A stretch of DNA of 64,000 bases from assembly GCF_902501965.1 (NCBI RefSeq), contig NZ_CABWID010000010.1:124001-188000 (forward strand), written 5' to 3'. The first letter of the stretch is position 1. The number at the start of each line of letters is the position of its first letter. The position numbers and the translations under genes were made by a program. The notes under the pieces are model-generated. The model saw nothing but the letters and a program-made list of their open reading frames with translations. It was not told the origin of the DNA and searched no databases. The stretch is from Collinsella sp. AK_207A (GTDB taxonomy: Bacteria; Actinomycetota; Coriobacteriia; Coriobacteriales; Coriobacteriaceae). This document shows positions 1-64,000 of this stretch, one piece after another.

Positions 1-912
1 ATCGGAGATGACGGGCGAGGAGCCGGAATCGTTTCCGTTGTCCAGGAGCCGCTTGCCCTCCAGATGAATCGCGATGTAGCCGACCTCCTCCGGCGGGAGC
101 TTCACCTTGAACTCGTGATCAACCTCTGCGGCAACCTTTTTCGCCACGTCGTAGGCGTCCGTCGACTCGATGTGCGCCAGGCTCTCCCGGCGCATGGGGA
201 CGTAGTGCCCCTCGCGGATGCGCAGCAGGGCAACCGCGATATGCACCAGGAGGTTCTGATAGGAAATCGATGCCACCTGGAAGTTGCACGCCCCCAGCAC
301 CCGGTCGACGCAGCGCGCGATGACCGGCAAATCGAGCTCGCCACCCACCATCGGCGTCGCCGAGAAGTCCTCGTAGCGCTGCATCCCGTGCGCGGAGCCG
401 GAATCTTCCAGCCACTGCAGCGCGATACTCGCGAGACAGGTGCGACGGTCCATCTCGTCGCCCGTCACGCGGATCCCGTAGTGCGGGCGCTTCTCGAGCG
501 CGAGGCCGTAGGTCTGCAGGACCTTCTCGACGCCTTTCAGCTCATGCGAGATCGTCCTGCTCGACACGTAGAGCATGCCGGCAAGAGCATCTATGGTGAT
601 CCAGCCCGTCCGGGCGAGCAGGTCGTTGAGCAGATAGTAGACGCGGTTGGGAACGTCGCGCGAGAAGACCCCGCGCATGGGCTCCCGTGCCTTCACGAGC
701 CAGACGGAGAACTGACGGCGGTCGTCGATGACGAGGCGGTACACACCGTGCGCGAGCTCGATATGGGCGATGCCCTCGAGCTGCTTGTTCACCCGCGACA
801 CGTACGTGCGGACGGTCCGCGTCGTAACGTTCAGTGCGCGGGCGCATGCTTCCGGTGCCATGGCACCTTCGTCGGAAAGCAGGAGCACTATGTCCTCGAC
901 CGTATGCCTCAT
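1..912 (-). CDS. PRD-domain transcriptional regulator (BglG/LicR/MtlR type), 3' end outside window
   Basis: The reading frame is open from an ATG at 912 to the window edge (304 codons seen), with AGGAGG a few bases upstream of the ATG. The N-terminus has a helix-turn-helix (about residues 14-40, motif NVTTRTVRTYVSRVNKQL) and a second winged-helix-like segment around residues 100-130 (MLYVSSRTISHELKGVEKVL). The visible C-terminal part has the features of a PTS regulation domain, with histidines in NLLVHIAVALLR and GYIAIHLEGKR. Proteins of this family are activators or antiterminators controlled by PTS phosphorylation. Any second PRD, or EIIB- and EIIA-like domains, would lie beyond the window, so the subtype is open. 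It diverges from the GH89 gene and may control it (inference). Confidence 0.85.
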   Translation of the reverse strand, partial: MRHTVEDIVLLLSDEGAMAPEACARALNVTTRTVRTYVSRVNKQLEGIAHIELAHGVYRLVIDDRRQFSVWLVKAREPMRGVFSRDVPNRVYYLLNDLLARTGWITIDALAGMLYVSSRTISHELKGVEKVLQTYGLALEKRPHYGIRVTGDEMDRRTCLASIALQWLEDSGSAHGMQRYEDFSATPMVGGELDLPVIARCVDRVLGACNFQVASISYQNLLVHIAVALLRIREGHYVPMRRESLAHIESTDAYDVAKKVAAEVDHEFKVKLPPEEVGYIAIHLEGKRLLDNGNDSGSSPVISD

Positions 913-1379
913 CGCGACCTCCTCACCCGCCCACAGTAGTCCGCCACCCACCATGGATTCCATGCCGAAAAAATTCCTAATTGTGAAGCACATTTTCATG
1001 AATCGGGTTTTCGCAGGTAGCATTTGGTGTTTTTTTCGAACCGGGGGCTGGAGCACGCGGAAGTGTCCGTACCGTTTACCGATGCGCAATCGGTGAGTGG
1101 CTGTTTTGAAATGCCTGTAAACAAATGTTCGCGAAGATGGGGCATGGATAGGGCACCGGATGCGCGGGTGGCCCGGCCTGGCCGGTTGCCCATCAGCACC
1201 GTCTGCGCGGAGCCGCTGAAAGATCGTCTCCGGTTCGATCGTGCACGCGCGCGGAGCTGGGCGACGGAGTGCGCTCGGCCTGTCCGGCCCTATGGCGCAG
1301 CGCATCTTCTCGCTTCGGAAAACCGGCGTCGTGGAAGCGCGGACGCCGTATCGCTACCCTTTCCGTGGAGGCGATGTAC
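913..1379. other. Divergent intergenic region before the GH89 gene
   Basis: A 467-base gap between two divergent genes. It has a T-run around 1029-1036 and one clear inverted repeat (1078-1094). I see no convincing protein frame in it: the short frames on both strands lack ribosome sites and family resemblance. It should hold the promoters of the PRD regulator and of the glycosidase. Confidence 0.5.
1078..1094. promoter_or_regulatory. Candidate operator: ACCGAT-N5-ATCGGT inverted repeat
   Basis: A perfect 6-5-6 inverted repeat, ACCGATGCGCAATCGGT, sits in the divergent gap about 290 bases before the GH89 start. Its symmetry and position suggest a repressor or activator site. The cognate protein is unknown; the adjacent PRD regulator is one possibility. 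Confidence 0.35.
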
Positions 1380-3470
1380 ATGAGCACTATCCAGGCGCTG
1401 AACGATCTGGCGGCTCGCGTTCTCGGACCGGGGCCCGCCGGGGGCATTCGGTTCCATCTTCGTTCCGGTAACGTGCACGAGGACGGGGACTGGTTCTCCC
1501 TCGAGGACGGAGATCCGGGGCAGGTGGTCATCGCCGGCAACACGGGAATATCGCTGGCTGCCGGCCTGAGATGGTACCTGGCCTACCGGATGAACATCAG
1601 CTTCGATCCGGTCTTCCTCCCCTCGACGCACGGCGCTCTGCACGGAGCAGCGACGGTGGCGGACGGACCGCTGCCGCCGGTGGGTGAGCGCGTCCTGCGG
1701 CAAACGCCGTTCACCTACCGCTACGCGCTCAACTACTGCACGTATTCCTACAGCATGGCCTTTTGGACCTGGCGGGAATACGAACCGTTCCTCGACTGGC
1801 TCGCCCTGAACGGGGTGAACCTCGTCCTCGACATCGTCGGGCAGGAGGAGGTCGTGCGCCGGCTGCTCATGCGCCATGGCTATACAGACGAGGAGGTCCG
1901 CCGCTACCTGCCCGGGCCCGCGTACCTCGCGTGGTTCCACATGGTCAACCTGTGCGGCACGGGCGGCCCGCTGCCCGCATCCTGGTTTGTGGACCGCCTC
2001 GAGCTCGCCCGACGCATCCACGCGCGCATGGCGGCGTTCGGCATGGAGCCCGTCATGCCCGGCTTCTCCGGCGCGGTCCCGGCGGACCTACCGCAGCACG
2101 ATCCTCGCGCCCGCGTCCTCAACCTGGGCGACTGGTTTGGTATCACCCGCCCCGCGATGCTGGAGGTCGGTGCCGAGGGCACCGCGGCGGACGCCTATTT
2201 CTCCCAGATGGCGCACGCCTACTATGACATCCAGGACGACCTCTTCGGCGGGATCGCCCGCCACTACAGCGTGGACCCCTACCACGAGGGGAAACCCCCG
2301 GCGGGCGTGAACATCGCGCAGGTGTACCAGGCGGTGCAGCGTGCGATGCTTGCACACCGGCCCGGTGCGACCTGGGTGATGCAGCAGTGGGAGGGCAACG
2401 TCACGGACGAGAAGCTCGCAAGCCTCGTCGAGCCGCAACGCGCGCTCGTCCTGGACCTGCACAGCGAGGTCCAGACTGAGGAGGGACCCACCGAGCGCGC
2501 CGGGGTCCCCTGGATCTGGTGCGAACTGGGCAACTTCGGGGGCCGCAGGGGCATCACGGGGCCGCTCGACGTGGTCGCACGCGTACCTGAGCTGCCCGGG
2601 CGCCACCCCCACCTGTGCGGGATCGGACTGACGGCCGAGGCCCTGGAGGGGTCGCCCGCCGTCTTTGACCTGCTGTTCGAAACCGCCTGGCACAATGCGG
2701 CGGTCGACGTGCGGGGATGGCTCCGCGCGTGGTGTACGCGGCGATACGGCGCGGCAAACGAGCACGCCATCGCGGCGTGGGGCAGCCTGCTGCGCGGAGT
2801 GCTCCACGCACCGCGGACCCCGCGCGACCAGGAACCCGTCGAGTCCGTTGTGTGCGCCGTCCCGAGCATCGATCCCCCGGCCAAGGTCTCGCCCGTGGGC
2901 CACTGCGACGCGGACTACGATCCCGCGGACGTCGAGCACGCGATGGATGAGATGCGGCACGCCGAGGACGCGCTGGGGGATACCGAGGCGTTTCGCTGCG
3001 ACCTTATCGATATACAGTGCCAGATGCTCACCGACCGCGCTCGCTCGCTCCAGCGGGAGATGGAGCACGCCTATGGGGCCGGGGACCTCGACGCGTACCG
3101 GGACGCCACCGCCCGGTTCCTGGAGCTGATCGATCAACAGGATGCGCTGCTCGCCGGGGAGGAGCGCTCGCGGCTCGCGCGGTGGACGGAGCGGGCGCGC
3201 ACCGTGCTGCCTGATATAGATGGGGAGACGGAGCGGCGCTTCGTGCTCAACGCGCTCAGTCAGGTGACGACGTGGGACATGGGCGGGAGCGCTACGCTCA
3301 TGGATTACTCGAACCGCCAGTGGAATGGCCTGCTCTCCGGCTACTACCGCGCGCGCTGGAGCGTGCACATCGCGAACCGCACCGCCGAGCTGGAAGGTCG
3401 GGGCCCCCACCCCGACCCGGACTGGTTCGCCTGGGGCCAGGCGTGGGTGCGCCGCCAGGCTTCGCTGTAA
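1380..3470 (+). CDS. Alpha-N-acetylglucosaminidase, glycoside hydrolase family 89, apparently cytoplasmic
   Basis: The protein has 696 residues and matches the NAGLU/GH89 family along its length. Hallmarks are the aromatic N-terminal block ALNYCTYSYSMAFWTW followed by DWLALNGVNLVLDIVGQEEV, the stretch PVMPGFSGAVP, YHEGKPP, PWIWCELGNFGG, and GIGLTAEALEGSPAVFDLLF, which carries the candidate catalytic glutamate region. GH89 enzymes release terminal alpha-linked GlcNAc, as on gastric mucin and heparan-type glycans. The start at 1380 is preferred over 1374 because GTGGAGG lies nine bases upstream; starts further upstream add a low-complexity Arg/Ser-rich stretch. There is no signal peptide, no carbohydrate-binding module and no anchor, and the length is that of the catalytic core. 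It is therefore probably intracellular and acts on imported oligosaccharides (inference). Confidence 0.85.
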   Translation: MSTIQALNDLAARVLGPGPAGGIRFHLRSGNVHEDGDWFSLEDGDPGQVVIAGNTGISLAAGLRWYLAYRMNISFDPVFLPSTHGALHGAATVADGPLPPVGERVLRQTPFTYRYALNYCTYSYSMAFWTWREYEPFLDWLALNGVNLVLDIVGQEEVVRRLLMRHGYTDEEVRRYLPGPAYLAWFHMVNLCGTGGPLPASWFVDRLELARRIHARMAAFGMEPVMPGFSGAVPADLPQHDPRARVLNLGDWFGITRPAMLEVGAEGTAADAYFSQMAHAYYDIQDDLFGGIARHYSVDPYHEGKPPAGVNIAQVYQAVQRAMLAHRPGATWVMQQWEGNVTDEKLASLVEPQRALVLDLHSEVQTEEGPTERAGVPWIWCELGNFGGRRGITGPLDVVARVPELPGRHPHLCGIGLTAEALEGSPAVFDLLFETAWHNAAVDVRGWLRAWCTRRYGAANEHAIAAWGSLLRGVLHAPRTPRDQEPVESVVCAVPSIDPPAKVSPVGHCDADYDPADVEHAMDEMRHAEDALGDTEAFRCDLIDIQCQMLTDRARSLQREMEHAYGAGDLDAYRDATARFLELIDQQDALLAGEERSRLARWTERARTVLPDIDGETERRFVLNALSQVTTWDMGGSATLMDYSNRQWNGLLSGYYRARWSVHIANRTAELEGRGPHPDPDWFAWGQAWVRRQASL

Positions 3471-3518
3471 GGGCAACCTGGCGCGGGCCCTGCACGACGG
3501 AACCAGACACGTTCTCGC

Positions 3519-3555
3519 AAAAAAAGGAAGCGCCTCCGGAACGGAGGGCGCTTCC
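3519..3555 (-). terminator. Rho-independent terminator of the first carbamate kinase gene
   Basis: A stem of about 13 pairs with a one-base bulge (3526-3555) lies just past the carbamate kinase stop on the minus strand and is followed there by seven T (3519-3525). It may also stop transcription coming from the GH89 gene, but no U-run follows in that direction. Confidence 0.8.
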
Positions 3556-3604
3556 CCAAAGGAAAGAGGGCTTGCTTGCCTGCGGCGCGGAACCGCAGCG
3601 GAGC

Positions 3605-4570
3605 TTACGCGGTGATGCGCGTGCCGGACAGGCCGGCCATGGTCTCGGCGGCCTTGTCCAGCGCGCCGATGATGCAGGTGCGGCCCTTGCGGCTGCGCGC
3701 GAACTTGATGGCGGCGCGCACCTTGGGCTCCATCGAGCCCTTGCCGAACTGGCCCTCGTCGGCGAGCCTCTCGGCCTCGTCGGCGGAGATCTCCTCCAGC
3801 TCCTTCTGGTCGGGCTTGCCGAAGTTGATGGCCACGTGCTCCACGGCGGTCAGCAGGAACAGCACGTCGGCCTGGCAGTCCTCGGCCAAGAGCTCGCCGC
3901 CCATGTCCTTGTCGATGACGGCGGCCACGCCCTTGTAGCAGCCCTTGTCCGAGTAGTCGCGGACCACGGGGATGCCGCCGCCGCCGCAGGCGATGACGAT
4001 GAACTCGTTGTCCAGCAGGTTGAGGATGGAGTCCGCCTCCACGATCTTCTTGGGATCGGGGCTCGCCACCACGCGGCGCCAGCCGCGGCCGGAGTCCTCC
4101 ACGAAGGTCATCTCCGGGTTCTCCGCCATAATCTGCTTGGCCTGCTCCTCCGTGTAGAACGGGCCGATGGGCTTGGTGGGGTTGGCGAACGCGGGGTCGT
4201 CCGGGTCGCACTCGATCTGGGTGATGACCGTGGCGGCGTGCCAGCGCTTGTAGCGACGGTGCATCTCGCGGCCGATGCCCTGCTGCAGGTGGTAGCCGAT
4301 GTAGCCCTGGCTCATGGCGCCGCACTCGGGCAGGTCCATGGAGGGGATCTTCTCGTCAGCCTCGTGCGCGGCGGCGAAGGCGTTCTGGATCATGCCGACC
4401 TGCGGGCCGTTGCCGTGGGTGATGATGATCTCGTTGCCTTGCTCGATGAGGCCCAGGAGGGCGTGGGCGGCGTTGCCGACCTTCTCGATCTGCTCGGCGG
4501 GGTTGTTGCCCAGCGCGTTGCCGCCGAGCGCGACGACGATGCGGTCCGGCTTGCCAAGGGGCTTGGACAT
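3605..4570 (-). CDS. arcC: Carbamate kinase (copy 1)
   Basis: The protein has 321 residues. Family motifs are VVALGGNALGNN at the N-terminus, THGNGPQVG, CGAMSQGYIGYHLQQ, ACGGGGIPVV and VIDKD. It reversibly makes ATP and carbamate from carbamoyl phosphate and ADP. The start MSKPLGK follows AAAGGA in a good position. It is transcribed alone, with its own terminator. No arginine deiminase or transcarbamylase gene lies beside it, so its source of carbamoyl phosphate is not shown here. A close paralogue with long stretches of near-identical DNA lies at 22598-23560. Confidence 0.95.
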   Translation of the reverse strand: MSKPLGKPDRIVVALGGNALGNNPAEQIEKVGNAAHALLGLIEQGNEIIITHGNGPQVGMIQNAFAAAHEADEKIPSMDLPECGAMSQGYIGYHLQQGIGREMHRRYKRWHAATVITQIECDPDDPAFANPTKPIGPFYTEEQAKQIMAENPEMTFVEDSGRGWRRVVASPDPKKIVEADSILNLLDNEFIVIACGGGGIPVVRDYSDKGCYKGVAAVIDKDMGGELLAEDCQADVLFLLTAVEHVAINFGKPDQKELEEISADEAERLADEGQFGKGSMEPKVRAAIKFARSRKGRTCIIGALDKAAETMAGLSGTRITA

Positions 4571-5023
4571 GGGGGTTCCTTTCTGTCGTTTGACTCGCAT
4601 GTGCTCGAGTCGTTGATACCGTGCCTCTCCGTGTTCCCGCGGATGCTTGGATTATATTCCGCTTTGTTGTTTGTTTATACATTTCTAACAAGAATGAGGC
4701 GAAAGGTCGAAATCGGCCGATAGGCGTTCCAACTTGTGATAGTTTATCAATCTCACAGGTACTTCACCATAATGCAGTGCTCTGCGCTCAGGTTTCCCCA
4801 CAGGTGCGGAATGTGCATATCTAATCCAGCCTTCACATTTGTATGCATATTTGTAATTCGCACCGCACGTTATGGCACAGGCTTTTGGATATGGCACCCG
4901 TCGTGTGGTTCCGTTGAGACCCCGCGCACCCCCGCCCCCAGCTAGCGGGCATCCACTATAGTTATCTGCGCTACAAACAGGAAAAGGTCGCTTGAACCAG
5001 CGATGACCAGCCAGGGAGTGGGC
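4571..5023. other. Divergent intergenic region between arcC and the MurT-like operon
   Basis: A 453-base gap that is richer in A+T than its surroundings. On the minus strand a perfect TATAAT (plus-strand positions 4651-4656) is a likely -10 box for arcC; I could not pick a convincing -35. On the plus strand TATAGT at 4957-4962 may be the -10 of the MurT-like operon. No coding sequence is recognised. Confidence 0.4.
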
Positions 5024-6379
5024 ATGAAGGCGCTTCGTTTCTACGTTGGACTTTGGCTCGGCAAGCTTGCCGCCGCCGTCATCAATCTTATAGACAAGAA
5101 CCGGGGCACCAACACCCCCGGCGTGGTGGCGATGAAGATCTGCCCCAACTTCCTGAGCATGCTGAAGGACATCGATTATCAGAAGATGGTCTTCATCACG
5201 GGCACCAACGGCAAGTCCACCTCAAACAACATGTTCATCCATGCGCTCAAGACCGCCGGCAAGTCGGTCACCACCAACCTCTCCGGCGCGAACCTCATCA
5301 CCGGCGTGGCCACCGCCATGCTCCACAGCGCATCCCTGACCGGCCACGTGAACACTGAGTTCTTTGTCTTTGAGACCGACGAGCGCTTCCTGCCCAAAAT
5401 CTACAAGCACCTGCCCGCCAAGAACATCTGCATCACTAACATCCAGAAGGACCAGGTGCAGCGCAATGGCGAACCCGACTACATCTACAAGATCATCCGC
5501 GACGTGCTCAACAAGGACGTCACCGTCTTCGTGAACGATGACGAGCCCCGATGCAAGTCGCTCGGTGCGTACGCCGGTCGCGTGGTGCGCTACGGCGTTG
5601 CCAAGAACGACCGTTCCTTCACCAAGGACGGCTTCTACGACGTGGGCATGCCCTGCCCGCATTGCGGTCACGCGCTCCGCTTCCACTCCTACAACATCGA
5701 TAACGTGGGCAGCTACACCTGTCCCTCGTGTGGTTTCTCCGGCGGTGCGGACGCCGACTGTCGCATCGACTCCGTGAACTACCAGGCGGGCACCTTTACC
5801 TGCGGCGACCGCACCTACGTGGCGCGCTACACCGAACCCTACTTCCTGTACGGTTACGCGCTCTGCCTGGCGCTCTGCAACGAGCTGAACGTGCCGCTCG
5901 ACCAGGTGGCCGCTTCGTTCAAGACGTTCAAGAACATCGGTGGGCGCCTGGAGAACCTCTCCTACAAGGGCAAGACCATCAAGTACATCCGCATCAAGCA
6001 GGAGAACCCCGAGACCTTGCAGAGCGCCTTTGACTTTGTGGCCCGCGACCCCGAGCCCAAGCTGCTCATGCTCGGTCTAGAGCAGCTCGAGGACTTTCAG
6101 CCGTACTACACCAACACGTTCTACGCCTTCGACTGCGACGTTGACGCCCTCATCCACGCCAACCTGGAACGCGTGATCTGCTTCTCCGAGGCCGTGGCGT
6201 ACGACACCGCCAACCGCCTGATCTACGGCGGCATGGACCAGGAGCGCATCTCCGTGCTCCCCACCGACAGCGACGACGCGCTACTCGACGAGCTTGACAA
6301 GTTCGATTGCGAAAACGTGTACCTGATCACCTGGCTCCACAAGTACGAGGAGCTTGAGCGCGATATTCCCCAGCGATAA
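5024..6379 (+). CDS. MurT-like Mur ligase (DUF1727-type C-terminus), divergent
   Basis: The protein has 451 residues. The N-terminus has one hydrophobic segment (about 4-23) and then the family string TPGVVAMKICPNFL. The Mur-ligase ATP site is FITGTNGKST (about 57-66). A four-cysteine zinc ribbon (CPHC about 211, CPSC about 233) sits in the central domain, as in MurT. MurT normally works with GatD to amidate the D-Glu of lipid II. The C-terminal domain here keeps the fold pattern (RIKQENPETLQ, RLIYGGMD, LITWLHKYEELERD) but I cannot find the ND..ADG.D.SW-type block that carries the catalytic aspartate in classical MurT. The start follows GGGAGTGG; an ATG at 5003 would add seven residues and has a poorer site. 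It leads a three-gene operon. Substrate uncertain. Confidence 0.75.
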   Translation: MKALRFYVGLWLGKLAAAVINLIDKNRGTNTPGVVAMKICPNFLSMLKDIDYQKMVFITGTNGKSTSNNMFIHALKTAGKSVTTNLSGANLITGVATAMLHSASLTGHVNTEFFVFETDERFLPKIYKHLPAKNICITNIQKDQVQRNGEPDYIYKIIRDVLNKDVTVFVNDDEPRCKSLGAYAGRVVRYGVAKNDRSFTKDGFYDVGMPCPHCGHALRFHSYNIDNVGSYTCPSCGFSGGADADCRIDSVNYQAGTFTCGDRTYVARYTEPYFLYGYALCLALCNELNVPLDQVAASFKTFKNIGGRLENLSYKGKTIKYIRIKQENPETLQSAFDFVARDPEPKLLMLGLEQLEDFQPYYTNTFYAFDCDVDALIHANLERVICFSEAVAYDTANRLIYGGMDQERISVLPTDSDDALLDELDKFDCENVYLITWLHKYEELERDIPQR

Positions 6380-6397
6380 CGCAGGAGGCAACCTGGC

Positions 6398-7147
6398 ATG
6401 ACCGTACCCAATCTGAACATCACCTGGTGCTATCCCGACATCCTCAACCTGCACGGCGACCGTGGCAACATCATGGCGCTCGAGCACGTGGCCAAGCTCA
6501 TGGGCGTCGATGCGCCCGTCACGCGCGTGAACGACCTGGACGATCCCATCGACTTCGAAGCCGCGGATATCCTGTTCTTCAACGTGGGCGAGATCAAGAG
6601 CGCCATCGCCGTGGGCCGCGCGCTCGCTCCGCACGCCGACGCACTCGCTGCCTACGTGAACGCCGGTAAGGTCGTGTTTGTCGTGGGCACCACGGTCTGC
6701 GCGTTCGCCGAACAGACCACCATGCTCGATGGCTCCGTTGAGGCTGGCCTGGGCCTCCTCAAGCTCAGCTGCACCGAACGCGAGCTCGTCTTTGGCGACG
6801 ACCTCATCTTCACCGCGCCCGACTACGGCTTCGACGTGAACGGCAGCGAGATCTCGCTGGTAGACACGCATCTAAACCCCGGCACCACGCCGCTTGGCAC
6901 CGTGCGCTACGGCCGCGGCAACGACGGCACCAAGACCGAGGGCGCGCGCGTGAAGAACCTCTTCTTCACCAACTGCCTGGGTCCCGTACTCGTCAAGAAT
7001 CCCTGGCTCGCCGAGGATCTACTTCGCGAGGCGCTCAAAGCCAAGGGCGAGAAGCTGCCCGAGCGCGTTGACACCAAGCGCTACGACCTAGAGCTTAAGT
7101 CCATGGAGTGCATCAAGCGCTACAACGAGACGAAGGGTGAGCGCTAA
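6398..7147 (+). CDS. GatD-like class I glutamine amidotransferase fold protein lacking the catalytic Cys and His
   Basis: The protein has 249 residues, the usual GatD length. It matches GatD at LNLHGDRGNIMALEHVAKL, AGLGLL, YGRGNDGTKTEG and KNLFFTNCLGPVLVKN. In active GatD the nucleophile elbow reads like TICGGYQ; here the aligned residues are VVGTTVC (95-101), with Gly97 in place of Cys. The catalytic His of the YLHGP motif is replaced by Leu194 in NCLGP. The nearest Cys residues are 101 and 193. The oxyanion-side GGG motif is also lost (FFNVGE, 60-65). It probably cannot hydrolyse glutamine and may be a structural partner of the MurT-like ligase. It lies 18 bases after that gene, and its stop overlaps the next start (TAATG). 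The comparison uses remembered S. aureus GatD motifs. Confidence 0.75.
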   Translation: MTVPNLNITWCYPDILNLHGDRGNIMALEHVAKLMGVDAPVTRVNDLDDPIDFEAADILFFNVGEIKSAIAVGRALAPHADALAAYVNAGKVVFVVGTTVCAFAEQTTMLDGSVEAGLGLLKLSCTERELVFGDDLIFTAPDYGFDVNGSEISLVDTHLNPGTTPLGTVRYGRGNDGTKTEGARVKNLFFTNCLGPVLVKNPWLAEDLLREALKAKGEKLPERVDTKRYDLELKSMECIKRYNETKGER

Positions 7148-8226
7148 TGGAGGTCTCCAACCGCCCCTACCCCTCCGTCGAAATCAAAATCGACCGCATT
7201 CTGGAGAACGCCCGCACCGTGCAGGGCATCTGCCGCGAGCACGGCATACGCCTCTCCATGGTCACCAAGGTGCTCTCCGACAACCTCGAGGTGGTGAGCC
7301 ACCTCGTCGACGCCGGCATCGACTGCATCTGCGAGGCGCGCATCGACAACCTCATCAGCTACCGTGAGCTCGACGTGGAGAAGTGGCTCATCCGCATCCC
7401 CATGCTGAGCGAGGTCAAGGACGTGGTGCGCTTTGCCGACGCCAGCCTGAACTCCGAGATGGAGACCGTGCGTGCGCTCAACCGCGAAGCCGCCCACCAG
7501 CACCGCGTTCATAACGTGATCCTGATGTACGAGCTGGGCGATTTGCGCGAGGGCATGATGCGCGACGAGCTCATGGCCTCCGTGCGCGAGTTCGGCGAGC
7601 TCGAGAACGTGCACCTCTACGGCTTGGGCGTCAACCTGAGCTGCTATGGCCAGGTGCTCCCGAGCGAGCGCAACATGGCCGAGTTCCGCCAGGTCGTGCG
7701 CGATGTTGAGGAAGAAATCGGTCGTCCGCTGGAGATCGTCTCGGGCGGTAACTCGACCTCTATGGAGATGCTCGTGGCCGGCACGCTGCCCCCCGCCATC
7801 AACAACCTCCGCATGGGTGAGGCCATCTTCTTTGGCAACCTGCCCTGCAAGGACCGCCCCATCGACTTCTTGAACCGCGACAACTTTGTGCTCAGGACGC
7901 AGATTATCGAGCTCAAGGAGAAGCCCTCCATGCCCTGGGGCAACCAGGGCGATGTGAACGCGCTGGGCGTGAGCACCCAGTTCGTGGACCGCGGTATCCG
8001 CAAGCGCGCCCTCGTGGCCCTTGGACGCCAGGATGTGAACCTCTACGACATCCAGCCGCTCGACAAGCAGATCAACGTGCTCGGCTGCAGTAGCGACCAC
8101 ACCATCCTGGACGTGACCGATAGCGAACGCGATTACAAGCTCGGCGACATCGTCGAGTTCCGCCTCGACTACGCCGGCCTCCTGGCGCTCATGACCACCA
8201 AGCACGTGAGCCGCAAGATCGTATAG
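7147..8226 (+). CDS. PLP-dependent amino-acid racemase, ornithine/alanine racemase-like (fold type III)
   Basis: The protein has 359 residues and the Orr/YhfX-like branch of the alanine racemase N-terminal domain family. The motif MVTKVLSDNLEVV (about 38-50) carries the probable PLP lysine in TKV. DCICEARIDNL, GGNSTSMEML and NNLRMGEAIFFG are typical of the barrel. Members interconvert L and D forms of ornithine or related amino acids; the substrate cannot be read from sequence. The ATG overlaps the stop of the GatD-like gene by one base (TAATG), so the two are probably translationally coupled. This links the racemase to the MurT/GatD-like pair and suggests that it supplies or removes a D-amino acid for the ligase (inference). 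Confidence 0.85.
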   Translation: MEVSNRPYPSVEIKIDRILENARTVQGICREHGIRLSMVTKVLSDNLEVVSHLVDAGIDCICEARIDNLISYRELDVEKWLIRIPMLSEVKDVVRFADASLNSEMETVRALNREAAHQHRVHNVILMYELGDLREGMMRDELMASVREFGELENVHLYGLGVNLSCYGQVLPSERNMAEFRQVVRDVEEEIGRPLEIVSGGNSTSMEMLVAGTLPPAINNLRMGEAIFFGNLPCKDRPIDFLNRDNFVLRTQIIELKEKPSMPWGNQGDVNALGVSTQFVDRGIRKRALVALGRQDVNLYDIQPLDKQINVLGCSSDHTILDVTDSERDYKLGDIVEFRLDYAGLLALMTTKHVSRKIV

Positions 8227-8309
8227 CCGCTTGGCGCTCGCTGCCAGCCCCCGGCGCGGGCTAGTCCGCAGCAACCGCACCTCTCACAAACCATCTACGC
8301 GCACGAAAA

Positions 8310-8340
8310 GGCCCCCGAGACCAGCACGGTCTCGGGGGCC
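8310..8340 (-). terminator. Strong hairpin terminator shared by the racemase operon and PFOR
   Basis: A perfect 13-pair stem (8310-8322 with 8328-8340) and a five-base loop lie between two convergent genes. On the minus strand it is followed by TTTTCGTGC, so it fits best as the PFOR terminator, but it can serve both directions. Confidence 0.85.
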
Positions 8341-8362
8341 TTGCGCCAACTGGCGGAGAAGC

Positions 8363-11899
<3,537 letters not shown>

Positions 11900-12282
11900 A
11901 TACCCCTCTCCTCTCGTTTGGGTGTACATGTGCGGCGACCGTGGCGAGCGGCCCGCCTGCGGATGGCATATCCACATTCGCCGTCATTGTACCCCCGCGC
12001 ACGGGCATAGTTAACGTTATCTCTGAGCGGTAGGGAGAACATTTCCGCAGGTTAACCGTTGGAAACCAACAGGGACCGGGGCGGGGTGGGGTATGGCGGT
12101 TGCGTGGTAGGCGGGTTGGGGCGGACGTGGGCTGACGCGAGCCAATGCGGACGTTTTTCCAGATAAACAATTTGGTAGATGGACGACTGACCTGACAGGC
12201 GTTTTCGCTTCAAATGAACCCGAAACGGCTGGAAAAGCGAGACGCGACACAAGTACATACAGGACGAGGGCCGCAAAAGTGC
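11900..12282. other. Intergenic region upstream of PFOR
   Basis: A 383-base gap. Apart from the PFOR promoter I see no gene. The part beyond 12060 has a purine-rich stretch (GGGGCGGGGTGGGG-like) and then more A+T, without a clear repeat or structure. Confidence 0.4.
11986..12014 (-). promoter_or_regulatory. Sigma-70-type promoter of PFOR
   Basis: On the minus strand, TTAACT (-35, 12009-12014) and TACAAT (-10, 11986-11991) are separated by exactly 17 bases and lie about 87 bases before the PFOR start. Match and spacing are good for a housekeeping promoter. Confidence 0.6.
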
Positions 12283-12477
12283 TTACCGGACCTCAAATCG
12301 GCGCAGATCCATGCCAGTCTGCTCCGCCATGCGAATAAGCTCTTCCGGCGAGGCAGATTCCACCGCAACAAGGTCCGCCATGGCAAGGGGCGACGCGACA
12401 AACGTCGCCGTGCCGGCATCGTCCATCAGCGCCTCGCGCAGCTGGTCGAAGTCGATGCGAATCGTGTTGTCAGACAT
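12283..12477 (-). CDS. Small acidic protein, 64 residues, unknown
   Basis: The frame starts MSDNTIRIDFDQL and ends LRRFEVR. It has no Cys, no membrane segment and no signal peptide; the composition is acidic, with an amphipathic helix near each end (QLREALMDD, SPEELIRMAEQ). Codon use is like the neighbouring genes. The ribosome site (TGGGGCTCC) is weak. I do not recognise a family. It lies just downstream of the restriction gene on the same strand and could be the last gene of the defence island or an unrelated small protein. Confidence 0.55.
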   Translation of the reverse strand: MSDNTIRIDFDQLREALMDDAGTATFVASPLAMADLVAVESASPEELIRMAEQTGMDLRRFEVR

Positions 12478-12543
12478 GGAGCCCCATCAGTTTTTGAAAT
12501 ATGCCACCCTACGCATCAATGTATCATCAGTGTACGGTATTCA

Positions 12544-12552
12544 CCCCCCCCC
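12544..12552. repeat. Poly-C tract (nine C) at one edge of the restriction island
   Basis: A homopolymer of nine C lies 10 bases from the stop codon of the type III restriction gene. A similar ten-C tract lies at the other edge (19255-19264). Such tracts are prone to slippage and to sequencing error. Confidence 0.6.
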
Positions 12553-12562
12553 ACCTGAGGCC

Positions 12563-15500
12563 CTACTCTCCTCTTAGCACGTCCAACAGGTCCTGATAGG
12601 TTGACACCGGCTCGTAGTGCACATTGGACGATTTGTTAATCTCGTTGAATAGACGCTTGGCACATGCAATCTTGGCGCGCTCGACCCCGCGCAGCTCAAA
12701 CGAATCGAGCGATCCCTTAGTCTCGGCAACAAAGAAGACGTGCTTCACGTTCTCGCCCAGCACCTCACGGTCAAAGGCGATGGCCCAGTCCGGGGCATAG
12801 TTTCCAACCGGCGTGGGAATCTGGAATCCGCGTGGAAGCTTGGCATAAACCACTACCTCGTTTCCGGCATCTAGGTCTTCGGCAAAGCGCCGCTCCACGC
12901 TCTTCTGGGCGCTGCCATCAGGAAACACCCAGTCCTGAACATTCTTGCTCGCGCGATACGCCTTATCGCGCGCCTCGGGCATTGCATCGGAAAAGATACT
13001 TGCGTCGTAGCTCTCGCCTGTCGGTCGATAACTCACATGCTCCACCACCATGGCGGCCTTCTGTCCCACGATGAGCCGCCCCACGCGGGCGATGAACTCC
13101 TCCGGGTTCCGTCGGAACAGCCCAAACTTCACCGGTGCCATACCCGAGAGGATGCGAGCCGCCACCCTTCGCGTCACGCCCGCGGCAGCAGCCACCTCGC
13201 CCACGAGGTCGTACGTCACCCCTGCCGCGCCCTGGCTCGTCACCTCGCCCGTCTCGCGCGTCACGTCCGAGAAGCCCTCGCCGCCCCGCACGCGGTCCTC
13301 GGTCACGTCCTCGCGCTGGATGCCGCGCGTCACCGTGTAGGAGAGCGTCGAGACGGACAGGTTGGCGTCAATCTCCGCGACGGACTTGCGCACGAGCTCG
13401 TCGTCATCAAACGACACCGTGTAGGCGTACTTGGCGTTGATGCGGCGCCACAGGTCCTGGAACTCGCTGCGCTCGAAGTTGGCGTTGAGCGGGTTGCGCG
13501 TCACCTTCTGCCTGTTGCCGTTCTCCACCATCTCGGCGAGGACGGCGTCGTCGTAGACGCTCCTCACGGCACGCTCGATGGCCGGGGCCTTCTCGCGCAG
13601 CTCCGCGTCAAACTCCGCCAAGGCCTCGCCCAGACCCTCCTCGCGAAGCTTCTCCGTGGGACGCCCTTCCACATCCACCAGGCCATGCTTGACCAGGACG
13701 TTGTTGATGAGCTGGGCCTCGTGCGCGTCAAACTCCACCACCGAGCCCTCGGGCGTCTGCCACCGAAAGTCGCAGAAGAGCTTGGCGTCCACCACGCGCG
13801 GCCGGGCGCGCAGGCGCTCCACGGTCTCCTTCTGCAGGTCTCCCACGAAGCTCGCGTAGCCCTCGCTCGCCACCACCGTGAGCCGGTTCACGCGCTGCAC
13901 CTCGTCCTCGCCCAGCACGCCCGCGTCCTGGCGCACGCCCTGCTGGTCAACGCACAGGCGCAGGCCTCGGCCCACCTGCTGGCGTTTGGCCTCGTCCTTG
14001 CGGACCTCGCGCAGCATGCAAATCTGGAACACGTTGGGGTTGTCCCAGCCCTCGGCCAGAGCGGAGTGGGAGAAGATGAAGCGGCACGGCTCGTCAAAGG
14101 AGAGCAGGCGCTCCTTGTTGCGGAGGATGAGGTCGTAGGCGCTCTCGTCGTCCGATCCCTCGCCGCCCCGGGCAACCTTGGAGTTGACGGCCCGGCCCTT
14201 CTTATCCACCGAGAAGTACCCGCGATGCACCTCACTCGCGTCAAAGCGCCGCAGGTAGTCGAGGTAGCTGGAATCCCGCTCGTCGTCGAACGTAGGGGCG
14301 GCCACGCGGGCCGCCACCGCGGCGGCGTACTCCTCCTCGAAGATGCGCCCGTACTCGCCCGTGGCCTCGGAGCCGTCCTCGTCGTAGACGCGGTACTTCC
14401 CCACCTCGTCTACGAAGAAGAGCGAGAGACACTTGACGCCGCGCCGGAACAGCGCCTCCTCCTTCTCGAGGTGGCTCTTGATTGTCTCGCGAATCTGCAC
14501 GCGCCGCAGGTTGGCCTCAGCGGAGTCGCCCTCAGACCCTCCCTCGAACACCACCACGTCGTTCATGAAGCGCACGTAGCCGGGCATGCCACCCTGCGCC
14601 GGCACGATGCCACCCGGGGCGATCACGTAGCCCTCGCGGTAGGCCTCGAGCTCCCGTGACGCCACGTAGAGGCCGTCACCCTCGTCGAGCGTCATGGTCT
14701 GGCGCGAGACCTTGCCCGCGGCGCGCAGCACGTTGAACTCGACCACGGCCCGCGGCGCGTGGCTGGCAGAGACGCGAATCTCGACCAGGCGCACGTAGCC
14801 GTCCGTTCCCAGCAGGTGGTTGAGCTCGAAGCCCTTCACCTCGATGCGCTTCACGAGGCGCATGCGGTAGGCGTCGACCGGGTCGAGCGCGTAGGCGAGG
14901 TCGTGCCGCTCGCGGTGCGTGGCCGAGTAGTTGAGCACGAAGAGTGGGTTGAACCGCGCGATGCCCGCCTGCGTGGCCTTGCCGCCCATCTTCTGCGGCT
15001 CGTCCATGATGATGACGGGGCGCGTGGCCGCCAGCACATCGATGGGACGGCGGCTGCCGAAGTCGTCGCGCTCGGAGAACATGATGAGTGCCTCCTTGGA
15101 GTGGCCTCCCTCCTTCATAGACTTGTTGAAGTTCTGCGTGTTGATGACCATGACCGAGATGTCCGCGCGCTGGGCAAACTGGTCGATCTCGTTCAGGCGC
15201 GCACTGTTGTAAACGAAGCTCCAGATACGCTTGCCGTAGAGCTCGAAGAAGTGACCCTCGGTGACGGAGAGGGACTTGGCCACGCCCTCGCGGATGGCAA
15301 CGCTGGGCACCACGATGGCGAACTTGGTCCAGCCAAAGCGCCGGTTGAGCTCAAAGATGGTCTTGGTGTAGACGTAGGTCTTGCCGGTTCCCGTCTCCAT
15401 CTCAACGTCGAGCGCGACCACCCCCGGCCCCCTGGCGAGCGAGGAGGACTCCGGCACGGAGAAGCGCCGCTGCTGCTTGCGGATGTTGTCGAGCAGTTTG

Positions 15501-15733
15501 GCAGCCGTGAGCCGCACGGGCGCGTTCGCGTAGCCGGCATCGTCTCCGGTGGCCGCCACAAGGTCGAGCGCCTCCGTGTCCACCCCGCCCATGCCGCGCC
15601 GCTCGCGGCCAGCGATGCGCCCCAGGTCGCGCACGTACTCGAACGGCGCCTGGCACGGCTGCCCCGCGAACACGCCCGCCACGGCGTCGGCGGCATCGGT
15701 CTGATAGGGCTGGATGGTGAACTTGAACTGCAT
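12563..15733 (-). CDS. res: Type III restriction enzyme, Res subunit
   Basis: The protein has 1056 residues. It has a superfamily 2 helicase/translocase core: Walker A METGTGKTYVYTKTIFELN, motif Ia VVPSVAIREGVA, DEAD-like motif MDEPQKM, motif III NYSATHRE, and late motif QQVGRGLRLCVDQQG. A PD-(D/E)XK nuclease sits near the C-terminus (APDWAIAF ... VFFVAETKGS). Res acts with Mod to cut DNA that has two unmodified sites. The start MQFKFTIQPYQ is the family start; its ribosome site (CAGGTAAT) is weak. Length is normal and I see no frameshift. It is separated from mod by a toxin-antitoxin pair on the other strand. Confidence 0.93.
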   Translation of the reverse strand: MQFKFTIQPYQTDAADAVAGVFAGQPCQAPFEYVRDLGRIAGRERRGMGGVDTEALDLVAATGDDAGYANAPVRLTAAKLLDNIRKQQRRFSVPESSSLARGPGVVALDVEMETGTGKTYVYTKTIFELNRRFGWTKFAIVVPSVAIREGVAKSLSVTEGHFFELYGKRIWSFVYNSARLNEIDQFAQRADISVMVINTQNFNKSMKEGGHSKEALIMFSERDDFGSRRPIDVLAATRPVIIMDEPQKMGGKATQAGIARFNPLFVLNYSATHRERHDLAYALDPVDAYRMRLVKRIEVKGFELNHLLGTDGYVRLVEIRVSASHAPRAVVEFNVLRAAGKVSRQTMTLDEGDGLYVASRELEAYREGYVIAPGGIVPAQGGMPGYVRFMNDVVVFEGGSEGDSAEANLRRVQIRETIKSHLEKEEALFRRGVKCLSLFFVDEVGKYRVYDEDGSEATGEYGRIFEEEYAAAVAARVAAPTFDDERDSSYLDYLRRFDASEVHRGYFSVDKKGRAVNSKVARGGEGSDDESAYDLILRNKERLLSFDEPCRFIFSHSALAEGWDNPNVFQICMLREVRKDEAKRQQVGRGLRLCVDQQGVRQDAGVLGEDEVQRVNRLTVVASEGYASFVGDLQKETVERLRARPRVVDAKLFCDFRWQTPEGSVVEFDAHEAQLINNVLVKHGLVDVEGRPTEKLREEGLGEALAEFDAELREKAPAIERAVRSVYDDAVLAEMVENGNRQKVTRNPLNANFERSEFQDLWRRINAKYAYTVSFDDDELVRKSVAEIDANLSVSTLSYTVTRGIQREDVTEDRVRGGEGFSDVTRETGEVTSQGAAGVTYDLVGEVAAAAGVTRRVAARILSGMAPVKFGLFRRNPEEFIARVGRLIVGQKAAMVVEHVSYRPTGESYDASIFSDAMPEARDKAYRASKNVQDWVFPDGSAQKSVERRFAEDLDAGNEVVVYAKLPRGFQIPTPVGNYAPDWAIAFDREVLGENVKHVFFVAETKGSLDSFELRGVERAKIACAKRLFNEINKSSNVHYEPVSTYQDLLDVLRGE

Positions 15734-15805
15734 GGGTATTACCTGCCTGTCATTTCCGTATCCGAGGGTCGGGGTAGAATGGTCAAAACGAGAAGGGAGC
15801 ACGTC

Positions 15806-16063
15806 ATGACGCCACCCGTTGCCCAGTTAATGGAATCCGGATTGCTCGACGCCTGCGACGAAGCAGGAGGAACGTATCGGTTCTCCGTACCCGGTCGCGG
15901 GGACTATGAGCTGGTTCGCACCGGTCAGGATGCCGAGACTGAAGAGCATCTCTCCGAGTCCGATATTGCCTCGCTGAAGCAAGGCATCGCCGACTTCGAG
16001 AATGGGAACTACTCCGATGCCTTCGAGTTTCTTTCCGAGATAAGGCGCGAGTATGGCCTATAG
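15806..16063 (+). CDS. Antitoxin of a ParE/RelE-type toxin-antitoxin pair
   Basis: The protein has 85 residues, with start MTPPVAQLMESG preceded by AAGGGAG. It is small and acidic (GDYELVRTGQDAETEEHLSESD) and its C-terminus is helical (AFEFLSEIRREYGL). The last 11 bases overlap the toxin gene, the usual arrangement for antitoxin followed by toxin. I infer the role from this context and size; the DNA-binding fold is not obvious from sequence. It starts 72 bases from the divergent res gene, so the two share a promoter region. Confidence 0.65.
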   Translation: MTPPVAQLMESGLLDACDEAGGTYRFSVPGRGDYELVRTGQDAETEEHLSESDIASLKQGIADFENGNYSDAFEFLSEIRREYGL

Positions 16064-16391
16064 CGTCGATATCGCCGACAGCGCCAAGCAGGAATTCCGA
16101 GACGCACTCAACTACATCGCACTTCACTATGCCTCTCCGCAAGCGATGTCGAATCTCACCGCCGCATATGAGGCTGCCCTGTTCGCCGTTCAGGCCCTTC
16201 CCAACGGATACGGCGTCAACGAGGAGGCATGCAAAGCCACCGGTCATGAGATTCGCCGCATCCGAGTCAAGAACTATGGCCTGTTCTATGAAGTGAACGA
16301 GCGCGAGAAGCAGGTGCAGATCATTTCGTTTCTGCACGCTCACCAGGATATCAGCTGGCGTGTAGCCAGGGACTACGAGCTCCTCAACTAG
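16053..16391 (+). CDS. ParE/RelE-family toxin
   Basis: The protein has 112 residues with the plasmid-stabilisation (ParE/RelE) pattern: YSVDIADSAKQEFRDALNYI at the N-terminus, PQAMSNL helix, GHEIRRIRVKNYGLFYEV strands and VQIISFLHAHQD at the end. Members inhibit gyrase (ParE) or cleave mRNA on the ribosome (RelE); which applies here cannot be told. The ATG lies inside the antitoxin gene (overlap 11 bases). The pair sits between res and mod on the opposite strand. Confidence 0.8.
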   Translation: MAYSVDIADSAKQEFRDALNYIALHYASPQAMSNLTAAYEAALFAVQALPNGYGVNEEACKATGHEIRRIRVKNYGLFYEVNEREKQVQIISFLHAHQDISWRVARDYELLN

Positions 16392-16395
16392 CCCG

Positions 16396-16430
16396 AGCCG
16401 GCGACCCCCACACGGAACCGCCGGCTTCTT
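16396..16430 (+). terminator. Terminator after the toxin gene
   Basis: An eight-pair GC stem (16396-16403 with 16419-16426) lies directly after the toxin stop, followed by TCTTTA. It separates the toxin from the convergent mod gene. Confidence 0.6.
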
Positions 16431-16448
16431 TATGGGGCTCTGCCGCAT

Positions 16449-18353
16449 CTAGATCACCTTGCAGGCGGTGGCGGGGCTCACGGTCTTGAAGATCTGCTCG
16501 AAGTTGGCGGCCGAGGCGGCGTCGGCGAAGCTCGCGTCGCGAACGACGCAGTAGCTGGGCTCGCGCTTGGCCATGGCCGTGATGGCGTCATTGGTGATGC
16601 CCGTGTCGAAGCAGGCAATGAGCGCGCCCCCGTCCACGTCGAAGGCCGTAAAGCCCGCGACGTCGATGCGCTCGATCTTGGCCGAGAACGGAATCTGGAA
16701 CGCGGGTAGGGCCTCGAAGAGCAGGTCCTCGGGAGCGCGATCGTCTTTAAGGTTGTCGGCGAGGTCGAAGAGGGCCTGCTGGCTCGTGTCCTCGGGCGTG
16801 GCATAGACGTCCTCGAAGTTGGACGAGTCGATCTTGAGCACGCGGAAGCCGATGTCCGGAACCTTCTTGGGTTCTTCGCCGAGCTTGAGCTGGGCGTTTG
16901 AAGCCTCGACCTCCTCGCGGATCTTCTCCCCCGCACGGCGGATGCGCTCCTCGCCGATCTCGCAGATGGTGCGGTAGCCGTCTTTGCTAGCCTCACGATC
17001 CTCGGGTGTTTCCTCGGGAAGTTGCACGAGAATGAACTTGGCAACCGTTTGTTTCTCAGCATTCATCTGAATGAGAGCATCGGCAGTTGATGCCGAGCCC
17101 GAGAAGAAGTCGAGGACAAGCGAGTCGGGTTCGAGATTGGCAAGCGTTATGAGACGCTTGAGCATGCGCGTTGGCTTGGGTCCATCAAAGTAGCCCTTAC
17201 CGTCAAAAAGGGAGACGACCTCTTTGGCGCCTTCCTGACTGTGACCCACCTCCTTATAGAAGAGAATGGACTGAGGGGCCATACCGTCGAATTTCAGCTC
17301 GGACAGAAACCTTTTGATACAAGGTACGCTATCACCATTTGGCCCGAACCAAATCCGATTGTCATGGAGCCTCTCAAGGAACGCGTTCCTTGAGAGCCTC
17401 CAACAGCGAGCTGTTGGAGGCTCTACTATACGCCCAGAGGGCGTCGTTATCTGATAGTCACACGATGCGTTGTACGTTTTTACCGACATGTCGCTCGGTT
17501 TCCAAGGACCGCGCGGATCGTTATCTGGATTCTTATAGCGAGCATTTGCCTCAGCGGTTCTTGGCAATCTACCAATCTTGAACTCATCGGCATTCTTCGC
17601 ATACATCAGCACATAATCGTGGCTATTCGAAACGTACTTTGCATCGTTCTTTGGAGCATACGCACGCTCCCAGATGAGCTGCGCGATGAAATTCCGCTCG
17701 TTGAAGACCTCGTTGCACAGCTCCCGCAAATTGAGCTGCTCACTATCATCAATGCTGATAAAGATGACACCATCTTCGGTTAATAAGTCACGCGCCAACA
17801 GCAGACGTGGGTACATCATCGAACACCAATCGGAGTGGAACCGACCGTTGCTCTCGGGGTTGGCGACGAGACGGCCGCCCTCCTCGTCGTAGTCGCCGCT
17901 CTGGGCGTCGTAGTCCTCGCGGCTCTGGGCGAAGTCGTCGTCGTAGATGAAGTCGTGCCCTGTGTTGTACGGCGGGTCGATGTAGATCATCTTGACCTTG
18001 CCCGCGTAGGTGTTGCGCAGGAGCTTTAAGGCCTCGAGGTTATCGCCCTCGATGTAGAGGTTCTCGGTAGTGTCCCAGTCCTTGGACTTCTCGGGCTGCG
18101 GGCGCAGGGTCTTCGTGCACGGACGCCTGGCCTCGGCGCGGGCCTCCCGCTTGCCGGGCCAGGTGAACTGGTAGCGTTCGCGCGGCCCCTCGGCCACATC
18201 TCCCAGCTGCTCACGCAGGGCATCGAAGTCGACGACGTGGCGCAGGGTGCCGTCCGGCTCGCGCACCTCGGTCATCACGTTGGGAAAGAGCTCGCCCAGC
18301 CGTTCCACGTTCTCGGCCGTGAGGTCCGCCGTCTGGCGCTCGATCTTGTCCAT
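16449..18353 (-). CDS. mod: Type III DNA methyltransferase, Mod subunit
   Basis: The protein has 634 residues. It is a beta-class N6-adenine methyltransferase: motif IV DPPYNTG (126-132) comes before motif I VLDFFSGSASTADAL (about 413-427). The segment between them (about 210-380) holds the target-recognition region, whose DNA (about 17330-17760) is visibly richer in A+T than the rest. Mod methylates the recognition site and gives specificity to Res. The N-terminal string MDKIERQTADLTAENVERL and the C-terminal AVVR-like tail are family-typical. Two adjacent perfect inverted repeats lie in the coding region at 17371-17420. Confidence 0.93.
   Translation of the reverse strand: MDKIERQTADLTAENVERLGELFPNVMTEVREPDGTLRHVVDFDALREQLGDVAEGPRERYQFTWPGKREARAEARRPCTKTLRPQPEKSKDWDTTENLYIEGDNLEALKLLRNTYAGKVKMIYIDPPYNTGHDFIYDDDFAQSREDYDAQSGDYDEEGGRLVANPESNGRFHSDWCSMMYPRLLLARDLLTEDGVIFISIDDSEQLNLRELCNEVFNERNFIAQLIWERAYAPKNDAKYVSNSHDYVLMYAKNADEFKIGRLPRTAEANARYKNPDNDPRGPWKPSDMSVKTYNASCDYQITTPSGRIVEPPTARCWRLSRNAFLERLHDNRIWFGPNGDSVPCIKRFLSELKFDGMAPQSILFYKEVGHSQEGAKEVVSLFDGKGYFDGPKPTRMLKRLITLANLEPDSLVLDFFSGSASTADALIQMNAEKQTVAKFILVQLPEETPEDREASKDGYRTICEIGEERIRRAGEKIREEVEASNAQLKLGEEPKKVPDIGFRVLKIDSSNFEDVYATPEDTSQQALFDLADNLKDDRAPEDLLFEALPAFQIPFSAKIERIDVAGFTAFDVDGGALIACFDTGITNDAITAMAKREPSYCVVRDASFADAASAANFEQIFKTVSPATACKVI
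17371..17420. repeat. Two adjacent perfect inverted repeats inside mod
   Basis: Positions 17371-17396 form a perfect 26-base palindrome (core AAGGAACGCGTTCCTT). It abuts a second inverted repeat, CCTCCAACAG-CGAG-CTGTTGGAGG (17397-17420). Both lie in the target-recognition part of mod (residues about 312-328). Confidence 0.85.
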
Positions 18354-18423
18354 GTCGCGTTTCCCTTCTCAGAAGCGACGACCGGGCGCGGCGGCTCCAC
18401 CGTGGCCCGACCGTCACGGTGAT

Positions 18424-19071
18424 CTAGTTCTCCAGCTCCGCAAGATCGCGCTTGGCAGCCTTGAGCTGCCTGAAAAGCGCGTTGCGCTTGGCGATTTGCT
18501 TCTCTTTGTCATGTTTGCGGGTGAGCGTCGCCACATCGCGGCGCAGGGCCTCGATGCGGCGCTCGCGCTCGATGCGCTCGTCAATGGTGAGGGACGGGGC
18601 CGCCTCGGACGACGACGCGGGCTCCACGGCCGCCGCCCCATCCGCGAAGATGACCTGCTCGCTGAGCGCGTCCCAAACGTCGTCCAGCGTCGCCCCGCGC
18701 AGCGCCAGCCGCACGTCGCCCTCAGGCTGCCACGTCCCCACCTGCAGCTGCTGCCGCACGAGCGCGAGCGCCACCTCGCCCTCGTGCCGGCACGCCACCA
18801 GCACCTTGTTGGGAATGCCGCGTATGATGGCGGCAACCACGTCGCGCGGCACCGTGCGCTCGCGTACGTCGAGCGCAAGCACCACGACCTCGGCCACGTG
18901 CTCGCCCGCAGGAATGCCGCAGGTGGCCTCCTTGATGGAGGCGGCCATCTCGATCTTCTCAACGTCGTGCGTGAAGGCGTCGCGAAGGGCAGACGTCATC
19001 TTGAGGTTCCGGTAGAAGGCGTTCTTGGGGATGACGCGGCCCACGGCCACGGTGCTCGGCAGGCCTAGCAT
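18424..19071 (-). CDS. DUF4391 family protein of the restriction island
   Basis: The protein has 215 residues. It has an N-terminal globular part (LGLPSTVAVGRVIPKNAFY, then EVVVLALDVRERTVPRD) and a charged, probably coiled-coil C-terminus (about 165-215, ERERRIEALRRDVATLTRK). It resembles DUF4391 proteins, which are often encoded between a helicase and a type III methyltransferase. Its biochemical role is unknown. The ATG overlaps the stop codon of the upstream gene tail by seven bases, and mod follows about 70 bases later, so it is part of the same transcript. Confidence 0.7.
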   Translation of the reverse strand: MLGLPSTVAVGRVIPKNAFYRNLKMTSALRDAFTHDVEKIEMAASIKEATCGIPAGEHVAEVVVLALDVRERTVPRDVVAAIIRGIPNKVLVACRHEGEVALALVRQQLQVGTWQPEGDVRLALRGATLDDVWDALSEQVIFADGAAAVEPASSSEAAPSLTIDERIERERRIEALRRDVATLTRKHDKEKQIAKRNALFRQLKAAKRDLAELEN

Positions 19072-19193
19072 TGGGGCCTCACCACCAGAAAGCAGATGAG
19101 CTCGAAGTCGTCGAGGCCCTTCACGTCGCCCTCGCCGACTTCGAGCTCATCTTTGAGAATTCGCGACTTGTTGTCGATAATGGCTTGGTCCAT
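19065..19193 (-). pseudogene. C-terminal tail of a lost upstream gene (probably the island's helicase)
   Basis: From an ATG at 19193 a 42-residue frame runs MDQAIIDNKSRILKDELEV ... ELICFLVVRPQC and overlaps the DUF4391 start. The same frame stays open about 12 codons further upstream (ending in VDVVNWPS) until a stop near 19230, just before a ten-C tract. The overlap with DUF4391 is typical of real gene pairs in such islands, where a large helicase gene usually precedes DUF4391. I infer that only the last part of that gene remains. It could instead be a genuine small protein. Confidence 0.5.
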
Positions 19194-19254
19194 GCTAGGC
19201 CAATTTACAACGTCGACCTGGCAGACTGCATGCTAGAAGGTCACTTTAGAGCAG

Positions 19255-19264
19255 CCCCCCCCCC
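19255..19264. repeat. Poly-C tract (ten C) at the other edge of the restriction island
   Basis: A homopolymer of ten C, within a region of random-looking, A+T-richer sequence (19194-19424) between the island and recR. It lies about 60 bases upstream of the truncated gene tail. Confidence 0.6.
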
Positions 19265-19424
19265 GAGCAATTTATGCAAGTGACCATCGTCTCTGCTCCT
19301 AACGCCAAAACCTGATGAGATATGAAACTATTGTACTCAAGTAAGTAAACGTAATTCGCAAGTATGCAGCGGAATCCATGCTCGTAGATACACAACAATG
19401 GACACCGGTATCAGCATTCGTCCC

Positions 19425-20021
19425 CTACAGCACCCGCCGCGCCTCGATCGCTCGGCCGAGGGTCAACTCATCCGCATACTCCAGGTCCCCGCCCACGGGC
19501 AGCCCGCTCGCCAGGCGGCTCACGGACACGCCCAGCGGCTTGATGGTCCGGGCCAGGTAGCTCGCCGTCGTCTCCCCCTCGATATTGGGGTTCGTGGCGA
19601 TGATGACCTCTTGGATATCCTCCGTGCCCAGGCGCGCCAGCAGCTCGCGAATGTGCAGCTGCTCCGGCCCAATCTTGTCCATGGGGCTGATCACTCCGCC
19701 GAGCACGTGGTAGAGGCCATGGTAGCTGCCCGTGCGCTCGATGGCCGAGACGTCGCGCGGCTCGCCCACCACGCAGATGCGCGCGGTATCGCGCGTGGGA
19801 TCCTGGCAGATGGCGCACTCGTCGGCGGTGGCGTAGTTGAAGCATCGGCTGCAGAAGTGCACCTGCTCCTTCACCATGAGAATGGCGTCGGCCAGGCGGC
19901 GCGCCTCCTCGGCGTCCGCCTCCAGCAGGTAGTAGGCAATGCGCTGGGCGCTCTTGGGGCCAATGCCCGGCAGGCGGCCTAGCTCATCGAGAAGAATCTG
20001 CAGGCTCTGGTTGGCTGACAC
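19425..20021 (-). CDS. recR: Recombination protein RecR
   Basis: The protein has 198 residues. Order of features: helix-hairpin-helix [23 protein letters not shown], four-cysteine zinc finger ([16 protein letters not shown]), Toprim domain ([16 protein letters not shown] ... [15 protein letters not shown]), and the C-terminal [22 protein letters not shown]. RecR works with RecF/RecO to load RecA at gaps. I choose the GTG at 20021 ([11 protein letters not shown]): it gives the family length and AAGGAAG lies about 10 bases upstream. An ATG at 20084 would add 21 His/Gly-rich residues that the family lacks. It lies downstream of ybaB, the common gene order. Confidence 0.95.
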
Positions 20022-20129
20022 TCCGCACTCGCTTCCTTGTGGCTGATGATGATGGCCGTGGCCGGTGACATGGCCGAGGGGCATGGCCGCGACGTGGCCG
20101 GCGCGCGGCGCTCACGGCCCGCAACGCGA

Positions 20130-20180
20130 AAACCGGGCCCGCCGTGCGGCCGCCATGCGGCTATCGAGACGAGCCCGGTT
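20130..20180 (-). terminator. Possible terminator or attenuator between ybaB and recR
   Basis: On the minus strand, arms AACCGGGC and GCCCGGTT (20173-20180 and 20130-20137) enclose a GC-rich, self-pairing loop and are followed by TTCGC. The position after ybaB suggests partial termination before recR. Confidence 0.4.
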
Positions 20181-20190
20181 GCTTGCGCTG

Positions 20191-20505
20191 CTAGAACGGC
20201 ATGCCGGGGATGTTGAGACCGCCGGTGATGGCGCCCATCTGGCGGTTGGCGAGCTCCTCCACACCGCGGAAGCCCTCGTTCACAGCCGCAACGATCATGT
20301 CCTGCAGCATCTCGATATCATCCGGGTCCACGGCCTCGGGGTCGATCTGAATGCTCTTGAGCTCCATATCGCCGCCGACGGTGACCTTCACCATGCCGCC
20401 GCCGGCGCTGGCGTCCACGGTCTGGGACTGCAGGCTGGCCTGCGCCTCGGCGAGCTGCTGCTGCATCTTGCGAGCCTGCTGCATCATCTGATTCATGTTG
20501 GGCAT
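20191..20505 (-). CDS. ybaB: YbaB/EbfC family nucleoid-associated protein
   Basis: The protein has 104 residues. The N-terminus MPNMNQMMQQARKMQQQLAE is the typical coiled helix, followed by the sheet GGGMVKVTVGGDMELKSIQI and the helix DIEMLQDMIVAAVNEG. These small dimers bind DNA or RNA without strong sequence preference and are usually encoded with recR. The start follows GAAGGAA. It precedes recR on the same strand. Confidence 0.93.
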   Translation of the reverse strand: MPNMNQMMQQARKMQQQLAEAQASLQSQTVDASAGGGMVKVTVGGDMELKSIQIDPEAVDPDDIEMLQDMIVAAVNEGFRGVEELANRQMGAITGGLNIPGMPF

Positions 20506-20667
20506 GGAGGTTCCTTCCGTAACGGTTGATGGCTGTTGGGATGGTACCCCAAAACCATGCGGGACCGTGGGAGCGTGGCATGGTCCGTTAGCCGCAACCA
20601 ACCAAAACCGCAGGTAGTTAGCCCTGGGTTACTCGGTGAACGGTGTGAATTGCGGAGCCCCAAGGCC

Positions 20668-20695
20668 TTGCATTGCCCCGCGGGCAAGGTATATT
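20668..20695 (+). promoter_or_regulatory. Candidate promoter of the ferredoxin gene
   Basis: TTGCAT (20668-20673) and TATATT (20690-20695) with a 16-base spacer lie 57 bases before the ferredoxin start. The -10 is good, the -35 partial. Confidence 0.45.
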
Positions 20696-20752
20696 GAAGC
20701 CAATCAGCTGACGCCCTTCGCCTGGGCCCAGCGCAACAGAGAGGAAACTACC

Positions 20753-20935
20753 ATGGCTCATCCCGTAATTGATGCCGACGAGTGCATCGCTTGTGGCGTT
20801 TGCGTCGACTCCTGCCCGGCCGGCGTGCTCGAGGTCAACGACGTCGCCGTTGTGACCGACGAGGATTCTTGCGTGGGTTGCGGTGCCTGCCAGGACGCCT
20901 GCCCCGCGGGCGCGATCACCGAGATCGCCGAGTAG
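20753..20935 (+). CDS. 2[4Fe-4S] ferredoxin
   Basis: The protein has 60 residues and two clusters in the clostridial pattern: CIACGVCVDSCPAG and CVGCGACQDACPAG. It is a low-potential cytosolic electron carrier, a likely partner of PFOR. The start MAHPVID follows GAGAGGAAAC. It is a single gene with its own terminator. Confidence 0.96.
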   Translation: MAHPVIDADECIACGVCVDSCPAGVLEVNDVAVVTDEDSCVGCGACQDACPAGAITEIAE

Positions 20936-20961
20936 CATACGCTACCAGCCACGAAGGCTTG

Positions 20962-20988
20962 AAGAGCCGGCCCTACGGGGTCGGCTCT
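20962..20988 (+). terminator. Terminator of the ferredoxin gene
   Basis: Arms AAGAGCCGGCCC and GGGTCGGCTCTT form a stem of about 12 pairs around a TAC-containing loop, directly after the gene and ending in TTTG. Confidence 0.75.
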
Positions 20989-21082
20989 TTGCGTTTGGCG
21001 CGAAGGCTCATGCCACGGCCCTCGATGCCACATGCCCCGCGGCTATAATGGCGAGCCGTTACACGACGTTGGGAGCAAGGCT

Positions 21083-22237
21083 ATGGGCACGGATGCAAGG
21101 ATTTCTGGCAGCGTGGTACGCGGCGCGTGGATCGAGGCGGCGCGGCCGCGCACGCTGCCGCTCGCGATCAGCGGCTCGCTTGTAGCGGCGGGCTTGGCGG
21201 CTGCGGCCGGGCAGTTCCGTGTGGAAGTCTTCGCCCTCATGCTCGTGGTGTCCGCGCTTTTGCAGGTCATCGCCAACTTTGCCGACGACTTCGGCGACCT
21301 CGCCCACGGCCTGGACGACGAGACCCGCGTGGGCCCCAAGCGCGGCATGCAGCGCGGCATCATCTCCCCCGCCCAGATGCGCACGGCGCTCATCATCACC
21401 TGCAGCCTCACGTTCATCCTCGGCTGTCTGCTCATCTGGGTGGCGTTTACCGCCGGCCCTGCCATGGCATCTGGCTCCGTGACCGCCATGATTGCCTTCC
21501 TGATGCTCGGTATCGCCGCCATCGCCGCCGCCGTGTTCTACACCGTGGGGCCGCACCCCTACGGCTACCTGGGCTTGGGCGACATCATGAGCTTCATCTT
21601 CTTTGGCCTGGTCTCGGTGATCGCCGGCACCTTCCTCTACACGCACGCCGTGAACGCCGCTTCGCTCGTGGCCGCGCTGGCACTCGGCCTGCCCGTGGCC
21701 GCGGTCATGAACATCAACAACATGCGCGACTCCACGGCGGACGCTGCCAAGGGAAAGAAGACCATCGCAAACCGCCTCTACGCCGCCGGCGAGCGCCAGG
21801 GCGAACACGTTGCCACAGGCAAGACGTCGCAGGAGATCGCCGGGCTCGTGGCCGTGCTCTCCCATGGGCCCAAGGTGGATGCCGCTGACTTTGAGGCCGA
21901 GGTGAACGCCGGCGGTGACGAGGCCCGCGCGTGGGCGACCGATCCGCGCACCGTTGCCGCGCTCACCGGCGAGACGTACATGCGGAGCTACCACCTGCTG
22001 CTCGTCTACGGCTCCATCGCGCTCTTCTTGGCAGCGCTGCTCATCGTCCTCGGATGGAGCCTGCCCACCTTGGTAGGCGCCGTTGCGGTACTGGCGGCAA
22101 GCATGCCGCTCTTCAAGGCCACGCGCGCCGCCTGCGACGAGCGCGACCACACCAAGCTTGACCGCTTCATGGCGCCCACGAGCCTGGGCACCGTATTGCT
22201 CGCCGCGGTGTTCTCGCTTGCTGTCGCCGTGCTGTAG
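21083..22237 (+). CDS. menA: 1,4-dihydroxy-2-naphthoate polyprenyltransferase (MenA), with an internal insert
   Basis: The protein has 384 residues, longer than the usual 290-310. It is a UbiA-superfamily membrane enzyme with about eight or nine helices. The two aspartate motifs are present: NFADDFGDLAHGLDDETRVGP and NNMRDSTADAAKGKKT. It attaches the polyprenyl tail in menaquinone synthesis. After the second motif, residues about 236-303 form a hydrophilic, acidic stretch (GKTSQEIAGLVAVLSHGPKV, then DAADFEAEVNAGGDEARAWA) that ordinary MenA lacks. This accounts for the extra length. The start follows GGGAGCAAGG. Confidence 0.88.
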   Translation: MGTDARISGSVVRGAWIEAARPRTLPLAISGSLVAAGLAAAAGQFRVEVFALMLVVSALLQVIANFADDFGDLAHGLDDETRVGPKRGMQRGIISPAQMRTALIITCSLTFILGCLLIWVAFTAGPAMASGSVTAMIAFLMLGIAAIAAAVFYTVGPHPYGYLGLGDIMSFIFFGLVSVIAGTFLYTHAVNAASLVAALALGLPVAAVMNINNMRDSTADAAKGKKTIANRLYAAGERQGEHVATGKTSQEIAGLVAVLSHGPKVDAADFEAEVNAGGDEARAWATDPRTVAALTGETYMRSYHLLLVYGSIALFLAALLIVLGWSLPTLVGAVAVLAASMPLFKATRAACDERDHTKLDRFMAPTSLGTVLLAAVFSLAVAVL

Positions 22238-22301
22238 CGTGCGCCGGCGCGTTGCCGCGCTTGCGACCCGCCGTCGCATCGCCGTCGCCGTATCGCCGAC
22301 G

Positions 22302-22327
22302 TTCGAGCGTTGATTTCGACATCGAAA
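22302..22327. repeat. Dispersed 26-base repeat, copy 1
   Basis: The sequence begins TTCGAGCGTTGATTTCGAC and matches 34386-34411 at 23 of 26 positions. Within it TTTCGA-CA-TCGAAA is a palindrome. It lies at the point where the orphan coding tail (22328-22480) begins. Confidence 0.6.
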
Positions 22328-22480
22328 GCGCATCCATTGCTGTTGAGCGCGTTTCTCGCCACCGAGGATTTCGTCGGCAACTTCCGCCGCACCGGCGTGG
22401 ATGAGCCGCTGCCCACCAAAGTGCCGGAGACGCCCGAGGTAGACCTCCTGGTGCGGGCGATTCAGCGGCTGAAGAAGTAG
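22328..22480 (+). pseudogene. Orphan 3' coding tail, no start codon visible
   Basis: In the same frame as menA but after its stop, the sequence stays open to a TAG at 22480. From about 22330 it looks strongly coding (high GC3), giving SAFLATEDFVGNFRRTGVDE then PLPTKVPETPEVDLLVRAIQ and ending RLKK. No ATG or GTG with a ribosome site precedes it. I do not recognise the family. It is probably the end of a gene whose front was lost at the adjacent repeat. Confidence 0.4.
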
Positions 22481-22540
22481 CGGCACGGGCATCGATGCTC
22501 ATTTAGAGCGTCGAACGGCACGCCGCCATGCGCACAAGCG

Positions 22541-22566
22541 AGGCGCCCCCGTTGCCGAGGGCGCCT
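22541..22566 (-). terminator. Hairpin at the end of the allantoin-type operon
   Basis: AGGCGCCC (22541-22548) pairs with GGGCGCCT (22559-22566). It lies about 30 bases after the carbamate kinase stop on the minus strand, but no T-run follows, so termination may be weak. Confidence 0.45.
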
Positions 22567-22597
22567 TCAGCGCAAGCAAGCTATCGAGCGATCAAGT

Positions 22598-23560
22598 CTA
22601 GCCGGTGATGCGCGTGCCCGAGAGGCCGGCCATGGTCTCGGCGGCCTTGTCCAGCGCGCCGATGATGCAGGTGCGGCCCTTGCGGCTGCGCGCGAACTTG
22701 ATGGCGGCGCGCACCTTCGGCTCCATGGAGCCCTTGCCGAACTGGCCCTCGTCGGCGAGCTTTTCGGCCTCGTCGGCGGTAAGCTCATCTAGGTCCCGCT
22801 GCTCGGGCGTGTTGAAGTTGATGGCGACCTTCTCTACCGCCGTGAGCAGGAAGAGCACGTCGGCCTGGCAGTCCTCGGCCAAAAGCTCGCCGCCGGCATC
22901 CTTGTCGATCACCGCGGCGATGCCCTTGTACGCGCCCTTATCCGAGTAGTCGCGCACCACGGGGATGCCGCCGCCACCGCAGGCAATGACGATGAACTCG
23001 TTGTCGAGCAGATTGAGAATGCTCGTTGCCTCGACGATCTTCTTGGGCTCGGGGCTCGCCACCACCCGGCGGTAGCCGCGGCCGGAATCCTCCACGAAGG
23101 TCATCTCGGGATGCTCCGCCTGCTCGGCCTCGGCCTGCGCCTTGGTCAAGAACGGCCCGATGGGCTTGGTGGGATTCTGGAACGCCGGGTCGTCCGGATC
23201 CACCTCCATCTGTGTCACCACCGTTGCCACGTGCCAGCGCTTGTAGCGCTTGTGGAGCTCGCGGCCGATGCCCTGCTGCAGGTGGTAGCCGATGTAGCCC
23301 TGGCTCATGGCGCCGCACTCGGGCAGGTCGATCGCGGGCGTACCGATCGCCTCGTGCGCCGCGGCGAAAGCGTTCTGGATCATGCCAACCTGCGGGCCGT
23401 TGCCGTGGGTGATGATGATCTCGTTGCCCTGCTCGATGAGGCCGAGCAACGATTTAGCTGCATTGCCGACCTTCTCGATCTGTTCGGCAGGATTGTTGCC
23501 GAGGGCGTTGCCTCCGAGCGCGACGACGATGCGGTCGGGCTTGCCAAGGGGCTTGGACAT
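22598..23560 (-). CDS. arcC: Carbamate kinase (copy 2), in the allantoin-type operon
   Basis: The protein has 320 residues with the same motifs as copy 1 (VVALGGNALGNN, THGNGPQVG, ACGGGGIPVV, VIDKD). The two differ mainly in the middle (for example HEAIGTPAIDLPEC against HEADEKIPSMDLPEC, and FLTKAQAEAEQ against FYTEEQAKQIM). It is the last gene of a purine-catabolic operon, where it would turn carbamoyl phosphate from oxamate carbamoyltransferase into ATP, ammonia and CO2. The start follows AGGAGA. It matches the role of AllK/YbcF in E. coli. Confidence 0.95.
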   Translation of the reverse strand: MSKPLGKPDRIVVALGGNALGNNPAEQIEKVGNAAKSLLGLIEQGNEIIITHGNGPQVGMIQNAFAAAHEAIGTPAIDLPECGAMSQGYIGYHLQQGIGRELHKRYKRWHVATVVTQMEVDPDDPAFQNPTKPIGPFLTKAQAEAEQAEHPEMTFVEDSGRGYRRVVASPEPKKIVEATSILNLLDNEFIVIACGGGGIPVVRDYSDKGAYKGIAAVIDKDAGGELLAEDCQADVLFLLTAVEKVAINFNTPEQRDLDELTADEAEKLADEGQFGKGSMEPKVRAAIKFARSRKGRTCIIGALDKAAETMAGLSGTRITG

Positions 23561-23641
23561 GGGAATCTCCTCTTCTTGGGTGAAACGGGGCGCGCCCAAA
23601 GACGCACCCGCTCAAAAGTGCTTACGTACGTGTCCGTCGAG

Positions 23642-24694
23642 CTACTCCGCAAAGCGGTTCTTGTGGTCCCAGCTGTGGCGATACAGGTCGTCGCTCACCA
23701 GGTAGTCGTAGATGTCGTCCACGATCTCGATGCCGCCGGCGTCCTTGGTCGCCTGCACGCGGGCGGCGCCGCGCTGGCCGGGCCAGTACACCTTGTCGAA
23801 GCCCACGCCCGGCTTGACCTCGTTGAGCTCCTCAATCACCTGCGTCATGGCCTCGCGGAACGCCTGGCCGCCGCAGAAGAAGTCGGGGTTGATGGCCACG
23901 TTCAGATGACCCAGGCGCCGACCCTCGGAGAGGTCGTGGTACATGGACGACACATGCTTGCCCGCGGGCACGCCCAGCAGCACGCCGGACAGGATGTCGA
24001 CGAGCATCATGAGACCGTAGCCCTTGGGGCCGGCGATGGCCACGAGCGCGTTCACCTTGTGCGGATCGGTGACGGGCAGGCCATCCTCGTCCACGGCCCA
24101 GCCCTCGGGAATAGAGCGGCCGGCGCTCTTGGCATCGAGGATCTTGCCCCACGCCTGCACGGTCGTCGCCATGTCGAAGCTCACGATGCGGTCATCGACC
24201 GTGGGTGCGGCGATGGCCAGCGGATTGGTGCCGTAGAACGGCTCGGCGCCGCCGTAGGGAATGACCATCGGGTCGGATTGCGTGCAGGAGAGGCCGATCA
24301 TACCCTCCTTGGCGGCCATCTCGGTGTAGTAACCGATGGCACCCGTGTGGCCCACGTTGGAGACGCCCACCATGCCGATGCCGTTCTCCTTGGCCATGGC
24401 GATGGCCTTGCGCATGCCCTCGATGGCGAAGGGATAGCCGCAGCCGTTATCGCCGTCGAGGATGCCAGTGCAGGGACCGGTCTGGGTCCAGGTCACCTTG
24501 GGGTCGATGGTAGTGCCGCCCTTGGAGATGCGCTCGGTGTAGTACTCCACGCGCACCTCGCCATGGCTGTGCAGGCCGTGCTCGGAAGACCAGGTCATGA
24601 CCTCAGCCATGTCCTCGGCGTGGTCCTCGTGCATGCCAGCGGCCATGAACTTGTTCTTCATCAGGGACTTGAGTTCTTCGCGGGTGACGAGCAT
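23642..24694 (-). CDS. allD: Ureidoglycolate dehydrogenase (AllD-like; malate/L-lactate dehydrogenase family)
   Basis: The protein has 350 residues, the length of E. coli AllD. Family signs are SSEHGLHSHGEVRVEYY, MVGVSNVGHTGAIGYYTEMA, PYGGAEPFYGTNPLAIAAP, FDMATT and GPKGYGLMMLVDILSGVLLG. Such NAD(P)-dependent enzymes oxidise 2-hydroxy acids. With carbamate kinase and the oxamate carbamoyltransferase proteins in the same operon, ureidoglycolate to oxalurate is the best-fitting reaction. Other 2-hydroxy acids cannot be excluded by sequence alone. It lies upstream of arcC on the same strand. Confidence 0.82.
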   Translation of the reverse strand: MLVTREELKSLMKNKFMAAGMHEDHAEDMAEVMTWSSEHGLHSHGEVRVEYYTERISKGGTTIDPKVTWTQTGPCTGILDGDNGCGYPFAIEGMRKAIAMAKENGIGMVGVSNVGHTGAIGYYTEMAAKEGMIGLSCTQSDPMVIPYGGAEPFYGTNPLAIAAPTVDDRIVSFDMATTVQAWGKILDAKSAGRSIPEGWAVDEDGLPVTDPHKVNALVAIAGPKGYGLMMLVDILSGVLLGVPAGKHVSSMYHDLSEGRRLGHLNVAINPDFFCGGQAFREAMTQVIEELNEVKPGVGFDKVYWPGQRGAARVQATKDAGGIEIVDDIYDYLVSDDLYRHSWDHKNRFAE

Positions 24695-24805
24695 AATGGC
24701 TCCTCTTTTTTCCGTATCCGGGCACCGCGCCCGGATGCATTACCAAATACGAAGGGGCTCGTGGACTCGTTGCTCGAGCCCGCGCCGGCACCGCCGTCGG
24801 CCGCT

Positions 24806-26077
24806 CTAGGCCGTCGGCGCCCCCGTGCCGTTGAAGACGTCGTAATCGATCGCGTCCTCGCTCTTAGCCACGAGCAGGGCGCAAAACACGTCGGAGTTCA
24901 CGTTCAGCGTGGTGCGGATGGCGGCCACGATGTACTCCAGGCCACCCAGGATCGCTATGGCTTCCATGGGCAGACCGAGCGCCGGAATGAGCATGGTCAG
25001 CGAGATGAGCGAGGCGCCCGGGGCCACCGCGTTGGCGAGCGAGAGCATCCACGCAATGAACGCCACGGTGATGAGCGCCGGGCCCGCGAACTCCATGTCG
25101 TACATCTGCGACACGAAGATCGCCGTCACCGCCATGTGCAGCGCCGAACCGTTGGAGTTCAGCGGCACGCCCAGCGGCAGTACCAGATCGGCGATACTCT
25201 TCTTGAGGCCGATCTTGTTCTTGGCATCCTCCATCTCGAGCGGCAGCGTCACCGCGCTGGAGATGGTGGCGGCCGCCATGACGCTCATGGGAACCATCTT
25301 GGCAAAGAGCTTCCCCATGGGCATTTTGCAGTACGCGGACACCACGATGAGCCAGAGGACGGTGAAGACCGCCGTGGTCCCGGCAAGCACCAGGATGTAC
25401 TTGCCAATGGGAACGAGCACGTCCAGACCAAGCTCACCGATGCTCGCGGACACGTAGGCGAAGATGCCGATGGGCGCCACGTTCATCACGATCTTGATGA
25501 TCTGCAGCAGTACCTCGTTGAGGTCGCAAATCCAGGCATACACCGAGACCTCGGCGCCGTCACGCGCCTCACGCACCAGGATGATGGCGATGCCGAAGAA
25601 CAGCGAGAACACGATGCAGGGCACCATGGAGCCCGTGGCAACCGCGCTCACAATGTTGCTCGGGAAGAAGCCCGTCAGCGTGTCGGCAAGCGTGGTGGTC
25701 ACGGCTTCGGCGTCGGAGCTGGCGTTCAGCACCAGCGAGCTCTCGGAAAGGCCGGCGCCCGGCTTGAAGATGAGCGCCGAGCCCATGCCGAACGCGGACG
25801 CCAACAGCGAGGAAATGAGGAACGCCGCGGCGGCCTTGAGACCCACGCTCGAAAGCTGCTTTTTGGTGAGCGATCCCACCGCCTCGATGATCTGGCACAT
25901 CACGAAGGGAACGATGCCCATCTGGATGAGCCGGAAGAAGATATCGCCCAGAAACTTGATCTGGCTCATGGACGTTCCGCCCACGAAACCGGCGGCGATA
26001 CCGGCGACCATGGCAATAACCATGCCGACGGTCGAGTTGTACCTGAACTTCCGGGCACTCGATTTGGATTCGGTCAT
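24806..26077 (-). CDS. Dicarboxylate/amino acid:cation symporter (DAACS), copy B
   Basis: The protein has 423 residues and about eight transmembrane helices. Signature strings are the N-terminal GDIFFRLIQMGIVPFVMCQI, the serine-rich loop MAAATISSAVTLPLEME, and the substrate-site helix LPLGVPLNSNGSALHMAVTA followed by VAPGASLISLTMLIPALGLP. It is a Na+ or H+ symporter for an acidic solute. In this operon the substrate may be allantoate, ureidoglycolate or a related purine breakdown product (inference). The start MTESKSS is chosen because longer frames run through a non-coding leader. It follows copy A after a 280-base leader. Confidence 0.85.
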   Translation of the reverse strand: MTESKSSARKFRYNSTVGMVIAMVAGIAAGFVGGTSMSQIKFLGDIFFRLIQMGIVPFVMCQIIEAVGSLTKKQLSSVGLKAAAAFLISSLLASAFGMGSALIFKPGAGLSESSLVLNASSDAEAVTTTLADTLTGFFPSNIVSAVATGSMVPCIVFSLFFGIAIILVREARDGAEVSVYAWICDLNEVLLQIIKIVMNVAPIGIFAYVSASIGELGLDVLVPIGKYILVLAGTTAVFTVLWLIVVSAYCKMPMGKLFAKMVPMSVMAAATISSAVTLPLEMEDAKNKIGLKKSIADLVLPLGVPLNSNGSALHMAVTAIFVSQMYDMEFAGPALITVAFIAWMLSLANAVAPGASLISLTMLIPALGLPMEAIAILGGLEYIVAAIRTTLNVNSDVFCALLVAKSEDAIDYDVFNGTGAPTA

Positions 26078-26357
26078 GTGAACCACTGTCCTATGGGGAC
26101 ACCACTCTCCCCCGTATAGGCCGATAGACATACCGACAGGCTCCTGTACAGCCTGGCGCGGCAGCCGCTTCTCCCGGTGGAGCGATCCGCCAAGGAGAGA
26201 GAGGCACAAGGCTTTTAGGTCCGAGTGGGGACCAACCTCGTTGCGGGACGAACCCGCCGAACACGAGCTAAGGTGCCCGCCGGTCGAGAAAGGAGACACA
26301 GGTGCCAACCAGCGGGCTTGATTCGATACCGGGCGCGGAAAGCCCGGACGGGTTAGG
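26078..26357 (-). promoter_or_regulatory. 280-base leader between the two symporter genes, with hairpins
   Basis: This is unusually long for an operon gap. Near 26328-26350 a CCGGGC/GCCCGG hairpin follows the copy A stop. Further along the minus strand GGTCC-N6-GGACC sits inside GAGG...CCTC arms. I compared it with known riboswitch motifs (guanidine, THF, purine) and found no match. It may hold a terminator for copy A and an internal promoter or attenuator for copy B. Confidence 0.4.
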
Positions 26358-27650
26358 CTAATCGGTCAGATGACGGGACCAACCCTCGACGTACTCCGTC
26401 TTTCCGTCGAAGATGTCGTGGTTGATACCCTTGGGACCGGCCACGATCATGGCCGCGAAGACGTCGCCGCACACGTTCAGCGGGGTGCGGGAAGCACCCG
26501 TGGGGTACTCCAGGCCGCCGAAGATGCCGATCGCCTGCATGGGCAGGCCGAGGGCCGGCACCATCATGGTGAGAGACACGAGCGAGGCGCCCGGGGTGGC
26601 GGCGTTCACGAAGGCGATCATGCCGCAGATCACCCACACGGTGAGCAGGTCGTTGGGACCAAAGACCACGCCGTACATCTGGGCGATGCAGAGCGCGTCC
26701 ACGGCCATGTGCACAGCCACGCCGTTGGAGTTCAGCGGCATACCGAGCGGCAGGAGCACGTCGCAGATATCCTCGCGGATGCCGATCTTGCGCTTGGAGT
26801 CCTCCATGGCGGTGGGAAGCGTCACGGCAGAGGAAATGGTGGTGAAGGCCGTCACCATCATGCGGACCATCTTCTGCATGAGCTTGAAGGGATTTACGCG
26901 GCAGTAGATCGGCACGATGATGAAGTACGCGGTGAACATGATGAGCATGCCGGCGATCATGACCAGGAAGTACTTGACGAGGGGCAGCAGCACGGCGGTG
27001 CCCATCTCACCGATCATGGCGCTCACGTAGCAAAAGATGCCGATGGGAGCCAGGTTCATGACGGCGCGGATGATGTTCAGCAGCAGCTCGGAGACCTCGC
27101 AGCACAGGTCGTAGGCCTTGCACTCACCGTCGTGGGCCTGGCGCCAGAAGCTGATGGCCAGGCCAAAGGCCACGGCGAAAATGATGATCTGGATCATGGT
27201 GCCGTTGGAGAGCGACGCCACGACGTTGTTGCCGAAGAAGCCGGTGAGCGTGTCCTGGATGGTCATGAGCTCCGTGGCCTCGCCGTCGAACTGGGCGTTC
27301 TGCACGAGCGCGGAGTTCTCCATGCCGGCACCCGGCTGGAAGAACTCGGCCAGGCCGATGCCCACCGCCGCGGCGATGAACGTCGTGACGATGAAGACGA
27401 CCACGCCCTTGAGGCCGATGTCGCCGAGCGTCTTGGGCGTGAGGCCGCCCACGGACTTGATGATGGTGCAGAGGACGAACACCGAGATGTTCATCTGGAT
27501 TAGGCGGAAGAAGATGTCACCGATGAACTGGACATTCTTCATGGGCTCGCCGACTACCACGCCCACGATCACGGCTGCGACCATCGAGATTAGCAGGAGG
27601 ATGGTGATATCCGGACCTTTCTTCTTGGCTTTCACCTCTGTTGTTGCCAT
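26358..27650 (-). CDS. Dicarboxylate/amino acid:cation symporter (DAACS), copy A
   Basis: The protein has 430 residues and eight or so membrane segments. It shares GDIFFRLIQMNISVFVLCTI, MVTAFTTISSAVTLPTAMED, LPLGMPLNSNGVAVHMAVDA and ATPGASLVSLTMMVPALGLP with copy B and is clearly its paralogue. The start MATTEVKAKKKG follows AAAGG. It lies directly after the DUF2877 gene. Two different symporters suggest uptake of two related acids, or uptake and exchange. Confidence 0.85.
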   Translation of the reverse strand: MATTEVKAKKKGPDITILLLISMVAAVIVGVVVGEPMKNVQFIGDIFFRLIQMNISVFVLCTIIKSVGGLTPKTLGDIGLKGVVVFIVTTFIAAAVGIGLAEFFQPGAGMENSALVQNAQFDGEATELMTIQDTLTGFFGNNVVASLSNGTMIQIIIFAVAFGLAISFWRQAHDGECKAYDLCCEVSELLLNIIRAVMNLAPIGIFCYVSAMIGEMGTAVLLPLVKYFLVMIAGMLIMFTAYFIIVPIYCRVNPFKLMQKMVRMMVTAFTTISSAVTLPTAMEDSKRKIGIREDICDVLLPLGMPLNSNGVAVHMAVDALCIAQMYGVVFGPNDLLTVWVICGMIAFVNAATPGASLVSLTMMVPALGLPMQAIGIFGGLEYPTGASRTPLNVCGDVFAAMIVAGPKGINHDIFDGKTEYVEGWSRHLTD

Positions 27651-27692
27651 TATTCGAACCTTTCTCTTAAATGTAACCCGTTGAATCAATAC

Positions 27693-28595
27693 CTAGAACA
27701 GGCAGCCGAACGCCGCACCGAAGCCCAGAAGCGAGTCCGCACCGGAGGTGTGGCCCATCTGGAAGATGCGCTCCACCCGGTCGGGCAGCGCTTCGAACTC
27801 CCCCGCCGTCAGGTCCGCCGCGAGCGCCACGAAGTCCTCGTTGGCGCAACCCGCCGTCATGGCGCGCAGATACGCTTCCGAGACCGCCGTGGTGCGTCCC
27901 GGCAGCGCGTGCCTCACCGCATCCAGATACGGCGCGATGAGCGAGCCCGTGCCGTACAGCAGGTGGAGGGCGCAGCCAAAGCCGCAGAGCACGTCGTCGC
28001 CCGAAGGGGTCAGACCGAGCCCGCGGCCGAGCAGATACTCCACGCTGCCCCGCATGGCGCGCTCCGATGCCTCGTAGCGCGCGTGCACTTCCTCCTTCGA
28101 GTAGGTGCTCTTCGCCATGCCGGCAAGGCGCGCGCACGACACAGAGAACCGTGCCAGCTCTGCTACGGCACCGCGGGAGCGGTCCGGCCAGGGCAGGCCG
28201 ATGTGCTCCACCACGTCTGCTGCGGTGAGCACGCGCAGCAGCGCCACATCCGCGCCGGCGAGCGAATCCACGGCATGGGGGACGGCCAAACTCCGCACGG
28301 CCGCTTCTCCATACACCAGCTCGCTCACATCGGCCCGGCTGTAGATGCGCATCACGCCATCTCGGCAGTGCACGGCATCGCCCGGCTCGACGCGCTCCAC
28401 GAGCATCGCCATCTCCTTGGCGCCCACGGTCATGCCGAAGCACGAGAGCGGTGCCTCATCGGTCCCCACGTGTACCAACTCGCCTGAGAACTCCACGTTG
28501 AAGCTCGTTGCGAACACGCTGTGCACGCTGCCCGTACGGGACTGGGGATTGCGGACCGGAACACGGTCGCAGATGTTGAAGACGACGATGCCCAT
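27693..28595 (-). CDS. DUF2877 protein, probable oxamate carbamoyltransferase component
   Basis: The protein has 300 residues. It has the DUF2877 marks GLTPSGDDVLCGFGCAL and GHTSGADSLLGFGAAFG. In E. coli the equivalent YlbF (AllH) is needed, with FdrA (AllF) and YlbE (AllG), for oxamic transcarbamylase activity. It follows the FdrA-DUF1116 fusion after 15 bases. This tight linkage supports the same role here. Confidence 0.85.
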   Translation of the reverse strand: MGIVVFNICDRVPVRNPQSRTGSVHSVFATSFNVEFSGELVHVGTDEAPLSCFGMTVGAKEMAMLVERVEPGDAVHCRDGVMRIYSRADVSELVYGEAAVRSLAVPHAVDSLAGADVALLRVLTAADVVEHIGLPWPDRSRGAVAELARFSVSCARLAGMAKSTYSKEEVHARYEASERAMRGSVEYLLGRGLGLTPSGDDVLCGFGCALHLLYGTGSLIAPYLDAVRHALPGRTTAVSEAYLRAMTAGCANEDFVALAADLTAGEFEALPDRVERIFQMGHTSGADSLLGFGAAFGCLF

Positions 28596-28610
28596 GGCGT
28601 TACCGCGTTC

Positions 28611-31600
28611 CTACTCGATGCCCAGGCTCGCGGCGTAGGCCTCGAGCGCCTTCTCGAAGCAGGCGAGCGGGGCGCGGACGGTACCGGCGCCAACCTGGCC
28701 GATGCCCGCCTTCTTGTGCGCGATGCCCGTGTTGATGATAGGCGTGATGCCCGTGGCGACCACCTTGCGGATGTCGATACCCAGGCAGGTGCCCTTGAAG
28801 TCCCACGTGGGGATGCTCCAGTTGGAGTTGTGGCCCACGCAGATCTTCTCCATCTCGTTGGAGATGTTGAGCGCGTCCTCAAAGCCGCCGGCGCCCACGA
28901 AGCGCGTGACGCCCGGGGCCGCGACCATGGCCATGCCGCCCACGCCGACCGTCTCCGTAATGGAGGAGTCGCCGTTGTCGGGGCAGCCGTCCTCTGCCGT
29001 AAAGCCGGTGAAGTACAGGCCGACGGGCGTGTTGACAGGAGCGGTGAACCACTGGTCGCCCAAGCCGGAAACGCGCACGCCGAACTCGTAACCGTTGCGG
29101 GTCATGGTGGAGACGATGGAACCCTCAACATCTTTGCGCACGTAGTCAACGATCGCCTTGCCGGTGGCCATCATCACGTTCAGGAAGAACTGGTCGGTAT
29201 CCGCCAGGAACTGGATAACGCGCTCCTTGGCCTCCTCGGAAGCGTCGGTGCGCACGATGAGCGGCGCGACCTCCTTCAGGAAGTTGAGCGTGGCGGCCAT
29301 GTTGCGCTGGTGGAACTCGTCGCCCTGGGTAATGGCGCGGGCTATGAGCACGTTCAGGTTGATGCCGCCGTGCGCGAGTTTGAGGGCCTTGGAGAGCACG
29401 GGGGCCAGCTCGTCGGCCATCCAGTGCAGTCGGTCGACGACCTCCTGGCTGTAGGCGCCAAAGCGCAACACCTTGCCGATGCCCTCGTTCATGGTGCAGT
29501 AGGCAACGGTGTCGTCGGCCAGATTGCGCACCACGAGCACGGCCATGTTCGCGGAGGTGATGCCGCCCATGGGGCCAACGGCATGGCAGTGGTGACAGGG
29601 GATGAACTCGACCTCGCCGGCCTCGAGCAGGGCGAGCGCCTCCTCCTCGGTCTCAGCCCAGCCCTCGAAAAGCGCCGCACCGATGCAAGAGCCGCGCATG
29701 GGGCCCTGCATGTTCTCCCAGGTGATGGGAGGACCGGCATGCAGCAGCGTCTTCTGCGCGCGGTTGAGCTCGGGGATGACGTCCTTGGCCACCACGACGT
29801 CCACCAGCTGCGGCTGGCTTTCGCGGAAGCGCTGGCAGATGCGCTCGTTAGCCTCGTCGATGCCCTCGACCTTGGCGAGCTCGGTCAGCAGGTGGATCAT
29901 CCGCTTGTTACCGCCGGCCATGGGCTTCCAGTTGTACTGGACGCTCTTGGCACCGTAGGCGCGCAGCGGCTCGTTGAAGCTCTCGACGCCCACGTTGATG
30001 ACGCGCGGCTTGGTGGTAAGGAGCTCCATCACAGCCTCGCTCGGCTCGGGCACGGGCGTGGTGTCCTTGACCTCGTAGGCCACGGTGCCGCGGTCCTCCT
30101 CGGTGTAGTCGATGCCCTTGAAGGCGAGCGCCAGGCGGACGGCGCGGGCGTTGCTGGACTCCATGTGAGCGCCGGCGTCCTCGAGGATCTTGATGGAGCG
30201 GTCGTAGTCCTGCGGGTCGTGACGGGTGCCCACCACGGTGCCGACGAAATGGACCTCGCGGCCCTCGGCGGCAGCAGCGGCCTTGCACTCGGCGATGACC
30301 GGCGCCAGCTCGGATGCCATATCGGGATGGCAACCGTAGCCGAGCACGCAGTCGAACAGGATGACGCCGGTGGTGTCCTTGGCAGCATAATCGCGCATCA
30401 TCTTGATGCGGACGTCGGGATCGATCATGGGATGCGGACGGCCCTGCGTGTACACGTCGTCACCCAGGTCGATGACATCGTAGCCGTCATGGCGCAGCAT
30501 GTAGCCGTCTTCCTTGATGATGTGGCCGAGCTCGAGCGCCTCGGTAATCATCATCGCGGCCTCGCCGGCGAGCGTGCCGCCGGAGTACAGGCCGATGACG
30601 GTCTTGTCCTGCGCGAGCGGCGTCTCCACCGTCTCGGTGAGCGGCTCGCAGTAGTTGGGCTTCACCGAGTCGCCGTTGGCCAGGTCCACGGCGATACGGG
30701 CGGCCTCCTCGAGCGTGTGCGCCAAATGGACCTTGCCCAGGTGTGCCTCGGGCTTCTCGCCGATGAAGATGGCGACCACGGGCTTGCTGCACTTCTCGAG
30801 CAGGTCGACCACCTCGTCGCGCACGGCGGGCGCGGGCGGCTTTGAGATGACGCAGATGACGTCGGTGGGATCGTGGTGCTCGAGCGCCGCGATGGCGTCC
30901 TTCACCGTGACGGCGCCGACTTTCTCATTGAGGTCGCGACCACCGGTGCCGATGGCATGCACGCAGCCGCCGCCCAGGCGGTCGATCACGCAGGTGACCT
31001 CCTGGATGCCGGTGCCGGAGGCGCCAACGATGCCGATGTTGCCGGGGTTGATGACGTTGGTGAAGGCCACGGGCACGGAGGACACCACGCCGGTGCCGCA
31101 GTCCGGACCCATGAAGAGCAGGCCCTTCTCGTGTGCCTTCTGCTTCAGGCGCACCTCGTCCTCGAGCGGCACGTTGTCCGTGAAGGAGAACACGTTGAGC
31201 CCCAGGTCGAGTGCGCGCTCGAGCTCGGGCGCCGCATACTCACCGGGGATGGAGAAGAGCGCCATGTTGGCGTCCGGCAGGAGCGCCACGGCCTCCTCCC
31301 AGCTTATGGCCTCGGCGGGACCGCCCGCAGCCTCCTTCTTGGTGGACAGATCGGCCAGGAAGGCCTCGGTCTCGGCGAGTACCGTGTCCATGATGGCATC
31401 GTCGTCCGTCTCCACCACGATCACCATGTCGCTGGGGCTCGCGGCGGCGGCCTCGGGCGTCAGCAGGCCGGCGGCGTTATAGATGTCCTTATTGGCATCC
31501 GTGCCCATCATGATCTGGCTCTGGATCACGTCATCCAGCGTATTGATCTTGTTGGTCAAGAGCATCAGGTTGATGGAGTCCTGATAGCTGTTCGGCTTGA

Positions 31601-31616
31601 TCACGGTCTTAAGCAT
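28611..31616 (-). CDS. fdrA: FdrA-DUF1116 fusion, probable oxamate carbamoyltransferase
   Basis: The protein has 1001 residues. Residues 1 to about 515 match FdrA, a succinyl-CoA-synthetase-like protein (MGTDANKDIYNAAGLLTPEA; MGPDCGTGVVSSVPVAFTNV; GIVGASGTGIQEVTCVIDRL). Residues about 550-1001 match DUF1116/YlbE (LLHAGPPITWENMQGPMRGS; FIPCHHCHAVGPMGGITSAN; WFTAPVNTPVGLYFTGF; GIDIRKVVATGITPIINTGI). In E. coli these are two genes. Together with DUF2877 they phosphorolyse oxalurate to oxamate and carbamoyl phosphate. The start MLKTVIKPNSYQ follows GGGGGAGA. It is the first gene of the operon, divergent from the PucR regulator. Confidence 0.9.
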   Translation of the reverse strand: MLKTVIKPNSYQDSINLMLLTNKINTLDDVIQSQIMMGTDANKDIYNAAGLLTPEAAAASPSDMVIVVETDDDAIMDTVLAETEAFLADLSTKKEAAGGPAEAISWEEAVALLPDANMALFSIPGEYAAPELERALDLGLNVFSFTDNVPLEDEVRLKQKAHEKGLLFMGPDCGTGVVSSVPVAFTNVINPGNIGIVGASGTGIQEVTCVIDRLGGGCVHAIGTGGRDLNEKVGAVTVKDAIAALEHHDPTDVICVISKPPAPAVRDEVVDLLEKCSKPVVAIFIGEKPEAHLGKVHLAHTLEEAARIAVDLANGDSVKPNYCEPLTETVETPLAQDKTVIGLYSGGTLAGEAAMMITEALELGHIIKEDGYMLRHDGYDVIDLGDDVYTQGRPHPMIDPDVRIKMMRDYAAKDTTGVILFDCVLGYGCHPDMASELAPVIAECKAAAAAEGREVHFVGTVVGTRHDPQDYDRSIKILEDAGAHMESSNARAVRLALAFKGIDYTEEDRGTVAYEVKDTTPVPEPSEAVMELLTTKPRVINVGVESFNEPLRAYGAKSVQYNWKPMAGGNKRMIHLLTELAKVEGIDEANERICQRFRESQPQLVDVVVAKDVIPELNRAQKTLLHAGPPITWENMQGPMRGSCIGAALFEGWAETEEEALALLEAGEVEFIPCHHCHAVGPMGGITSANMAVLVVRNLADDTVAYCTMNEGIGKVLRFGAYSQEVVDRLHWMADELAPVLSKALKLAHGGINLNVLIARAITQGDEFHQRNMAATLNFLKEVAPLIVRTDASEEAKERVIQFLADTDQFFLNVMMATGKAIVDYVRKDVEGSIVSTMTRNGYEFGVRVSGLGDQWFTAPVNTPVGLYFTGFTAEDGCPDNGDSSITETVGVGGMAMVAAPGVTRFVGAGGFEDALNISNEMEKICVGHNSNWSIPTWDFKGTCLGIDIRKVVATGITPIINTGIAHKKAGIGQVGAGTVRAPLACFEKALEAYAASLGIE

Positions 31617-31723
31617 CGCATCTCCCCCTTTATATCGAGCGCGTTTCGTGCTGTTGGCGGCGGCGCGAGCCCGGGTGATCGCACCGCCGCCGTGGTAGCA
31701 TCCATTCAACCATTCGGGATATT

Positions 31724-31739
31724 TCAATACATGTACTGA
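31724..31739. promoter_or_regulatory. Candidate operator between the operon and the PucR gene
   Basis: TCAATACATGTACTGA is a 16-base near-palindrome (core TACATGTA perfect, one mismatched pair in the arms). It lies in the 210-base divergent gap, 108 bases from the fdrA start and about 90 from the regulator start. It is a reasonable PucR site, but this is untested. Confidence 0.35.
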
Positions 31740-31832
31740 CCGGATAGCGAAGCGCCGCTTTCTTTTCCCGAAATGGAAATGACCCGATCTCGGCCATGCA
31801 GGTAAGGTTGAGCTGCGTGAAATGAGGTGTCC

Positions 31833-33464
31833 GTGAACGTCATCGAAACCCTACAGCTGCCCTCCTTTGAGGGAGCTCAGATAATTGCCGGTCGGACGGG
31901 CGTCGAGAACGAGATCTCGAGCGCCATGGTGCTCGAGGCGACCGATATCGAAAACTGGGGTAAGCGCGGGCAGCTGATCATCTCGAGCTTCTATGCCTTC
32001 GAGCATCTGAACGAAGCGCAGACCGCCCTGTTCTTCCGCACGTGCGCGGGCATTGGCATCGGCGCCGTCGCCTTCAAGCCCGAGCGCCTGATGGCACAGG
32101 CGCCGGAGCGCATCATCGCGCTCTGCAACGACTTCGACCTGCCGCTCATCCAGCTGAGCAGCCAGGTGAAGTACGAGCAGATTATGCTCGACATCATGGG
32201 CGAGGTGCTGGATTCCAACCTCACGCTGCTCAATCGCTTCTATGAGGTGCACCGTCACGTCATGGCCTTGGCACTCAAGCAGCCGTCCATCCCCTATGTG
32301 CTGAACACGCTCAAGAACACCCTGCACGCCGACGTGAGCTACCTGGATTCCCTGCGTGACCGCCGACTCTCCACCGACCAGGCGCGCACGCGGTTCTCGG
32401 GTTACTCGCTCACCCGTCGCGATCCCAACCCGTATCAGACGCACGCGTACTTCGACGCCAAACTCGTGTACGACGGTACCGCGGATGCTGAAGCGGGCCA
32501 AGCGGAGGCGCGGCGCTCCGAGCAGGCTCTGGCGGTTCGCATCCCCAGCTCCGATGGCGACGACTACTACCTCATCATCCATAACGGGGGCAGCGCGCTC
32601 ACGCCGTTCGACATCATGACGGTTGAGAACATCGTGAGTCTGTTGCAAATGGAGATCCTCAAGCAGAACGCCATCAAGCAGAAGCTGTTCTTCCAGAACA
32701 ACAATACCGTGCACGACCTACTGCTCGACCGCTTTGGCACGCACGAGCGCATCGACACAGCGCTCGCCACGCTGGGCGTCAACCAGTACCCCTGCTACGA
32801 GGTACTGCTGATTCGGACTTCGCTCGTTGATCCCACGGACACCGATCGCCTGGACGAGCTGCAGCAGGCTATACGCCGCCGCCTGCGCAGCATGTACCCC
32901 GGCATGGTCTACTTTGTGAACAACGACCGGCTGGTGTTCCTGCACAACTTCCGCAGCGCAGTCTCCGGCATCGACCTCGACGCCGTGCAGCGCGCCCTTA
33001 TGGAGCTGCATGCCTCCTCAACGCTGCCGCTCTACCTGCATTTGGCCGCGCTTTCGTCCACGCAGAACCGCTACTCGCTGGCGCGCGCGAACCACGAGGT
33101 CGTGAGCGTGTACCGGCTCTTCGACGGCACCACGCACGTGAACCGGAGCATCCGCTTCTCCGACCTGGGCGTGTATAAGCTCCTGCTGCAGGCGAACGAC
33201 CTCTCGCAGTTGGACGAGTACGTGGACGCGCGCCTGCTCGCGCTCTCACGCGAGCACGAGGAGCTGTTCCAGACGCTCGTGTGCCTGTGCGAGAACAGCC
33301 TGGACTACGCAAAGACCGCCGAGCAGCTCTTCGTGCATCCCAAGACCGTGCGCTACCGCATCGGGCGCGTGCGCGAGCTCAGCGGCATCGACGTCAAGGA
33401 TTCGGATGACTTCTTGCAGGTCATCTTGGCGTCCAAGATCATCGCGCTGGGACACGAGGGGTAG
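31833..33464 (+). CDS. PucR-family purine catabolism regulator
   Basis: The protein has about 543 residues. The N-terminal PucR domain is present (LPSFEGAQIIAGRTGVENEI, ATDIENWGKRGQLIISSFYA). The middle may sense a ligand. The C-terminal CdaR/PucR helix-turn-helix is clear: SLDYAKTAEQLFVHPKTVRY RIG, then LSGIDVKD. Such regulators activate purine or ureide degradation genes in response to an intermediate such as allantoin or allantoate. The start is a GTG: 31833 has GAGGTG five bases upstream, and 31827 (two residues longer) is possible. It is divergent from the fdrA operon, which it most likely controls. Confidence 0.88.
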   Translation: MNVIETLQLPSFEGAQIIAGRTGVENEISSAMVLEATDIENWGKRGQLIISSFYAFEHLNEAQTALFFRTCAGIGIGAVAFKPERLMAQAPERIIALCNDFDLPLIQLSSQVKYEQIMLDIMGEVLDSNLTLLNRFYEVHRHVMALALKQPSIPYVLNTLKNTLHADVSYLDSLRDRRLSTDQARTRFSGYSLTRRDPNPYQTHAYFDAKLVYDGTADAEAGQAEARRSEQALAVRIPSSDGDDYYLIIHNGGSALTPFDIMTVENIVSLLQMEILKQNAIKQKLFFQNNNTVHDLLLDRFGTHERIDTALATLGVNQYPCYEVLLIRTSLVDPTDTDRLDELQQAIRRRLRSMYPGMVYFVNNDRLVFLHNFRSAVSGIDLDAVQRALMELHASSTLPLYLHLAALSSTQNRYSLARANHEVVSVYRLFDGTTHVNRSIRFSDLGVYKLLLQANDLSQLDEYVDARLLALSREHEELFQTLVCLCENSLDYAKTAEQLFVHPKTVRYRIGRVRELSGIDVKDSDDFLQVILASKIIALGHEG

Positions 33465-33516
33465 CGGCTCCGTGGGCCGGCATTTTGCCTGGTGCTTGCC
33501 GCGAAGGGAGCGGACT

Positions 33517-34362
33517 ATGTCTTCTGACGTTGACGCCGTTGTCACCGTGCATCCGCCGCGCGCGGACGCTGATCGGCGCATCGCCGTGCTCTACCTGCAC
33601 GGCGGCGGCCTTTTGTACGGCGAGCGCGATGACCTGCCGACTCCGTACGTTCAGGCTCTGACCCAGGCAGGATATGAGCTTGTCTGTGCGGATTACCCGC
33701 TCTGCCCGGAGGCATCACTGCCGCAAGTAGTGGATGCGGTGTTTCGGACGTGGCACTCGGCAGTGGGCGAGCGTGCGCTCTCGGGCGAGCTCGACGGTTT
33801 CGTTCTGTTCGGACGCTCGGCCGGCGCGCATCTGGCGCTGATGCTCGCCCGCGCGATCCGTCAGCACGGTTTGCCGGCGCCGCTCGGAATCCTCGACTTC
33901 TACGGCTATCCGAGTTTGACCGATGCCTCCTTTGAGCGGCCGGCGAAAGCGTACGCCGCGCTGCCCGCCGTGGAGCATTCGTTTGTTGAGCGTTTTGCTG
34001 GCGACGAGCCCGTTACCTCCGGCCCGAAAGCGCTGCGCTACGGGCTCTACGTGTACGCGCGCCAGCACGCCGGTGCCTGGCTCGAGTTGCTCGGCTTGGA
34101 CGGCAGCTCACCCGAGCGCACGCGCGAAGCCTGGAACCTTTCGGCCGAGGAGATCGCCGCCTTGCCACCCGTCTTTGCCTGCGCGAGCACCGGCGATGAA
34201 GACGTGCCCTATGGCCTGGGCAAGCGCTTTGCGAGAAGCTGTCCGAGCGCCGTGTTCAGGACCGTCTACGATGCGCCGCACGATTTCGACCGCGACACCT
34301 CGCGCCCCGAGGGCATGCAGATGTACCGAGCGGCTATCGCCTGGATGGAACGGCTCGCCTAG
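33517..34362 (+). CDS. Alpha/beta hydrolase (acetyl-esterase/HSL-like)
   Basis: The protein has 281 residues. It has the oxyanion motif YLHGGGLLYGERDD, the nucleophile elbow FGRSAGAHLALMLARA, an acidic residue in STGDEDVPYG and the histidine in YDAPHDFDRD. Members hydrolyse short esters or amides; the substrate is not evident. The start MSSDVD follows GGGAGCGGAC. It begins 52 bases after the PucR gene and may be cotranscribed with it, although a link to purine use is only positional. Confidence 0.82.
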   Translation: MSSDVDAVVTVHPPRADADRRIAVLYLHGGGLLYGERDDLPTPYVQALTQAGYELVCADYPLCPEASLPQVVDAVFRTWHSAVGERALSGELDGFVLFGRSAGAHLALMLARAIRQHGLPAPLGILDFYGYPSLTDASFERPAKAYAALPAVEHSFVERFAGDEPVTSGPKALRYGLYVYARQHAGAWLELLGLDGSSPERTREAWNLSAEEIAALPPVFACASTGDEDVPYGLGKRFARSCPSAVFRTVYDAPHDFDRDTSRPEGMQMYRAAIAWMERLA

Positions 34363-34385
34363 CGCGCCGAGCTCTCGGTGCTGGT

Positions 34386-34411
34386 TTCGAGCGTCGATTT
34401 CGACGTCCAAA
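34386..34411. repeat. Dispersed 26-base repeat, copy 2
   Basis: The sequence begins TTCGAGCGTCGATTTCGAC and matches 22302-22327 at 23 of 26 positions. It lies 24 bases after the hydrolase stop, as copy 1 lies shortly after the menA stop. Confidence 0.6.
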
Positions 34412-34429
34412 CCACCGCCCGTAACGCGA

Positions 34430-34490
34430 GCGAGCGCTTTTCGACATCTTGAGCCCCCATACAAGGGCAGAAACGTCGAAAAGCGCTCGC
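34430..34490. terminator. Bidirectional terminator-like inverted repeat, 16-base perfect arms
   Basis: GCGAGCGCTTTTCGAC (34430-34445) and its exact complement (34475-34490) enclose a 29-base loop that can itself pair (GCCC/GGGC). It sits between the convergent hydrolase and PTS genes. The stem is long and contains TTTT/AAAA inside the arms, so it may act as a terminator in both directions or belong to a repeat family. Confidence 0.6.
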
Positions 34491-34521
34491 GATGCGCAAT
34501 CCTGAGGCCGGCGGTGGTAAC

Positions 34522-36432
34522 TTACAACGTAACGCGAATTAACTGATCCCCATGCTTGACCTCGCCCGGTTCGGCGCACGTCACGCCCTGAACGGAACCT
34601 GCGTTGGAGATGATGACCGGCGTGTCCAGACACACACCCTGCGCATCCAGAAACGCGCGATCCAGCTTGATGAGCGGCTGGCCCTGCGTAACGTCATCAC
34701 CCTGTGCAACGAGTGCCTCAAAGCCCTCACCCTTGAGGTTCACGGTGTCGACACCAACGTGTACCAGGACCTCGATACCCTCCGGCGTGGTAATCCCCAG
34801 CGCGTGCTTGGTCTTGAACAGCATGGTCAACTTGCCGGCAACGGGCGCGTACACCGTATCGCCCGAAGGGACCACGGCCACACCGGTGCCCAGCATGCCG
34901 CTGGCAAACGCCTCATCGTGCACCTCGAACAGCGGGATAGCCGTACCGTCCGCGGGCGCCTTGATATCCACGGCCACGACATCATCCACCGCACCAGCAC
35001 CAGCCGCGGCAACCACGCCGGCAGCAGCCCCGGTACCAGCCGCGTCCGCACCGCTCTCAGGCAGGAAGTCCCCCATCTCGTCCGGCGTGATGCCCCACAC
35101 GTAGGTCAGCGCGCAGCCCACCACAAAGGAGATGGCCATACCCACCAGGCAGAACGGCATGGGCGAGTAGCAGAGCGTGAAGATCGAGAAGATGTTATGG
35201 AACACATAGGCATCCATGGTCGCGCCAACCGCCGCGTTCCAAGCACCGCCCAGGCCACCGGCGATGGCGACCACGGCCATGAGGCGCTTGTAGTTCATAA
35301 CGAAGCCGTACAGGATGGGCTCGGTCACGCCGGCGAAGAAGCCGGTGACGAACGTCGGCAGCGCCAGGTCGCGGGCCTTGGAGCCGTTCTTGGCGCGCAG
35401 CACGCACCCCAGCGCGATTCCGATCTGCGCCCACACGGCACACACGGCCACGCCCTCGATGTAGTCGCCGCCCAAGGCGTCGAGGTTCTGCAGGGTGATG
35501 GGCGTGAAGCCCCAGTGCAGGCCAAGAATGGTGAGGTACGGGTATGCCGCGCCCAGCACCAGGCCGGCCGCGAACTTGGAGGTCTGGAACAGCCAGGCCA
35601 CGCCCGCAGCCACCGCGTCGCCCACGTTGTTGCCAAAGGGCCCGAACACGAGTGCGGCAAACGGCACCATGACGGCGAGGCAGACCATAGGCACCACGAA
35701 GTACTGCAGATCCTTCTGCACCACCTTGCGGAGTCCCTTGTCCAAGAAGCTATAGATGGTAGCAGCGATGAAGATGGGGAACACGGTGGAGCCGTAGCTC
35801 ACGGCCTGCAGGCCAATGCCCAGGAAGTCCGTGTTCTCCACGCCGATCAGGCCCGTAAAGTTGGGTTCCAGAAGCGCCGCGCCAATAGCCGCGCCCACGA
35901 AACCGTCGGCGCCCAGCTGCTTGGAGATGGTGAAGCCCAAAAACACCGGCAGGAAGTAGAAGCACGCGTTGCCGGCGGCAGAGAGCACCAGGTAGGTGGA
36001 GCTCGCATCGGAGAGCCAACCCAGCGTAGTGAGGAGCGTCAGTACGGCCTTAATCATGCCGGAACCGGCCATGAGCGGAATGATGGGCGAGAACGCACCG
36101 GAGATGACCTTCAACACCACGTCGAGCGGCTTCTGCTTCGAGGCGTCACCGCCGTCTGCAGAATTGCCGTCCGCGGCAACCTCCGCCTGGTCCATGGCGG
36201 CGAGCACGGCGTCGTAGTAGTCCGTCACGGCCGGGCCGATGACGATCTGGTACTGACCGCCGCTTTCCACCACCTTGAGCACATAGCTCAGAGCCTTGAT
36301 CTTCTCAGTCTCGGCCTTGCCGGAATCCTTGAGCTCAAAACGCAGCCGCGTCACGCAGTGCGCCAGCGTGCGGACGTTCGCCGCACCACCAACGAGCTCC
36401 AGAATCTCCTTCCCTTCAGATTCGTAAGCCAT
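34522..36432 (-). CDS. bglP: PTS beta-glucoside transporter, fused EIIBCA
   Basis: The protein has 636 residues. Order: EIIB (1-85, phosphocysteine Cys26 in TLAHCVTRLRFEL), EIIC (about 105-460, some ten membrane segments), an Ala/Gly-rich linker (about 460-490), and EIIA (about 500-636, phosphohistidine about 558 in EVLVHVGVDTVNLKGEGF). It imports and phosphorylates aryl- or alkyl-beta-glucosides or cellobiose-like sugars at the membrane. The start follows AGGAAAGGAGG. It lies 24 bases after the phospho-beta-glucosidase gene in one operon. Confidence 0.95.
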   Translation of the reverse strand: MAYESEGKEILELVGGAANVRTLAHCVTRLRFELKDSGKAETEKIKALSYVLKVVESGGQYQIVIGPAVTDYYDAVLAAMDQAEVAADGNSADGGDASKQKPLDVVLKVISGAFSPIIPLMAGSGMIKAVLTLLTTLGWLSDASSTYLVLSAAGNACFYFLPVFLGFTISKQLGADGFVGAAIGAALLEPNFTGLIGVENTDFLGIGLQAVSYGSTVFPIFIAATIYSFLDKGLRKVVQKDLQYFVVPMVCLAVMVPFAALVFGPFGNNVGDAVAAGVAWLFQTSKFAAGLVLGAAYPYLTILGLHWGFTPITLQNLDALGGDYIEGVAVCAVWAQIGIALGCVLRAKNGSKARDLALPTFVTGFFAGVTEPILYGFVMNYKRLMAVVAIAGGLGGAWNAAVGATMDAYVFHNIFSIFTLCYSPMPFCLVGMAISFVVGCALTYVWGITPDEMGDFLPESGADAAGTGAAAGVVAAAGAGAVDDVVAVDIKAPADGTAIPLFEVHDEAFASGMLGTGVAVVPSGDTVYAPVAGKLTMLFKTKHALGITTPEGIEVLVHVGVDTVNLKGEGFEALVAQGDDVTQGQPLIKLDRAFLDAQGVCLDTPVIISNAGSVQGVTCAEPGEVKHGDQLIRVTL

Positions 36433-36456
36433 CGTGGCCTCCTTTCCTCCTGACCG

Positions 36457-37935
<1,479 letters not shown>

Positions 37936-38002
37936 TTATGCAAGCGAGGGAACGAGTGCGCAGGTCAGGACCGCTAAGTTGGTGCAATGCAACGAACTTC
38001 GG

Positions 38003-38035
38003 AAAAAAAGGGCCGCACGCGTGTAACGATGCGGC
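38003..38035 (-). terminator. Rho-independent terminator of the RpiR gene
   Basis: On the minus strand GCCGCA-N12-TGCGGC is followed by CC and seven T (38003-38009). It separates the regulator transcript from the bglA-bglP operon, so those genes need their own promoter in 37894-38002. Confidence 0.8.
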
Positions 38036-38145
38036 TAATCTGCGAATGGCTTGTTTTTGGCAGGTTAACGGTCGTGTTTGGGTGAGCGGGAGGGATGGAC
38101 GGCGGGTTTGCGGGAGCGGGCGGACACGGGTGCAGGGCCGAGTGC

Positions 38146-39027
38146 CTAATCGGCGGTGGTTTCGGCCGCATCCGTGGCCGTGCCGGGTACCGCACGGTCG
38201 AGCTCGCTGTAGTAGAGCTCGTCGTAGGCGTTGTTCAGCGTGCGGACGCGCTTGGTATCGTTGGCGTAGAGCATCACGAACAGCACGTCGAACAGGTACT
38301 TTGCCGCCGCACCAAAAACCAGGTCGCCAAAGCGACCGATCTCGGGATAGTAGAACCCCTCGAGCACATGGTCGCAGGCATGGGCCAGCGGCGAATCGAG
38401 GTTGGCCGTGAGCGCGATCGTCGACACGCCGCGGTGCCTGAAGAGACGACCAGCCGTCAGGATGGTGTTGTCCGTGCCGGACTTGCTGATGAGGAAGGCA
38501 GCGTGGGACTCCGGCGGATCGAGGGCCAGAAACGTCATCTTGTCCAGGTCATCGTAGATGGTGCAGATGCGACCCGTGTAGAAGAAGTTGTGGGAGGCGT
38601 AGCGCGCCATCTCGGCGTTGGCATCCGTGGCCAGAATGTCGATGTAGCGCGCATCCACCAGGCGCCGGGTGATCTCCTCCAGTGCAGCGGAAGAGGCAGC
38701 GCGGCGCGTCTCGTCGATGACCTGCGCCTCGAGCGAAGCGATCTTGTTCATTGCCCCGAGCGCCGTCTCGCCGTCCACAATCATGGTGTTGGTGAAGTCC
38801 GCGCTCTTGAGCTCGAGAACGATGTTCACCTTGAAGTCGTTGTAGTTCTCGAAGCCCAACTTGCGGCAGAGCCGCAACACGGCCGTGGCAGAGGTGAAGG
38901 TACGCCTGGCAAGCTCGCGCGACGAGATGTGCGCGCACTCCTCCGGATGCTCCAGCATGTAGCGAGCGATGGCGCGCTCCGTCTCGCTGAAGCGCTTCGC
39001 GTCCCTGATTCGTTCAAACGTACCCAC
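38146..39027 (-). CDS. RpiR-family regulator, probably of the beta-glucoside operon
   Basis: The protein has 293 residues. The N-terminal helix-turn-helix (about 1-77) has ISSRELARRTFTSATAVLRL CRKLGF; the C-terminal SIS domain (about 115-260) has FLISKSGTDNTILTAGRLF and ALTANLDSPLAHACDHVLEG. RpiR proteins bind sugar phosphates through the SIS domain. I choose the GTG at 39027 (V-GTFERIRDAK) because GGAGGTGG lies just upstream; upstream ATG codons add an unlikely Cys/Gly-rich stretch. It lies before bglA-bglP on the same strand. Confidence 0.88.
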   Translation of the reverse strand: MGTFERIRDAKRFSETERAIARYMLEHPEECAHISSRELARRTFTSATAVLRLCRKLGFENYNDFKVNIVLELKSADFTNTMIVDGETALGAMNKIASLEAQVIDETRRAASSAALEEITRRLVDARYIDILATDANAEMARYASHNFFYTGRICTIYDDLDKMTFLALDPPESHAAFLISKSGTDNTILTAGRLFRHRGVSTIALTANLDSPLAHACDHVLEGFYYPEIGRFGDLVFGAAAKYLFDVLFVMLYANDTKRVRTLNNAYDELYYSELDRAVPGTATDAAETTAD

Positions 39028-39244
39028 AGAACCACCTCCATCCCCCGAGTGTACCGGAACCAGACGGAGACAGGAGGTCCCCACGCCCCAAACGAAGAAA
39101 CCTGGGACGTTTGTGTACCAGCAACCCCCACAAACCTGCCGGCAGCCCCAGGCACCCCGATTTCGCCCGACGCGATGACGCATAGGCCTTAGGGCCATGC
39201 GCCTGAGCACGAGGGCGAAAGCTGGGTGCCTGGGGCCTCCGTCG

Positions 39245-41152
39245 CTACTCCAGCTCGAACGCCCCCGTGTAGAGCTGATAGTAGTAGCCCTTCTTGGCGA
39301 TGAGCTCGTCGTGCGTGCCGCGCTCGATCACGCGGCCATGATCCAGACAGATGATCACGTCGGAGTTGCGCACGGTGCTCAGACGGTGCGCGATCACGAA
39401 CGTGGTGCGCCCCTGCATGAGCGCGTCCATGCCGCGCTGGACGATCGCCTCGGTGCGCGTGTCGATGCTCGACGTCGCCTCGTCCAGAATCATCGCCGGC
39501 GGATCGGCCACCGCCGCGCGGGCGATGCTTACCAGCTGGCGCTGCCCCTGCGAGAGCTGCGCGCCGTTATCGGTGAGCATGGTCTGGTAGCCCTGCGGCA
39601 GACGCTCGATGAACTCGTCCGCGCCGGCGAGCTTGGCTGCCTTCACGCATTCCTCGTCCGTGGCGTCCAGCTTGCCGTAGCGGATGTTGTCCATCACCGT
39701 GCCGGTGAACAGGTTCACGTCCTGCAGCACCACGCCGAGCGAGCGGCGCAGGTCGCTCTTGCGGATCTTGTTCACGTTGATGCCGTCGTAGCGAATCTTG
39801 CCGTCGGCGATGTCGTAAAAGCGGTTGATGAGGTTGGTGATGGTGGTCTTGCCGGCACCCGTGGCACCCACGAAGGCCACCTTCTGACCCGGCTTGGCGT
39901 ACACGGAGACATCGTGCAGCACCTCGTGACCGGGTACGTAGCCAAAGTCCACGTGCTCCATGCGCACGTCGCCCCGCAGCGGCACGTAGTCCACGGAGCC
40001 GTCCGCCTGGTGCACGTGCTTCCAAGCCCAGAGACCGGTGCGCTCCTCGCTCTCGACCAGCTGGTTGTCGCGCACACCCATATTCACGAGCGTCACGTAG
40101 CCGCCGTCCTGCTCGGTCTCCTCGTCCAGCAGCTCAAAGATGCGCTCGGCGCCGGCAAGGCCCATGACCACGAAGTTGATCTGGTTGGACACCTGGCCGA
40201 TCTGCGCAGCGAACTGCTTGGTCATGTTGAGGAACGGCACCGCCACGGCCACCGTCAGCGGCAGGCCGGAGATGGAGAGGTTGGGCGCGTGCAGCGAGAT
40301 GAGCACGCCCGCGGTGATAGCCACGATCACGTAGAGCAGGTTGCCCATGTTCATGAGGATCGGCATGAGCGTGTTGGCGTAGCTGTTGGCCCTGCGCGCG
40401 GCATCCTCCCACTCGCAGTTGATGCGGTCGAAGTCCTCCTCGGCCTGGCGCTCGTGGCAGAACACCTTGATGACGCGCTCGCCACCCATGAACTCCTCCA
40501 CGGAGCCCTCAAGGCTCGCCACGGCGCGCTGCTGGCGCAGGAAGTTCTTGGCGGAGCGACCGCCCAGGAACTTGGTCGCCCAGGCCATGATGACGGCGCC
40601 CGCGATCACCACGATCGCCATCGGCACGCTGTAGAAGAACATGATGCACATCACCGAGATCATGATCAGGCTCGTGAGCAGCAGCTGCGGCAGACTCTGA
40701 GAGATCATCATGCGCATGGCGTCGATGTCGTTGGTGTAGTAGCTCATCACGTCGCCGTGCTGGTGCGTGTCGAAGTAGCGAATGGGCAGGTCCTGCATGT
40801 GGTCGAACATGGCCGTGCGGAACTTCTTGAGCGAACCCTGGGTGATGATGGCCATGGCCTGGTTCCAGAAGGCGTTGATGACAATGCCCACTAGGTAAAA
40901 CGCCACCAGCATGCCCACGTTGGCAAGGACGGCGCCCGAGACGCTCGCCCAGTCGCCGCTCTCCCAGCTGTCCTGCACGATTGCCAGCACGCGCTCCATG
41001 AACACGTTGGGGATGGTCTGGATGATGCCGTTGATGACGATGCACACGAGCACGCTCGGCAGGAGCACGGGATAGAAGCCGAGGAGCATCTTGAACGTGC
41101 GCAGGGCCGTCTTGCCCATGTTGCGCTTCTTAGGCGCTGCGTTGCTAGGCAT
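39245..41152 (-). CDS. ABC exporter subunit B (membrane and ATPase domains fused)
   Basis: The protein has 635 residues. Residues about 20-350 form a six-helix exporter domain. The ATPase has Walker A GATGAGKTTITNLINRF, Q-loop VVLQDVNLF, signature LSQGQRQLVSIARA, Walker B MILDEATSSID and H-loop IAHRLS. It pairs with the gene upstream, whose last eight bases it overlaps, to form a heterodimeric multidrug- or peptide-type exporter. An extra segment between the membrane domain and the ATPase (about 330-390, ESEERTGLWAWKHVHQADG) is longer than usual. The start follows AAGGAGAT. Confidence 0.92.
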   Translation of the reverse strand: MPSNAAPKKRNMGKTALRTFKMLLGFYPVLLPSVLVCIVINGIIQTIPNVFMERVLAIVQDSWESGDWASVSGAVLANVGMLVAFYLVGIVINAFWNQAMAIITQGSLKKFRTAMFDHMQDLPIRYFDTHQHGDVMSYYTNDIDAMRMMISQSLPQLLLTSLIMISVMCIMFFYSVPMAIVVIAGAVIMAWATKFLGGRSAKNFLRQQRAVASLEGSVEEFMGGERVIKVFCHERQAEEDFDRINCEWEDAARRANSYANTLMPILMNMGNLLYVIVAITAGVLISLHAPNLSISGLPLTVAVAVPFLNMTKQFAAQIGQVSNQINFVVMGLAGAERIFELLDEETEQDGGYVTLVNMGVRDNQLVESEERTGLWAWKHVHQADGSVDYVPLRGDVRMEHVDFGYVPGHEVLHDVSVYAKPGQKVAFVGATGAGKTTITNLINRFYDIADGKIRYDGINVNKIRKSDLRRSLGVVLQDVNLFTGTVMDNIRYGKLDATDEECVKAAKLAGADEFIERLPQGYQTMLTDNGAQLSQGQRQLVSIARAAVADPPAMILDEATSSIDTRTEAIVQRGMDALMQGRTTFVIAHRLSTVRNSDVIICLDHGRVIERGTHDELIAKKGYYYQLYTGAFELE

Positions 41153-42911
41153 GCTCGATCTCCTTCTGGTCGTGGCTCTGCTTGTTCTGCGACAGGTACA
41201 CGTCGCGATAGATCTCGCTCGTGCGCAGCAGCTCCTCGTGCGTGCCGATGGCGCTGATGCGGCCGTCGTCCATCACGATGATGCGGTCGGCGTCCTCCAC
41301 GGAGCCGGTGCGCTGGGCGATGATGATCTTGGTGGTCTCGGGCAGATAGCTCGCCAGGCCCAAGCGGATGAGCTTGTCGGTCTTGGTGTCCACCGCAGAG
41401 GTGGAGTCGTCCAGGATGAGAATCTTGGGGTGCTTGAGCAGCGCGCGGGCAATGCAGAGGCGTTGCTTCTGGCCGCCGGACACGTTGGTCCCGCCCTGCT
41501 CGATCATGTGGTCGTAGCCGTCCTTAAAGCCCTGCACGAACTCGTCCGCCTGGGCGAGCTTGGCCGCCTCCACGACCTCCTCGTCGGTGGCGTTCGGGTT
41601 GCCCCAGCGCAGGTTCTCGGCGATGGTGCCGGAAAACAGCACGTTCTTCTGCAGCACCATGGCCACCTGGTTGCGCAGGGCCTCCACGTCGTAGTCGCGC
41701 ACGTCCACGCCGCCCACGCGCACGCTGCCCTCGGTCACGTCGTACAGGCGCGGGATGAGCTGCATCAGGCTGCTCTTGGAGCTACCGGTGGAACCGATGA
41801 TGCCGATGGTCTCGCCGCTCTTGATGTGCAGGTCGACATCCGAGAGCGCCTCGCGGCGACGGTTCCCCGCATAGGAGAAGCCCACGTGGTCGAAGTCGAT
41901 GGAACCGTCGGCCACCGCGGTCACCGCGTTCTCCGGCGAGACGATCTCGGAGCTGGTGGTGAGCACCTCGCAGATGCGGTTGGCGCCCTCTTCGGCAATG
42001 GTGATCATGGCGAACACCATCGAGATCATCATCAGGCTCATGAGGATCATGAAGCCGTAGGTGATGAGCGAGGAGAACTGGCCCACGTCGATGAGCTGAC
42101 CCTTGCTGGAGATGATGGCGTAGGAGCCGAGACCGATCACGGAGGCCATGACCACGTAGATGGCGAAGTTCATGATGGGGGCGTTCAGTGCCAGAATCCG
42201 CTCGGCGCGCGTAAAGTCGCGGCGCACCTCCTCGGCGGCGTGAGAGAACTTCTGCTTCTCATAGTCCTCGCGCACAAAGCTCTTCACCACGCGGATGCCG
42301 GAGAGGTTCTCCTCAGCGCTCTCGTTGAGCTCATCGTATTTGTGGAAGATGCGCTTGAAGATGGGGTGCACCACCTTGATGATGGCAATGAGCGCGATAC
42401 CCACCACGGGGATGATCGCCAGGAACACGAACGCCAGCCAGCCGCCCATGATGTAGGCCATGGCGAACGCGAAGACGAGCATGAGCGGGCAGCGGATGGC
42501 CGTGCGGATGATCTGCATGTAGGCCATCTGGACGTTCTGCACGTCCGTGGTCAGGCGCGTGACCAAGCTCGAGTTGGAGAAGCGGTCGATGGTGGCGAAG
42601 TCGAAGCCCTGGATGGCATGGAACATGTCGCGGCGCAGGTTCTTGGAGAAGCCCACCGACGCCTTGGCGCAGGTGAGGCCCGCACTGGCACCAAAGGCGA
42701 GCGAAATGAGTGCCATGAGCGTGAGCCCACCGCCGTACATGAGCAGCGTGTGCAGGTCGGAGCCGCGCTTGACCTGGTCGATGAGCGAGGCGGTGCCAAA
42801 AGGGATCATGACCTCGAACAGCACCTCGCCGGTCACCAGCAGGGGCGTGGCGATGGCGGCGCCCTTGTACTCGCGAATGGACTTAGCGAGCGTTGGAATC
42901 GTTTTTGGCAT
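41145..42911 (-). CDS. ABC exporter subunit A (membrane and ATPase domains fused)
   Basis: The protein has 588 residues with a six-helix exporter domain and an ATPase: Walker A GSTGSSKSSLMQLIPRL, signature NVSGGQKQRLCIARALL, Walker B ILILDDSTSAVD. The Asp that replaces the catalytic Glu after Walker B (LDDSTS) suggests a degenerate site, as in many heterodimeric exporters where only one composite site hydrolyses ATP. It is preceded by and overlaps the MarR gene by 29 bases, so repressor and exporter form one operon. Confidence 0.92.
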   Translation of the reverse strand: MPKTIPTLAKSIREYKGAAIATPLLVTGEVLFEVMIPFGTASLIDQVKRGSDLHTLLMYGGGLTLMALISLAFGASAGLTCAKASVGFSKNLRRDMFHAIQGFDFATIDRFSNSSLVTRLTTDVQNVQMAYMQIIRTAIRCPLMLVFAFAMAYIMGGWLAFVFLAIIPVVGIALIAIIKVVHPIFKRIFHKYDELNESAEENLSGIRVVKSFVREDYEKQKFSHAAEEVRRDFTRAERILALNAPIMNFAIYVVMASVIGLGSYAIISSKGQLIDVGQFSSLITYGFMILMSLMMISMVFAMITIAEEGANRICEVLTTSSEIVSPENAVTAVADGSIDFDHVGFSYAGNRRREALSDVDLHIKSGETIGIIGSTGSSKSSLMQLIPRLYDVTEGSVRVGGVDVRDYDVEALRNQVAMVLQKNVLFSGTIAENLRWGNPNATDEEVVEAAKLAQADEFVQGFKDGYDHMIEQGGTNVSGGQKQRLCIARALLKHPKILILDDSTSAVDTKTDKLIRLGLASYLPETTKIIIAQRTGSVEDADRIIVMDDGRISAIGTHEELLRTSEIYRDVYLSQNKQSHDQKEIEHA

Positions 42912-43362
42912 CGTACTCCTTCCAGTGATCGCGCACCTTTTCGAGCGCGGAGATCAGCTGTTCCTGCTCCTCGGTGGTGAGAACTTCAAACGCATGGCGG
43001 CGGAACCGCAGGCGGTCGCCCTGGTCCTGGCCCGCCTTGGCCGCGCCCTCCTCCGTGAGCTTCACGAAGAGTTGGCGGCGATCGCTCGGGTTGCGGGTCC
43101 GCTCGATGAGCCCCGCGGCCTCCAGCTTGGAAAGCAGCTCGGAGAGCGAGCCCGGTTTGAGATCAAAGCGCATGCCCAGCTCCTGCTGCGAGAGCGTGCC
43201 GCCCGCCTTGGCGAGCGTGCAGAGAATGGGTGCCTGTCCGGAACGTCCTCCCCCATGGAAGTGCATGTAGTGACCGCAATAGCCCAAGAGCGACAAGATC
43301 TTGCGGGCGCGCGCCTCCTCCGGGGTATCCGTGGAACAGCACGCGTCTTCGAGGTTCTTCAT
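42883..43362 (-). CDS. MarR-family repressor of the exporter operon
   Basis: The protein has about 159 residues. The winged-helix has LSQQELGMRFDLKPGSLSEL LSKLEAAGLIERTRNPSDRR QLFVKLTEEG. A Cys pair near the N-terminus (DACCSTD) and a His/Gly-rich segment (YCGHYMHFHGGGRSG) are unusual and could bind a metal or sense redox state. The start MKNLEDA is chosen from AAGGAG upstream; ATG 43383 is an alternative and would lie within the operator. The promoter region carries three GGTACC-centred sites, fitting autoregulation. Confidence 0.85.
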   Translation of the reverse strand: MKNLEDACCSTDTPEEARARKILSLLGYCGHYMHFHGGGRSGQAPILCTLAKAGGTLSQQELGMRFDLKPGSLSELLSKLEAAGLIERTRNPSDRRQLFVKLTEEGAAKAGQDQGDRLRFRRHAFEVLTTEEQEQLISALEKVRDHWKEYDAKNDSNAR

Positions 43363-43381
43363 GGAACGCGCGACTCCTTCC

Positions 43382-43450
43382 ATTCGGTACCGAATAATGA
43401 ACAGAAGGAGTCTACTGAGGTACCGAACTGATGTCAAGATGAGGTACCGA
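43382..43450 (-). promoter_or_regulatory. Promoter with three MarR-type operator copies
   Basis: On the minus strand TTGACA (plus positions 43432-43437) and TAGACT (43409-43414) are 17 bases apart. ATTCGGTACCGAAT (43382-43395) is a perfect 14-base palindrome just before the gene. Two more half-degenerate copies centred on GGTACC lie at 43419-43424, within the spacer, and at 43443-43448, just upstream of the -35. A protein bound there would block the polymerase. Confidence 0.75.
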
Positions 43451-43484
43451 ATTATTTGTATGCCGCGCGCCTCGGCACGAAAAA

Positions 43485-43515
43485 GCCCCGCTGCGGCGCG
43501 ATACCGCAGCGGGGC
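43485..43515 (-). terminator. Terminator of the ascorbate-type PTS operon
   Basis: A perfect 12-pair stem GCCCCGCTGCGG/CCGCAGCGGGGC with a seven-base loop follows the EIIC gene on the minus strand and ends in TTTTTCG. Confidence 0.88.
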
Positions 43516-43550
43516 GAACCTACCGTGAGGGCGTGGGGAAGAAACCTTCG

Positions 43551-44939
43551 TTACTCCTCGACGTGGTTGATGACGTTACCCTTCGTCTTGATGAAGTTCG
43601 GGATGAAGGCAACGATGATCAGGATGGCGAGGATGGCATACACGCCGAACTCACCGAAGAACTGAGCGGTGCGGCCGAGCACGATGCCGATCACGCCAAA
43701 GTCGAAGTCGCCGAACGTGGTGTTCTCGAAGCCGAAGACGTCAAGCACGGGCAGCAGCAGCGCCGGGGCGAAAGTGATGAGCAGGCCGTTCACGAACGAG
43801 CCGAGCATAGCGCCCTTGCGGCCACCGGTGGCGTTGCCGAAGATGCCGGCGGTAGCACCGCAGAAGAAGTGGGGAACCATACCGGGGATGATGAAGATGC
43901 CCATGGTGGCACCAACGATGAGCATGCCGATGACGCCGCCGATGAAGGAGCAGACGAAGCCGATGATGACGGCGGTCGGGGCATAGGGGAAGAACACGGC
44001 GCAGTCGACGGCGGGGATGGCACCAGGGATGAGCTTGTTGGAGATGCCCTGGAAGGCGGGCACGAGGTCGGCAAGAATCATGCGGACGCCGTTGTAGACC
44101 ACGGTGACGCCAACAGCGAAGGCGAGTGCGCAGTTCAGGGCGTACACGATGAAGTTATCGGTACCGGCGAGGTCCTGGACCACCTTGGGGTCGGCGATGT
44201 AAGCCGCGATGGCGGTCACCAGGTAGAAGAACGACATGGTGAGCGCGGTGGAGATGGTGGTGTCGCGCAGGAAGGCGTACTTCTCGGGGATCTCGATCTC
44301 CTCGGTGCTGTTCTTCTCGGCCTCAGCGCTGAAGAGCGAACCGACGGCAGCGGAGATGTAGTAGGCAAGGGAGCCGAAGTGGCCCATGGCGATCTCGTCG
44401 CCATCGGTGACCTTCTCGGTGAAGCGCTGACCCACGGCGGGGAGCATGGCGCTGAAGAGGCCGAGGAACAGGCCGCCGATAATGACCAGCTGCGCATCGG
44501 CAAAGCCGGAGGCCTGGAGCACGGCGGAGAGCAGGCAGGCCATGAACATGCTGTGGTGGCCGGTCAGGAAGATGTACTTGAACTTGGTGAAGCGGGCCAC
44601 GAGGATGTTCACCACATAGCCCAGGATCAGGATCAGCATCGTCTGGACGCCGAGCACGCTCTGCGCCATGGATACGACGACCTCGTTGTTGGGCACGACG
44701 CCCGTGATGTGGAAGCCGGTCTCGATGAAGGTGCCGAGCGGGGCCAGGTTCTCCTGGACCACGGTGGCGCCGGCGGAGAGCATGATGTAGCCGAGGATCG
44801 GCTTCAGCGTGCCCGTCATCACCTTATGCGCGGGGCGCTTGAGGGCGACGAGGCCCACGAAGGCGAACAAGCCCATGATCCACGCAGGCTTGGTCAGAAT
44901 GGACTGGATGAATTCCAGCACCGGTAGCAATGCGTTCAT
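43551..44939 (-). CDS. PTS EIIC, ascorbate (SgaT/UlaA) family
   Basis: The protein has 462 residues and about ten to twelve membrane segments. It has family strings such as PILGYIMLSAGATVVQENLA, TKFKYIFLTGHHSMFMACLL and GNATGGRKGAMLGSFVNGLL. Members import L-ascorbate or other sugar acids or pentitols by phosphotransfer. No ulaD, ulaE or ulaF genes lie near, so ascorbate is not assured. It lies 180 bases after the EIIB gene, with an inverted repeat between. Confidence 0.9.
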   Translation of the reverse strand: MNALLPVLEFIQSILTKPAWIMGLFAFVGLVALKRPAHKVMTGTLKPILGYIMLSAGATVVQENLAPLGTFIETGFHITGVVPNNEVVVSMAQSVLGVQTMLILILGYVVNILVARFTKFKYIFLTGHHSMFMACLLSAVLQASGFADAQLVIIGGLFLGLFSAMLPAVGQRFTEKVTDGDEIAMGHFGSLAYYISAAVGSLFSAEAEKNSTEEIEIPEKYAFLRDTTISTALTMSFFYLVTAIAAYIADPKVVQDLAGTDNFIVYALNCALAFAVGVTVVYNGVRMILADLVPAFQGISNKLIPGAIPAVDCAVFFPYAPTAVIIGFVCSFIGGVIGMLIVGATMGIFIIPGMVPHFFCGATAGIFGNATGGRKGAMLGSFVNGLLITFAPALLLPVLDVFGFENTTFGDFDFGVIGIVLGRTAQFFGEFGVYAILAILIIVAFIPNFIKTKGNVINHVEE

Positions 44940-45064
44940 TTACCGCTCCTTTTCCCTTGTTTCCAGCGGTTTTACCTATGCAACCGCGACGGGCTTCCCC
45001 ATACCCGAGCGATTCCGAGATTACGTGGCCCGCTATGATGGGCCGAGAAAACTATGATCAAGCG

Positions 45065-45109
45065 GTTCTTCCGCTACCGCCGGAGGTGCGCCGACGGCAG
45101 CGGAAGAAC
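45065..45109 (-). repeat. Intercistronic inverted repeat between EIIB and EIIC genes
   Basis: Perfect 11-base arms GTTCTTCCGCT and AGCGGAAGAAC with a 23-base GC-rich loop lie 10 bases after the EIIB stop. It could be a partial terminator or an RNA-stabilising stem that sets the ratio of EIIB to EIIC. Confidence 0.6.
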
Positions 45110-45119
45110 GTCACGACCG

Positions 45120-45395
45120 CTACTGGGCGGCAGCGATCTCCTTGATGGTGTCGAGCGCGTCTTCGCGAATCTTCTTGGTGTTCACGTAGCTGCGCACGAT
45201 GGCGATGCGGCCATGCAGCTCGGGAGCGAGCTCCTTCACGGTGATGAACAGATCAGGGTTGGCGGAGCTGGCGGCGTTCAGGTCCATGGACTCGACGTCG
45301 GCCTTGATGCCCTCCTGGTCGCAAATCTCCTGCACCTTGCCGGCAAGCATCAGACTCGAGCCGATGCCGTTTCCGCAGACGGTGATGATGTGCAT
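45120..45395 (-). CDS. PTS EIIB, ascorbate/lactose-type
   Basis: The protein has 91 residues. The phosphocysteine is Cys7 in MHIITVCGNGIGSSLML. It passes phosphate from EIIA to the sugar during transport. The start MHIITV follows AAAGGAAG. It lies between EIIA and EIIC genes. Confidence 0.92.
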   Translation of the reverse strand: MHIITVCGNGIGSSLMLAGKVQEICDQEGIKADVESMDLNAASSANPDLFITVKELAPELHGRIAIVRSYVNTKKIREDALDTIKEIAAAQ

Positions 45396-45497
45396 GGTAA
45401 CTTCCTTTCCTTTCATGTGCCCGTCGCCGATGGCGGCGAGCGCGTTCCCCTATCGCGGTCCCACGCGTTGCAGAGAGCAACGCGGGCCGTCGCCCCG

Positions 45498-45944
45498 CTA
45501 GAGCAGAGCCTCGATCGTGGCGAGCACTTCCTCCGCACTCTTGCAGGCGCAGAGCCGGTCTACCACGTCCTCGCACTCGAAGATCACCGAGAGCTCGCTC
45601 AGGGCCGCCAGATGGGCCTTGGGATCGGGCGCGCAGATGCCGATGAGCACGCGCACCGGGTCGAACTCCTCGTGCCCGAACTTCACGGGCTCGGCCAGGG
45701 TGACCACGCAGATGCCCGGCTCGCTCACGTTGCCATCGGACTGGGCGTGCGGCATGGCGATGCCCTCTTCGAGCACCATGTACGGACCGAACTTCTCAAC
45801 CGAGGCAATCATGGCATCGGTGTAGCTCGAATCGCACTTGCCCGCGCGCTCGAGCAGCCCGCCGGCCACGCGCACGGCCTCGCGCCAATCCTCGGCATGG
45901 GCGCCGATGGACACCAGGTCGGTCGTGAGCAGATCCTTCAACAT
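45498..45944 (-). CDS. PTS EIIA, mannitol/fructose-ascorbate type (PTS_EIIA_2)
   Basis: The protein has 148 residues. The phosphohistidine is His66 in EEGIAMPHAQSDG. It accepts phosphate from HPr and passes it to the EIIB encoded next. It follows the transaldolase gene by about 50 bases in the same operon. Confidence 0.92.
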   Translation of the reverse strand: MLKDLLTTDLVSIGAHAEDWREAVRVAGGLLERAGKCDSSYTDAMIASVEKFGPYMVLEEGIAMPHAQSDGNVSEPGICVVTLAEPVKFGHEEFDPVRVLIGICAPDPKAHLAALSELSVIFECEDVVDRLCACKSAEEVLATIEALL

Positions 45945-45995
45945 GCGCAGTTCCCTTCGTTTCGCGAACGCTTCGAGTTACCGTTAGCGTAATGC

Positions 45996-46700
45996 CTACG
46001 GCAGGATATGAAAACCGAGGGTCTGAATATCCGCCGCGAAGCCCTTGACCGTGTCCTTGGAGTACTCGAGCAGGTCCTTGCCGATGTTCTTGCGCTTGGC
46101 GAGGATGCTGTTCGGCACCGTGATGATCTGGCAACCGATGGCCTCGGCCTGGAAGATGTTCAGGAGCTCGCGCGTAGAGGCCCAGAGAATCTCGCAGTTG
46201 GGCTTGGGCGCGGCGGCCTCGATGGCGCGCTGCATGATCGGCGTGGGATCGACGCCGGTGTCAGCGATGCGGCCGGCGAAGATGGAGATGATCGAGGGCG
46301 TCTCGGCATCGACGGCATCGATGAACTCGGCGTTCTGCTCGTCGGTGAAGAGCGTGGTGACGTTCACCTTCACGCCCTCGGCGGAAAGCTCGCGCACGAG
46401 CGGCGAGGTGGACTCACCGGCGGTGGTCATGGCAGGGATCTTCACGTAGACGTTATCTGCCCACGTGGCGATCTCGCGCGCCTCCTTGCCCATGGTAGGC
46501 AGGTCGTCGGCAAAGACCTCAAACGAAACGGGCAGGTCCTTGATGTTCTCGAGAACCTCCTTGGCAAAGGCGCGGTAGTCCGTCACGCCGCCCTTCTTCA
46601 TGAGGGAGGGATTGGTGGTGAAGCCCTGCACGGTACCGCTGTGGTACATATCGAGCATGCCCTGTAGATTCGCGCCGTCGGCAAAGACCTTGATAGCCAT
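45996..46700 (-). CDS. Fructose-6-phosphate aldolase-like transaldolase (FSA/TalC type)
   Basis: The protein has 234 residues. It has the short transaldolase pattern: ADGANLQGMLDM, GFTTNPSLMKKGG, Schiff-base Lys87 in VYVKIPAM, VTTLFTDEQN and SIFAGRIADTGVD. E. coli FsaA and FsaB are similar in size (about 220). Such enzymes split or form fructose 6-phosphate or transfer dihydroxyacetone units. As the first gene of the PTS operon it probably processes the imported sugar phosphate. The start MAIKVFADG follows AAGGAA. Confidence 0.85.
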   Translation of the reverse strand: MAIKVFADGANLQGMLDMYHSGTVQGFTTNPSLMKKGGVTDYRAFAKEVLENIKDLPVSFEVFADDLPTMGKEAREIATWADNVYVKIPAMTTAGESTSPLVRELSAEGVKVNVTTLFTDEQNAEFIDAVDAETPSIISIFAGRIADTGVDPTPIMQRAIEAAAPKPNCEILWASTRELLNIFQAEAIGCQIITVPNSILAKRKNIGKDLLEYSKDTVKGFAADIQTLGFHILP

Positions 46701-46709
46701 CGTGGTTCC

Positions 46710-46869
46710 TTTCGGTTTCGTCATGTTTCGGTCGAAATCTTTTTCTTTTTAAGGAATTCCGTAAATGTGTCAATAAGAACCACGCATTCTGTAGCCGAAC
46801 GGACCGTATATTAGAGCGAACGGCGTTATTATGCGTTATGATATTTCGGAATCGAAAGCTATGGTTTCG
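46710..46869. promoter_or_regulatory. Divergent promoter region with an array of TTTCG motifs (DeoR-type operators)
   Basis: TTTCG or its complement CGAAA occurs at 46710, 46716, 46726, 46733, 46844, 46853 and 46865. Two are arranged as inverted pairs (46726-46737 and 46844-46857). DeoR-family regulators such as AgaR and UlaR bind repeated TTTCG-like units. On the minus strand TTGACA (46768-46773) with a TAAAAA -10 (46746-46751, 16-base spacer) is a candidate promoter for the transaldolase-PTS operon. Confidence 0.6.
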
Positions 46870-46961
46870 TTTCTAGATACCATTCCGGTGAGTTGAACCG
46901 AGCTGCGGAGCGCACGGCGCCGCGTTTTGGGCTCCGGTCCGCCGTTATGAGAGGAGGCTCC

Positions 46962-47792
46962 ATGCCGCGCGACACCTCGCCCCAGGAGCGTCAGGCATTC
47001 ATCATGGACTGGCTCGTCAAGAGCCCGCGCGTAACCGTTGCCGACATCTGCCGCGAGTTCGGCGTGTCCGAGGTCACGGCCCGGCATGACCTCATCGCGC
47101 TCGAGCGCAGCGGGCGGCTCAAGCGCACGCGCGGCGGCGCCGTCTCGCTCTCGCGCACCATGGTCCTCTCCTACCCCGAGGAGCGCGCGAGCCGCAACGT
47201 TGCCGCCAAGGACCTGATCGGCCGCGCCGCCGCCAACCTCGTCCACGAAGGCGATACGATCATCGTGGATATTGGCACCACGACGCTCGAGTTCACCAAG
47301 GCGCTCGCCGGCAAGCGCGGGGTGAGCATCATCACCGCCGACGTGGCCATTGCGAGCTATGCCAGCTTCAACCTGCCCAACCTAGGCGTCATCCTGCCGG
47401 GCGGCACGCTTCGCCCGGGCCACCTGTACCTGGCCGGCCCGCTCACCCTGGACGGCATGACGGACCTCCACGCCGACGCGGCGTTCGTGAGCGCGGATGC
47501 CTATGCACCCGGCCACGGCTTCACCGTGCAGCATGACTTCAGCGCGAGCATCAAGCGCATCTACCTGCGCAACGCGCATCGCCGCATCATGTTGCTCGAC
47601 TCGAGCAAGGTGGGCAAGACGAGCTTTTTCCGCTACTCGGACCTCGAGGATTTCGACGCCATCGTCACCGACGCGGATCCCGGCAACCAGCTCGCGCGCG
47701 CCGTGCGGCAGGCCAGCCGGCAACCCCGCCTGATCGTGGCCGGAGACCGCTTGGGCGGGAATGTCGAGACGGACGGCACCTCATGGGCGTAA
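46962..47792 (+). CDS. DeoR-family regulator 1
   Basis: The protein has 276 residues. The helix-turn-helix is VTVADICREFGVSEVTARHD LIALERSGRLKRTRGGAV; the C-terminal sensor domain has ANLVHEGDTIIVDIGTTTLEF, ADVAIASYASFNLPN and DSSKVGKTSFFRYSDLEDFD. Such proteins bind a phosphorylated sugar. The start MPRDTSPQ follows GAGAGGAGG. It is divergent from the transaldolase-PTS operon and overlaps the next, similar gene by 10 bases. Confidence 0.88.
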   Translation: MPRDTSPQERQAFIMDWLVKSPRVTVADICREFGVSEVTARHDLIALERSGRLKRTRGGAVSLSRTMVLSYPEERASRNVAAKDLIGRAAANLVHEGDTIIVDIGTTTLEFTKALAGKRGVSIITADVAIASYASFNLPNLGVILPGGTLRPGHLYLAGPLTLDGMTDLHADAAFVSADAYAPGHGFTVQHDFSASIKRIYLRNAHRRIMLLDSSKVGKTSFFRYSDLEDFDAIVTDADPGNQLARAVRQASRQPRLIVAGDRLGGNVETDGTSWA

Positions 47793-48598
47793 GGGGGCTG
47801 GGGGCCGAGGCTCGGCGGGCCCGCATCGCCGAGCGCGTACAGCATGCCGGATCCGTGTTCGTGGACGATATCTGCCGCGAGTTCGGGGTGTCCGAGGTTA
47901 CGGCGCGCACCGACCTTTCCGCACTCGAGCAGGAAGGGCGGCTCACGCGCATCCGCGGCGGCGCCGTGGCCCCACCGAGTGCTGCGGCCATCTCGTACCC
48001 GGCCGAGCGCGTGGCGGCGCACCTCGACGCCAAGCGCGCCATCGGACGTGCCGCGGCAAACCTCGTTCACGATGGCGACGTGGTGTTTCTGGATACGGGC
48101 ACGACCACACTCTGCGTTGCCGAGGAGCTCGATGATCGCTCGGGCATCGTGCTCGTGACCGCCGACCTGGCGATCGCCAGCTACGCGAGCCTGAACCTGC
48201 CGCACGCGCGCACCATCCTGCTGCCCGGGCGGCTCTGGCCCAACCGGCTCTACCTCACCGGCCCCGAGATTCGCGAACGGCTGGCGAACATCTACGGAGA
48301 CATCGCCTTCCTCAACGCGAACCTGGTCGACGCGGAGGGCTCCTGCTGGACCGAGTTTGAACCGGATGCGCGGACCAAGCGGCTGTTCATGGACCACGCT
48401 ACCAAGGCGATCCTTCTTGCCGACGCCTCCAAGGTCGTCATGCGACCGAACGAGCAGGTCAGCCGGATGGAGCGATATCCCGCCCTCTTTGCCCGCCTGG
48501 ATGAGTTCGATGCGCATATCTGCGAACGGGAGCCCTGGCAGGAGGCGCGACCGGCAGCCGGTTCGCGGCGCACGGTGACCATGGTGGCGCCCTCGTAG
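47783..48598 (+). CDS. DeoR-family regulator 2, tandem paralogue
   Basis: The protein has 271 residues and the same architecture as regulator 1: DDICREFGVSEVTARTDLSA, ANLVHDGDVVFLDTGTTTLC, ADLAIASYASLNLPHART, LADASKVVMRPNEQVSRM. The recognition helix is nearly identical (CREFGVSEVTAR), so both may bind the same motif, while the sensor domains differ. Its ATG lies inside the previous gene (10-base overlap). A heteromer or two-signal control is possible. Confidence 0.88.
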   Translation: MGVRGLGAEARRARIAERVQHAGSVFVDDICREFGVSEVTARTDLSALEQEGRLTRIRGGAVAPPSAAAISYPAERVAAHLDAKRAIGRAAANLVHDGDVVFLDTGTTTLCVAEELDDRSGIVLVTADLAIASYASLNLPHARTILLPGRLWPNRLYLTGPEIRERLANIYGDIAFLNANLVDAEGSCWTEFEPDARTKRLFMDHATKAILLADASKVVMRPNEQVSRMERYPALFARLDEFDAHICEREPWQEARPAAGSRRTVTMVAPS

Positions 48599-48654
48599 GC
48601 CAAGGAGCCGGGAAGCGGGTGCGCACCTGTCCCCGCGGGTGCCAGTGCCCCCGC

Positions 48655-49521
48655 CTAGATTAGGCCGAAGTGCGCGAGGCCCGTTGCCACGCCGTCTTGC
48701 TCAACACGGTCGGTTACATACGCAGCCATGGCCTTCACCCGCGGCAGCGCGTTGCCCATGGCCACGGGCACGTCCACCGCGCGCAGCATGGGGAGGTCGT
48801 TCTCGGAATCGCCGAACGCGTAGGTGCGCCAAGATCCGCCGTCGGGCGCCTGCCCCAGCACCTCGAGCGCGCGCTGGACGCCGCTGCCCTTGTTGACACC
48901 GGCAAGGCTCATCTCGCCCAGCCCGATGCCCAGGTCGCACAGGTCGTAGCGCGTCAAGAAGAAATCGGCATCGCGCTTCAGCACGGGGATCGCGTCCGCG
49001 AAGAAGGCGAACTTCTCGAAGTCCATGGCGGGGGCAACGCGCCGCAACCCCTCTAGATCGTGCACCGTCGGAACGCCGGGAATGGCGCGGTAGACAGCAC
49101 CCGGACGCATGAGGGCGACGCTCTCGCGCGCGCCCTCGAACACCACTTCCACGCGCAACGCGACCAGATGGCGCACGGTTTCTTCCAACAACTCAACGGG
49201 AATGCTCTGCTCGGCCAGAATCTCGCCGTCGATCGACACGCAGGCACCGGCCCCGCTGATGATGCCCGCCGACTTCAGGCTGAGAAGCGGCTTGCCGATG
49301 GAATCGAGCGTGCGCCCCGTGCAGATGAACGCCTTATGGCCCCGGTCACGCAGGCGCTCGAACGCATCGTAGACCGCGGGCGTGGGCACGAGGTCCACGA
49401 TGGAGTTCTCCGGGTCGTCGACGGAGCGGTCCCAGACGAGCGTGCCGTCCACGTCGAAGAACACGACGGCGGCATTTGCGGCGTCGGATGCGGAGGCGTT
49501 TGCGGCGGGCGTAGCTGGCAT
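48655..49521 (-). CDS. HAD-superfamily sugar-phosphate phosphatase (Cof type, IIB cap)
   Basis: The protein has 288 residues. Motif I is FFDVDGTLVWD (nucleophile Asp23), motif II ICTGR and motif IV FGDSENDLPMLRAV; a C2-type cap lies between about 90 and 200. Members dephosphorylate sugar phosphates or pyridoxal phosphate. The start MPATPAANAS is preferred because GAAAGGAAAC lies upstream. The first 18 residues are Ala-rich and not part of the fold. Confidence 0.88.
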   Translation of the reverse strand: MPATPAANASASDAANAAVVFFDVDGTLVWDRSVDDPENSIVDLVPTPAVYDAFERLRDRGHKAFICTGRTLDSIGKPLLSLKSAGIISGAGACVSIDGEILAEQSIPVELLEETVRHLVALRVEVVFEGARESVALMRPGAVYRAIPGVPTVHDLEGLRRVAPAMDFEKFAFFADAIPVLKRDADFFLTRYDLCDLGIGLGEMSLAGVNKGSGVQRALEVLGQAPDGGSWRTYAFGDSENDLPMLRAVDVPVAMGNALPRVKAMAAYVTDRVEQDGVATGLAHFGLI

Positions 49522-49675
49522 GAGCGTTTCCTTTCTTTCCAAGACGCTATGGTACCCGTCTCTCCCCCTGCGCCTCGCCTGCTGGCACGGCGCGCACGAA
49601 ACCTACCCGTGCGCCCGAGGCGGCGCAACCCGGTACAATGGGGTCATTCATGCACCAACACGGAGAGAAGACTTC

Positions 49676-50812
49676 ATGACGCAACCTTCGCAGCAACGCC
49701 CGTCCCACACCGCGCTCGCCCGAGAAACCGGCCGGCGCGGATCTGGCGCCGCCTCCCTGCCGAATCAGGCAACCACGATCGACGTGGGCCAGGGCGCCCC
49801 GGTACCCGTGCTGCTCGCCGCGTCCGAGCAGTTCGCCAATCGCCTCAAGAAGAACGCGCGGATGCGCCGCAAGTGGGCCCGGCGCGAAGGCGTGAGCTGC
49901 TATCGCGTCTACGATGCGGACCTACCCGACTACGCTGCGGCTATAGACCTGTACGAGGGCGAGGACCGTTCCGGCATGCCGGGACGCTGGCTGGTGGTGG
50001 CCGAGTACGCGGCGCCCAGCACCGTCGACGCCGAGATCGCCCGCGCCCGCATGGAGGACATGCTCGCCCTGGCACCGCGCATCTTGGACGTAGATCCGGA
50101 GCACGTGTTCGCGCGCACCCGCCTACAGGCCCGCGGCGGCTCGCAGTACGGACGGCAGGATTCGCGGCGCGAGGCGCGCGGCATTGCCATCAGGGAAGGC
50201 GGCCTCACCTTTGAGGTGGACTTTACCAGCTACCTGGATACCGGCATCTTCCTCGACCACCGCGCGACGCGCGGTCTCGTGCGCCAGCGGGTGCGCGAGC
50301 TCTCCCCCTGCCGCTTCCTCAACCTCTTTGCCTATACGGGCACGGCCACCTGCTATGCGGCGGACGGAGGCGCCACCGAGACCGTCACCGTGGACCTCTC
50401 CAACACCTATCTGGACTGGGCCGAGCGCAACATGGAGGCCAACGGATTCACCGGTCCGGAGCACCATTACGTGCGCCACGACGTGCTGGACTGGATCGAA
50501 TGGCAGGTGGGGACGCGCAACCGGTGGGACTTGATCTTCTGCGACCCGCCCACGTTCTCCAACTCCTCCAAGATGGGCCGCCGCACCTGGGACGTCCAGC
50601 GCGACCACGTCTACCTGCTGGAAGGCCTGACCCGCCTGCTCACGCGCGGCGGTGAGGCCATCTTCAGCTGCAACCTGCGCAACTTCCGCCCCGACCTGCG
50701 CGCCCTCGACCGCGCCGGCGTGGCCCTGGAAGACATCACCGCGAGCACCATTCCCGAAGATTTTGCCCGCAACCACAAGATTCACCACTGCTACGTGGTC
50801 CGTCGCGCCTAG
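49676..50812 (+). CDS. RlmK-like class I SAM-dependent rRNA methyltransferase
   Basis: The protein has 378 residues. It resembles the C-terminal (RlmK) half of RlmKL. The N-terminal part (about 45-150) has FANRLKKNARMRRKWARREGV SCYRVYDADLPDYAAAIDLY. The Rossmann domain has FLNLFAYTGTATCYAADGGA, then TVDLSNTYLDWAERNMEANG and the catalytic-site string FCDPPTFSNSSKM. E. coli RlmK makes m7G2069 in 23S rRNA. Here the RlmL half is absent, as in many Gram-positive bacteria. The start follows GGAGAGAAG. Confidence 0.88.
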   Translation: MTQPSQQRPSHTALARETGRRGSGAASLPNQATTIDVGQGAPVPVLLAASEQFANRLKKNARMRRKWARREGVSCYRVYDADLPDYAAAIDLYEGEDRSGMPGRWLVVAEYAAPSTVDAEIARARMEDMLALAPRILDVDPEHVFARTRLQARGGSQYGRQDSRREARGIAIREGGLTFEVDFTSYLDTGIFLDHRATRGLVRQRVRELSPCRFLNLFAYTGTATCYAADGGATETVTVDLSNTYLDWAERNMEANGFTGPEHHYVRHDVLDWIEWQVGTRNRWDLIFCDPPTFSNSSKMGRRTWDVQRDHVYLLEGLTRLLTRGGEAIFSCNLRNFRPDLRALDRAGVALEDITASTIPEDFARNHKIHHCYVVRRA

Positions 50813-50847
50813 CAGGCCGGTTCCCTCCCCGCCCCATCTAAAAAGAA

Positions 50848-50875
50848 GGGCGCCCCTCGCCAAGGAGGAGCGCCC
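50848..50875 (-). terminator. Terminator of the LtaS-like gene
   Basis: GGGCGCCCCTC pairs with GAGGAGCGCCC (one mismatch), and on the minus strand TTCTTTTTAG follows. It lies just past the sulfatase stop, between convergent genes. Confidence 0.7.
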
Positions 50876-50906
50876 GATCAGCTTCGGCACAACCCAGGGG
50901 TGCCGC

Positions 50907-53243
50907 CTATGCACCCGGATTAGCGGTCGTACCCGGCGCTAGGTTGGGATTCGTCTCGTTCGCCGCGCTCTGGAGCGCCTTGGTGAAGACGTCCTTGCCG
51001 TTGCCGAAGAGCTTGTAGTACTGCATGACCTGCAGGTCCTGACGCGCCTGGCGCACGCGCTCACCCGTCATCTCGTCGGCCGCGGCGGAAGAGAGGAACC
51101 AGCGGCCCGAGGCGTCCTCAAAGCCCGTCGCGTTGATGGCCGGCATGGCCTCGCGCAGGGTCTCGTGCGCCTTCTGGTACTTGGTGAGCGGCGCGCCGAT
51201 GAGGTTCATGAGCGAGGCGCTCAGGTAGTTGGTGGAGAGGTCCACCTGGGTGCTCGACTGGTCGCGACCGGCCACGTCGTAGTTCGCCCAGATGATGTAG
51301 TCCGTCTGCCACAGGCGCTCGGCGTGCGTGGCCTCGTCCTCACCCGTGAACCAACGGTCGTTGAAGCGGTCGGGGAACCACGGCTGGTGATCGCCAAAGA
51401 ACACCACGATCACCTTGCGGTTCAGATGGCGCAGCTGGTTGATGAAGTACTGAAGCGCGGAATCGGACTCCTGGATGAGCGAGAGGTACTCGTTCACCTC
51501 GGGATCCGAGACGCCGTCGATGGTGTACTCCACGCGCTTGTCCGCCGGCAGGGCATTCGTGTCGTAGCCGGAATGGTTCTGCATCGTCACGTCGAAGATG
51601 AACTGCGGATTGCTGTTGGTGTTCAGCAGCTCCAAGATCTTCTCGTAGGTGGCGCGGTCCGTCACCATGCCGCGCAGCTTATCGGCGCCCTGGAAGTCGT
51701 TGATGGTGAGGAACTGGTCGAAGCCGAACTGGCCGTAGATGTTCTCGCGGTTCCAGTTGGTGGCGTGGTTGGGGTGCATGGCGGTGGTGTCGTAGCCCAG
51801 CTTCTTGAACTGCGACGCCAGGTTCTCGGTCTTAGAGAGGTCGTAGATGGTGTAGGGGTAGATACCGCTGCCCAGGTAGGCCATGGAGTTGCCGGTAAGG
51901 TACTCGAACTCCGTGTTGGCCGTGCCGCCACCGTACGCGCTTACGTACAGTACGCCGCGCTGGAGGCAGTCGGAGAGGCTCTTGAAGTAGACCGGTCCCT
52001 GGTAGTTGGCGTGCAGGTTCTCGTAGATGGAGAGGTCGGAGAACGTCTCGTTCATGATGGTGATGACGGTGGGCTTCTCCTCGTCGAACTGCTGCTTGGC
52101 GGCAGCGCGCTCCTCCGTGGCACCCTCGCCCGTATCGTACTGGGACGCGTACTCGTCGATCAGCTTCTTGGCATCGTCCATATCGTAGTCAGCGGGCTTC
52201 TTGGGGATGATGGCCTGCGTCGCCGAGACGAAGCACGGCAGGAAGCCCTCGCGGTAGTAGCTCTTGAGCGGGCGCCAGCTGTACACCTGGACCCAGAGCG
52301 TGTTGTAGTAGTCGATGAGCGTCACATGGGCGGTCAGGCCGGCGAGCAGCGCCACGCCCACGAGGATGTTGGCGATCAGGCGGCCGCGCGCCGTGCGGGA
52401 GCGGTGGGAGCGCTTGGCGGTGGCGGGCTCGGCGGCATCGACGACTGGGGCCTCGGCGGCGTCGCCGGCAGATACGGCCTGCGCCTTGCCGTTCACCGAG
52501 GCCATCTCGGCGGCCAGGGCGGCATCCGTGCGGAACTGACGCAGCGTGCCCACAAGCTCGCACAGCCAGGCGGAGATGACGGCGAACATGGTGCCGTAGA
52601 GGCAGAACGCGTTCAACTCGTACACATAGCCCGAGCTCACGGCCATAGCGGTGCCGAGCGCCGTGAGGTCGCCGGGCTGGATGGGCATGGACTTGAAGGT
52701 GATGACGAAGTGCTCGGCGAGACCCAGGATGTGAAGGGCCACGGCGATGACCGCCGGAGCGGCACCGCGACGCTGTGAGAGGAAGAACAGGGCCATCATG
52801 GGCATGGTGACCAGGAACCACTCGAGCACCAGGCACAGGGGGTACATCCAGCCAAGATCGTGGTTGGAGGGGATCTCCAGGCCCAGCGTGGCGAACGCTC
52901 CCGCCAGCATGATGCCCAGAATGCTCACGATGAGCGGGTGCTGGAAGCGACCGCCCGGACGGGCGAACGCGAGCAGGCGACCGACCACCTGCAGGCGACC
53001 CACGCTCGTCGCGGCGGCGAGCGTGAGCACCAGGTTGAGCACGATGGCCGACACGGCGTCATCGGCGACCAACCCCTTGGCGGCATAGGCGCCCATAAGG
53101 AGCTGGACCAAGGCGAAGAACACGCCCCAGGCGATACCGGAGCGCGAGAGCTCCCAACCCTGTTTGCGCACGAAGGTAATGTGACGGGCACTCAGAAAGA
53201 CCGTCAGGGCCAGAAAAACAAAGCAGATAACAGCAACAGTCAT
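50907..53243 (-). CDS. LTA synthase-like membrane sulfatase (phosphoglycerol transferase family)
   Basis: The protein has 778 residues. The N-terminal half (to about 320) has seven or eight membrane segments, interrupted by a cytoplasmic linker (about 235-280). The outer enzymatic domain has the alkaline-phosphatase-like sites: metal ligand in TIMNETFSDLS (about 393), nucleophile Thr in YGGGTANTEFEYLTGNS (about 440), HPNHATNWNRENIYGQFGFD, and FFGDHQPWFP (about 615). LtaS-type enzymes move phosphoglycerol from phosphatidylglycerol onto a polymer or glycan. As Coriobacteriia do not make classical LTA with certainty, the acceptor here may be another surface glycan (inference). Confidence 0.88.
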   Translation of the reverse strand: MTVAVICFVFLALTVFLSARHITFVRKQGWELSRSGIAWGVFFALVQLLMGAYAAKGLVADDAVSAIVLNLVLTLAAATSVGRLQVVGRLLAFARPGGRFQHPLIVSILGIMLAGAFATLGLEIPSNHDLGWMYPLCLVLEWFLVTMPMMALFFLSQRRGAAPAVIAVALHILGLAEHFVITFKSMPIQPGDLTALGTAMAVSSGYVYELNAFCLYGTMFAVISAWLCELVGTLRQFRTDAALAAEMASVNGKAQAVSAGDAAEAPVVDAAEPATAKRSHRSRTARGRLIANILVGVALLAGLTAHVTLIDYYNTLWVQVYSWRPLKSYYREGFLPCFVSATQAIIPKKPADYDMDDAKKLIDEYASQYDTGEGATEERAAAKQQFDEEKPTVITIMNETFSDLSIYENLHANYQGPVYFKSLSDCLQRGVLYVSAYGGGTANTEFEYLTGNSMAYLGSGIYPYTIYDLSKTENLASQFKKLGYDTTAMHPNHATNWNRENIYGQFGFDQFLTINDFQGADKLRGMVTDRATYEKILELLNTNSNPQFIFDVTMQNHSGYDTNALPADKRVEYTIDGVSDPEVNEYLSLIQESDSALQYFINQLRHLNRKVIVVFFGDHQPWFPDRFNDRWFTGEDEATHAERLWQTDYIIWANYDVAGRDQSSTQVDLSTNYLSASLMNLIGAPLTKYQKAHETLREAMPAINATGFEDASGRWFLSSAAADEMTGERVRQARQDLQVMQYYKLFGNGKDVFTKALQSAANETNPNLAPGTTANPGA

Positions 53244-53415
53244 GAGCGGACTCCTACAGGCAAGTCAGATGCGGGAATGTACCCGAACACGGCAACAGCT
53301 CATACTATCGTTCGCTTGTTGAGAGCCTGTGGAGTGCACAGGTAACGGGCTGTTTTACACATCCCTTACAAACCAGACGTGCAGGAACGAAGTATAAAGG
53401 CACCCTTACACCTCG

Positions 53416-54279
53416 TCAGAAGACCTCGCCTTCCACGCCCTTGTCCTCGCCCAGGGACTTCCAGAGCAGGCCGGCATGGGCCTTGAAGTTGGGCACGTCG
53501 GAGCAGAGCAGCAGGAAGATGACCTCGACGATGTAGTTGATCGAGTTGTGCGAGAACGGCAGGTCGCTGTTGAGCATCTTGTCGCGCGTGGCGGCGTGCA
53601 GCACGCAGGTGGCCCGGCGCGCCAGCGGCGAGTCGGGCGTGTTGGTGATCACGATCGTCGGGGTGTCGGAATCTATCGCGTTGTCCATCATCTTGTTCAG
53701 CCGCTTGGAGTGGCCGGACTTGGAGAGGAAGATCAGCGCGTCGTTGGGCGTGAGCGAGAGCGTCGAGAGCATCATGGCCTCGGTGGTGGGCGCACAGTTG
53801 CAGCGCAGGCCCAGCTGGGCTATCAGGAATGACGCCGAGAGCGCCGTCGGGATCGTGTTGCCCACGGCCGCGACCTGCACGGACACGGAGCGCTCGATCA
53901 GCCGCACCGCATCCACCAGCTGCCGCTCGTCCAGCAGGCTGAGCGTGTCCATCAGCTCGCCGTTCTTGGCCATGAGCACCGTCTCCATCGCGGCACGCGG
54001 CGCGTCAAGTGAGATGACCGTCGGGGACACATGCGGGGCGTCCCCGTTCTCGCTCTGCATGGCCGCGCGTAGCACGGAGAAGCTCTCGTAGCCCAGGTGC
54101 CGCGCGAACCGCGAGACCGTCGCGGCCGAGGTCTCGCTCGCTGCCGCGATCTCGCGCGTGGTCATGGAAGGAACCTCGACTTGGTTGGCCATCACGAAGT
54201 CGGCGATCTGCTGCTCGCTCTCGCTCAGGCGGTCGTAGAACGAGCAGATCTCGTTGATGACGCTTCCCTTCGGCTGCAT
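53416..54279 (-). CDS. RpiR-family regulator, probably of the aldolase-PTS operon
   Basis: The protein has 287 residues. The helix-turn-helix region is MTTREIAAASETSAATVSRF ARHLGYESF; the SIS domain has IFLSKSGHSKRLNKMMDNA and VITNTPDSPLARRATCVLHA. The start MQPKGSVINE follows GAGAGGAAC. It lies downstream of the aldolase genes on the same strand but behind a terminator (54363-54398), so it has its own promoter. It is the nearest candidate to bind the GTTTCA/TGAAAC sites at 58557-58847. Confidence 0.88.
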   Translation of the reverse strand: MQPKGSVINEICSFYDRLSESEQQIADFVMANQVEVPSMTTREIAAASETSAATVSRFARHLGYESFSVLRAAMQSENGDAPHVSPTVISLDAPRAAMETVLMAKNGELMDTLSLLDERQLVDAVRLIERSVSVQVAAVGNTIPTALSASFLIAQLGLRCNCAPTTEAMMLSTLSLTPNDALIFLSKSGHSKRLNKMMDNAIDSDTPTIVITNTPDSPLARRATCVLHAATRDKMLNSDLPFSHNSINYIVEVIFLLLCSDVPNFKAHAGLLWKSLGEDKGVEGEVF

Positions 54280-54362
54280 GGCCGTTCCTCTCCGTTGGTC
54301 CCTTAGCCCCATCCTATCGCCCCGTTGGGCGAAATAGGTACATTTTCGGTCAATCGATCCAG

Positions 54363-54398
54363 TAAAACGGGGAGGTGCCCGCGCAGGAACCCCTCCCC
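54363..54398 (-). terminator. Terminator of the PTS-aldolase operon
   Basis: On the minus strand GGGGAGG and CCTCCCC (54392-54398 and 54369-54375) form a stem followed by GTTTTAC. It follows the last aldolase gene by about 60 bases. Confidence 0.75.
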
Positions 54399-54455
54399 AT
54401 CTCAAAAGCCCTCAGACGGTCGCCGGCCTCGAGCCGCGCTTAAGGCGCGCCCGGG

Positions 54456-55358
54456 CTAGTTGAGCTCCTGGCGCCACTGGGGCTCATTGGCATCGCGATA
54501 GTACTTGGCAGCACCGACGCAGCCGAAGAGCTCCATCTTCTGCTTGATGACGGCCTTGCCGGCGTCGATGCACGCCGGGAAGATGTTGTTCGGATCCCAG
54601 CCGGAGCCCTCCTGCGAGAGGATCTCGCGGGCCTTGAGGAAGAACGCGCTCTTGTAGTCGGAGGAGATGTTCACCTTCTGGATGCCGATCTTCACGGCCT
54701 CGGCGATCTCGGAGTCCGGGTTGCCGGAGCCGCCGTGCAGCACCAGCGGGATGTCCACCACGGCCTTGATGGCCTCGAGCACGTCCATGCGGAGCTTCGG
54801 CGTCACGCCCTTGGGGTACAGGCCGTGGCAGGTGCCGATGGCCACGGCCAGCGTGTCCACGCCGGTCTCGGCCACGAACTTCTTGGCGTCCTCGGGGTCG
54901 GTGTAGAGGACCTCGGTCATACCGCCCTCGATGGAGGTGCCGGTGTCGCCGATGGTGCCCAGCTCGCCCTCGACGGACACACCGACCATGTGGCAGTACT
55001 TCACGACCTCAGCCGTCTTCTCGATGTTCTCGTGCAGCGGCAGGTGCGAGGCGTCGATCATCACCGAGGTAAAGCCGCAGTGCACGGCGCGCATGATGCT
55101 GTCGATGCTGTCGCCGTGGTCCATGTGGATCACGAACGGCACCGGGCTGTTGCCGGCGCGGGCCACGACGTACTTCATGAAGTCGTCCTTGCAGTAGGCC
55201 AGCTCGGTGGGGTGCACGGCGATGATCGCGGGGGCGTCGTTCTCCTCGGCGGCCTCGATGACGGTGCGGACGAGGTTGGACTCGGAGATGTTGAACGCGC
55301 CGACGGCGAAGTGCTTCTCCTTGGCCATGGCGAGCATCTGGTTCATGTTGACGAGCAT
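54456..55358 (-). CDS. Class II ketose-bisphosphate aldolase 1
   Basis: The protein has 300 residues. It has the zinc-aldolase pattern: FAVGAFNISESNLVRTVIEA, VIHMDHGDSIDSIMRAVHCG FTSVMIDASH, SVEGELGTIG, IGTCHGLYPKG and PLVLHGGSGNPDSEI, with the metal-binding His residues in HMDH, CHG and LHGGSG. Members cleave fructose or tagatose bisphosphates or related ketose phosphates. It is the last gene of the PTS operon and about 40% similar by eye to aldolase 2. Confidence 0.9.
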   Translation of the reverse strand: MLVNMNQMLAMAKEKHFAVGAFNISESNLVRTVIEAAEENDAPAIIAVHPTELAYCKDDFMKYVVARAGNSPVPFVIHMDHGDSIDSIMRAVHCGFTSVMIDASHLPLHENIEKTAEVVKYCHMVGVSVEGELGTIGDTGTSIEGGMTEVLYTDPEDAKKFVAETGVDTLAVAIGTCHGLYPKGVTPKLRMDVLEAIKAVVDIPLVLHGGSGNPDSEIAEAVKIGIQKVNISSDYKSAFFLKAREILSQEGSGWDPNNIFPACIDAGKAVIKQKMELFGCVGAAKYYRDANEPQWRQELN

Positions 55359-55418
55359 GGATGGGTTCCTTTCGTTTCTTGCTTGCTAGGGACTATGTTC
55401 AGTTCGCGCGCGAGCGAG

Positions 55419-56279
55419 CTAGAACGCTTTGTTGGCCGAGCCGGACAGCTCGATGTAGCGCTTGACGACCTCCATGCCGGCGGCCCAGCTATCCTGGAGC
55501 AGCTGCGGCCAGTTGTAGCCGGGGTCCTCCGCCAGCGTCTTGGCCACGAACTCGCGCTGGGCGATCATGTAGTCCGTGCCGACATTGATCTTGTTGATGC
55601 CGACTTCCACGGACCGCCGCATGTTCTCGTCACCGGTGCCGGAGCCGCCGTGTAGCACGAGCGGGGCGCCCGTCGAAGCCTTGATCTTCTCCACGATGTC
55701 AAAGTGGAAGGTGGGCACGTAGCCCTCCGGGTAGTCGCCGTGGGTGGAGCCGTAGCTCACGGCCAGGCAGTCCACGCCGGTGTCCTGGATGAACTTGATG
55801 GCCACGTCCGGGTCGGTGTACATCTGGTCGTCGGTGAAGTGCGCGTCCGCGCCCACGGAGCAGCCCATGTTGCCGACCTCGGCCTCCACGGACGCGCCGT
55901 AGGTCTGTGCGAGCTCCACGATGCCGCGGGTGACTTTCGCGTTCTCCTCGGGCGACAGGGCGGAGGCGTCGCACATGACGCTCGAGAAGCCCTCGTGCAG
56001 GCAGCGCTTGAGGTGGGCGATGTCGTGGCCGTGGTCTAGGTTGATGGCGACGGGCACGTGGGCGGCCTGGGCCATCTTGATGATGGGCTGGGTCAGGATG
56101 TCGCAATCGAAGTACCGCTTGATCTGATCCTGCAGCAGGTCGATGATGATGGGAGCGTTCATCTGCTCCGCCGCGGTGATGATGCCGCGCGCCATCTCGA
56201 GGTCCACCGCATTGATGGCCATGACCGCGTATCCCTCGGCGTTCGCCTTCGCCAGCATGCCCTTCATCGATTCGTACAT
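55419..56279 (-). CDS. Class II ketose-bisphosphate aldolase 2
   Basis: The protein has 286 residues. Zinc and substrate motifs: AINLDHGHDIAHLKRCLHEG FSSVMCDASAL, SVEAEVGNMG, VSYGSTHGDYPEGY and PLVLHGGSGTGDENM. The zinc-ligand motif THGDYP differs from CHGLYP in aldolase 1, so the two may act on different sugars or stereoisomers. It lies 60 bases before aldolase 1 in the same operon. Confidence 0.9.
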   Translation of the reverse strand: MYESMKGMLAKANAEGYAVMAINAVDLEMARGIITAAEQMNAPIIIDLLQDQIKRYFDCDILTQPIIKMAQAAHVPVAINLDHGHDIAHLKRCLHEGFSSVMCDASALSPEENAKVTRGIVELAQTYGASVEAEVGNMGCSVGADAHFTDDQMYTDPDVAIKFIQDTGVDCLAVSYGSTHGDYPEGYVPTFHFDIVEKIKASTGAPLVLHGGSGTGDENMRRSVEVGINKINVGTDYMIAQREFVAKTLAEDPGYNWPQLLQDSWAAGMEVVKRYIELSGSANKAF

Positions 56280-56335
56280 CTTGTGCGCATCCTTTCCTCT
56301 GGAAAACTCGAGTCGTCGTGGGTCGTCGTGCCGGA

Positions 56336-56365
56336 GAGGCGGGGCGCGGGGGGCCGCCCCGCCTC
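56336..56365 (-). repeat. Intercistronic hairpin between EIIC and aldolase 2
   Basis: A perfect 10-pair stem GAGGCGGGGC/GCCCCGCCTC with a 10-base loop lies 8 bases after the EIIC stop. There is no T-run, so it more likely shields or processes mRNA than ends it. Confidence 0.55.
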
Positions 56366-56373
56366 GTAAGTGA

Positions 56374-57474
56374 CTAGCTCAGGGAGAAGCCGGAGAGGTC
56401 GACCTCTTCCTCGGTGTCGTCCTCGATGGCGCCAAGGTCGTCGATCTCCTCAGGCGACAGGCGCTTCTTGATGAGCACCAGCAGGACGGCGGTCACGCAG
56501 GAACCAACCAGCAGGCCAATCACCGCCCACAGCGGGTTGGTCATGGCGGGGATCACGAACACGCCACCGGAGGGGACCATGCTCTCAACGCCCATGGAGA
56601 ACACGATGGCGCCGCAGACGCCGCAGCCGATGGAGGTGGAGATCACGGTACGGACCAGGTCGTTCATCGCGATGGGGATGACACCCTCGGAAATCATGCA
56701 GACGCCCATGGGGAAGGCAATCTTGATGTTCTCCTCCTCGGACTTCTTGAAGATGGGCTTGTGGATAAGCTTGGAGAGCAGCAGGCCGAAGGTGACGCCG
56801 AAGGGCGGGACCATGGCGGCCAAGACCTTGATGCCCTCGGGACCGTAGATGCCGTCGGCCATGAGGCCGTCGCAGATGAGATTCGGGACCTTGGAGATGG
56901 CTCCGCCGTAGTCGATGCAGCCGATCCAGCCGATGATGAAGCCGTAGGCAACCTTCTGGGACTGATCGAGGTTGGTGATGAAGTTGTTGAGCGCCGTGGT
57001 GAAGGCGACGAGCGGGCCGCCGAGCACGAAGAACATAATCAGGCCGGCGATGATGGTGGAGACGGTGGGCACGATCATCATCGGCATGAGCGCCTGGGCC
57101 CACTTCGGAACCTTCAGGTACTTCTCAATGGCCAGGGCGATGTAGCCCACGATCAGGCCGCCGATCAGGCCGCCGAGGAAGCCCGCATTCAGGAAGCTCG
57201 CGAGCTGGCCCATCAGGAAGCCGGGGGCGATGCCCGGGCGGTCGGCGATGGAGTAGGCGATGTAGCCGCCGATGAACGACGGGATCAGGCCCATGCCCCA
57301 CACGCCGATGGTGGTGAGCGCCGAGGGCACCGTGAGGTCGTCGAGCGACTCCATCACGGAGCCACCGCACAGGTTGCCGATGGCGATCAGCAAACCGGCC
57401 GCGACGACGAGCGGAAGCAGGTAGCTGATCGAGGTCAGCACGTGCTTCTTGATGTCGTTGAGCACTTTCTTCAT
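56374..57474 (-). CDS. PTS EIIC, fructose family
   Basis: The protein has 366 residues and about nine or ten membrane segments. It begins KKHVLTSISYLLPLVVAAGL and has ADRPGIAPGFLMG, GFLGGLIGGLIVGYIA, FPMGVCMISEGVIPIAMNDL and SGGVFVIPAMTNPLWAVIG, all typical of EIIC-Fru. The acidic C-terminal tail (AIEDDTEEEVDLSGFSLS) is cytoplasmic. It is encoded apart from its EIIA and EIIB partners. The start MKKVLND follows AAAGGGG. Confidence 0.92.
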   Translation of the reverse strand: MKKVLNDIKKHVLTSISYLLPLVVAAGLLIAIGNLCGGSVMESLDDLTVPSALTTIGVWGMGLIPSFIGGYIAYSIADRPGIAPGFLMGQLASFLNAGFLGGLIGGLIVGYIALAIEKYLKVPKWAQALMPMMIVPTVSTIIAGLIMFFVLGGPLVAFTTALNNFITNLDQSQKVAYGFIIGWIGCIDYGGAISKVPNLICDGLMADGIYGPEGIKVLAAMVPPFGVTFGLLLSKLIHKPIFKKSEEENIKIAFPMGVCMISEGVIPIAMNDLVRTVISTSIGCGVCGAIVFSMGVESMVPSGGVFVIPAMTNPLWAVIGLLVGSCVTAVLLVLIKKRLSPEEIDDLGAIEDDTEEEVDLSGFSLS

Positions 57475-57526
57475 TCCATTCCCCTTTCTCATGGTGGAAT
57501 CTGTGCGCCCGTGCGGGGCGTGCGCT

Positions 57527-57835
57527 TTACGCCTTCAGACTCTCTTCAACCTTCTGGATAATCTGCTTGGACGCCTTGAGCACGAGGCTCGTGGGCACCT
57601 CCATGACGCGCTTGCCCTTGAAGCGGCCCTTCTCCACGTGGATGTCCACGGCCAGGATGACGGCGTCCGCCTCAGCGATCTGCACGGGCGTGAGCTCATC
57701 CTCCACGCCGATCGTGCCCTGAGTCTCGATGTGGATCTCGTGCCCGAGCGACTCGGCCGCCTTGCGCAGCTTCTCCTTGGCCATGTAGGTGTGCGCGATG
57801 CCGGACGTGCAGGCGCAGACTGCTACGAGTTTCAT
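57527..57835 (-). CDS. PTS EIIB, fructose family
   Basis: The protein has 102 residues. The phosphorylated cysteine is Cys9 in VAVCACTSGIAHTYMAKEKL. It receives phosphate from the EIIA encoded upstream and passes it to the sugar. The start MKLVAV follows GAGGAGGGG. Confidence 0.92.
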   Translation of the reverse strand: MKLVAVCACTSGIAHTYMAKEKLRKAAESLGHEIHIETQGTIGVEDELTPVQIAEADAVILAVDIHVEKGRFKGKRVMEVPTSLVLKASKQIIQKVEESLKA

Positions 57836-57963
57836 GGCCCCTCCTCTTCTCCCCGCTAGGGTCTTGAGCCGTGGGACCGGGCAGCGGGTGGCCCGGTGCG
57901 GCGTTCTCACCGTGGGTGCGCACGTCCGCGATGTGGGCGATGCGCGGTGCCTATCGATTGCTG

Positions 57964-57996
57964 TTGGATCGCTTTTGGATCGCTTTTGGATCGCTT
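57964..57996. repeat. Three tandem copies of an 11-base unit
   Basis: TTGGATCGCTT occurs three times head to tail without mismatch in the gap between the EIIA and EIIB genes, within 190 bases of non-coding sequence. Confidence 0.75.
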
Positions 57997-58026
57997 TCCG
58001 TTTGCTCGTCGTTCGCGCTTCGCGCG

Positions 58027-58521
58027 CTAGTCATCGAAGTCCTCGGGGTCGGACTCCAGCAGGGTCAGCATCTCGTGGGGCGTCTTGACGGCGTGGAGCT
58101 GGTCGATGAAGCTCTCGTGCGCCAGCAGCATGGCCACGCGCTGCATGAGCTTGAGGTGGATGATGTCGGAGTCGCCCTCGGTCACGGCGAAGAGGATGAC
58201 CACGTTGACGGGCTCGTCGTCCAGAGACTCCCACGCCAGCATGTTCTTGGAGGTGCCGATGGCGAGCGACGTCTTGTTGACGCCGGCGGACTTGCCGTGC
58301 GGGATCGCCACGCCCATGCCGATGCCGGTCTGGCCTTCGCCCTCGCGCCACATGACGTCCTTGAAGAAGGCATCGCGGTCGTTGAGCTTGCCCTGCTCGT
58401 CGAACAGGTCGGTCAGGCGGTTCAGCATCTCCTCCTTGGTGCGGACGTCCAGGTCGAGCGCGATGAGCTTCTCGTCGATAACGTTTGAGATGTTGAAGGT
58501 CTGCATGGTGTTGTCTGGCAT
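58027..58521 (-). CDS. PTS EIIA, fructose/mannitol type (PTS_EIIA_2)
   Basis: The protein has 164 residues. The phosphohistidine is His75 in GMGVAIPHGKSAG. It is the first gene of the operon, so it follows the operator-bearing promoter directly. The start MPDNTMQTFN follows GGGAGGGG. Confidence 0.92.
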   Translation of the reverse strand: MPDNTMQTFNISNVIDEKLIALDLDVRTKEEMLNRLTDLFDEQGKLNDRDAFFKDVMWREGEGQTGIGMGVAIPHGKSAGVNKTSLAIGTSKNMLAWESLDDEPVNVVILFAVTEGDSDIIHLKLMQRVAMLLAHESFIDQLHAVKTPHEMLTLLESDPEDFDD

Positions 58522-58556
58522 AGCCGCCCCTCCCAGATTCGGTGTGCTGCCTCTGT

Positions 58557-58592
58557 GTTTCATGACTATAGTCAATCATGAAACATACGCAA
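58557..58592 (-). promoter_or_regulatory. Promoter of the PTS-aldolase operon overlapped by operator A
   Basis: On the minus strand TTGCGT (plus 58587-58592) and TATAGT (58565-58570) are 16 bases apart. The inverted repeat GTTTCATGA-N10-TCATGAAAC (58557-58584) covers the -10 and spacer, a position typical of repression. Confidence 0.75.
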
Positions 58593-58650
58593 TTCCTGCA
58601 GGGTGGATTAGGCGGTAAGCGGTTAAGAATTCGAGATGAACGGTAGGTTG

Positions 58651-58720
58651 GTTTCAGCACGGCAGATTGGGTGAAATAGAACGCTACTGTTTTGAAACCA
58701 TTTGTTTTAACTGGTATATC
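58651..58720 (+). promoter_or_regulatory. Kinase-side promoter with operator C upstream
   Basis: TTGAAA (58692-58697) and TATATC (58715-58720) are 17 bases apart on the plus strand. GTTTCA-N15-TGAAAT (58651-58677), a variant of the operator, lies just upstream of the -35. Confidence 0.55.
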
Positions 58721-58820
58721 TGTGGGTGGAGTCCATTGAGCCTGCGCGCCCGACAACCTGGTCGAGCCACGGGGCCGGTGCGGGAGCGACACGGGAGAGA
58801 CCACGCGACATCTCCCAACT

Positions 58821-58847
58821 GTTTCATTCTGTTCTATACTATGAAAC
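58821..58847. promoter_or_regulatory. Operator B: GTTTCAT-N13-ATGAAAC
   Basis: The inverted repeat encloses TATACT (58835-58840), a possible second -10 for the kinase gene. Its arms match operator A exactly over seven bases. Confidence 0.6.
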
Positions 58848-59001
58848 GATGTGTAAGGCTACCGGGTTCGATGGCACGTCACCCGCGCGCCCGACGATTT
58901 CCACCAGGTACTGGAAAGAGCAGACGGGTGCCCGGCGGCGCAACCGTATTACAGTGTGGCCATCAAGCATACGCGCAGCGTATCAGTCGAAGGGAGCAAC
59001 G

Positions 59002-59892
59002 ATGGATCGTCAACTGCTGGGGGCACTCGAGGCCGGCGGCACCAAGATGGTGTGCGCCACGGGCTACGCGGACGGCACCGTCCTCGAGAGCGAGGAGATC
59101 CCCACCACCGCGCCCGAGGAGACCATGCGGGCCGTGGTCGCCTGGTACCGGGGCAAGGGCATCGCCGCGCTGGGCGTCGGCGCCTTCGGCCCCACCGCCG
59201 TGGACCCCGCCTCCCCGCGCTACGGACATATCCTCGAGACCCCCAAGACCGCGTGGCGCCACTTCGATCTGCTCGGCAGCCTGGCCGGCCCGCTCGGCGT
59301 CCCCTGCGGCTACGACACCGACGTCAACGCCGCCTGCCTGGGCGAGGCCACCTTCGGCTGCGCCAGGGGCCTGTCCGACGTGGTCTACCTCACGATCGGC
59401 ACCGGCGTGGGAGCGGGCGTGATCGTCGGCGGCAAGCTGCTGCACGGCATGCTGCACCCCGAGGCGGGCCACATCCTGGTCACGCGCGACCCGCGCGACA
59501 CCATCGGCGAGCACAGCGGCTGCCCCTACCACGACAACTGCCTGGAGGGCCTCATCGCCGGCCCGGGCGTCAAGAAGCGCTGGGGCGGCAGGCGCGCGAG
59601 CGAGCTGGCCGGGGACCCGGAGGCCATGGACCTGCTCGCCGGCTACCTGGCCCAGGCCCTCGTGACCTACACGCTCTGCTACTCGCCCGAGAAGATCATC
59701 CTGGGCGGCGGCGTGTCCGACCACACGCCCATCGTGCCGCTGGCGCGCGAGAAGTGCGCCGAGCTGCTGAACGGCTACATCGCCACGCCCGAGGTCGAGG
59801 ACATCGACACCTACATCGTCAACAACAGCCTAGACGGCAAGCAGGGCGTCATGGGCTGCCTGGAGCTCGCCCGCCGCGCGCTGGAGGCGTAG
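59002..59892 (+). CDS. ROK-family sugar kinase (fructokinase-like)
   Basis: The protein has 296 residues. It has the ATP-site string LGALEAGGTKMVCATG, the catalytic-site region GYDTDVNAACLGEATFGCARG, YLTIGTGVGAGVIVGGKLL and the zinc-finger pattern HSGCPYHDNCLEGLIAGPG that marks ROK fructokinases. It phosphorylates a free hexose, likely fructose or a related sugar. It is divergent from the fructose-type PTS-aldolase operon and shares its operators. The start MDRQLLGALEAGG follows AAGGGAG. Confidence 0.92.
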   Translation: MDRQLLGALEAGGTKMVCATGYADGTVLESEEIPTTAPEETMRAVVAWYRGKGIAALGVGAFGPTAVDPASPRYGHILETPKTAWRHFDLLGSLAGPLGVPCGYDTDVNAACLGEATFGCARGLSDVVYLTIGTGVGAGVIVGGKLLHGMLHPEAGHILVTRDPRDTIGEHSGCPYHDNCLEGLIAGPGVKKRWGGRRASELAGDPEAMDLLAGYLAQALVTYTLCYSPEKIILGGGVSDHTPIVPLAREKCAELLNGYIATPEVEDIDTYIVNNSLDGKQGVMGCLELARRALEA

Positions 59893-59931
59893 CCAGCAAG
59901 GTCACCAGAGGTGACCAGGTGCCGGGTTCAA

Positions 59932-60051
59932 TCACACGTCCGTCGCAAGCGTGACGAGCCTGACGTTCGCCCGGCAGTGGAAAAACGAGTACCCGGGCCC
60001 GTCGAGCGCCTCCATGACGCGGCGGACGCCGTACGTGCAGAGCGCCCGCAT
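59932..60051 (-). CDS. Possible small protein, 39 residues
   Basis: A frame directly downstream of the copper-protein gene begins MRALCTYGVRRVMEALDGPG and continues YSFFHCRANVRLVTLATDV. GC at third positions is extreme (nearly every codon), as in real genes here. There is no convincing ribosome site, no family resemblance, and two Cys and one His. It could be a remnant of a longer gene. Confidence 0.3.
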   Translation of the reverse strand: MRALCTYGVRRVMEALDGPGYSFFHCRANVRLVTLATDV

Positions 60052-60067
60052 GCCATCGCGCGGGCGG

Positions 60068-61576
60068 CTAGTTGGCGACGATCTGGCCGTGAAGCATGCC
60101 CATCCAGCAGCTGAAATTGTAGGTTCCCGCCTTCTGCGGCGTGAACTGGATGACGTTGTCGCCCTCCACGAGCTTGACCTGCTGGTCGAAGCCCGGCAGC
60201 ACGACCTCCCCGTTGCAGCCGTTGAGCGTTCCCGCGGCCGCGTGGATGGTCCAGCGCACGGGCACGCCGGCGCGCACCTGGATGCTGTCGTAGCCGTCCG
60301 CGCGCAGCTCGGTGGTAACGGTCTGCACGTCGCCGTCCTGTTGGGCCCGCACGAACCCGCCCGCCGCGCGGCTCGCGGAGGCACCGGGCAGCTGCACGCC
60401 CACGAGCGCCAACCCGCTCTGCAGCATGAACAGGCCGAAGATGAGCATCATCACCGAGGCCACGCGCAGCATGGCGCGGCGCCAGGTGCGGTGCATGGTG
60501 CCCGCGAACACGCCGAAGGCCAGCACGAGCGGGATGGTACCGGCGCAGAAGCTCGCCATGGAGAGCGCACCGGCCGCGAAGCTGCCGCTCGCGATGGCAT
60601 AGGCCTGCATGGCCTGGAGCGGTCCACAGGGCATGAAGCCGTTGACCAGGCCAAGCGCGAAGGGTCCGCGGCGGGCGATGGACGCGGCGGCGCACGCGAC
60701 CGGGCGCGGGAGGTGCGGGGTGAGGCGTGCGAGCGGCGCGAGGATACCCGTCATGCCCAGCCCGGCGAGGACCATGACCGACCCGGCCAGGAGCCCGATG
60801 ATCGAGCGCACGCCGAGCGAGATGGACACCACCTGGCCCGCGGCGCCTAGCACGCCGCCGATGCACGTGTAGCTGACCAGGCGACCGGCGTTGTAGCGCA
60901 GGCTCGGGCCCAGGGCGAGCGAGGCGCGGCCGCGGCCCGCCCGGGGGTGCTCGCCGGATGCGGCGGCGGTGTCAGCGGCAACGCCGGCGTTGGCGGACGC
61001 CGGCGCGATCGCGACGCTCTGCGCCAGGTTGATGCCGCCGCACATGGCGATGCAGTGCACCGAGGTCAACAGGCCGATGCCGAAGAGCGCCGCCGAGCCC
61101 AGGCCCGCGCCGTTGATGGTCGGGATGCTCTGGAAGAAGCGGTTGATGCCCAGGTTCTGTGCGATGAGGAAGATGCCCGCCGCGATGATGACCAGGTAGA
61201 CGGCATCCATGGTGCCCGGGCGCCGGATGGGGACGGCAGGAGTGCTCACGGCGGCCGCGCCGTGGAAATCCTGGCCCGCGGCCGCACATGCACACGTGCC
61301 TTTGCCCGCAGCCGCGGCTTCCGCGCCCCGAACCGCACCTGCCGGGCGCGCGTCCGAACCCGTCAGCTCGACCCCGCGTGCGATGTACCCGCTCGCGTCC
61401 ACCGCTGCGGACAGCTGCTCCGCCGTGCACGGGGCCTCGAACTCCACCCGTGCCATGCCGTCGGGCGCGCTTGCCGAAACCGAGCGCACACCGGGCACTG
61501 CCGTGAGCGCGCGCTCCGCCGCTTGCTCGCAACCCGAGCAGCTCATGCCCTCTACGTAGACCGTCGCCCGCTGCAT
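60068..61576 (-). CDS. Copper-handling fusion: HMA domain, TauE/SafE-type membrane domain, cupredoxin-like domain
   Basis: The protein has 502 residues. Residues 1-65 are a heavy-metal-associated domain with GMSCSGC (Cys13, Cys16). A linker with extra Cys residues (GKGTCACAAAGQ) follows. Residues about 120-390 hold about six to eight membrane helices of the SafE/UreH-2 type, with HCIAMCGGINLAQS and NGFMPCGPLQAMQAY as probable metal-relay Cys and Met sites. Residues about 405-502 are cupredoxin-like, ending FSCWMGMLHGQIVAN, with Cys, Met and His ligands. It probably moves or exports copper. The start 61576 (MQRATV) follows GGGGAG; 61606 is possible. Confidence 0.85.
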   Translation of the reverse strand: MQRATVYVEGMSCSGCEQAAERALTAVPGVRSVSASAPDGMARVEFEAPCTAEQLSAAVDASGYIARGVELTGSDARPAGAVRGAEAAAAGKGTCACAAAGQDFHGAAAVSTPAVPIRRPGTMDAVYLVIIAAGIFLIAQNLGINRFFQSIPTINGAGLGSAALFGIGLLTSVHCIAMCGGINLAQSVAIAPASANAGVAADTAAASGEHPRAGRGRASLALGPSLRYNAGRLVSYTCIGGVLGAAGQVVSISLGVRSIIGLLAGSVMVLAGLGMTGILAPLARLTPHLPRPVACAAASIARRGPFALGLVNGFMPCGPLQAMQAYAIASGSFAAGALSMASFCAGTIPLVLAFGVFAGTMHRTWRRAMLRVASVMMLIFGLFMLQSGLALVGVQLPGASASRAAGGFVRAQQDGDVQTVTTELRADGYDSIQVRAGVPVRWTIHAAAGTLNGCNGEVVLPGFDQQVKLVEGDNVIQFTPQKAGTYNFSCWMGMLHGQIVAN

Positions 61577-61612
61577 CCGGCCCGCTCCCCTACCGGATTC
61601 CGCCATGGGGCG

Positions 61613-62119
61613 CTACGCCTTCTTCCAGTTGGTGAAGGAGCTCGCGTACTGGTCCAGGAAGGAAGCCGGCACCACGATGGTGTTGTCCTTGATGGTGTAG
61701 TCCGCGTTGGTGACGGGGATGGGGTCGCAGCCCTGTGCGGCGTCGCCCACCTGCGTGGAAGCGAAGCTGTTGCCGCAGTTCTGACACACGAAGTTGTCGC
61801 CGTTCTGCACGAAGTACGCCTTGGGCGAGCCCTGGCACACCTGGCAGGTGTTGAGCGCCACACGCGCCGTGCCGTCGGACGCCTTAACGGCGAAGAGCTG
61901 GACCTTGGTGCCGTTGGCGTCGTAGTCGTAGTAGCTCGCATCGCTGGAGATGTCGGAGGCCTTGATGACGACGTCCTGGCCCTGGGCGAACTGCTCGGCC
62001 TTAGGATCGGCGGCGCCCGCCACGCCGTTACCCTCCAGGATCTTGGGCAGCGCGAAGGTCAGCACGGCGACCACCAGCACCGTCGCGGTCACGATCGGCA
62101 AGACGATGTTCCTCTTCAT
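61613..62119 (-). CDS. DUF2318 membrane-anchored Cys-rich protein
   Basis: The protein has 168 residues with an N-terminal membrane anchor (NIVLPIVTATVLVVAVLTFA). The extracytoplasmic part carries two CxxC pairs, NTCQVCQGSP and FVCQNCGNSF, the mark of DUF2318 proteins, which are linked to metal or heme handling. The start MKRNIVL follows GGGGAGGACC. It is seven bases or so before the copper fusion gene, in one operon. The metal is not certain. Confidence 0.85.
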   Translation of the reverse strand: MKRNIVLPIVTATVLVVAVLTFALPKILEGNGVAGAADPKAEQFAQGQDVVIKASDISSDASYYDYDANGTKVQLFAVKASDGTARVALNTCQVCQGSPKAYFVQNGDNFVCQNCGNSFASTQVGDAAQGCDPIPVTNADYTIKDNTIVVPASFLDQYASSFTNWKKA

Positions 62120-62161
62120 AAGAAATGGTCCTCCCCACATCTCATTTCTTGGACGCGGACG

Positions 62162-62190
62162 ATACTACACCCCGGGGAGGTCTCTGTCAG
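62162..62190 (-). promoter_or_regulatory. Promoter of the DUF2318-copper operon
   Basis: On the minus strand CTGACA (plus 62185-62190) and TAGTAT (62162-62167) are exactly 17 bases apart, and lie about 43 bases before the DUF2318 start. Confidence 0.6.
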
Positions 62191-62263
62191 GTTCCGAAGC
62201 CGTCACTTGCCCATCTTCAGACAAACTTAATAGGTTATTAGTAGGAACAAATCGGCAGCGCCG

Positions 62264-62296
62264 TGATCGAACGAACCGGACACGTTCTTTCGATCA
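62264..62296 (-). terminator. Hairpin after the flavodoxin gene
   Basis: Arms of 13 bases with one mismatch (TGATCGAACGAAC and GTTCTTTCGATCA) lie 11 bases after the flavodoxin stop. No strong T-run follows. Its arms resemble the palindrome before the same gene. Confidence 0.5.
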
Positions 62297-62307
62297 TGCT
62301 GGTTGAA

Positions 62308-62817
62308 TTACCGCCCCAGCGCTTGCTTCGCTGCGGCTACCACGTGTGCCACGTCGGCCTCCGTTGGATGACCGGCCGCGGCGTCGTACGTCGCCAGCAT
62401 CATCTTGGCGCGTTTGTCCTCCGGGTCCTTGGCGAGCGCCGCCTCCCAACGCCCACGGGAGGCCGGGGCAATCTGGCCCTGGCACATGGCCGTACCCAGC
62501 AGCTCAGCGTCATCGGGTAGGTGCTTCTCCACGGCGCCGAGCACGCGGTCGAAGTACTCCGCCGAGCCACCGAAGCCCGCCGTCCCGAACAGGAACACCT
62601 GCTTGCCGGAAAGCCCCGCCAGCACCCTCGCCGCGGCCGGCGAGCAGTCGCCCTTGTCGCACCAAAAGCCCGCCAGCACGGTGCCGGCAGCGTCGATGGC
62701 GGCGTCCACCTGCGAATCGTCCGCAGTCACGACCTCGCTACCCAGCTCCCGCGCCAGCGCATCGGCCAGCTTCCGCGTGTTGCCCGTCTTGCTCTCGACC
62801 ACGATTGCGTACGTCAT
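62308..62817 (-). CDS. Flavodoxin-family protein
   Basis: The protein has 169 residues. It has the phosphate-binding loop VVESKTGNTRKLADAL and later flavodoxin blocks (LAGFWCDKGDCSPAAARVL and FLFGTAGFGGSAEYFDRVLG). It lacks a membrane segment. Flavodoxin-like proteins of this type act as FMN electron carriers or reductases; a role with PFOR or in metal reduction is only a guess. It is a single gene between two inverted repeats. Confidence 0.85.
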   Translation of the reverse strand: MTYAIVVESKTGNTRKLADALARELGSEVVTADDSQVDAAIDAAGTVLAGFWCDKGDCSPAAARVLAGLSGKQVFLFGTAGFGGSAEYFDRVLGAVEKHLPDDAELLGTAMCQGQIAPASRGRWEAALAKDPEDKRAKMMLATYDAAAGHPTEADVAHVVAAAKQALGR

Positions 62818-62836
62818 GATGATCCCTTCCTACACA

Positions 62837-62853
62837 AACGAACCAGGTTCGTT
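62837..62853. promoter_or_regulatory. Palindrome AACGAACCAGGTTCGTT before the flavodoxin gene
   Basis: A perfect 8-1-8 palindrome 20 bases before the flavodoxin start and just after a TACTAT that may be its -10 (62864-62869). The position fits a repressor site. Confidence 0.5.
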
Positions 62854-62884
62854 CTTTCACGTATAGTACCCCGCCCGTCACGGT

Positions 62885-62917
62885 GAACGATGGAAGGGGA
62901 CATTCCTTCCATCGTTC
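62885..62917 (-). terminator. Hairpin at the end of the ABC exporter gene
   Basis: Perfect 13-base arms GAACGATGGAAGG/CCTTCCATCGTTC with a seven-base loop overlap the stop codon of the exporter gene by two bases. No T-run follows. Confidence 0.55.
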
Positions 62918-64000
62918 AACACGCGGCGGGGCTAGCGAATTGGCTGTTGTAGAGCTCCGCGTAGAAGCCGCCCGCTGCGAGCAACTGCTCGTGCGTGCCG
63001 CGCTCGACAATGCGCCCGTCGCGCATGACCAGGATGCAGTCGGCGTGCACAATGGTGCTCAGCCGATGCGCAACCACAAAGCTCGTGCGCCCGCGCATCA
63101 GCTCGTCAAAGGCCGCCTGCACCTGCAGCTCCGTGCGGGTATCGATGCTCGAGGTCGCTTCGTCCAGCAGCAGGATGGCCGGATCGGTAAGCATGACGCG
63201 CGCGATGCAGAGCAACTGGCGCTGGCCCTGGCTGAACGAGCCTCCATCCTCCGCGATCACCGTGTCGTACCCCTGTGGCAGCGTGTCGATGAACCCGTCG
63301 GCATGCGCCCGTCGCGCAGCATCGACGATCTGCTCGCGCGTGGCATCGGAGCGACCGTAGGCGATGTTCTCGGCAATCGTGCCCTCGAAGAGCCAGCTAT
63401 CCTGCAGCACCATGCCAAAGCTGTGGCGCAGGCTGGCACGCGTGAGCTCGCGGATATCGGTCCCGTCCAGCTCCACCGCGCCGGCGTCCACATCGTAGAA
63501 GCGCAGCAACAGATTGATGAGCGTGGTCTTGCCGCAGCCGGTTGGGCCCACCAGGGCGAACCGCCGGCCCGGCGCCGCATCCACGCAGATGTCCTGCAGG
63601 AGTTTCCGATCCGGCACGTAGGAGAAGTCCACGTGCTCCAGCGCCACGGCACCCTGCGGAGCCGCCAGCACCAGGGCGTCCGGCGCATCCGGCTCCTCTT
63701 CCTCCGCATCCAGCAGCGCGAAGACGCGCCGCGCGCTCGCATATGCGGTCTGAATCTGCGTGATCACACTCGTGACCTCGTTGAACGGCTTGGTGTACTG
63801 GTTCGCGTACGAGAGAAACACCTGCACGCCGCCCACGGTGAGCGGTGCCGGCCAGCCCGTGATCACGCACGCACAGCCGATTACGCCGACGACCGCGTAG
63901 ATGACGTTGTTGATGAAGCGCGTACCCGGATTGGAGAGCGAACTCAGGAACTGCGCGCGCTCACCGGCCGTGTAGAGCTCGCCGTTGATGGCATCGAAGC
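62916..64000 (-). CDS. ABC exporter (membrane and ATPase domains fused), 5' end outside window
   Basis: 361 codons are seen and the frame is open to the window edge. The visible membrane part (RFINNVIYAVVGVIGCACVI TGWP, then FLSYANQYTKPFNEVTSVIT) precedes a complete ATPase: Walker A GPTGCGKTTLINLLLRF, Q-loop MVLQDSWLF, signature SFSQGQRQLLCIARV, Walker B ILLLDEATSSID and H-loop VAHRLS. It resembles the subunit at 39245 more than the one at 41145. A partner gene probably lies upstream. Confidence 0.92.
   Translation of the reverse strand, partial: FDAINGELYTAGERAQFLSSLSNPGTRFINNVIYAVVGVIGCACVITGWPAPLTVGGVQVFLSYANQYTKPFNEVTSVITQIQTAYASARRVFALLDAEEEEPDAPDALVLAAPQGAVALEHVDFSYVPDRKLLQDICVDAAPGRRFALVGPTGCGKTTLINLLLRFYDVDAGAVELDGTDIRELTRASLRHSFGMVLQDSWLFEGTIAENIAYGRSDATREQIVDAARRAHADGFIDTLPQGYDTVIAEDGGSFSQGQRQLLCIARVMLTDPAILLLDEATSSIDTRTELQVQAAFDELMRGRTSFVVAHRLSTIVHADCILVMRDGRIVERGTHEQLLAAGGFYAELYNSQFASPAAC

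Follow-up and report, generated by a model that had tools for sequence, protein, structure and literature searches.

What does a MurT-GatD pair do once its glutaminase subunit has lost the catalytic residues, and why is a racemase gene packed directly behind it? This question is raised by three genes of Collinsella sp. AK_207A, located in a stretch of DNA of 64,000 nucleotides that we analysed as a whole (the window). The genes, the sites discussed below and the flanking genes are as follows.

3605–4600, minus strand: arcC (carbamate kinase), left flank of the trio
5024–6379, plus strand: MurT-like Mur ligase with a zinc ribbon insert, 451 aa (profile matches, predicted structure)
5201–5218, plus strand: P-loop GTNGKS of the MurT-like ligase
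5441–5464, plus strand: IQKDQVQR of the MurT-like ligase, replacing the canonical FFRDQMDR loop (41 of 41 rows)
5996–6016, plus strand: KQENPET of the MurT-like ligase, replacing the canonical K--NPAG with a two-residue insertion (41 of 41 rows)
6113–6115, plus strand: MurT Asn364 where S. aureus MurT has Asp349, the glutaminase triad residue contributed by MurT (alignment)
6398–7147, plus strand: GatD-like pseudo-glutaminase, 249 aa (profile matches, predicted structure)
6686–6688, plus strand: GatD-like Gly97 at the catalytic Cys94 site (alignment with S. aureus GatD)
6977–6979, plus strand: GatD-like Leu194 at the catalytic His189 site (alignment with S. aureus GatD)
7147–8226, plus strand: ornithine-racemase-like PLP enzyme (Orr), 359 aa (NF040742, 423 bits; Ala_racemase_N)
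8363–11977, minus strand: pyruvate:ferredoxin oxidoreductase (PFOR), right flank of the trio

The three genes are separated by gaps of only 18 and −1 bases. Gene calls and profile matches bear out the first-pass annotation, which had described a packed trio of a MurT-like gene, a GatD-like gene and a PLP racemase gene. An alternative in-frame ATG of the MurT-like gene lies at 5003; the start at 5024 has GGGAG upstream and agrees with the start in relatives. Decay of the pair into pseudogenes was ruled out by its intact reading frames and by the conservation of these losses in 39 related GatD loci. An assembly oddity was rejected as well, since the pair type of the trio is widespread in Clostridia.

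The ligase and its glutaminase-like partner

The MurT-like protein matches MurT_C (48.2 bits; cut-off 25), Mur_ligase_M and NCBIfam MurT (E 1e-43). Its best relatives among solved structures are the S. aureus and streptococcal MurT proteins, and the top Foldseek matches of its AF2 model (pLDDT 88.1) are the MurT of S. aureus, S. pyogenes and S. pneumoniae. The NCBIfam equivalog cut-offs for MurT-GatD are missed (NF045635, 149.5 vs 800 bits; NF045636, 80.5 vs 400). The P-loop GTNGKS, the Mg-binding Glu117 and the zinc-ribbon cysteines are all kept, and the ATP site is intact.

We fetched 41 close relatives of the ligase (42–58% identity), which come mostly from Clostridia (Mogibacterium, Family XIII and Eubacteriaceae). 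In all 41 aligned rows IQKDQVQR stands in place of FFRDQMDR, KQENPET in place of K--NPAG and Tyr-x-Asn-x-x-Tyr in place of GRDTSW. In pairs of this kind (hereafter the window type) the third motif is near-invariant as YTNTFY, and more distant members carry the variants KQENPDTL, YINTFY or KNGNPET. Since the ATP and Mg residues are kept and the new motifs are near-invariant, it follows from the sequences that the ligase is not itself dead and is selected for an altered task.

The GatD-like protein matches NCBIfam GatD (E 1e-22), and the top PDB match of its AlphaFold model (pLDDT 95.5) is S. aureus GatD (6h5e_A; Z 32.1, 1.8 A over 241 residues). The glutaminase triad is lost entirely: GatD C94 is replaced by glycine (Gly97), GatD H189 by leucine (Leu194) and MurT D349 by asparagine (Asn364), the last change being invariant within the window-type clade. 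In S. aureus, Asp349 of MurT completes the catalytic triad across the MurT/GatD interface. Amidation is abolished there by C94G and by C94S, whereas D349N is described as abolishing it in a figure legend and as severely reducing it in the text (PMC6113224). Thus, the window pair naturally holds two of the inactivating changes made in the laboratory, in addition to the loss of His189.

In 39 of the 41 relatives a GatD-like gene adjoins the ligase gene, the exceptions being L049 and L065. The Cys is absent from all 39 of these proteins and the His from all 38 in which the site is covered, so the losses are not due to chance. The earlier description of a GatD-like subunit devoid of catalytic Cys and His was therefore correct and extends throughout the clade; the loss of MurT Asp349 is additional. 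Loss of glutamine hydrolysis in the window-type pair is the prediction that follows from these sequences.

Could such a ligase still make D-isoglutamine, only from free ammonia, with GatD as a mere scaffold and the racemase serving something else? Gut and rumen habitats are ammonia-rich, which would suit an enzyme of this kind, as would the location of arcC, the gene of an ammonia-releasing reaction, next to the pair both here and in relatives. Additionally, S. aureus MurT-GatD can use ammonia at pH 8.5, with GatD still required (PMC6085368). However, in S. pneumoniae the loop at the IQKDQVQR site lies where MurT meets GatD and is a putative part of the ammonia channel (PMC6085368); in the window type it has been rewritten and is near-invariant.

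The racemase and the origin of the trio

The racemase matches the ornithine racemase Orr (NF040742) over its full length (E 7e-127, 423 bits), although it misses the curated cut-off of 480, and it carries a PLP domain of the Ala_racemase_N type. It is the only Orr of the window genome. In at least 12 of the 41 relatives Orr directly follows the pair, a minimum because some loci end too soon, and a full-length Orr is present in 31 of 34 carrier genomes. Within Eubacteriales, where 44 of 67 genomes have the window type, Orr occurs in 41 of the 44 carriers vs 4 of the 23 others (Fisher p 4e-10, with no correction for shared ancestry). It is absent from 3 of the 44 and 3 of the 34 carriers, and in other families of the class some genomes have Orr but no close MurT. 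Conservation of the racemase beside the pair in relatives was thus confirmed in part: it accompanies the pair in most genomes and adjoins it in some loci, but is not adjacent in most. That Orr tracks the pair nevertheless argues against an enzyme that uses only free ammonia.

Orr and the pair might also be mere neighbours, with the racemase serving ornithine fermentation and the ligase using an acceptor outside peptidoglycan. Orr is catabolic in ornithine fermenters, and in one genome (G759) a higher-scoring Orr adjoins arcA/arcB-like genes. However, some carriers hold two copies of Orr, of which only one scores high. The Orr genes of Eubacterium limosum and Acetobacterium woodii lie outside any recognisable ornithine-degradation cluster, and their pair adjoins a glmM-like gene. 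In other genomes murE is located directly upstream of the pair (L048, L049, L053, L056 and L065). Given this context, we consider a chance neighbourhood highly improbable.

The window-type pair is clostridial. No close relative of the MurT-like ligase was found in 44 other genomes of the genus, and across the phylum (396 genomes) the next-highest MurT-like score was 228 bits, compared with 749. Relatives in Coriobacteriaceae and Atopobiaceae have a different glutaminase-dead pair (type 2), in which the Cys site is Gly, once His, the His site is Leu, Ile or Cys, and the MurT motifs are KGENSTA and TEYTGWY. This type 2 pair often adjoins arcC and PFOR, the genes that flank the window trio. Because the two share the same slot between arcC and PFOR, the trio seems to have taken the place of the resident pair there.

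Within the window's order, none of the other genomes in a class-wide sample (about 115) carries Orr, which means that the racemase arrived together with the pair in the window's lineage. The GC content of the trio (0.60–0.63) is only slightly lower than that of the window (0.64) and thus gives no sign of a very recent transfer. Only one MurT_C gene is present in 31 of the 34 carrier genomes. A second, classical murT-gatD pair, which the first-pass annotation had considered, did not materialise in a search of the window genome.

Group B peptidoglycan and the amine donor

Group B peptidoglycan has a wall chemistry recognised for decades, in which the alpha-carboxyl of D-Glu carries the bridge amino acid. 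This carboxyl is MurT's own target, which is where the idea of a group B role comes from; a 2-4 linkage with a diamino acid has been mentioned (PMC6085368).

In the mechanism that we propose, Orr would convert L-ornithine to D-ornithine, and the MurT-like ligase would use ATP to activate the alpha-carboxyl of D-Glu2 of the peptidoglycan precursor (the substrate of S. aureus MurT is lipid II). The activated carboxyl would then be linked not to ammonia but to D-ornithine or a similar amino acid, via an amino group of that amino acid. The GatD-like subunit would hydrolyse no glutamine and may act as a structural partner that closes the active site, probably aiding amino acid binding. The added residue would then form the bridge in a 2-to-4 cross-link of the group B kind.

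The trio would then be a wall-precursor branching system, built around an ATP-dependent ligase that attaches D-ornithine or a similar amino acid to D-Glu2; we put the probability of this reading at about 0.55. The acceptor is deduced from the homology to MurT together with the correlation with group B walls, and the donor from the linkage to Orr and from those carriers whose walls are chemically known to be group B. Regarding the changed chemistry suggested at first pass, the glutaminase that is dead clade-wide, the kept ligase core and the link to Orr all stand, but not a defined donor amine.

The wall of A. woodii belongs to group B. As predicted beforehand from the group B idea, both A. woodii (G787) and E. 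limosum ATCC 8486 (G793) carry the exact window type, with Gly/Leu in GatD, KQENPDTL in MurT and a single MurT match each; the motif KQENPD/ETL is found in the E. limosum and A. woodii group. The genus of Eubacterium limosum is listed with type B2alpha (PMC11382707). The published wall of E. limosum ATCC 8486 contains Ser, Orn and Lys (PMC4791908), and the presence of Lys as well as Orn counts against reading the donor as D-ornithine.

A further group of dead pairs was reached via one genome (G482), whose family (f79) was identified as Microbacteriaceae, with 85 genera sampled. Members of this family are described as having group B walls that contain D-Orn, Dab or Lys (PMC5945732, PMC10757982, PMC7033078), and 44 of the 46 genomes examined have lost the GatD Cys. 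Racemase-type genes adjoin some pairs of the family; in G482 the pair is followed by an Ala_racemase_C-only gene and an alanine-racemase-like gene. The best named match was a Leifsonia plasmid; its copy was rejected as a named example of a dead pair, since its GatD is canonical. Other Actinomycetota that we examined, outside Coriobacteriaceae and Atopobiaceae, have the classical residues.

In the MurT tree the window type forms one clade (100/100). This clade belongs to a larger, all-dead one (100/97) that also takes in type 2, further dead pairs and two rows from Microbacteriaceae. The main Microbacteriaceae clade represents a separate loss. Dead pairs thus occur twice in group B lineages, where the D-Glu carboxyl bears an amino acid; this speaks further against free ammonia, which is the less likely amine source, and we regard an ammonia-fed amidase as unlikely. 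A broader reading is put forward tentatively, at slightly under even odds: glutaminase-dead MurT-GatD pairs may be the group B ligases, the step from amidase to amino-acid ligase having been taken at least twice (in the Clostridia/Coriobacteriia-type clade and in Microbacteriaceae), with the trio including a dedicated D-ornithine racemase.

Glutaminase loss alone does not imply a group B wall, because Atopobium parvulum (G080), whose wall is of type A4alpha (L-Lys-D-Asp), has a related but distinct type 2 dead pair. MurE motifs gave a mixed group B diagnosis across carriers: DNPA in E. limosum and A. woodii, HHPR in Microbacteriaceae, EEDPA in two tandem copies in the window genome, and the mDAP-type DNPR in several window-type carriers, four of which have all three genes of the trio (L032, L035, L052 and L066). 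The DNPR motif suggests a type A wall, in which the substituent on D-Glu need not cross-link. Dead pairs are thus present in organisms with type A walls too and are not confined to group B, A. parvulum being the clear case and the DNPR carriers a suggestive one.

These observations bear on another possibility, namely that a different amine (a polyamine, glycine, D-Lys, D-Asp or other) is placed on D-Glu as a plain substituent, without a cross-link, and that D-ornithine is used in some members or in none. The mixed MurE motifs, with the mDAP type among them, the carriers without an adjacent Orr and the A4alpha wall of A. parvulum would all fit such a use, and there is a precedent in the cadaverine or putrescine carried on D-Glu in some Firmicutes. 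However, the frequency of Orr among carriers and its co-acquisition with the pair in the window's lineage point away from it, and we think it improbable.

Attachment of D-ornithine, or a similar amino acid, to D-Glu2 is therefore the reading that we prefer. Within the collection of papers searched, neither the trio nor a group B ligase is described, in agreement with the first-pass annotation, which knew of none for the three genes as a unit. Likewise, the search gave no paper naming the enzyme that puts the bridge amino acid on D-Glu. The window pair is a real and conserved MurT-GatD variant, apparently undescribed, and a testable candidate for the branch ligase still missing from the description of group B walls. 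If this is true, the pair supplies a named gene and a target carboxyl for the group B bridge step, open to assay in tractable organisms (A. woodii, E. limosum and Microbacterium), and would illustrate how an amidotransferase of two subunits turns into an amino-acid ligase after losing its source of ammonia. The status of the GatD Cys and the MurT motif (K--NP vs KxxN) provide a signature for separating amidating pairs from mis-annotated ones.

Comparison with known systems

The closest known system is the MurT-GatD lipid II isoglutaminyl synthase of S. aureus, S. pneumoniae and S. pyogenes. It shares with the window pair the folds, the gene order, the zinc ribbon, the P-loop and the Mg-binding Glu. 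The window pair differs from it in the loss of C94, H189 and D349, the KQENPET insertion, the IQKDQVQR loop and the linkage to Orr.

The Orr of ornithine-fermenting clostridia (NF040742) matches the window racemase over its full length, but the latter scores under 480 bits and is packed with a wall ligase instead of an ornithine-degradation gene.

The Microbacteriaceae (G482 type) and type 2 pairs resemble the window pair in having lost the GatD catalytic Cys while retaining MurT. In the main Microbacteriaceae clade this loss is independent. Type 2 belongs to a related group, distinguished by the motifs KGENSTA and TEYTGWY and by the absence of Orr.

Finally, the pseudomurein ligases pMurC and pMurE share the Mur ligase fold with the MurT-like protein and are its next best structural and HMM matches. 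They are archaeal, however, with a far weaker similarity, and do not form a MurT-GatD pair.

arcC neighbourhoods

In many Coriobacteriaceae and Atopobiaceae, the resident glutaminase-dead MurT-GatD pair (type 2) is adjoined by arcC, the carbamate kinase gene (loci L103, L105, L109-L112, L114, L116 and L117). In the window, the following lie at or next to arcC copies:

1374-3470: alpha-N-acetylglucosaminidase (NAGLU, GH89), upstream of the arcC at the trio's left flank
22598-33464: second arcC copy with its companion genes, assigned from translations only

The companions of the second copy encode a protein resembling malate/ureidoglycolate dehydrogenase, dicarboxylate carriers, a fusion protein similar to FdrA and a PucR-like regulator. 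Judged from these translations, the region looks like a carbamoyl-compound degradation cluster.

murE genes and unusual carriers of the window type

The window genome carries two murE-like genes in tandem (L092, G000:C19:67880-71033), and both have EEDPA in place of DNPR, the mDAP-type motif. At two other loci (L049 and L065), murE adjoins a window-type MurT and no GatD-like gene is adjacent. One genome, G806, combines a classical pair with a window-type dead pair (L307, L308); a search of it for the ornithine racemase Orr found none.

Other dead and classical pairs

Some Microbacteriaceae (L217-L222) carry a different dead pair, with His at the Cys site and the motif THNALEV, which clusters with type 2 and not with the main Microbacteriaceae clade.

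Among classical pairs, a plasmid of Leifsonia shinshuensis (L227) bears MurT-GatD adjoining a VanY-like peptidase. In another family of the window's order, the MurT and GatD domains are fused in single open frames of ~730-820 aa (L012, L018, L020, L025, L026, L028, L030 and L031).
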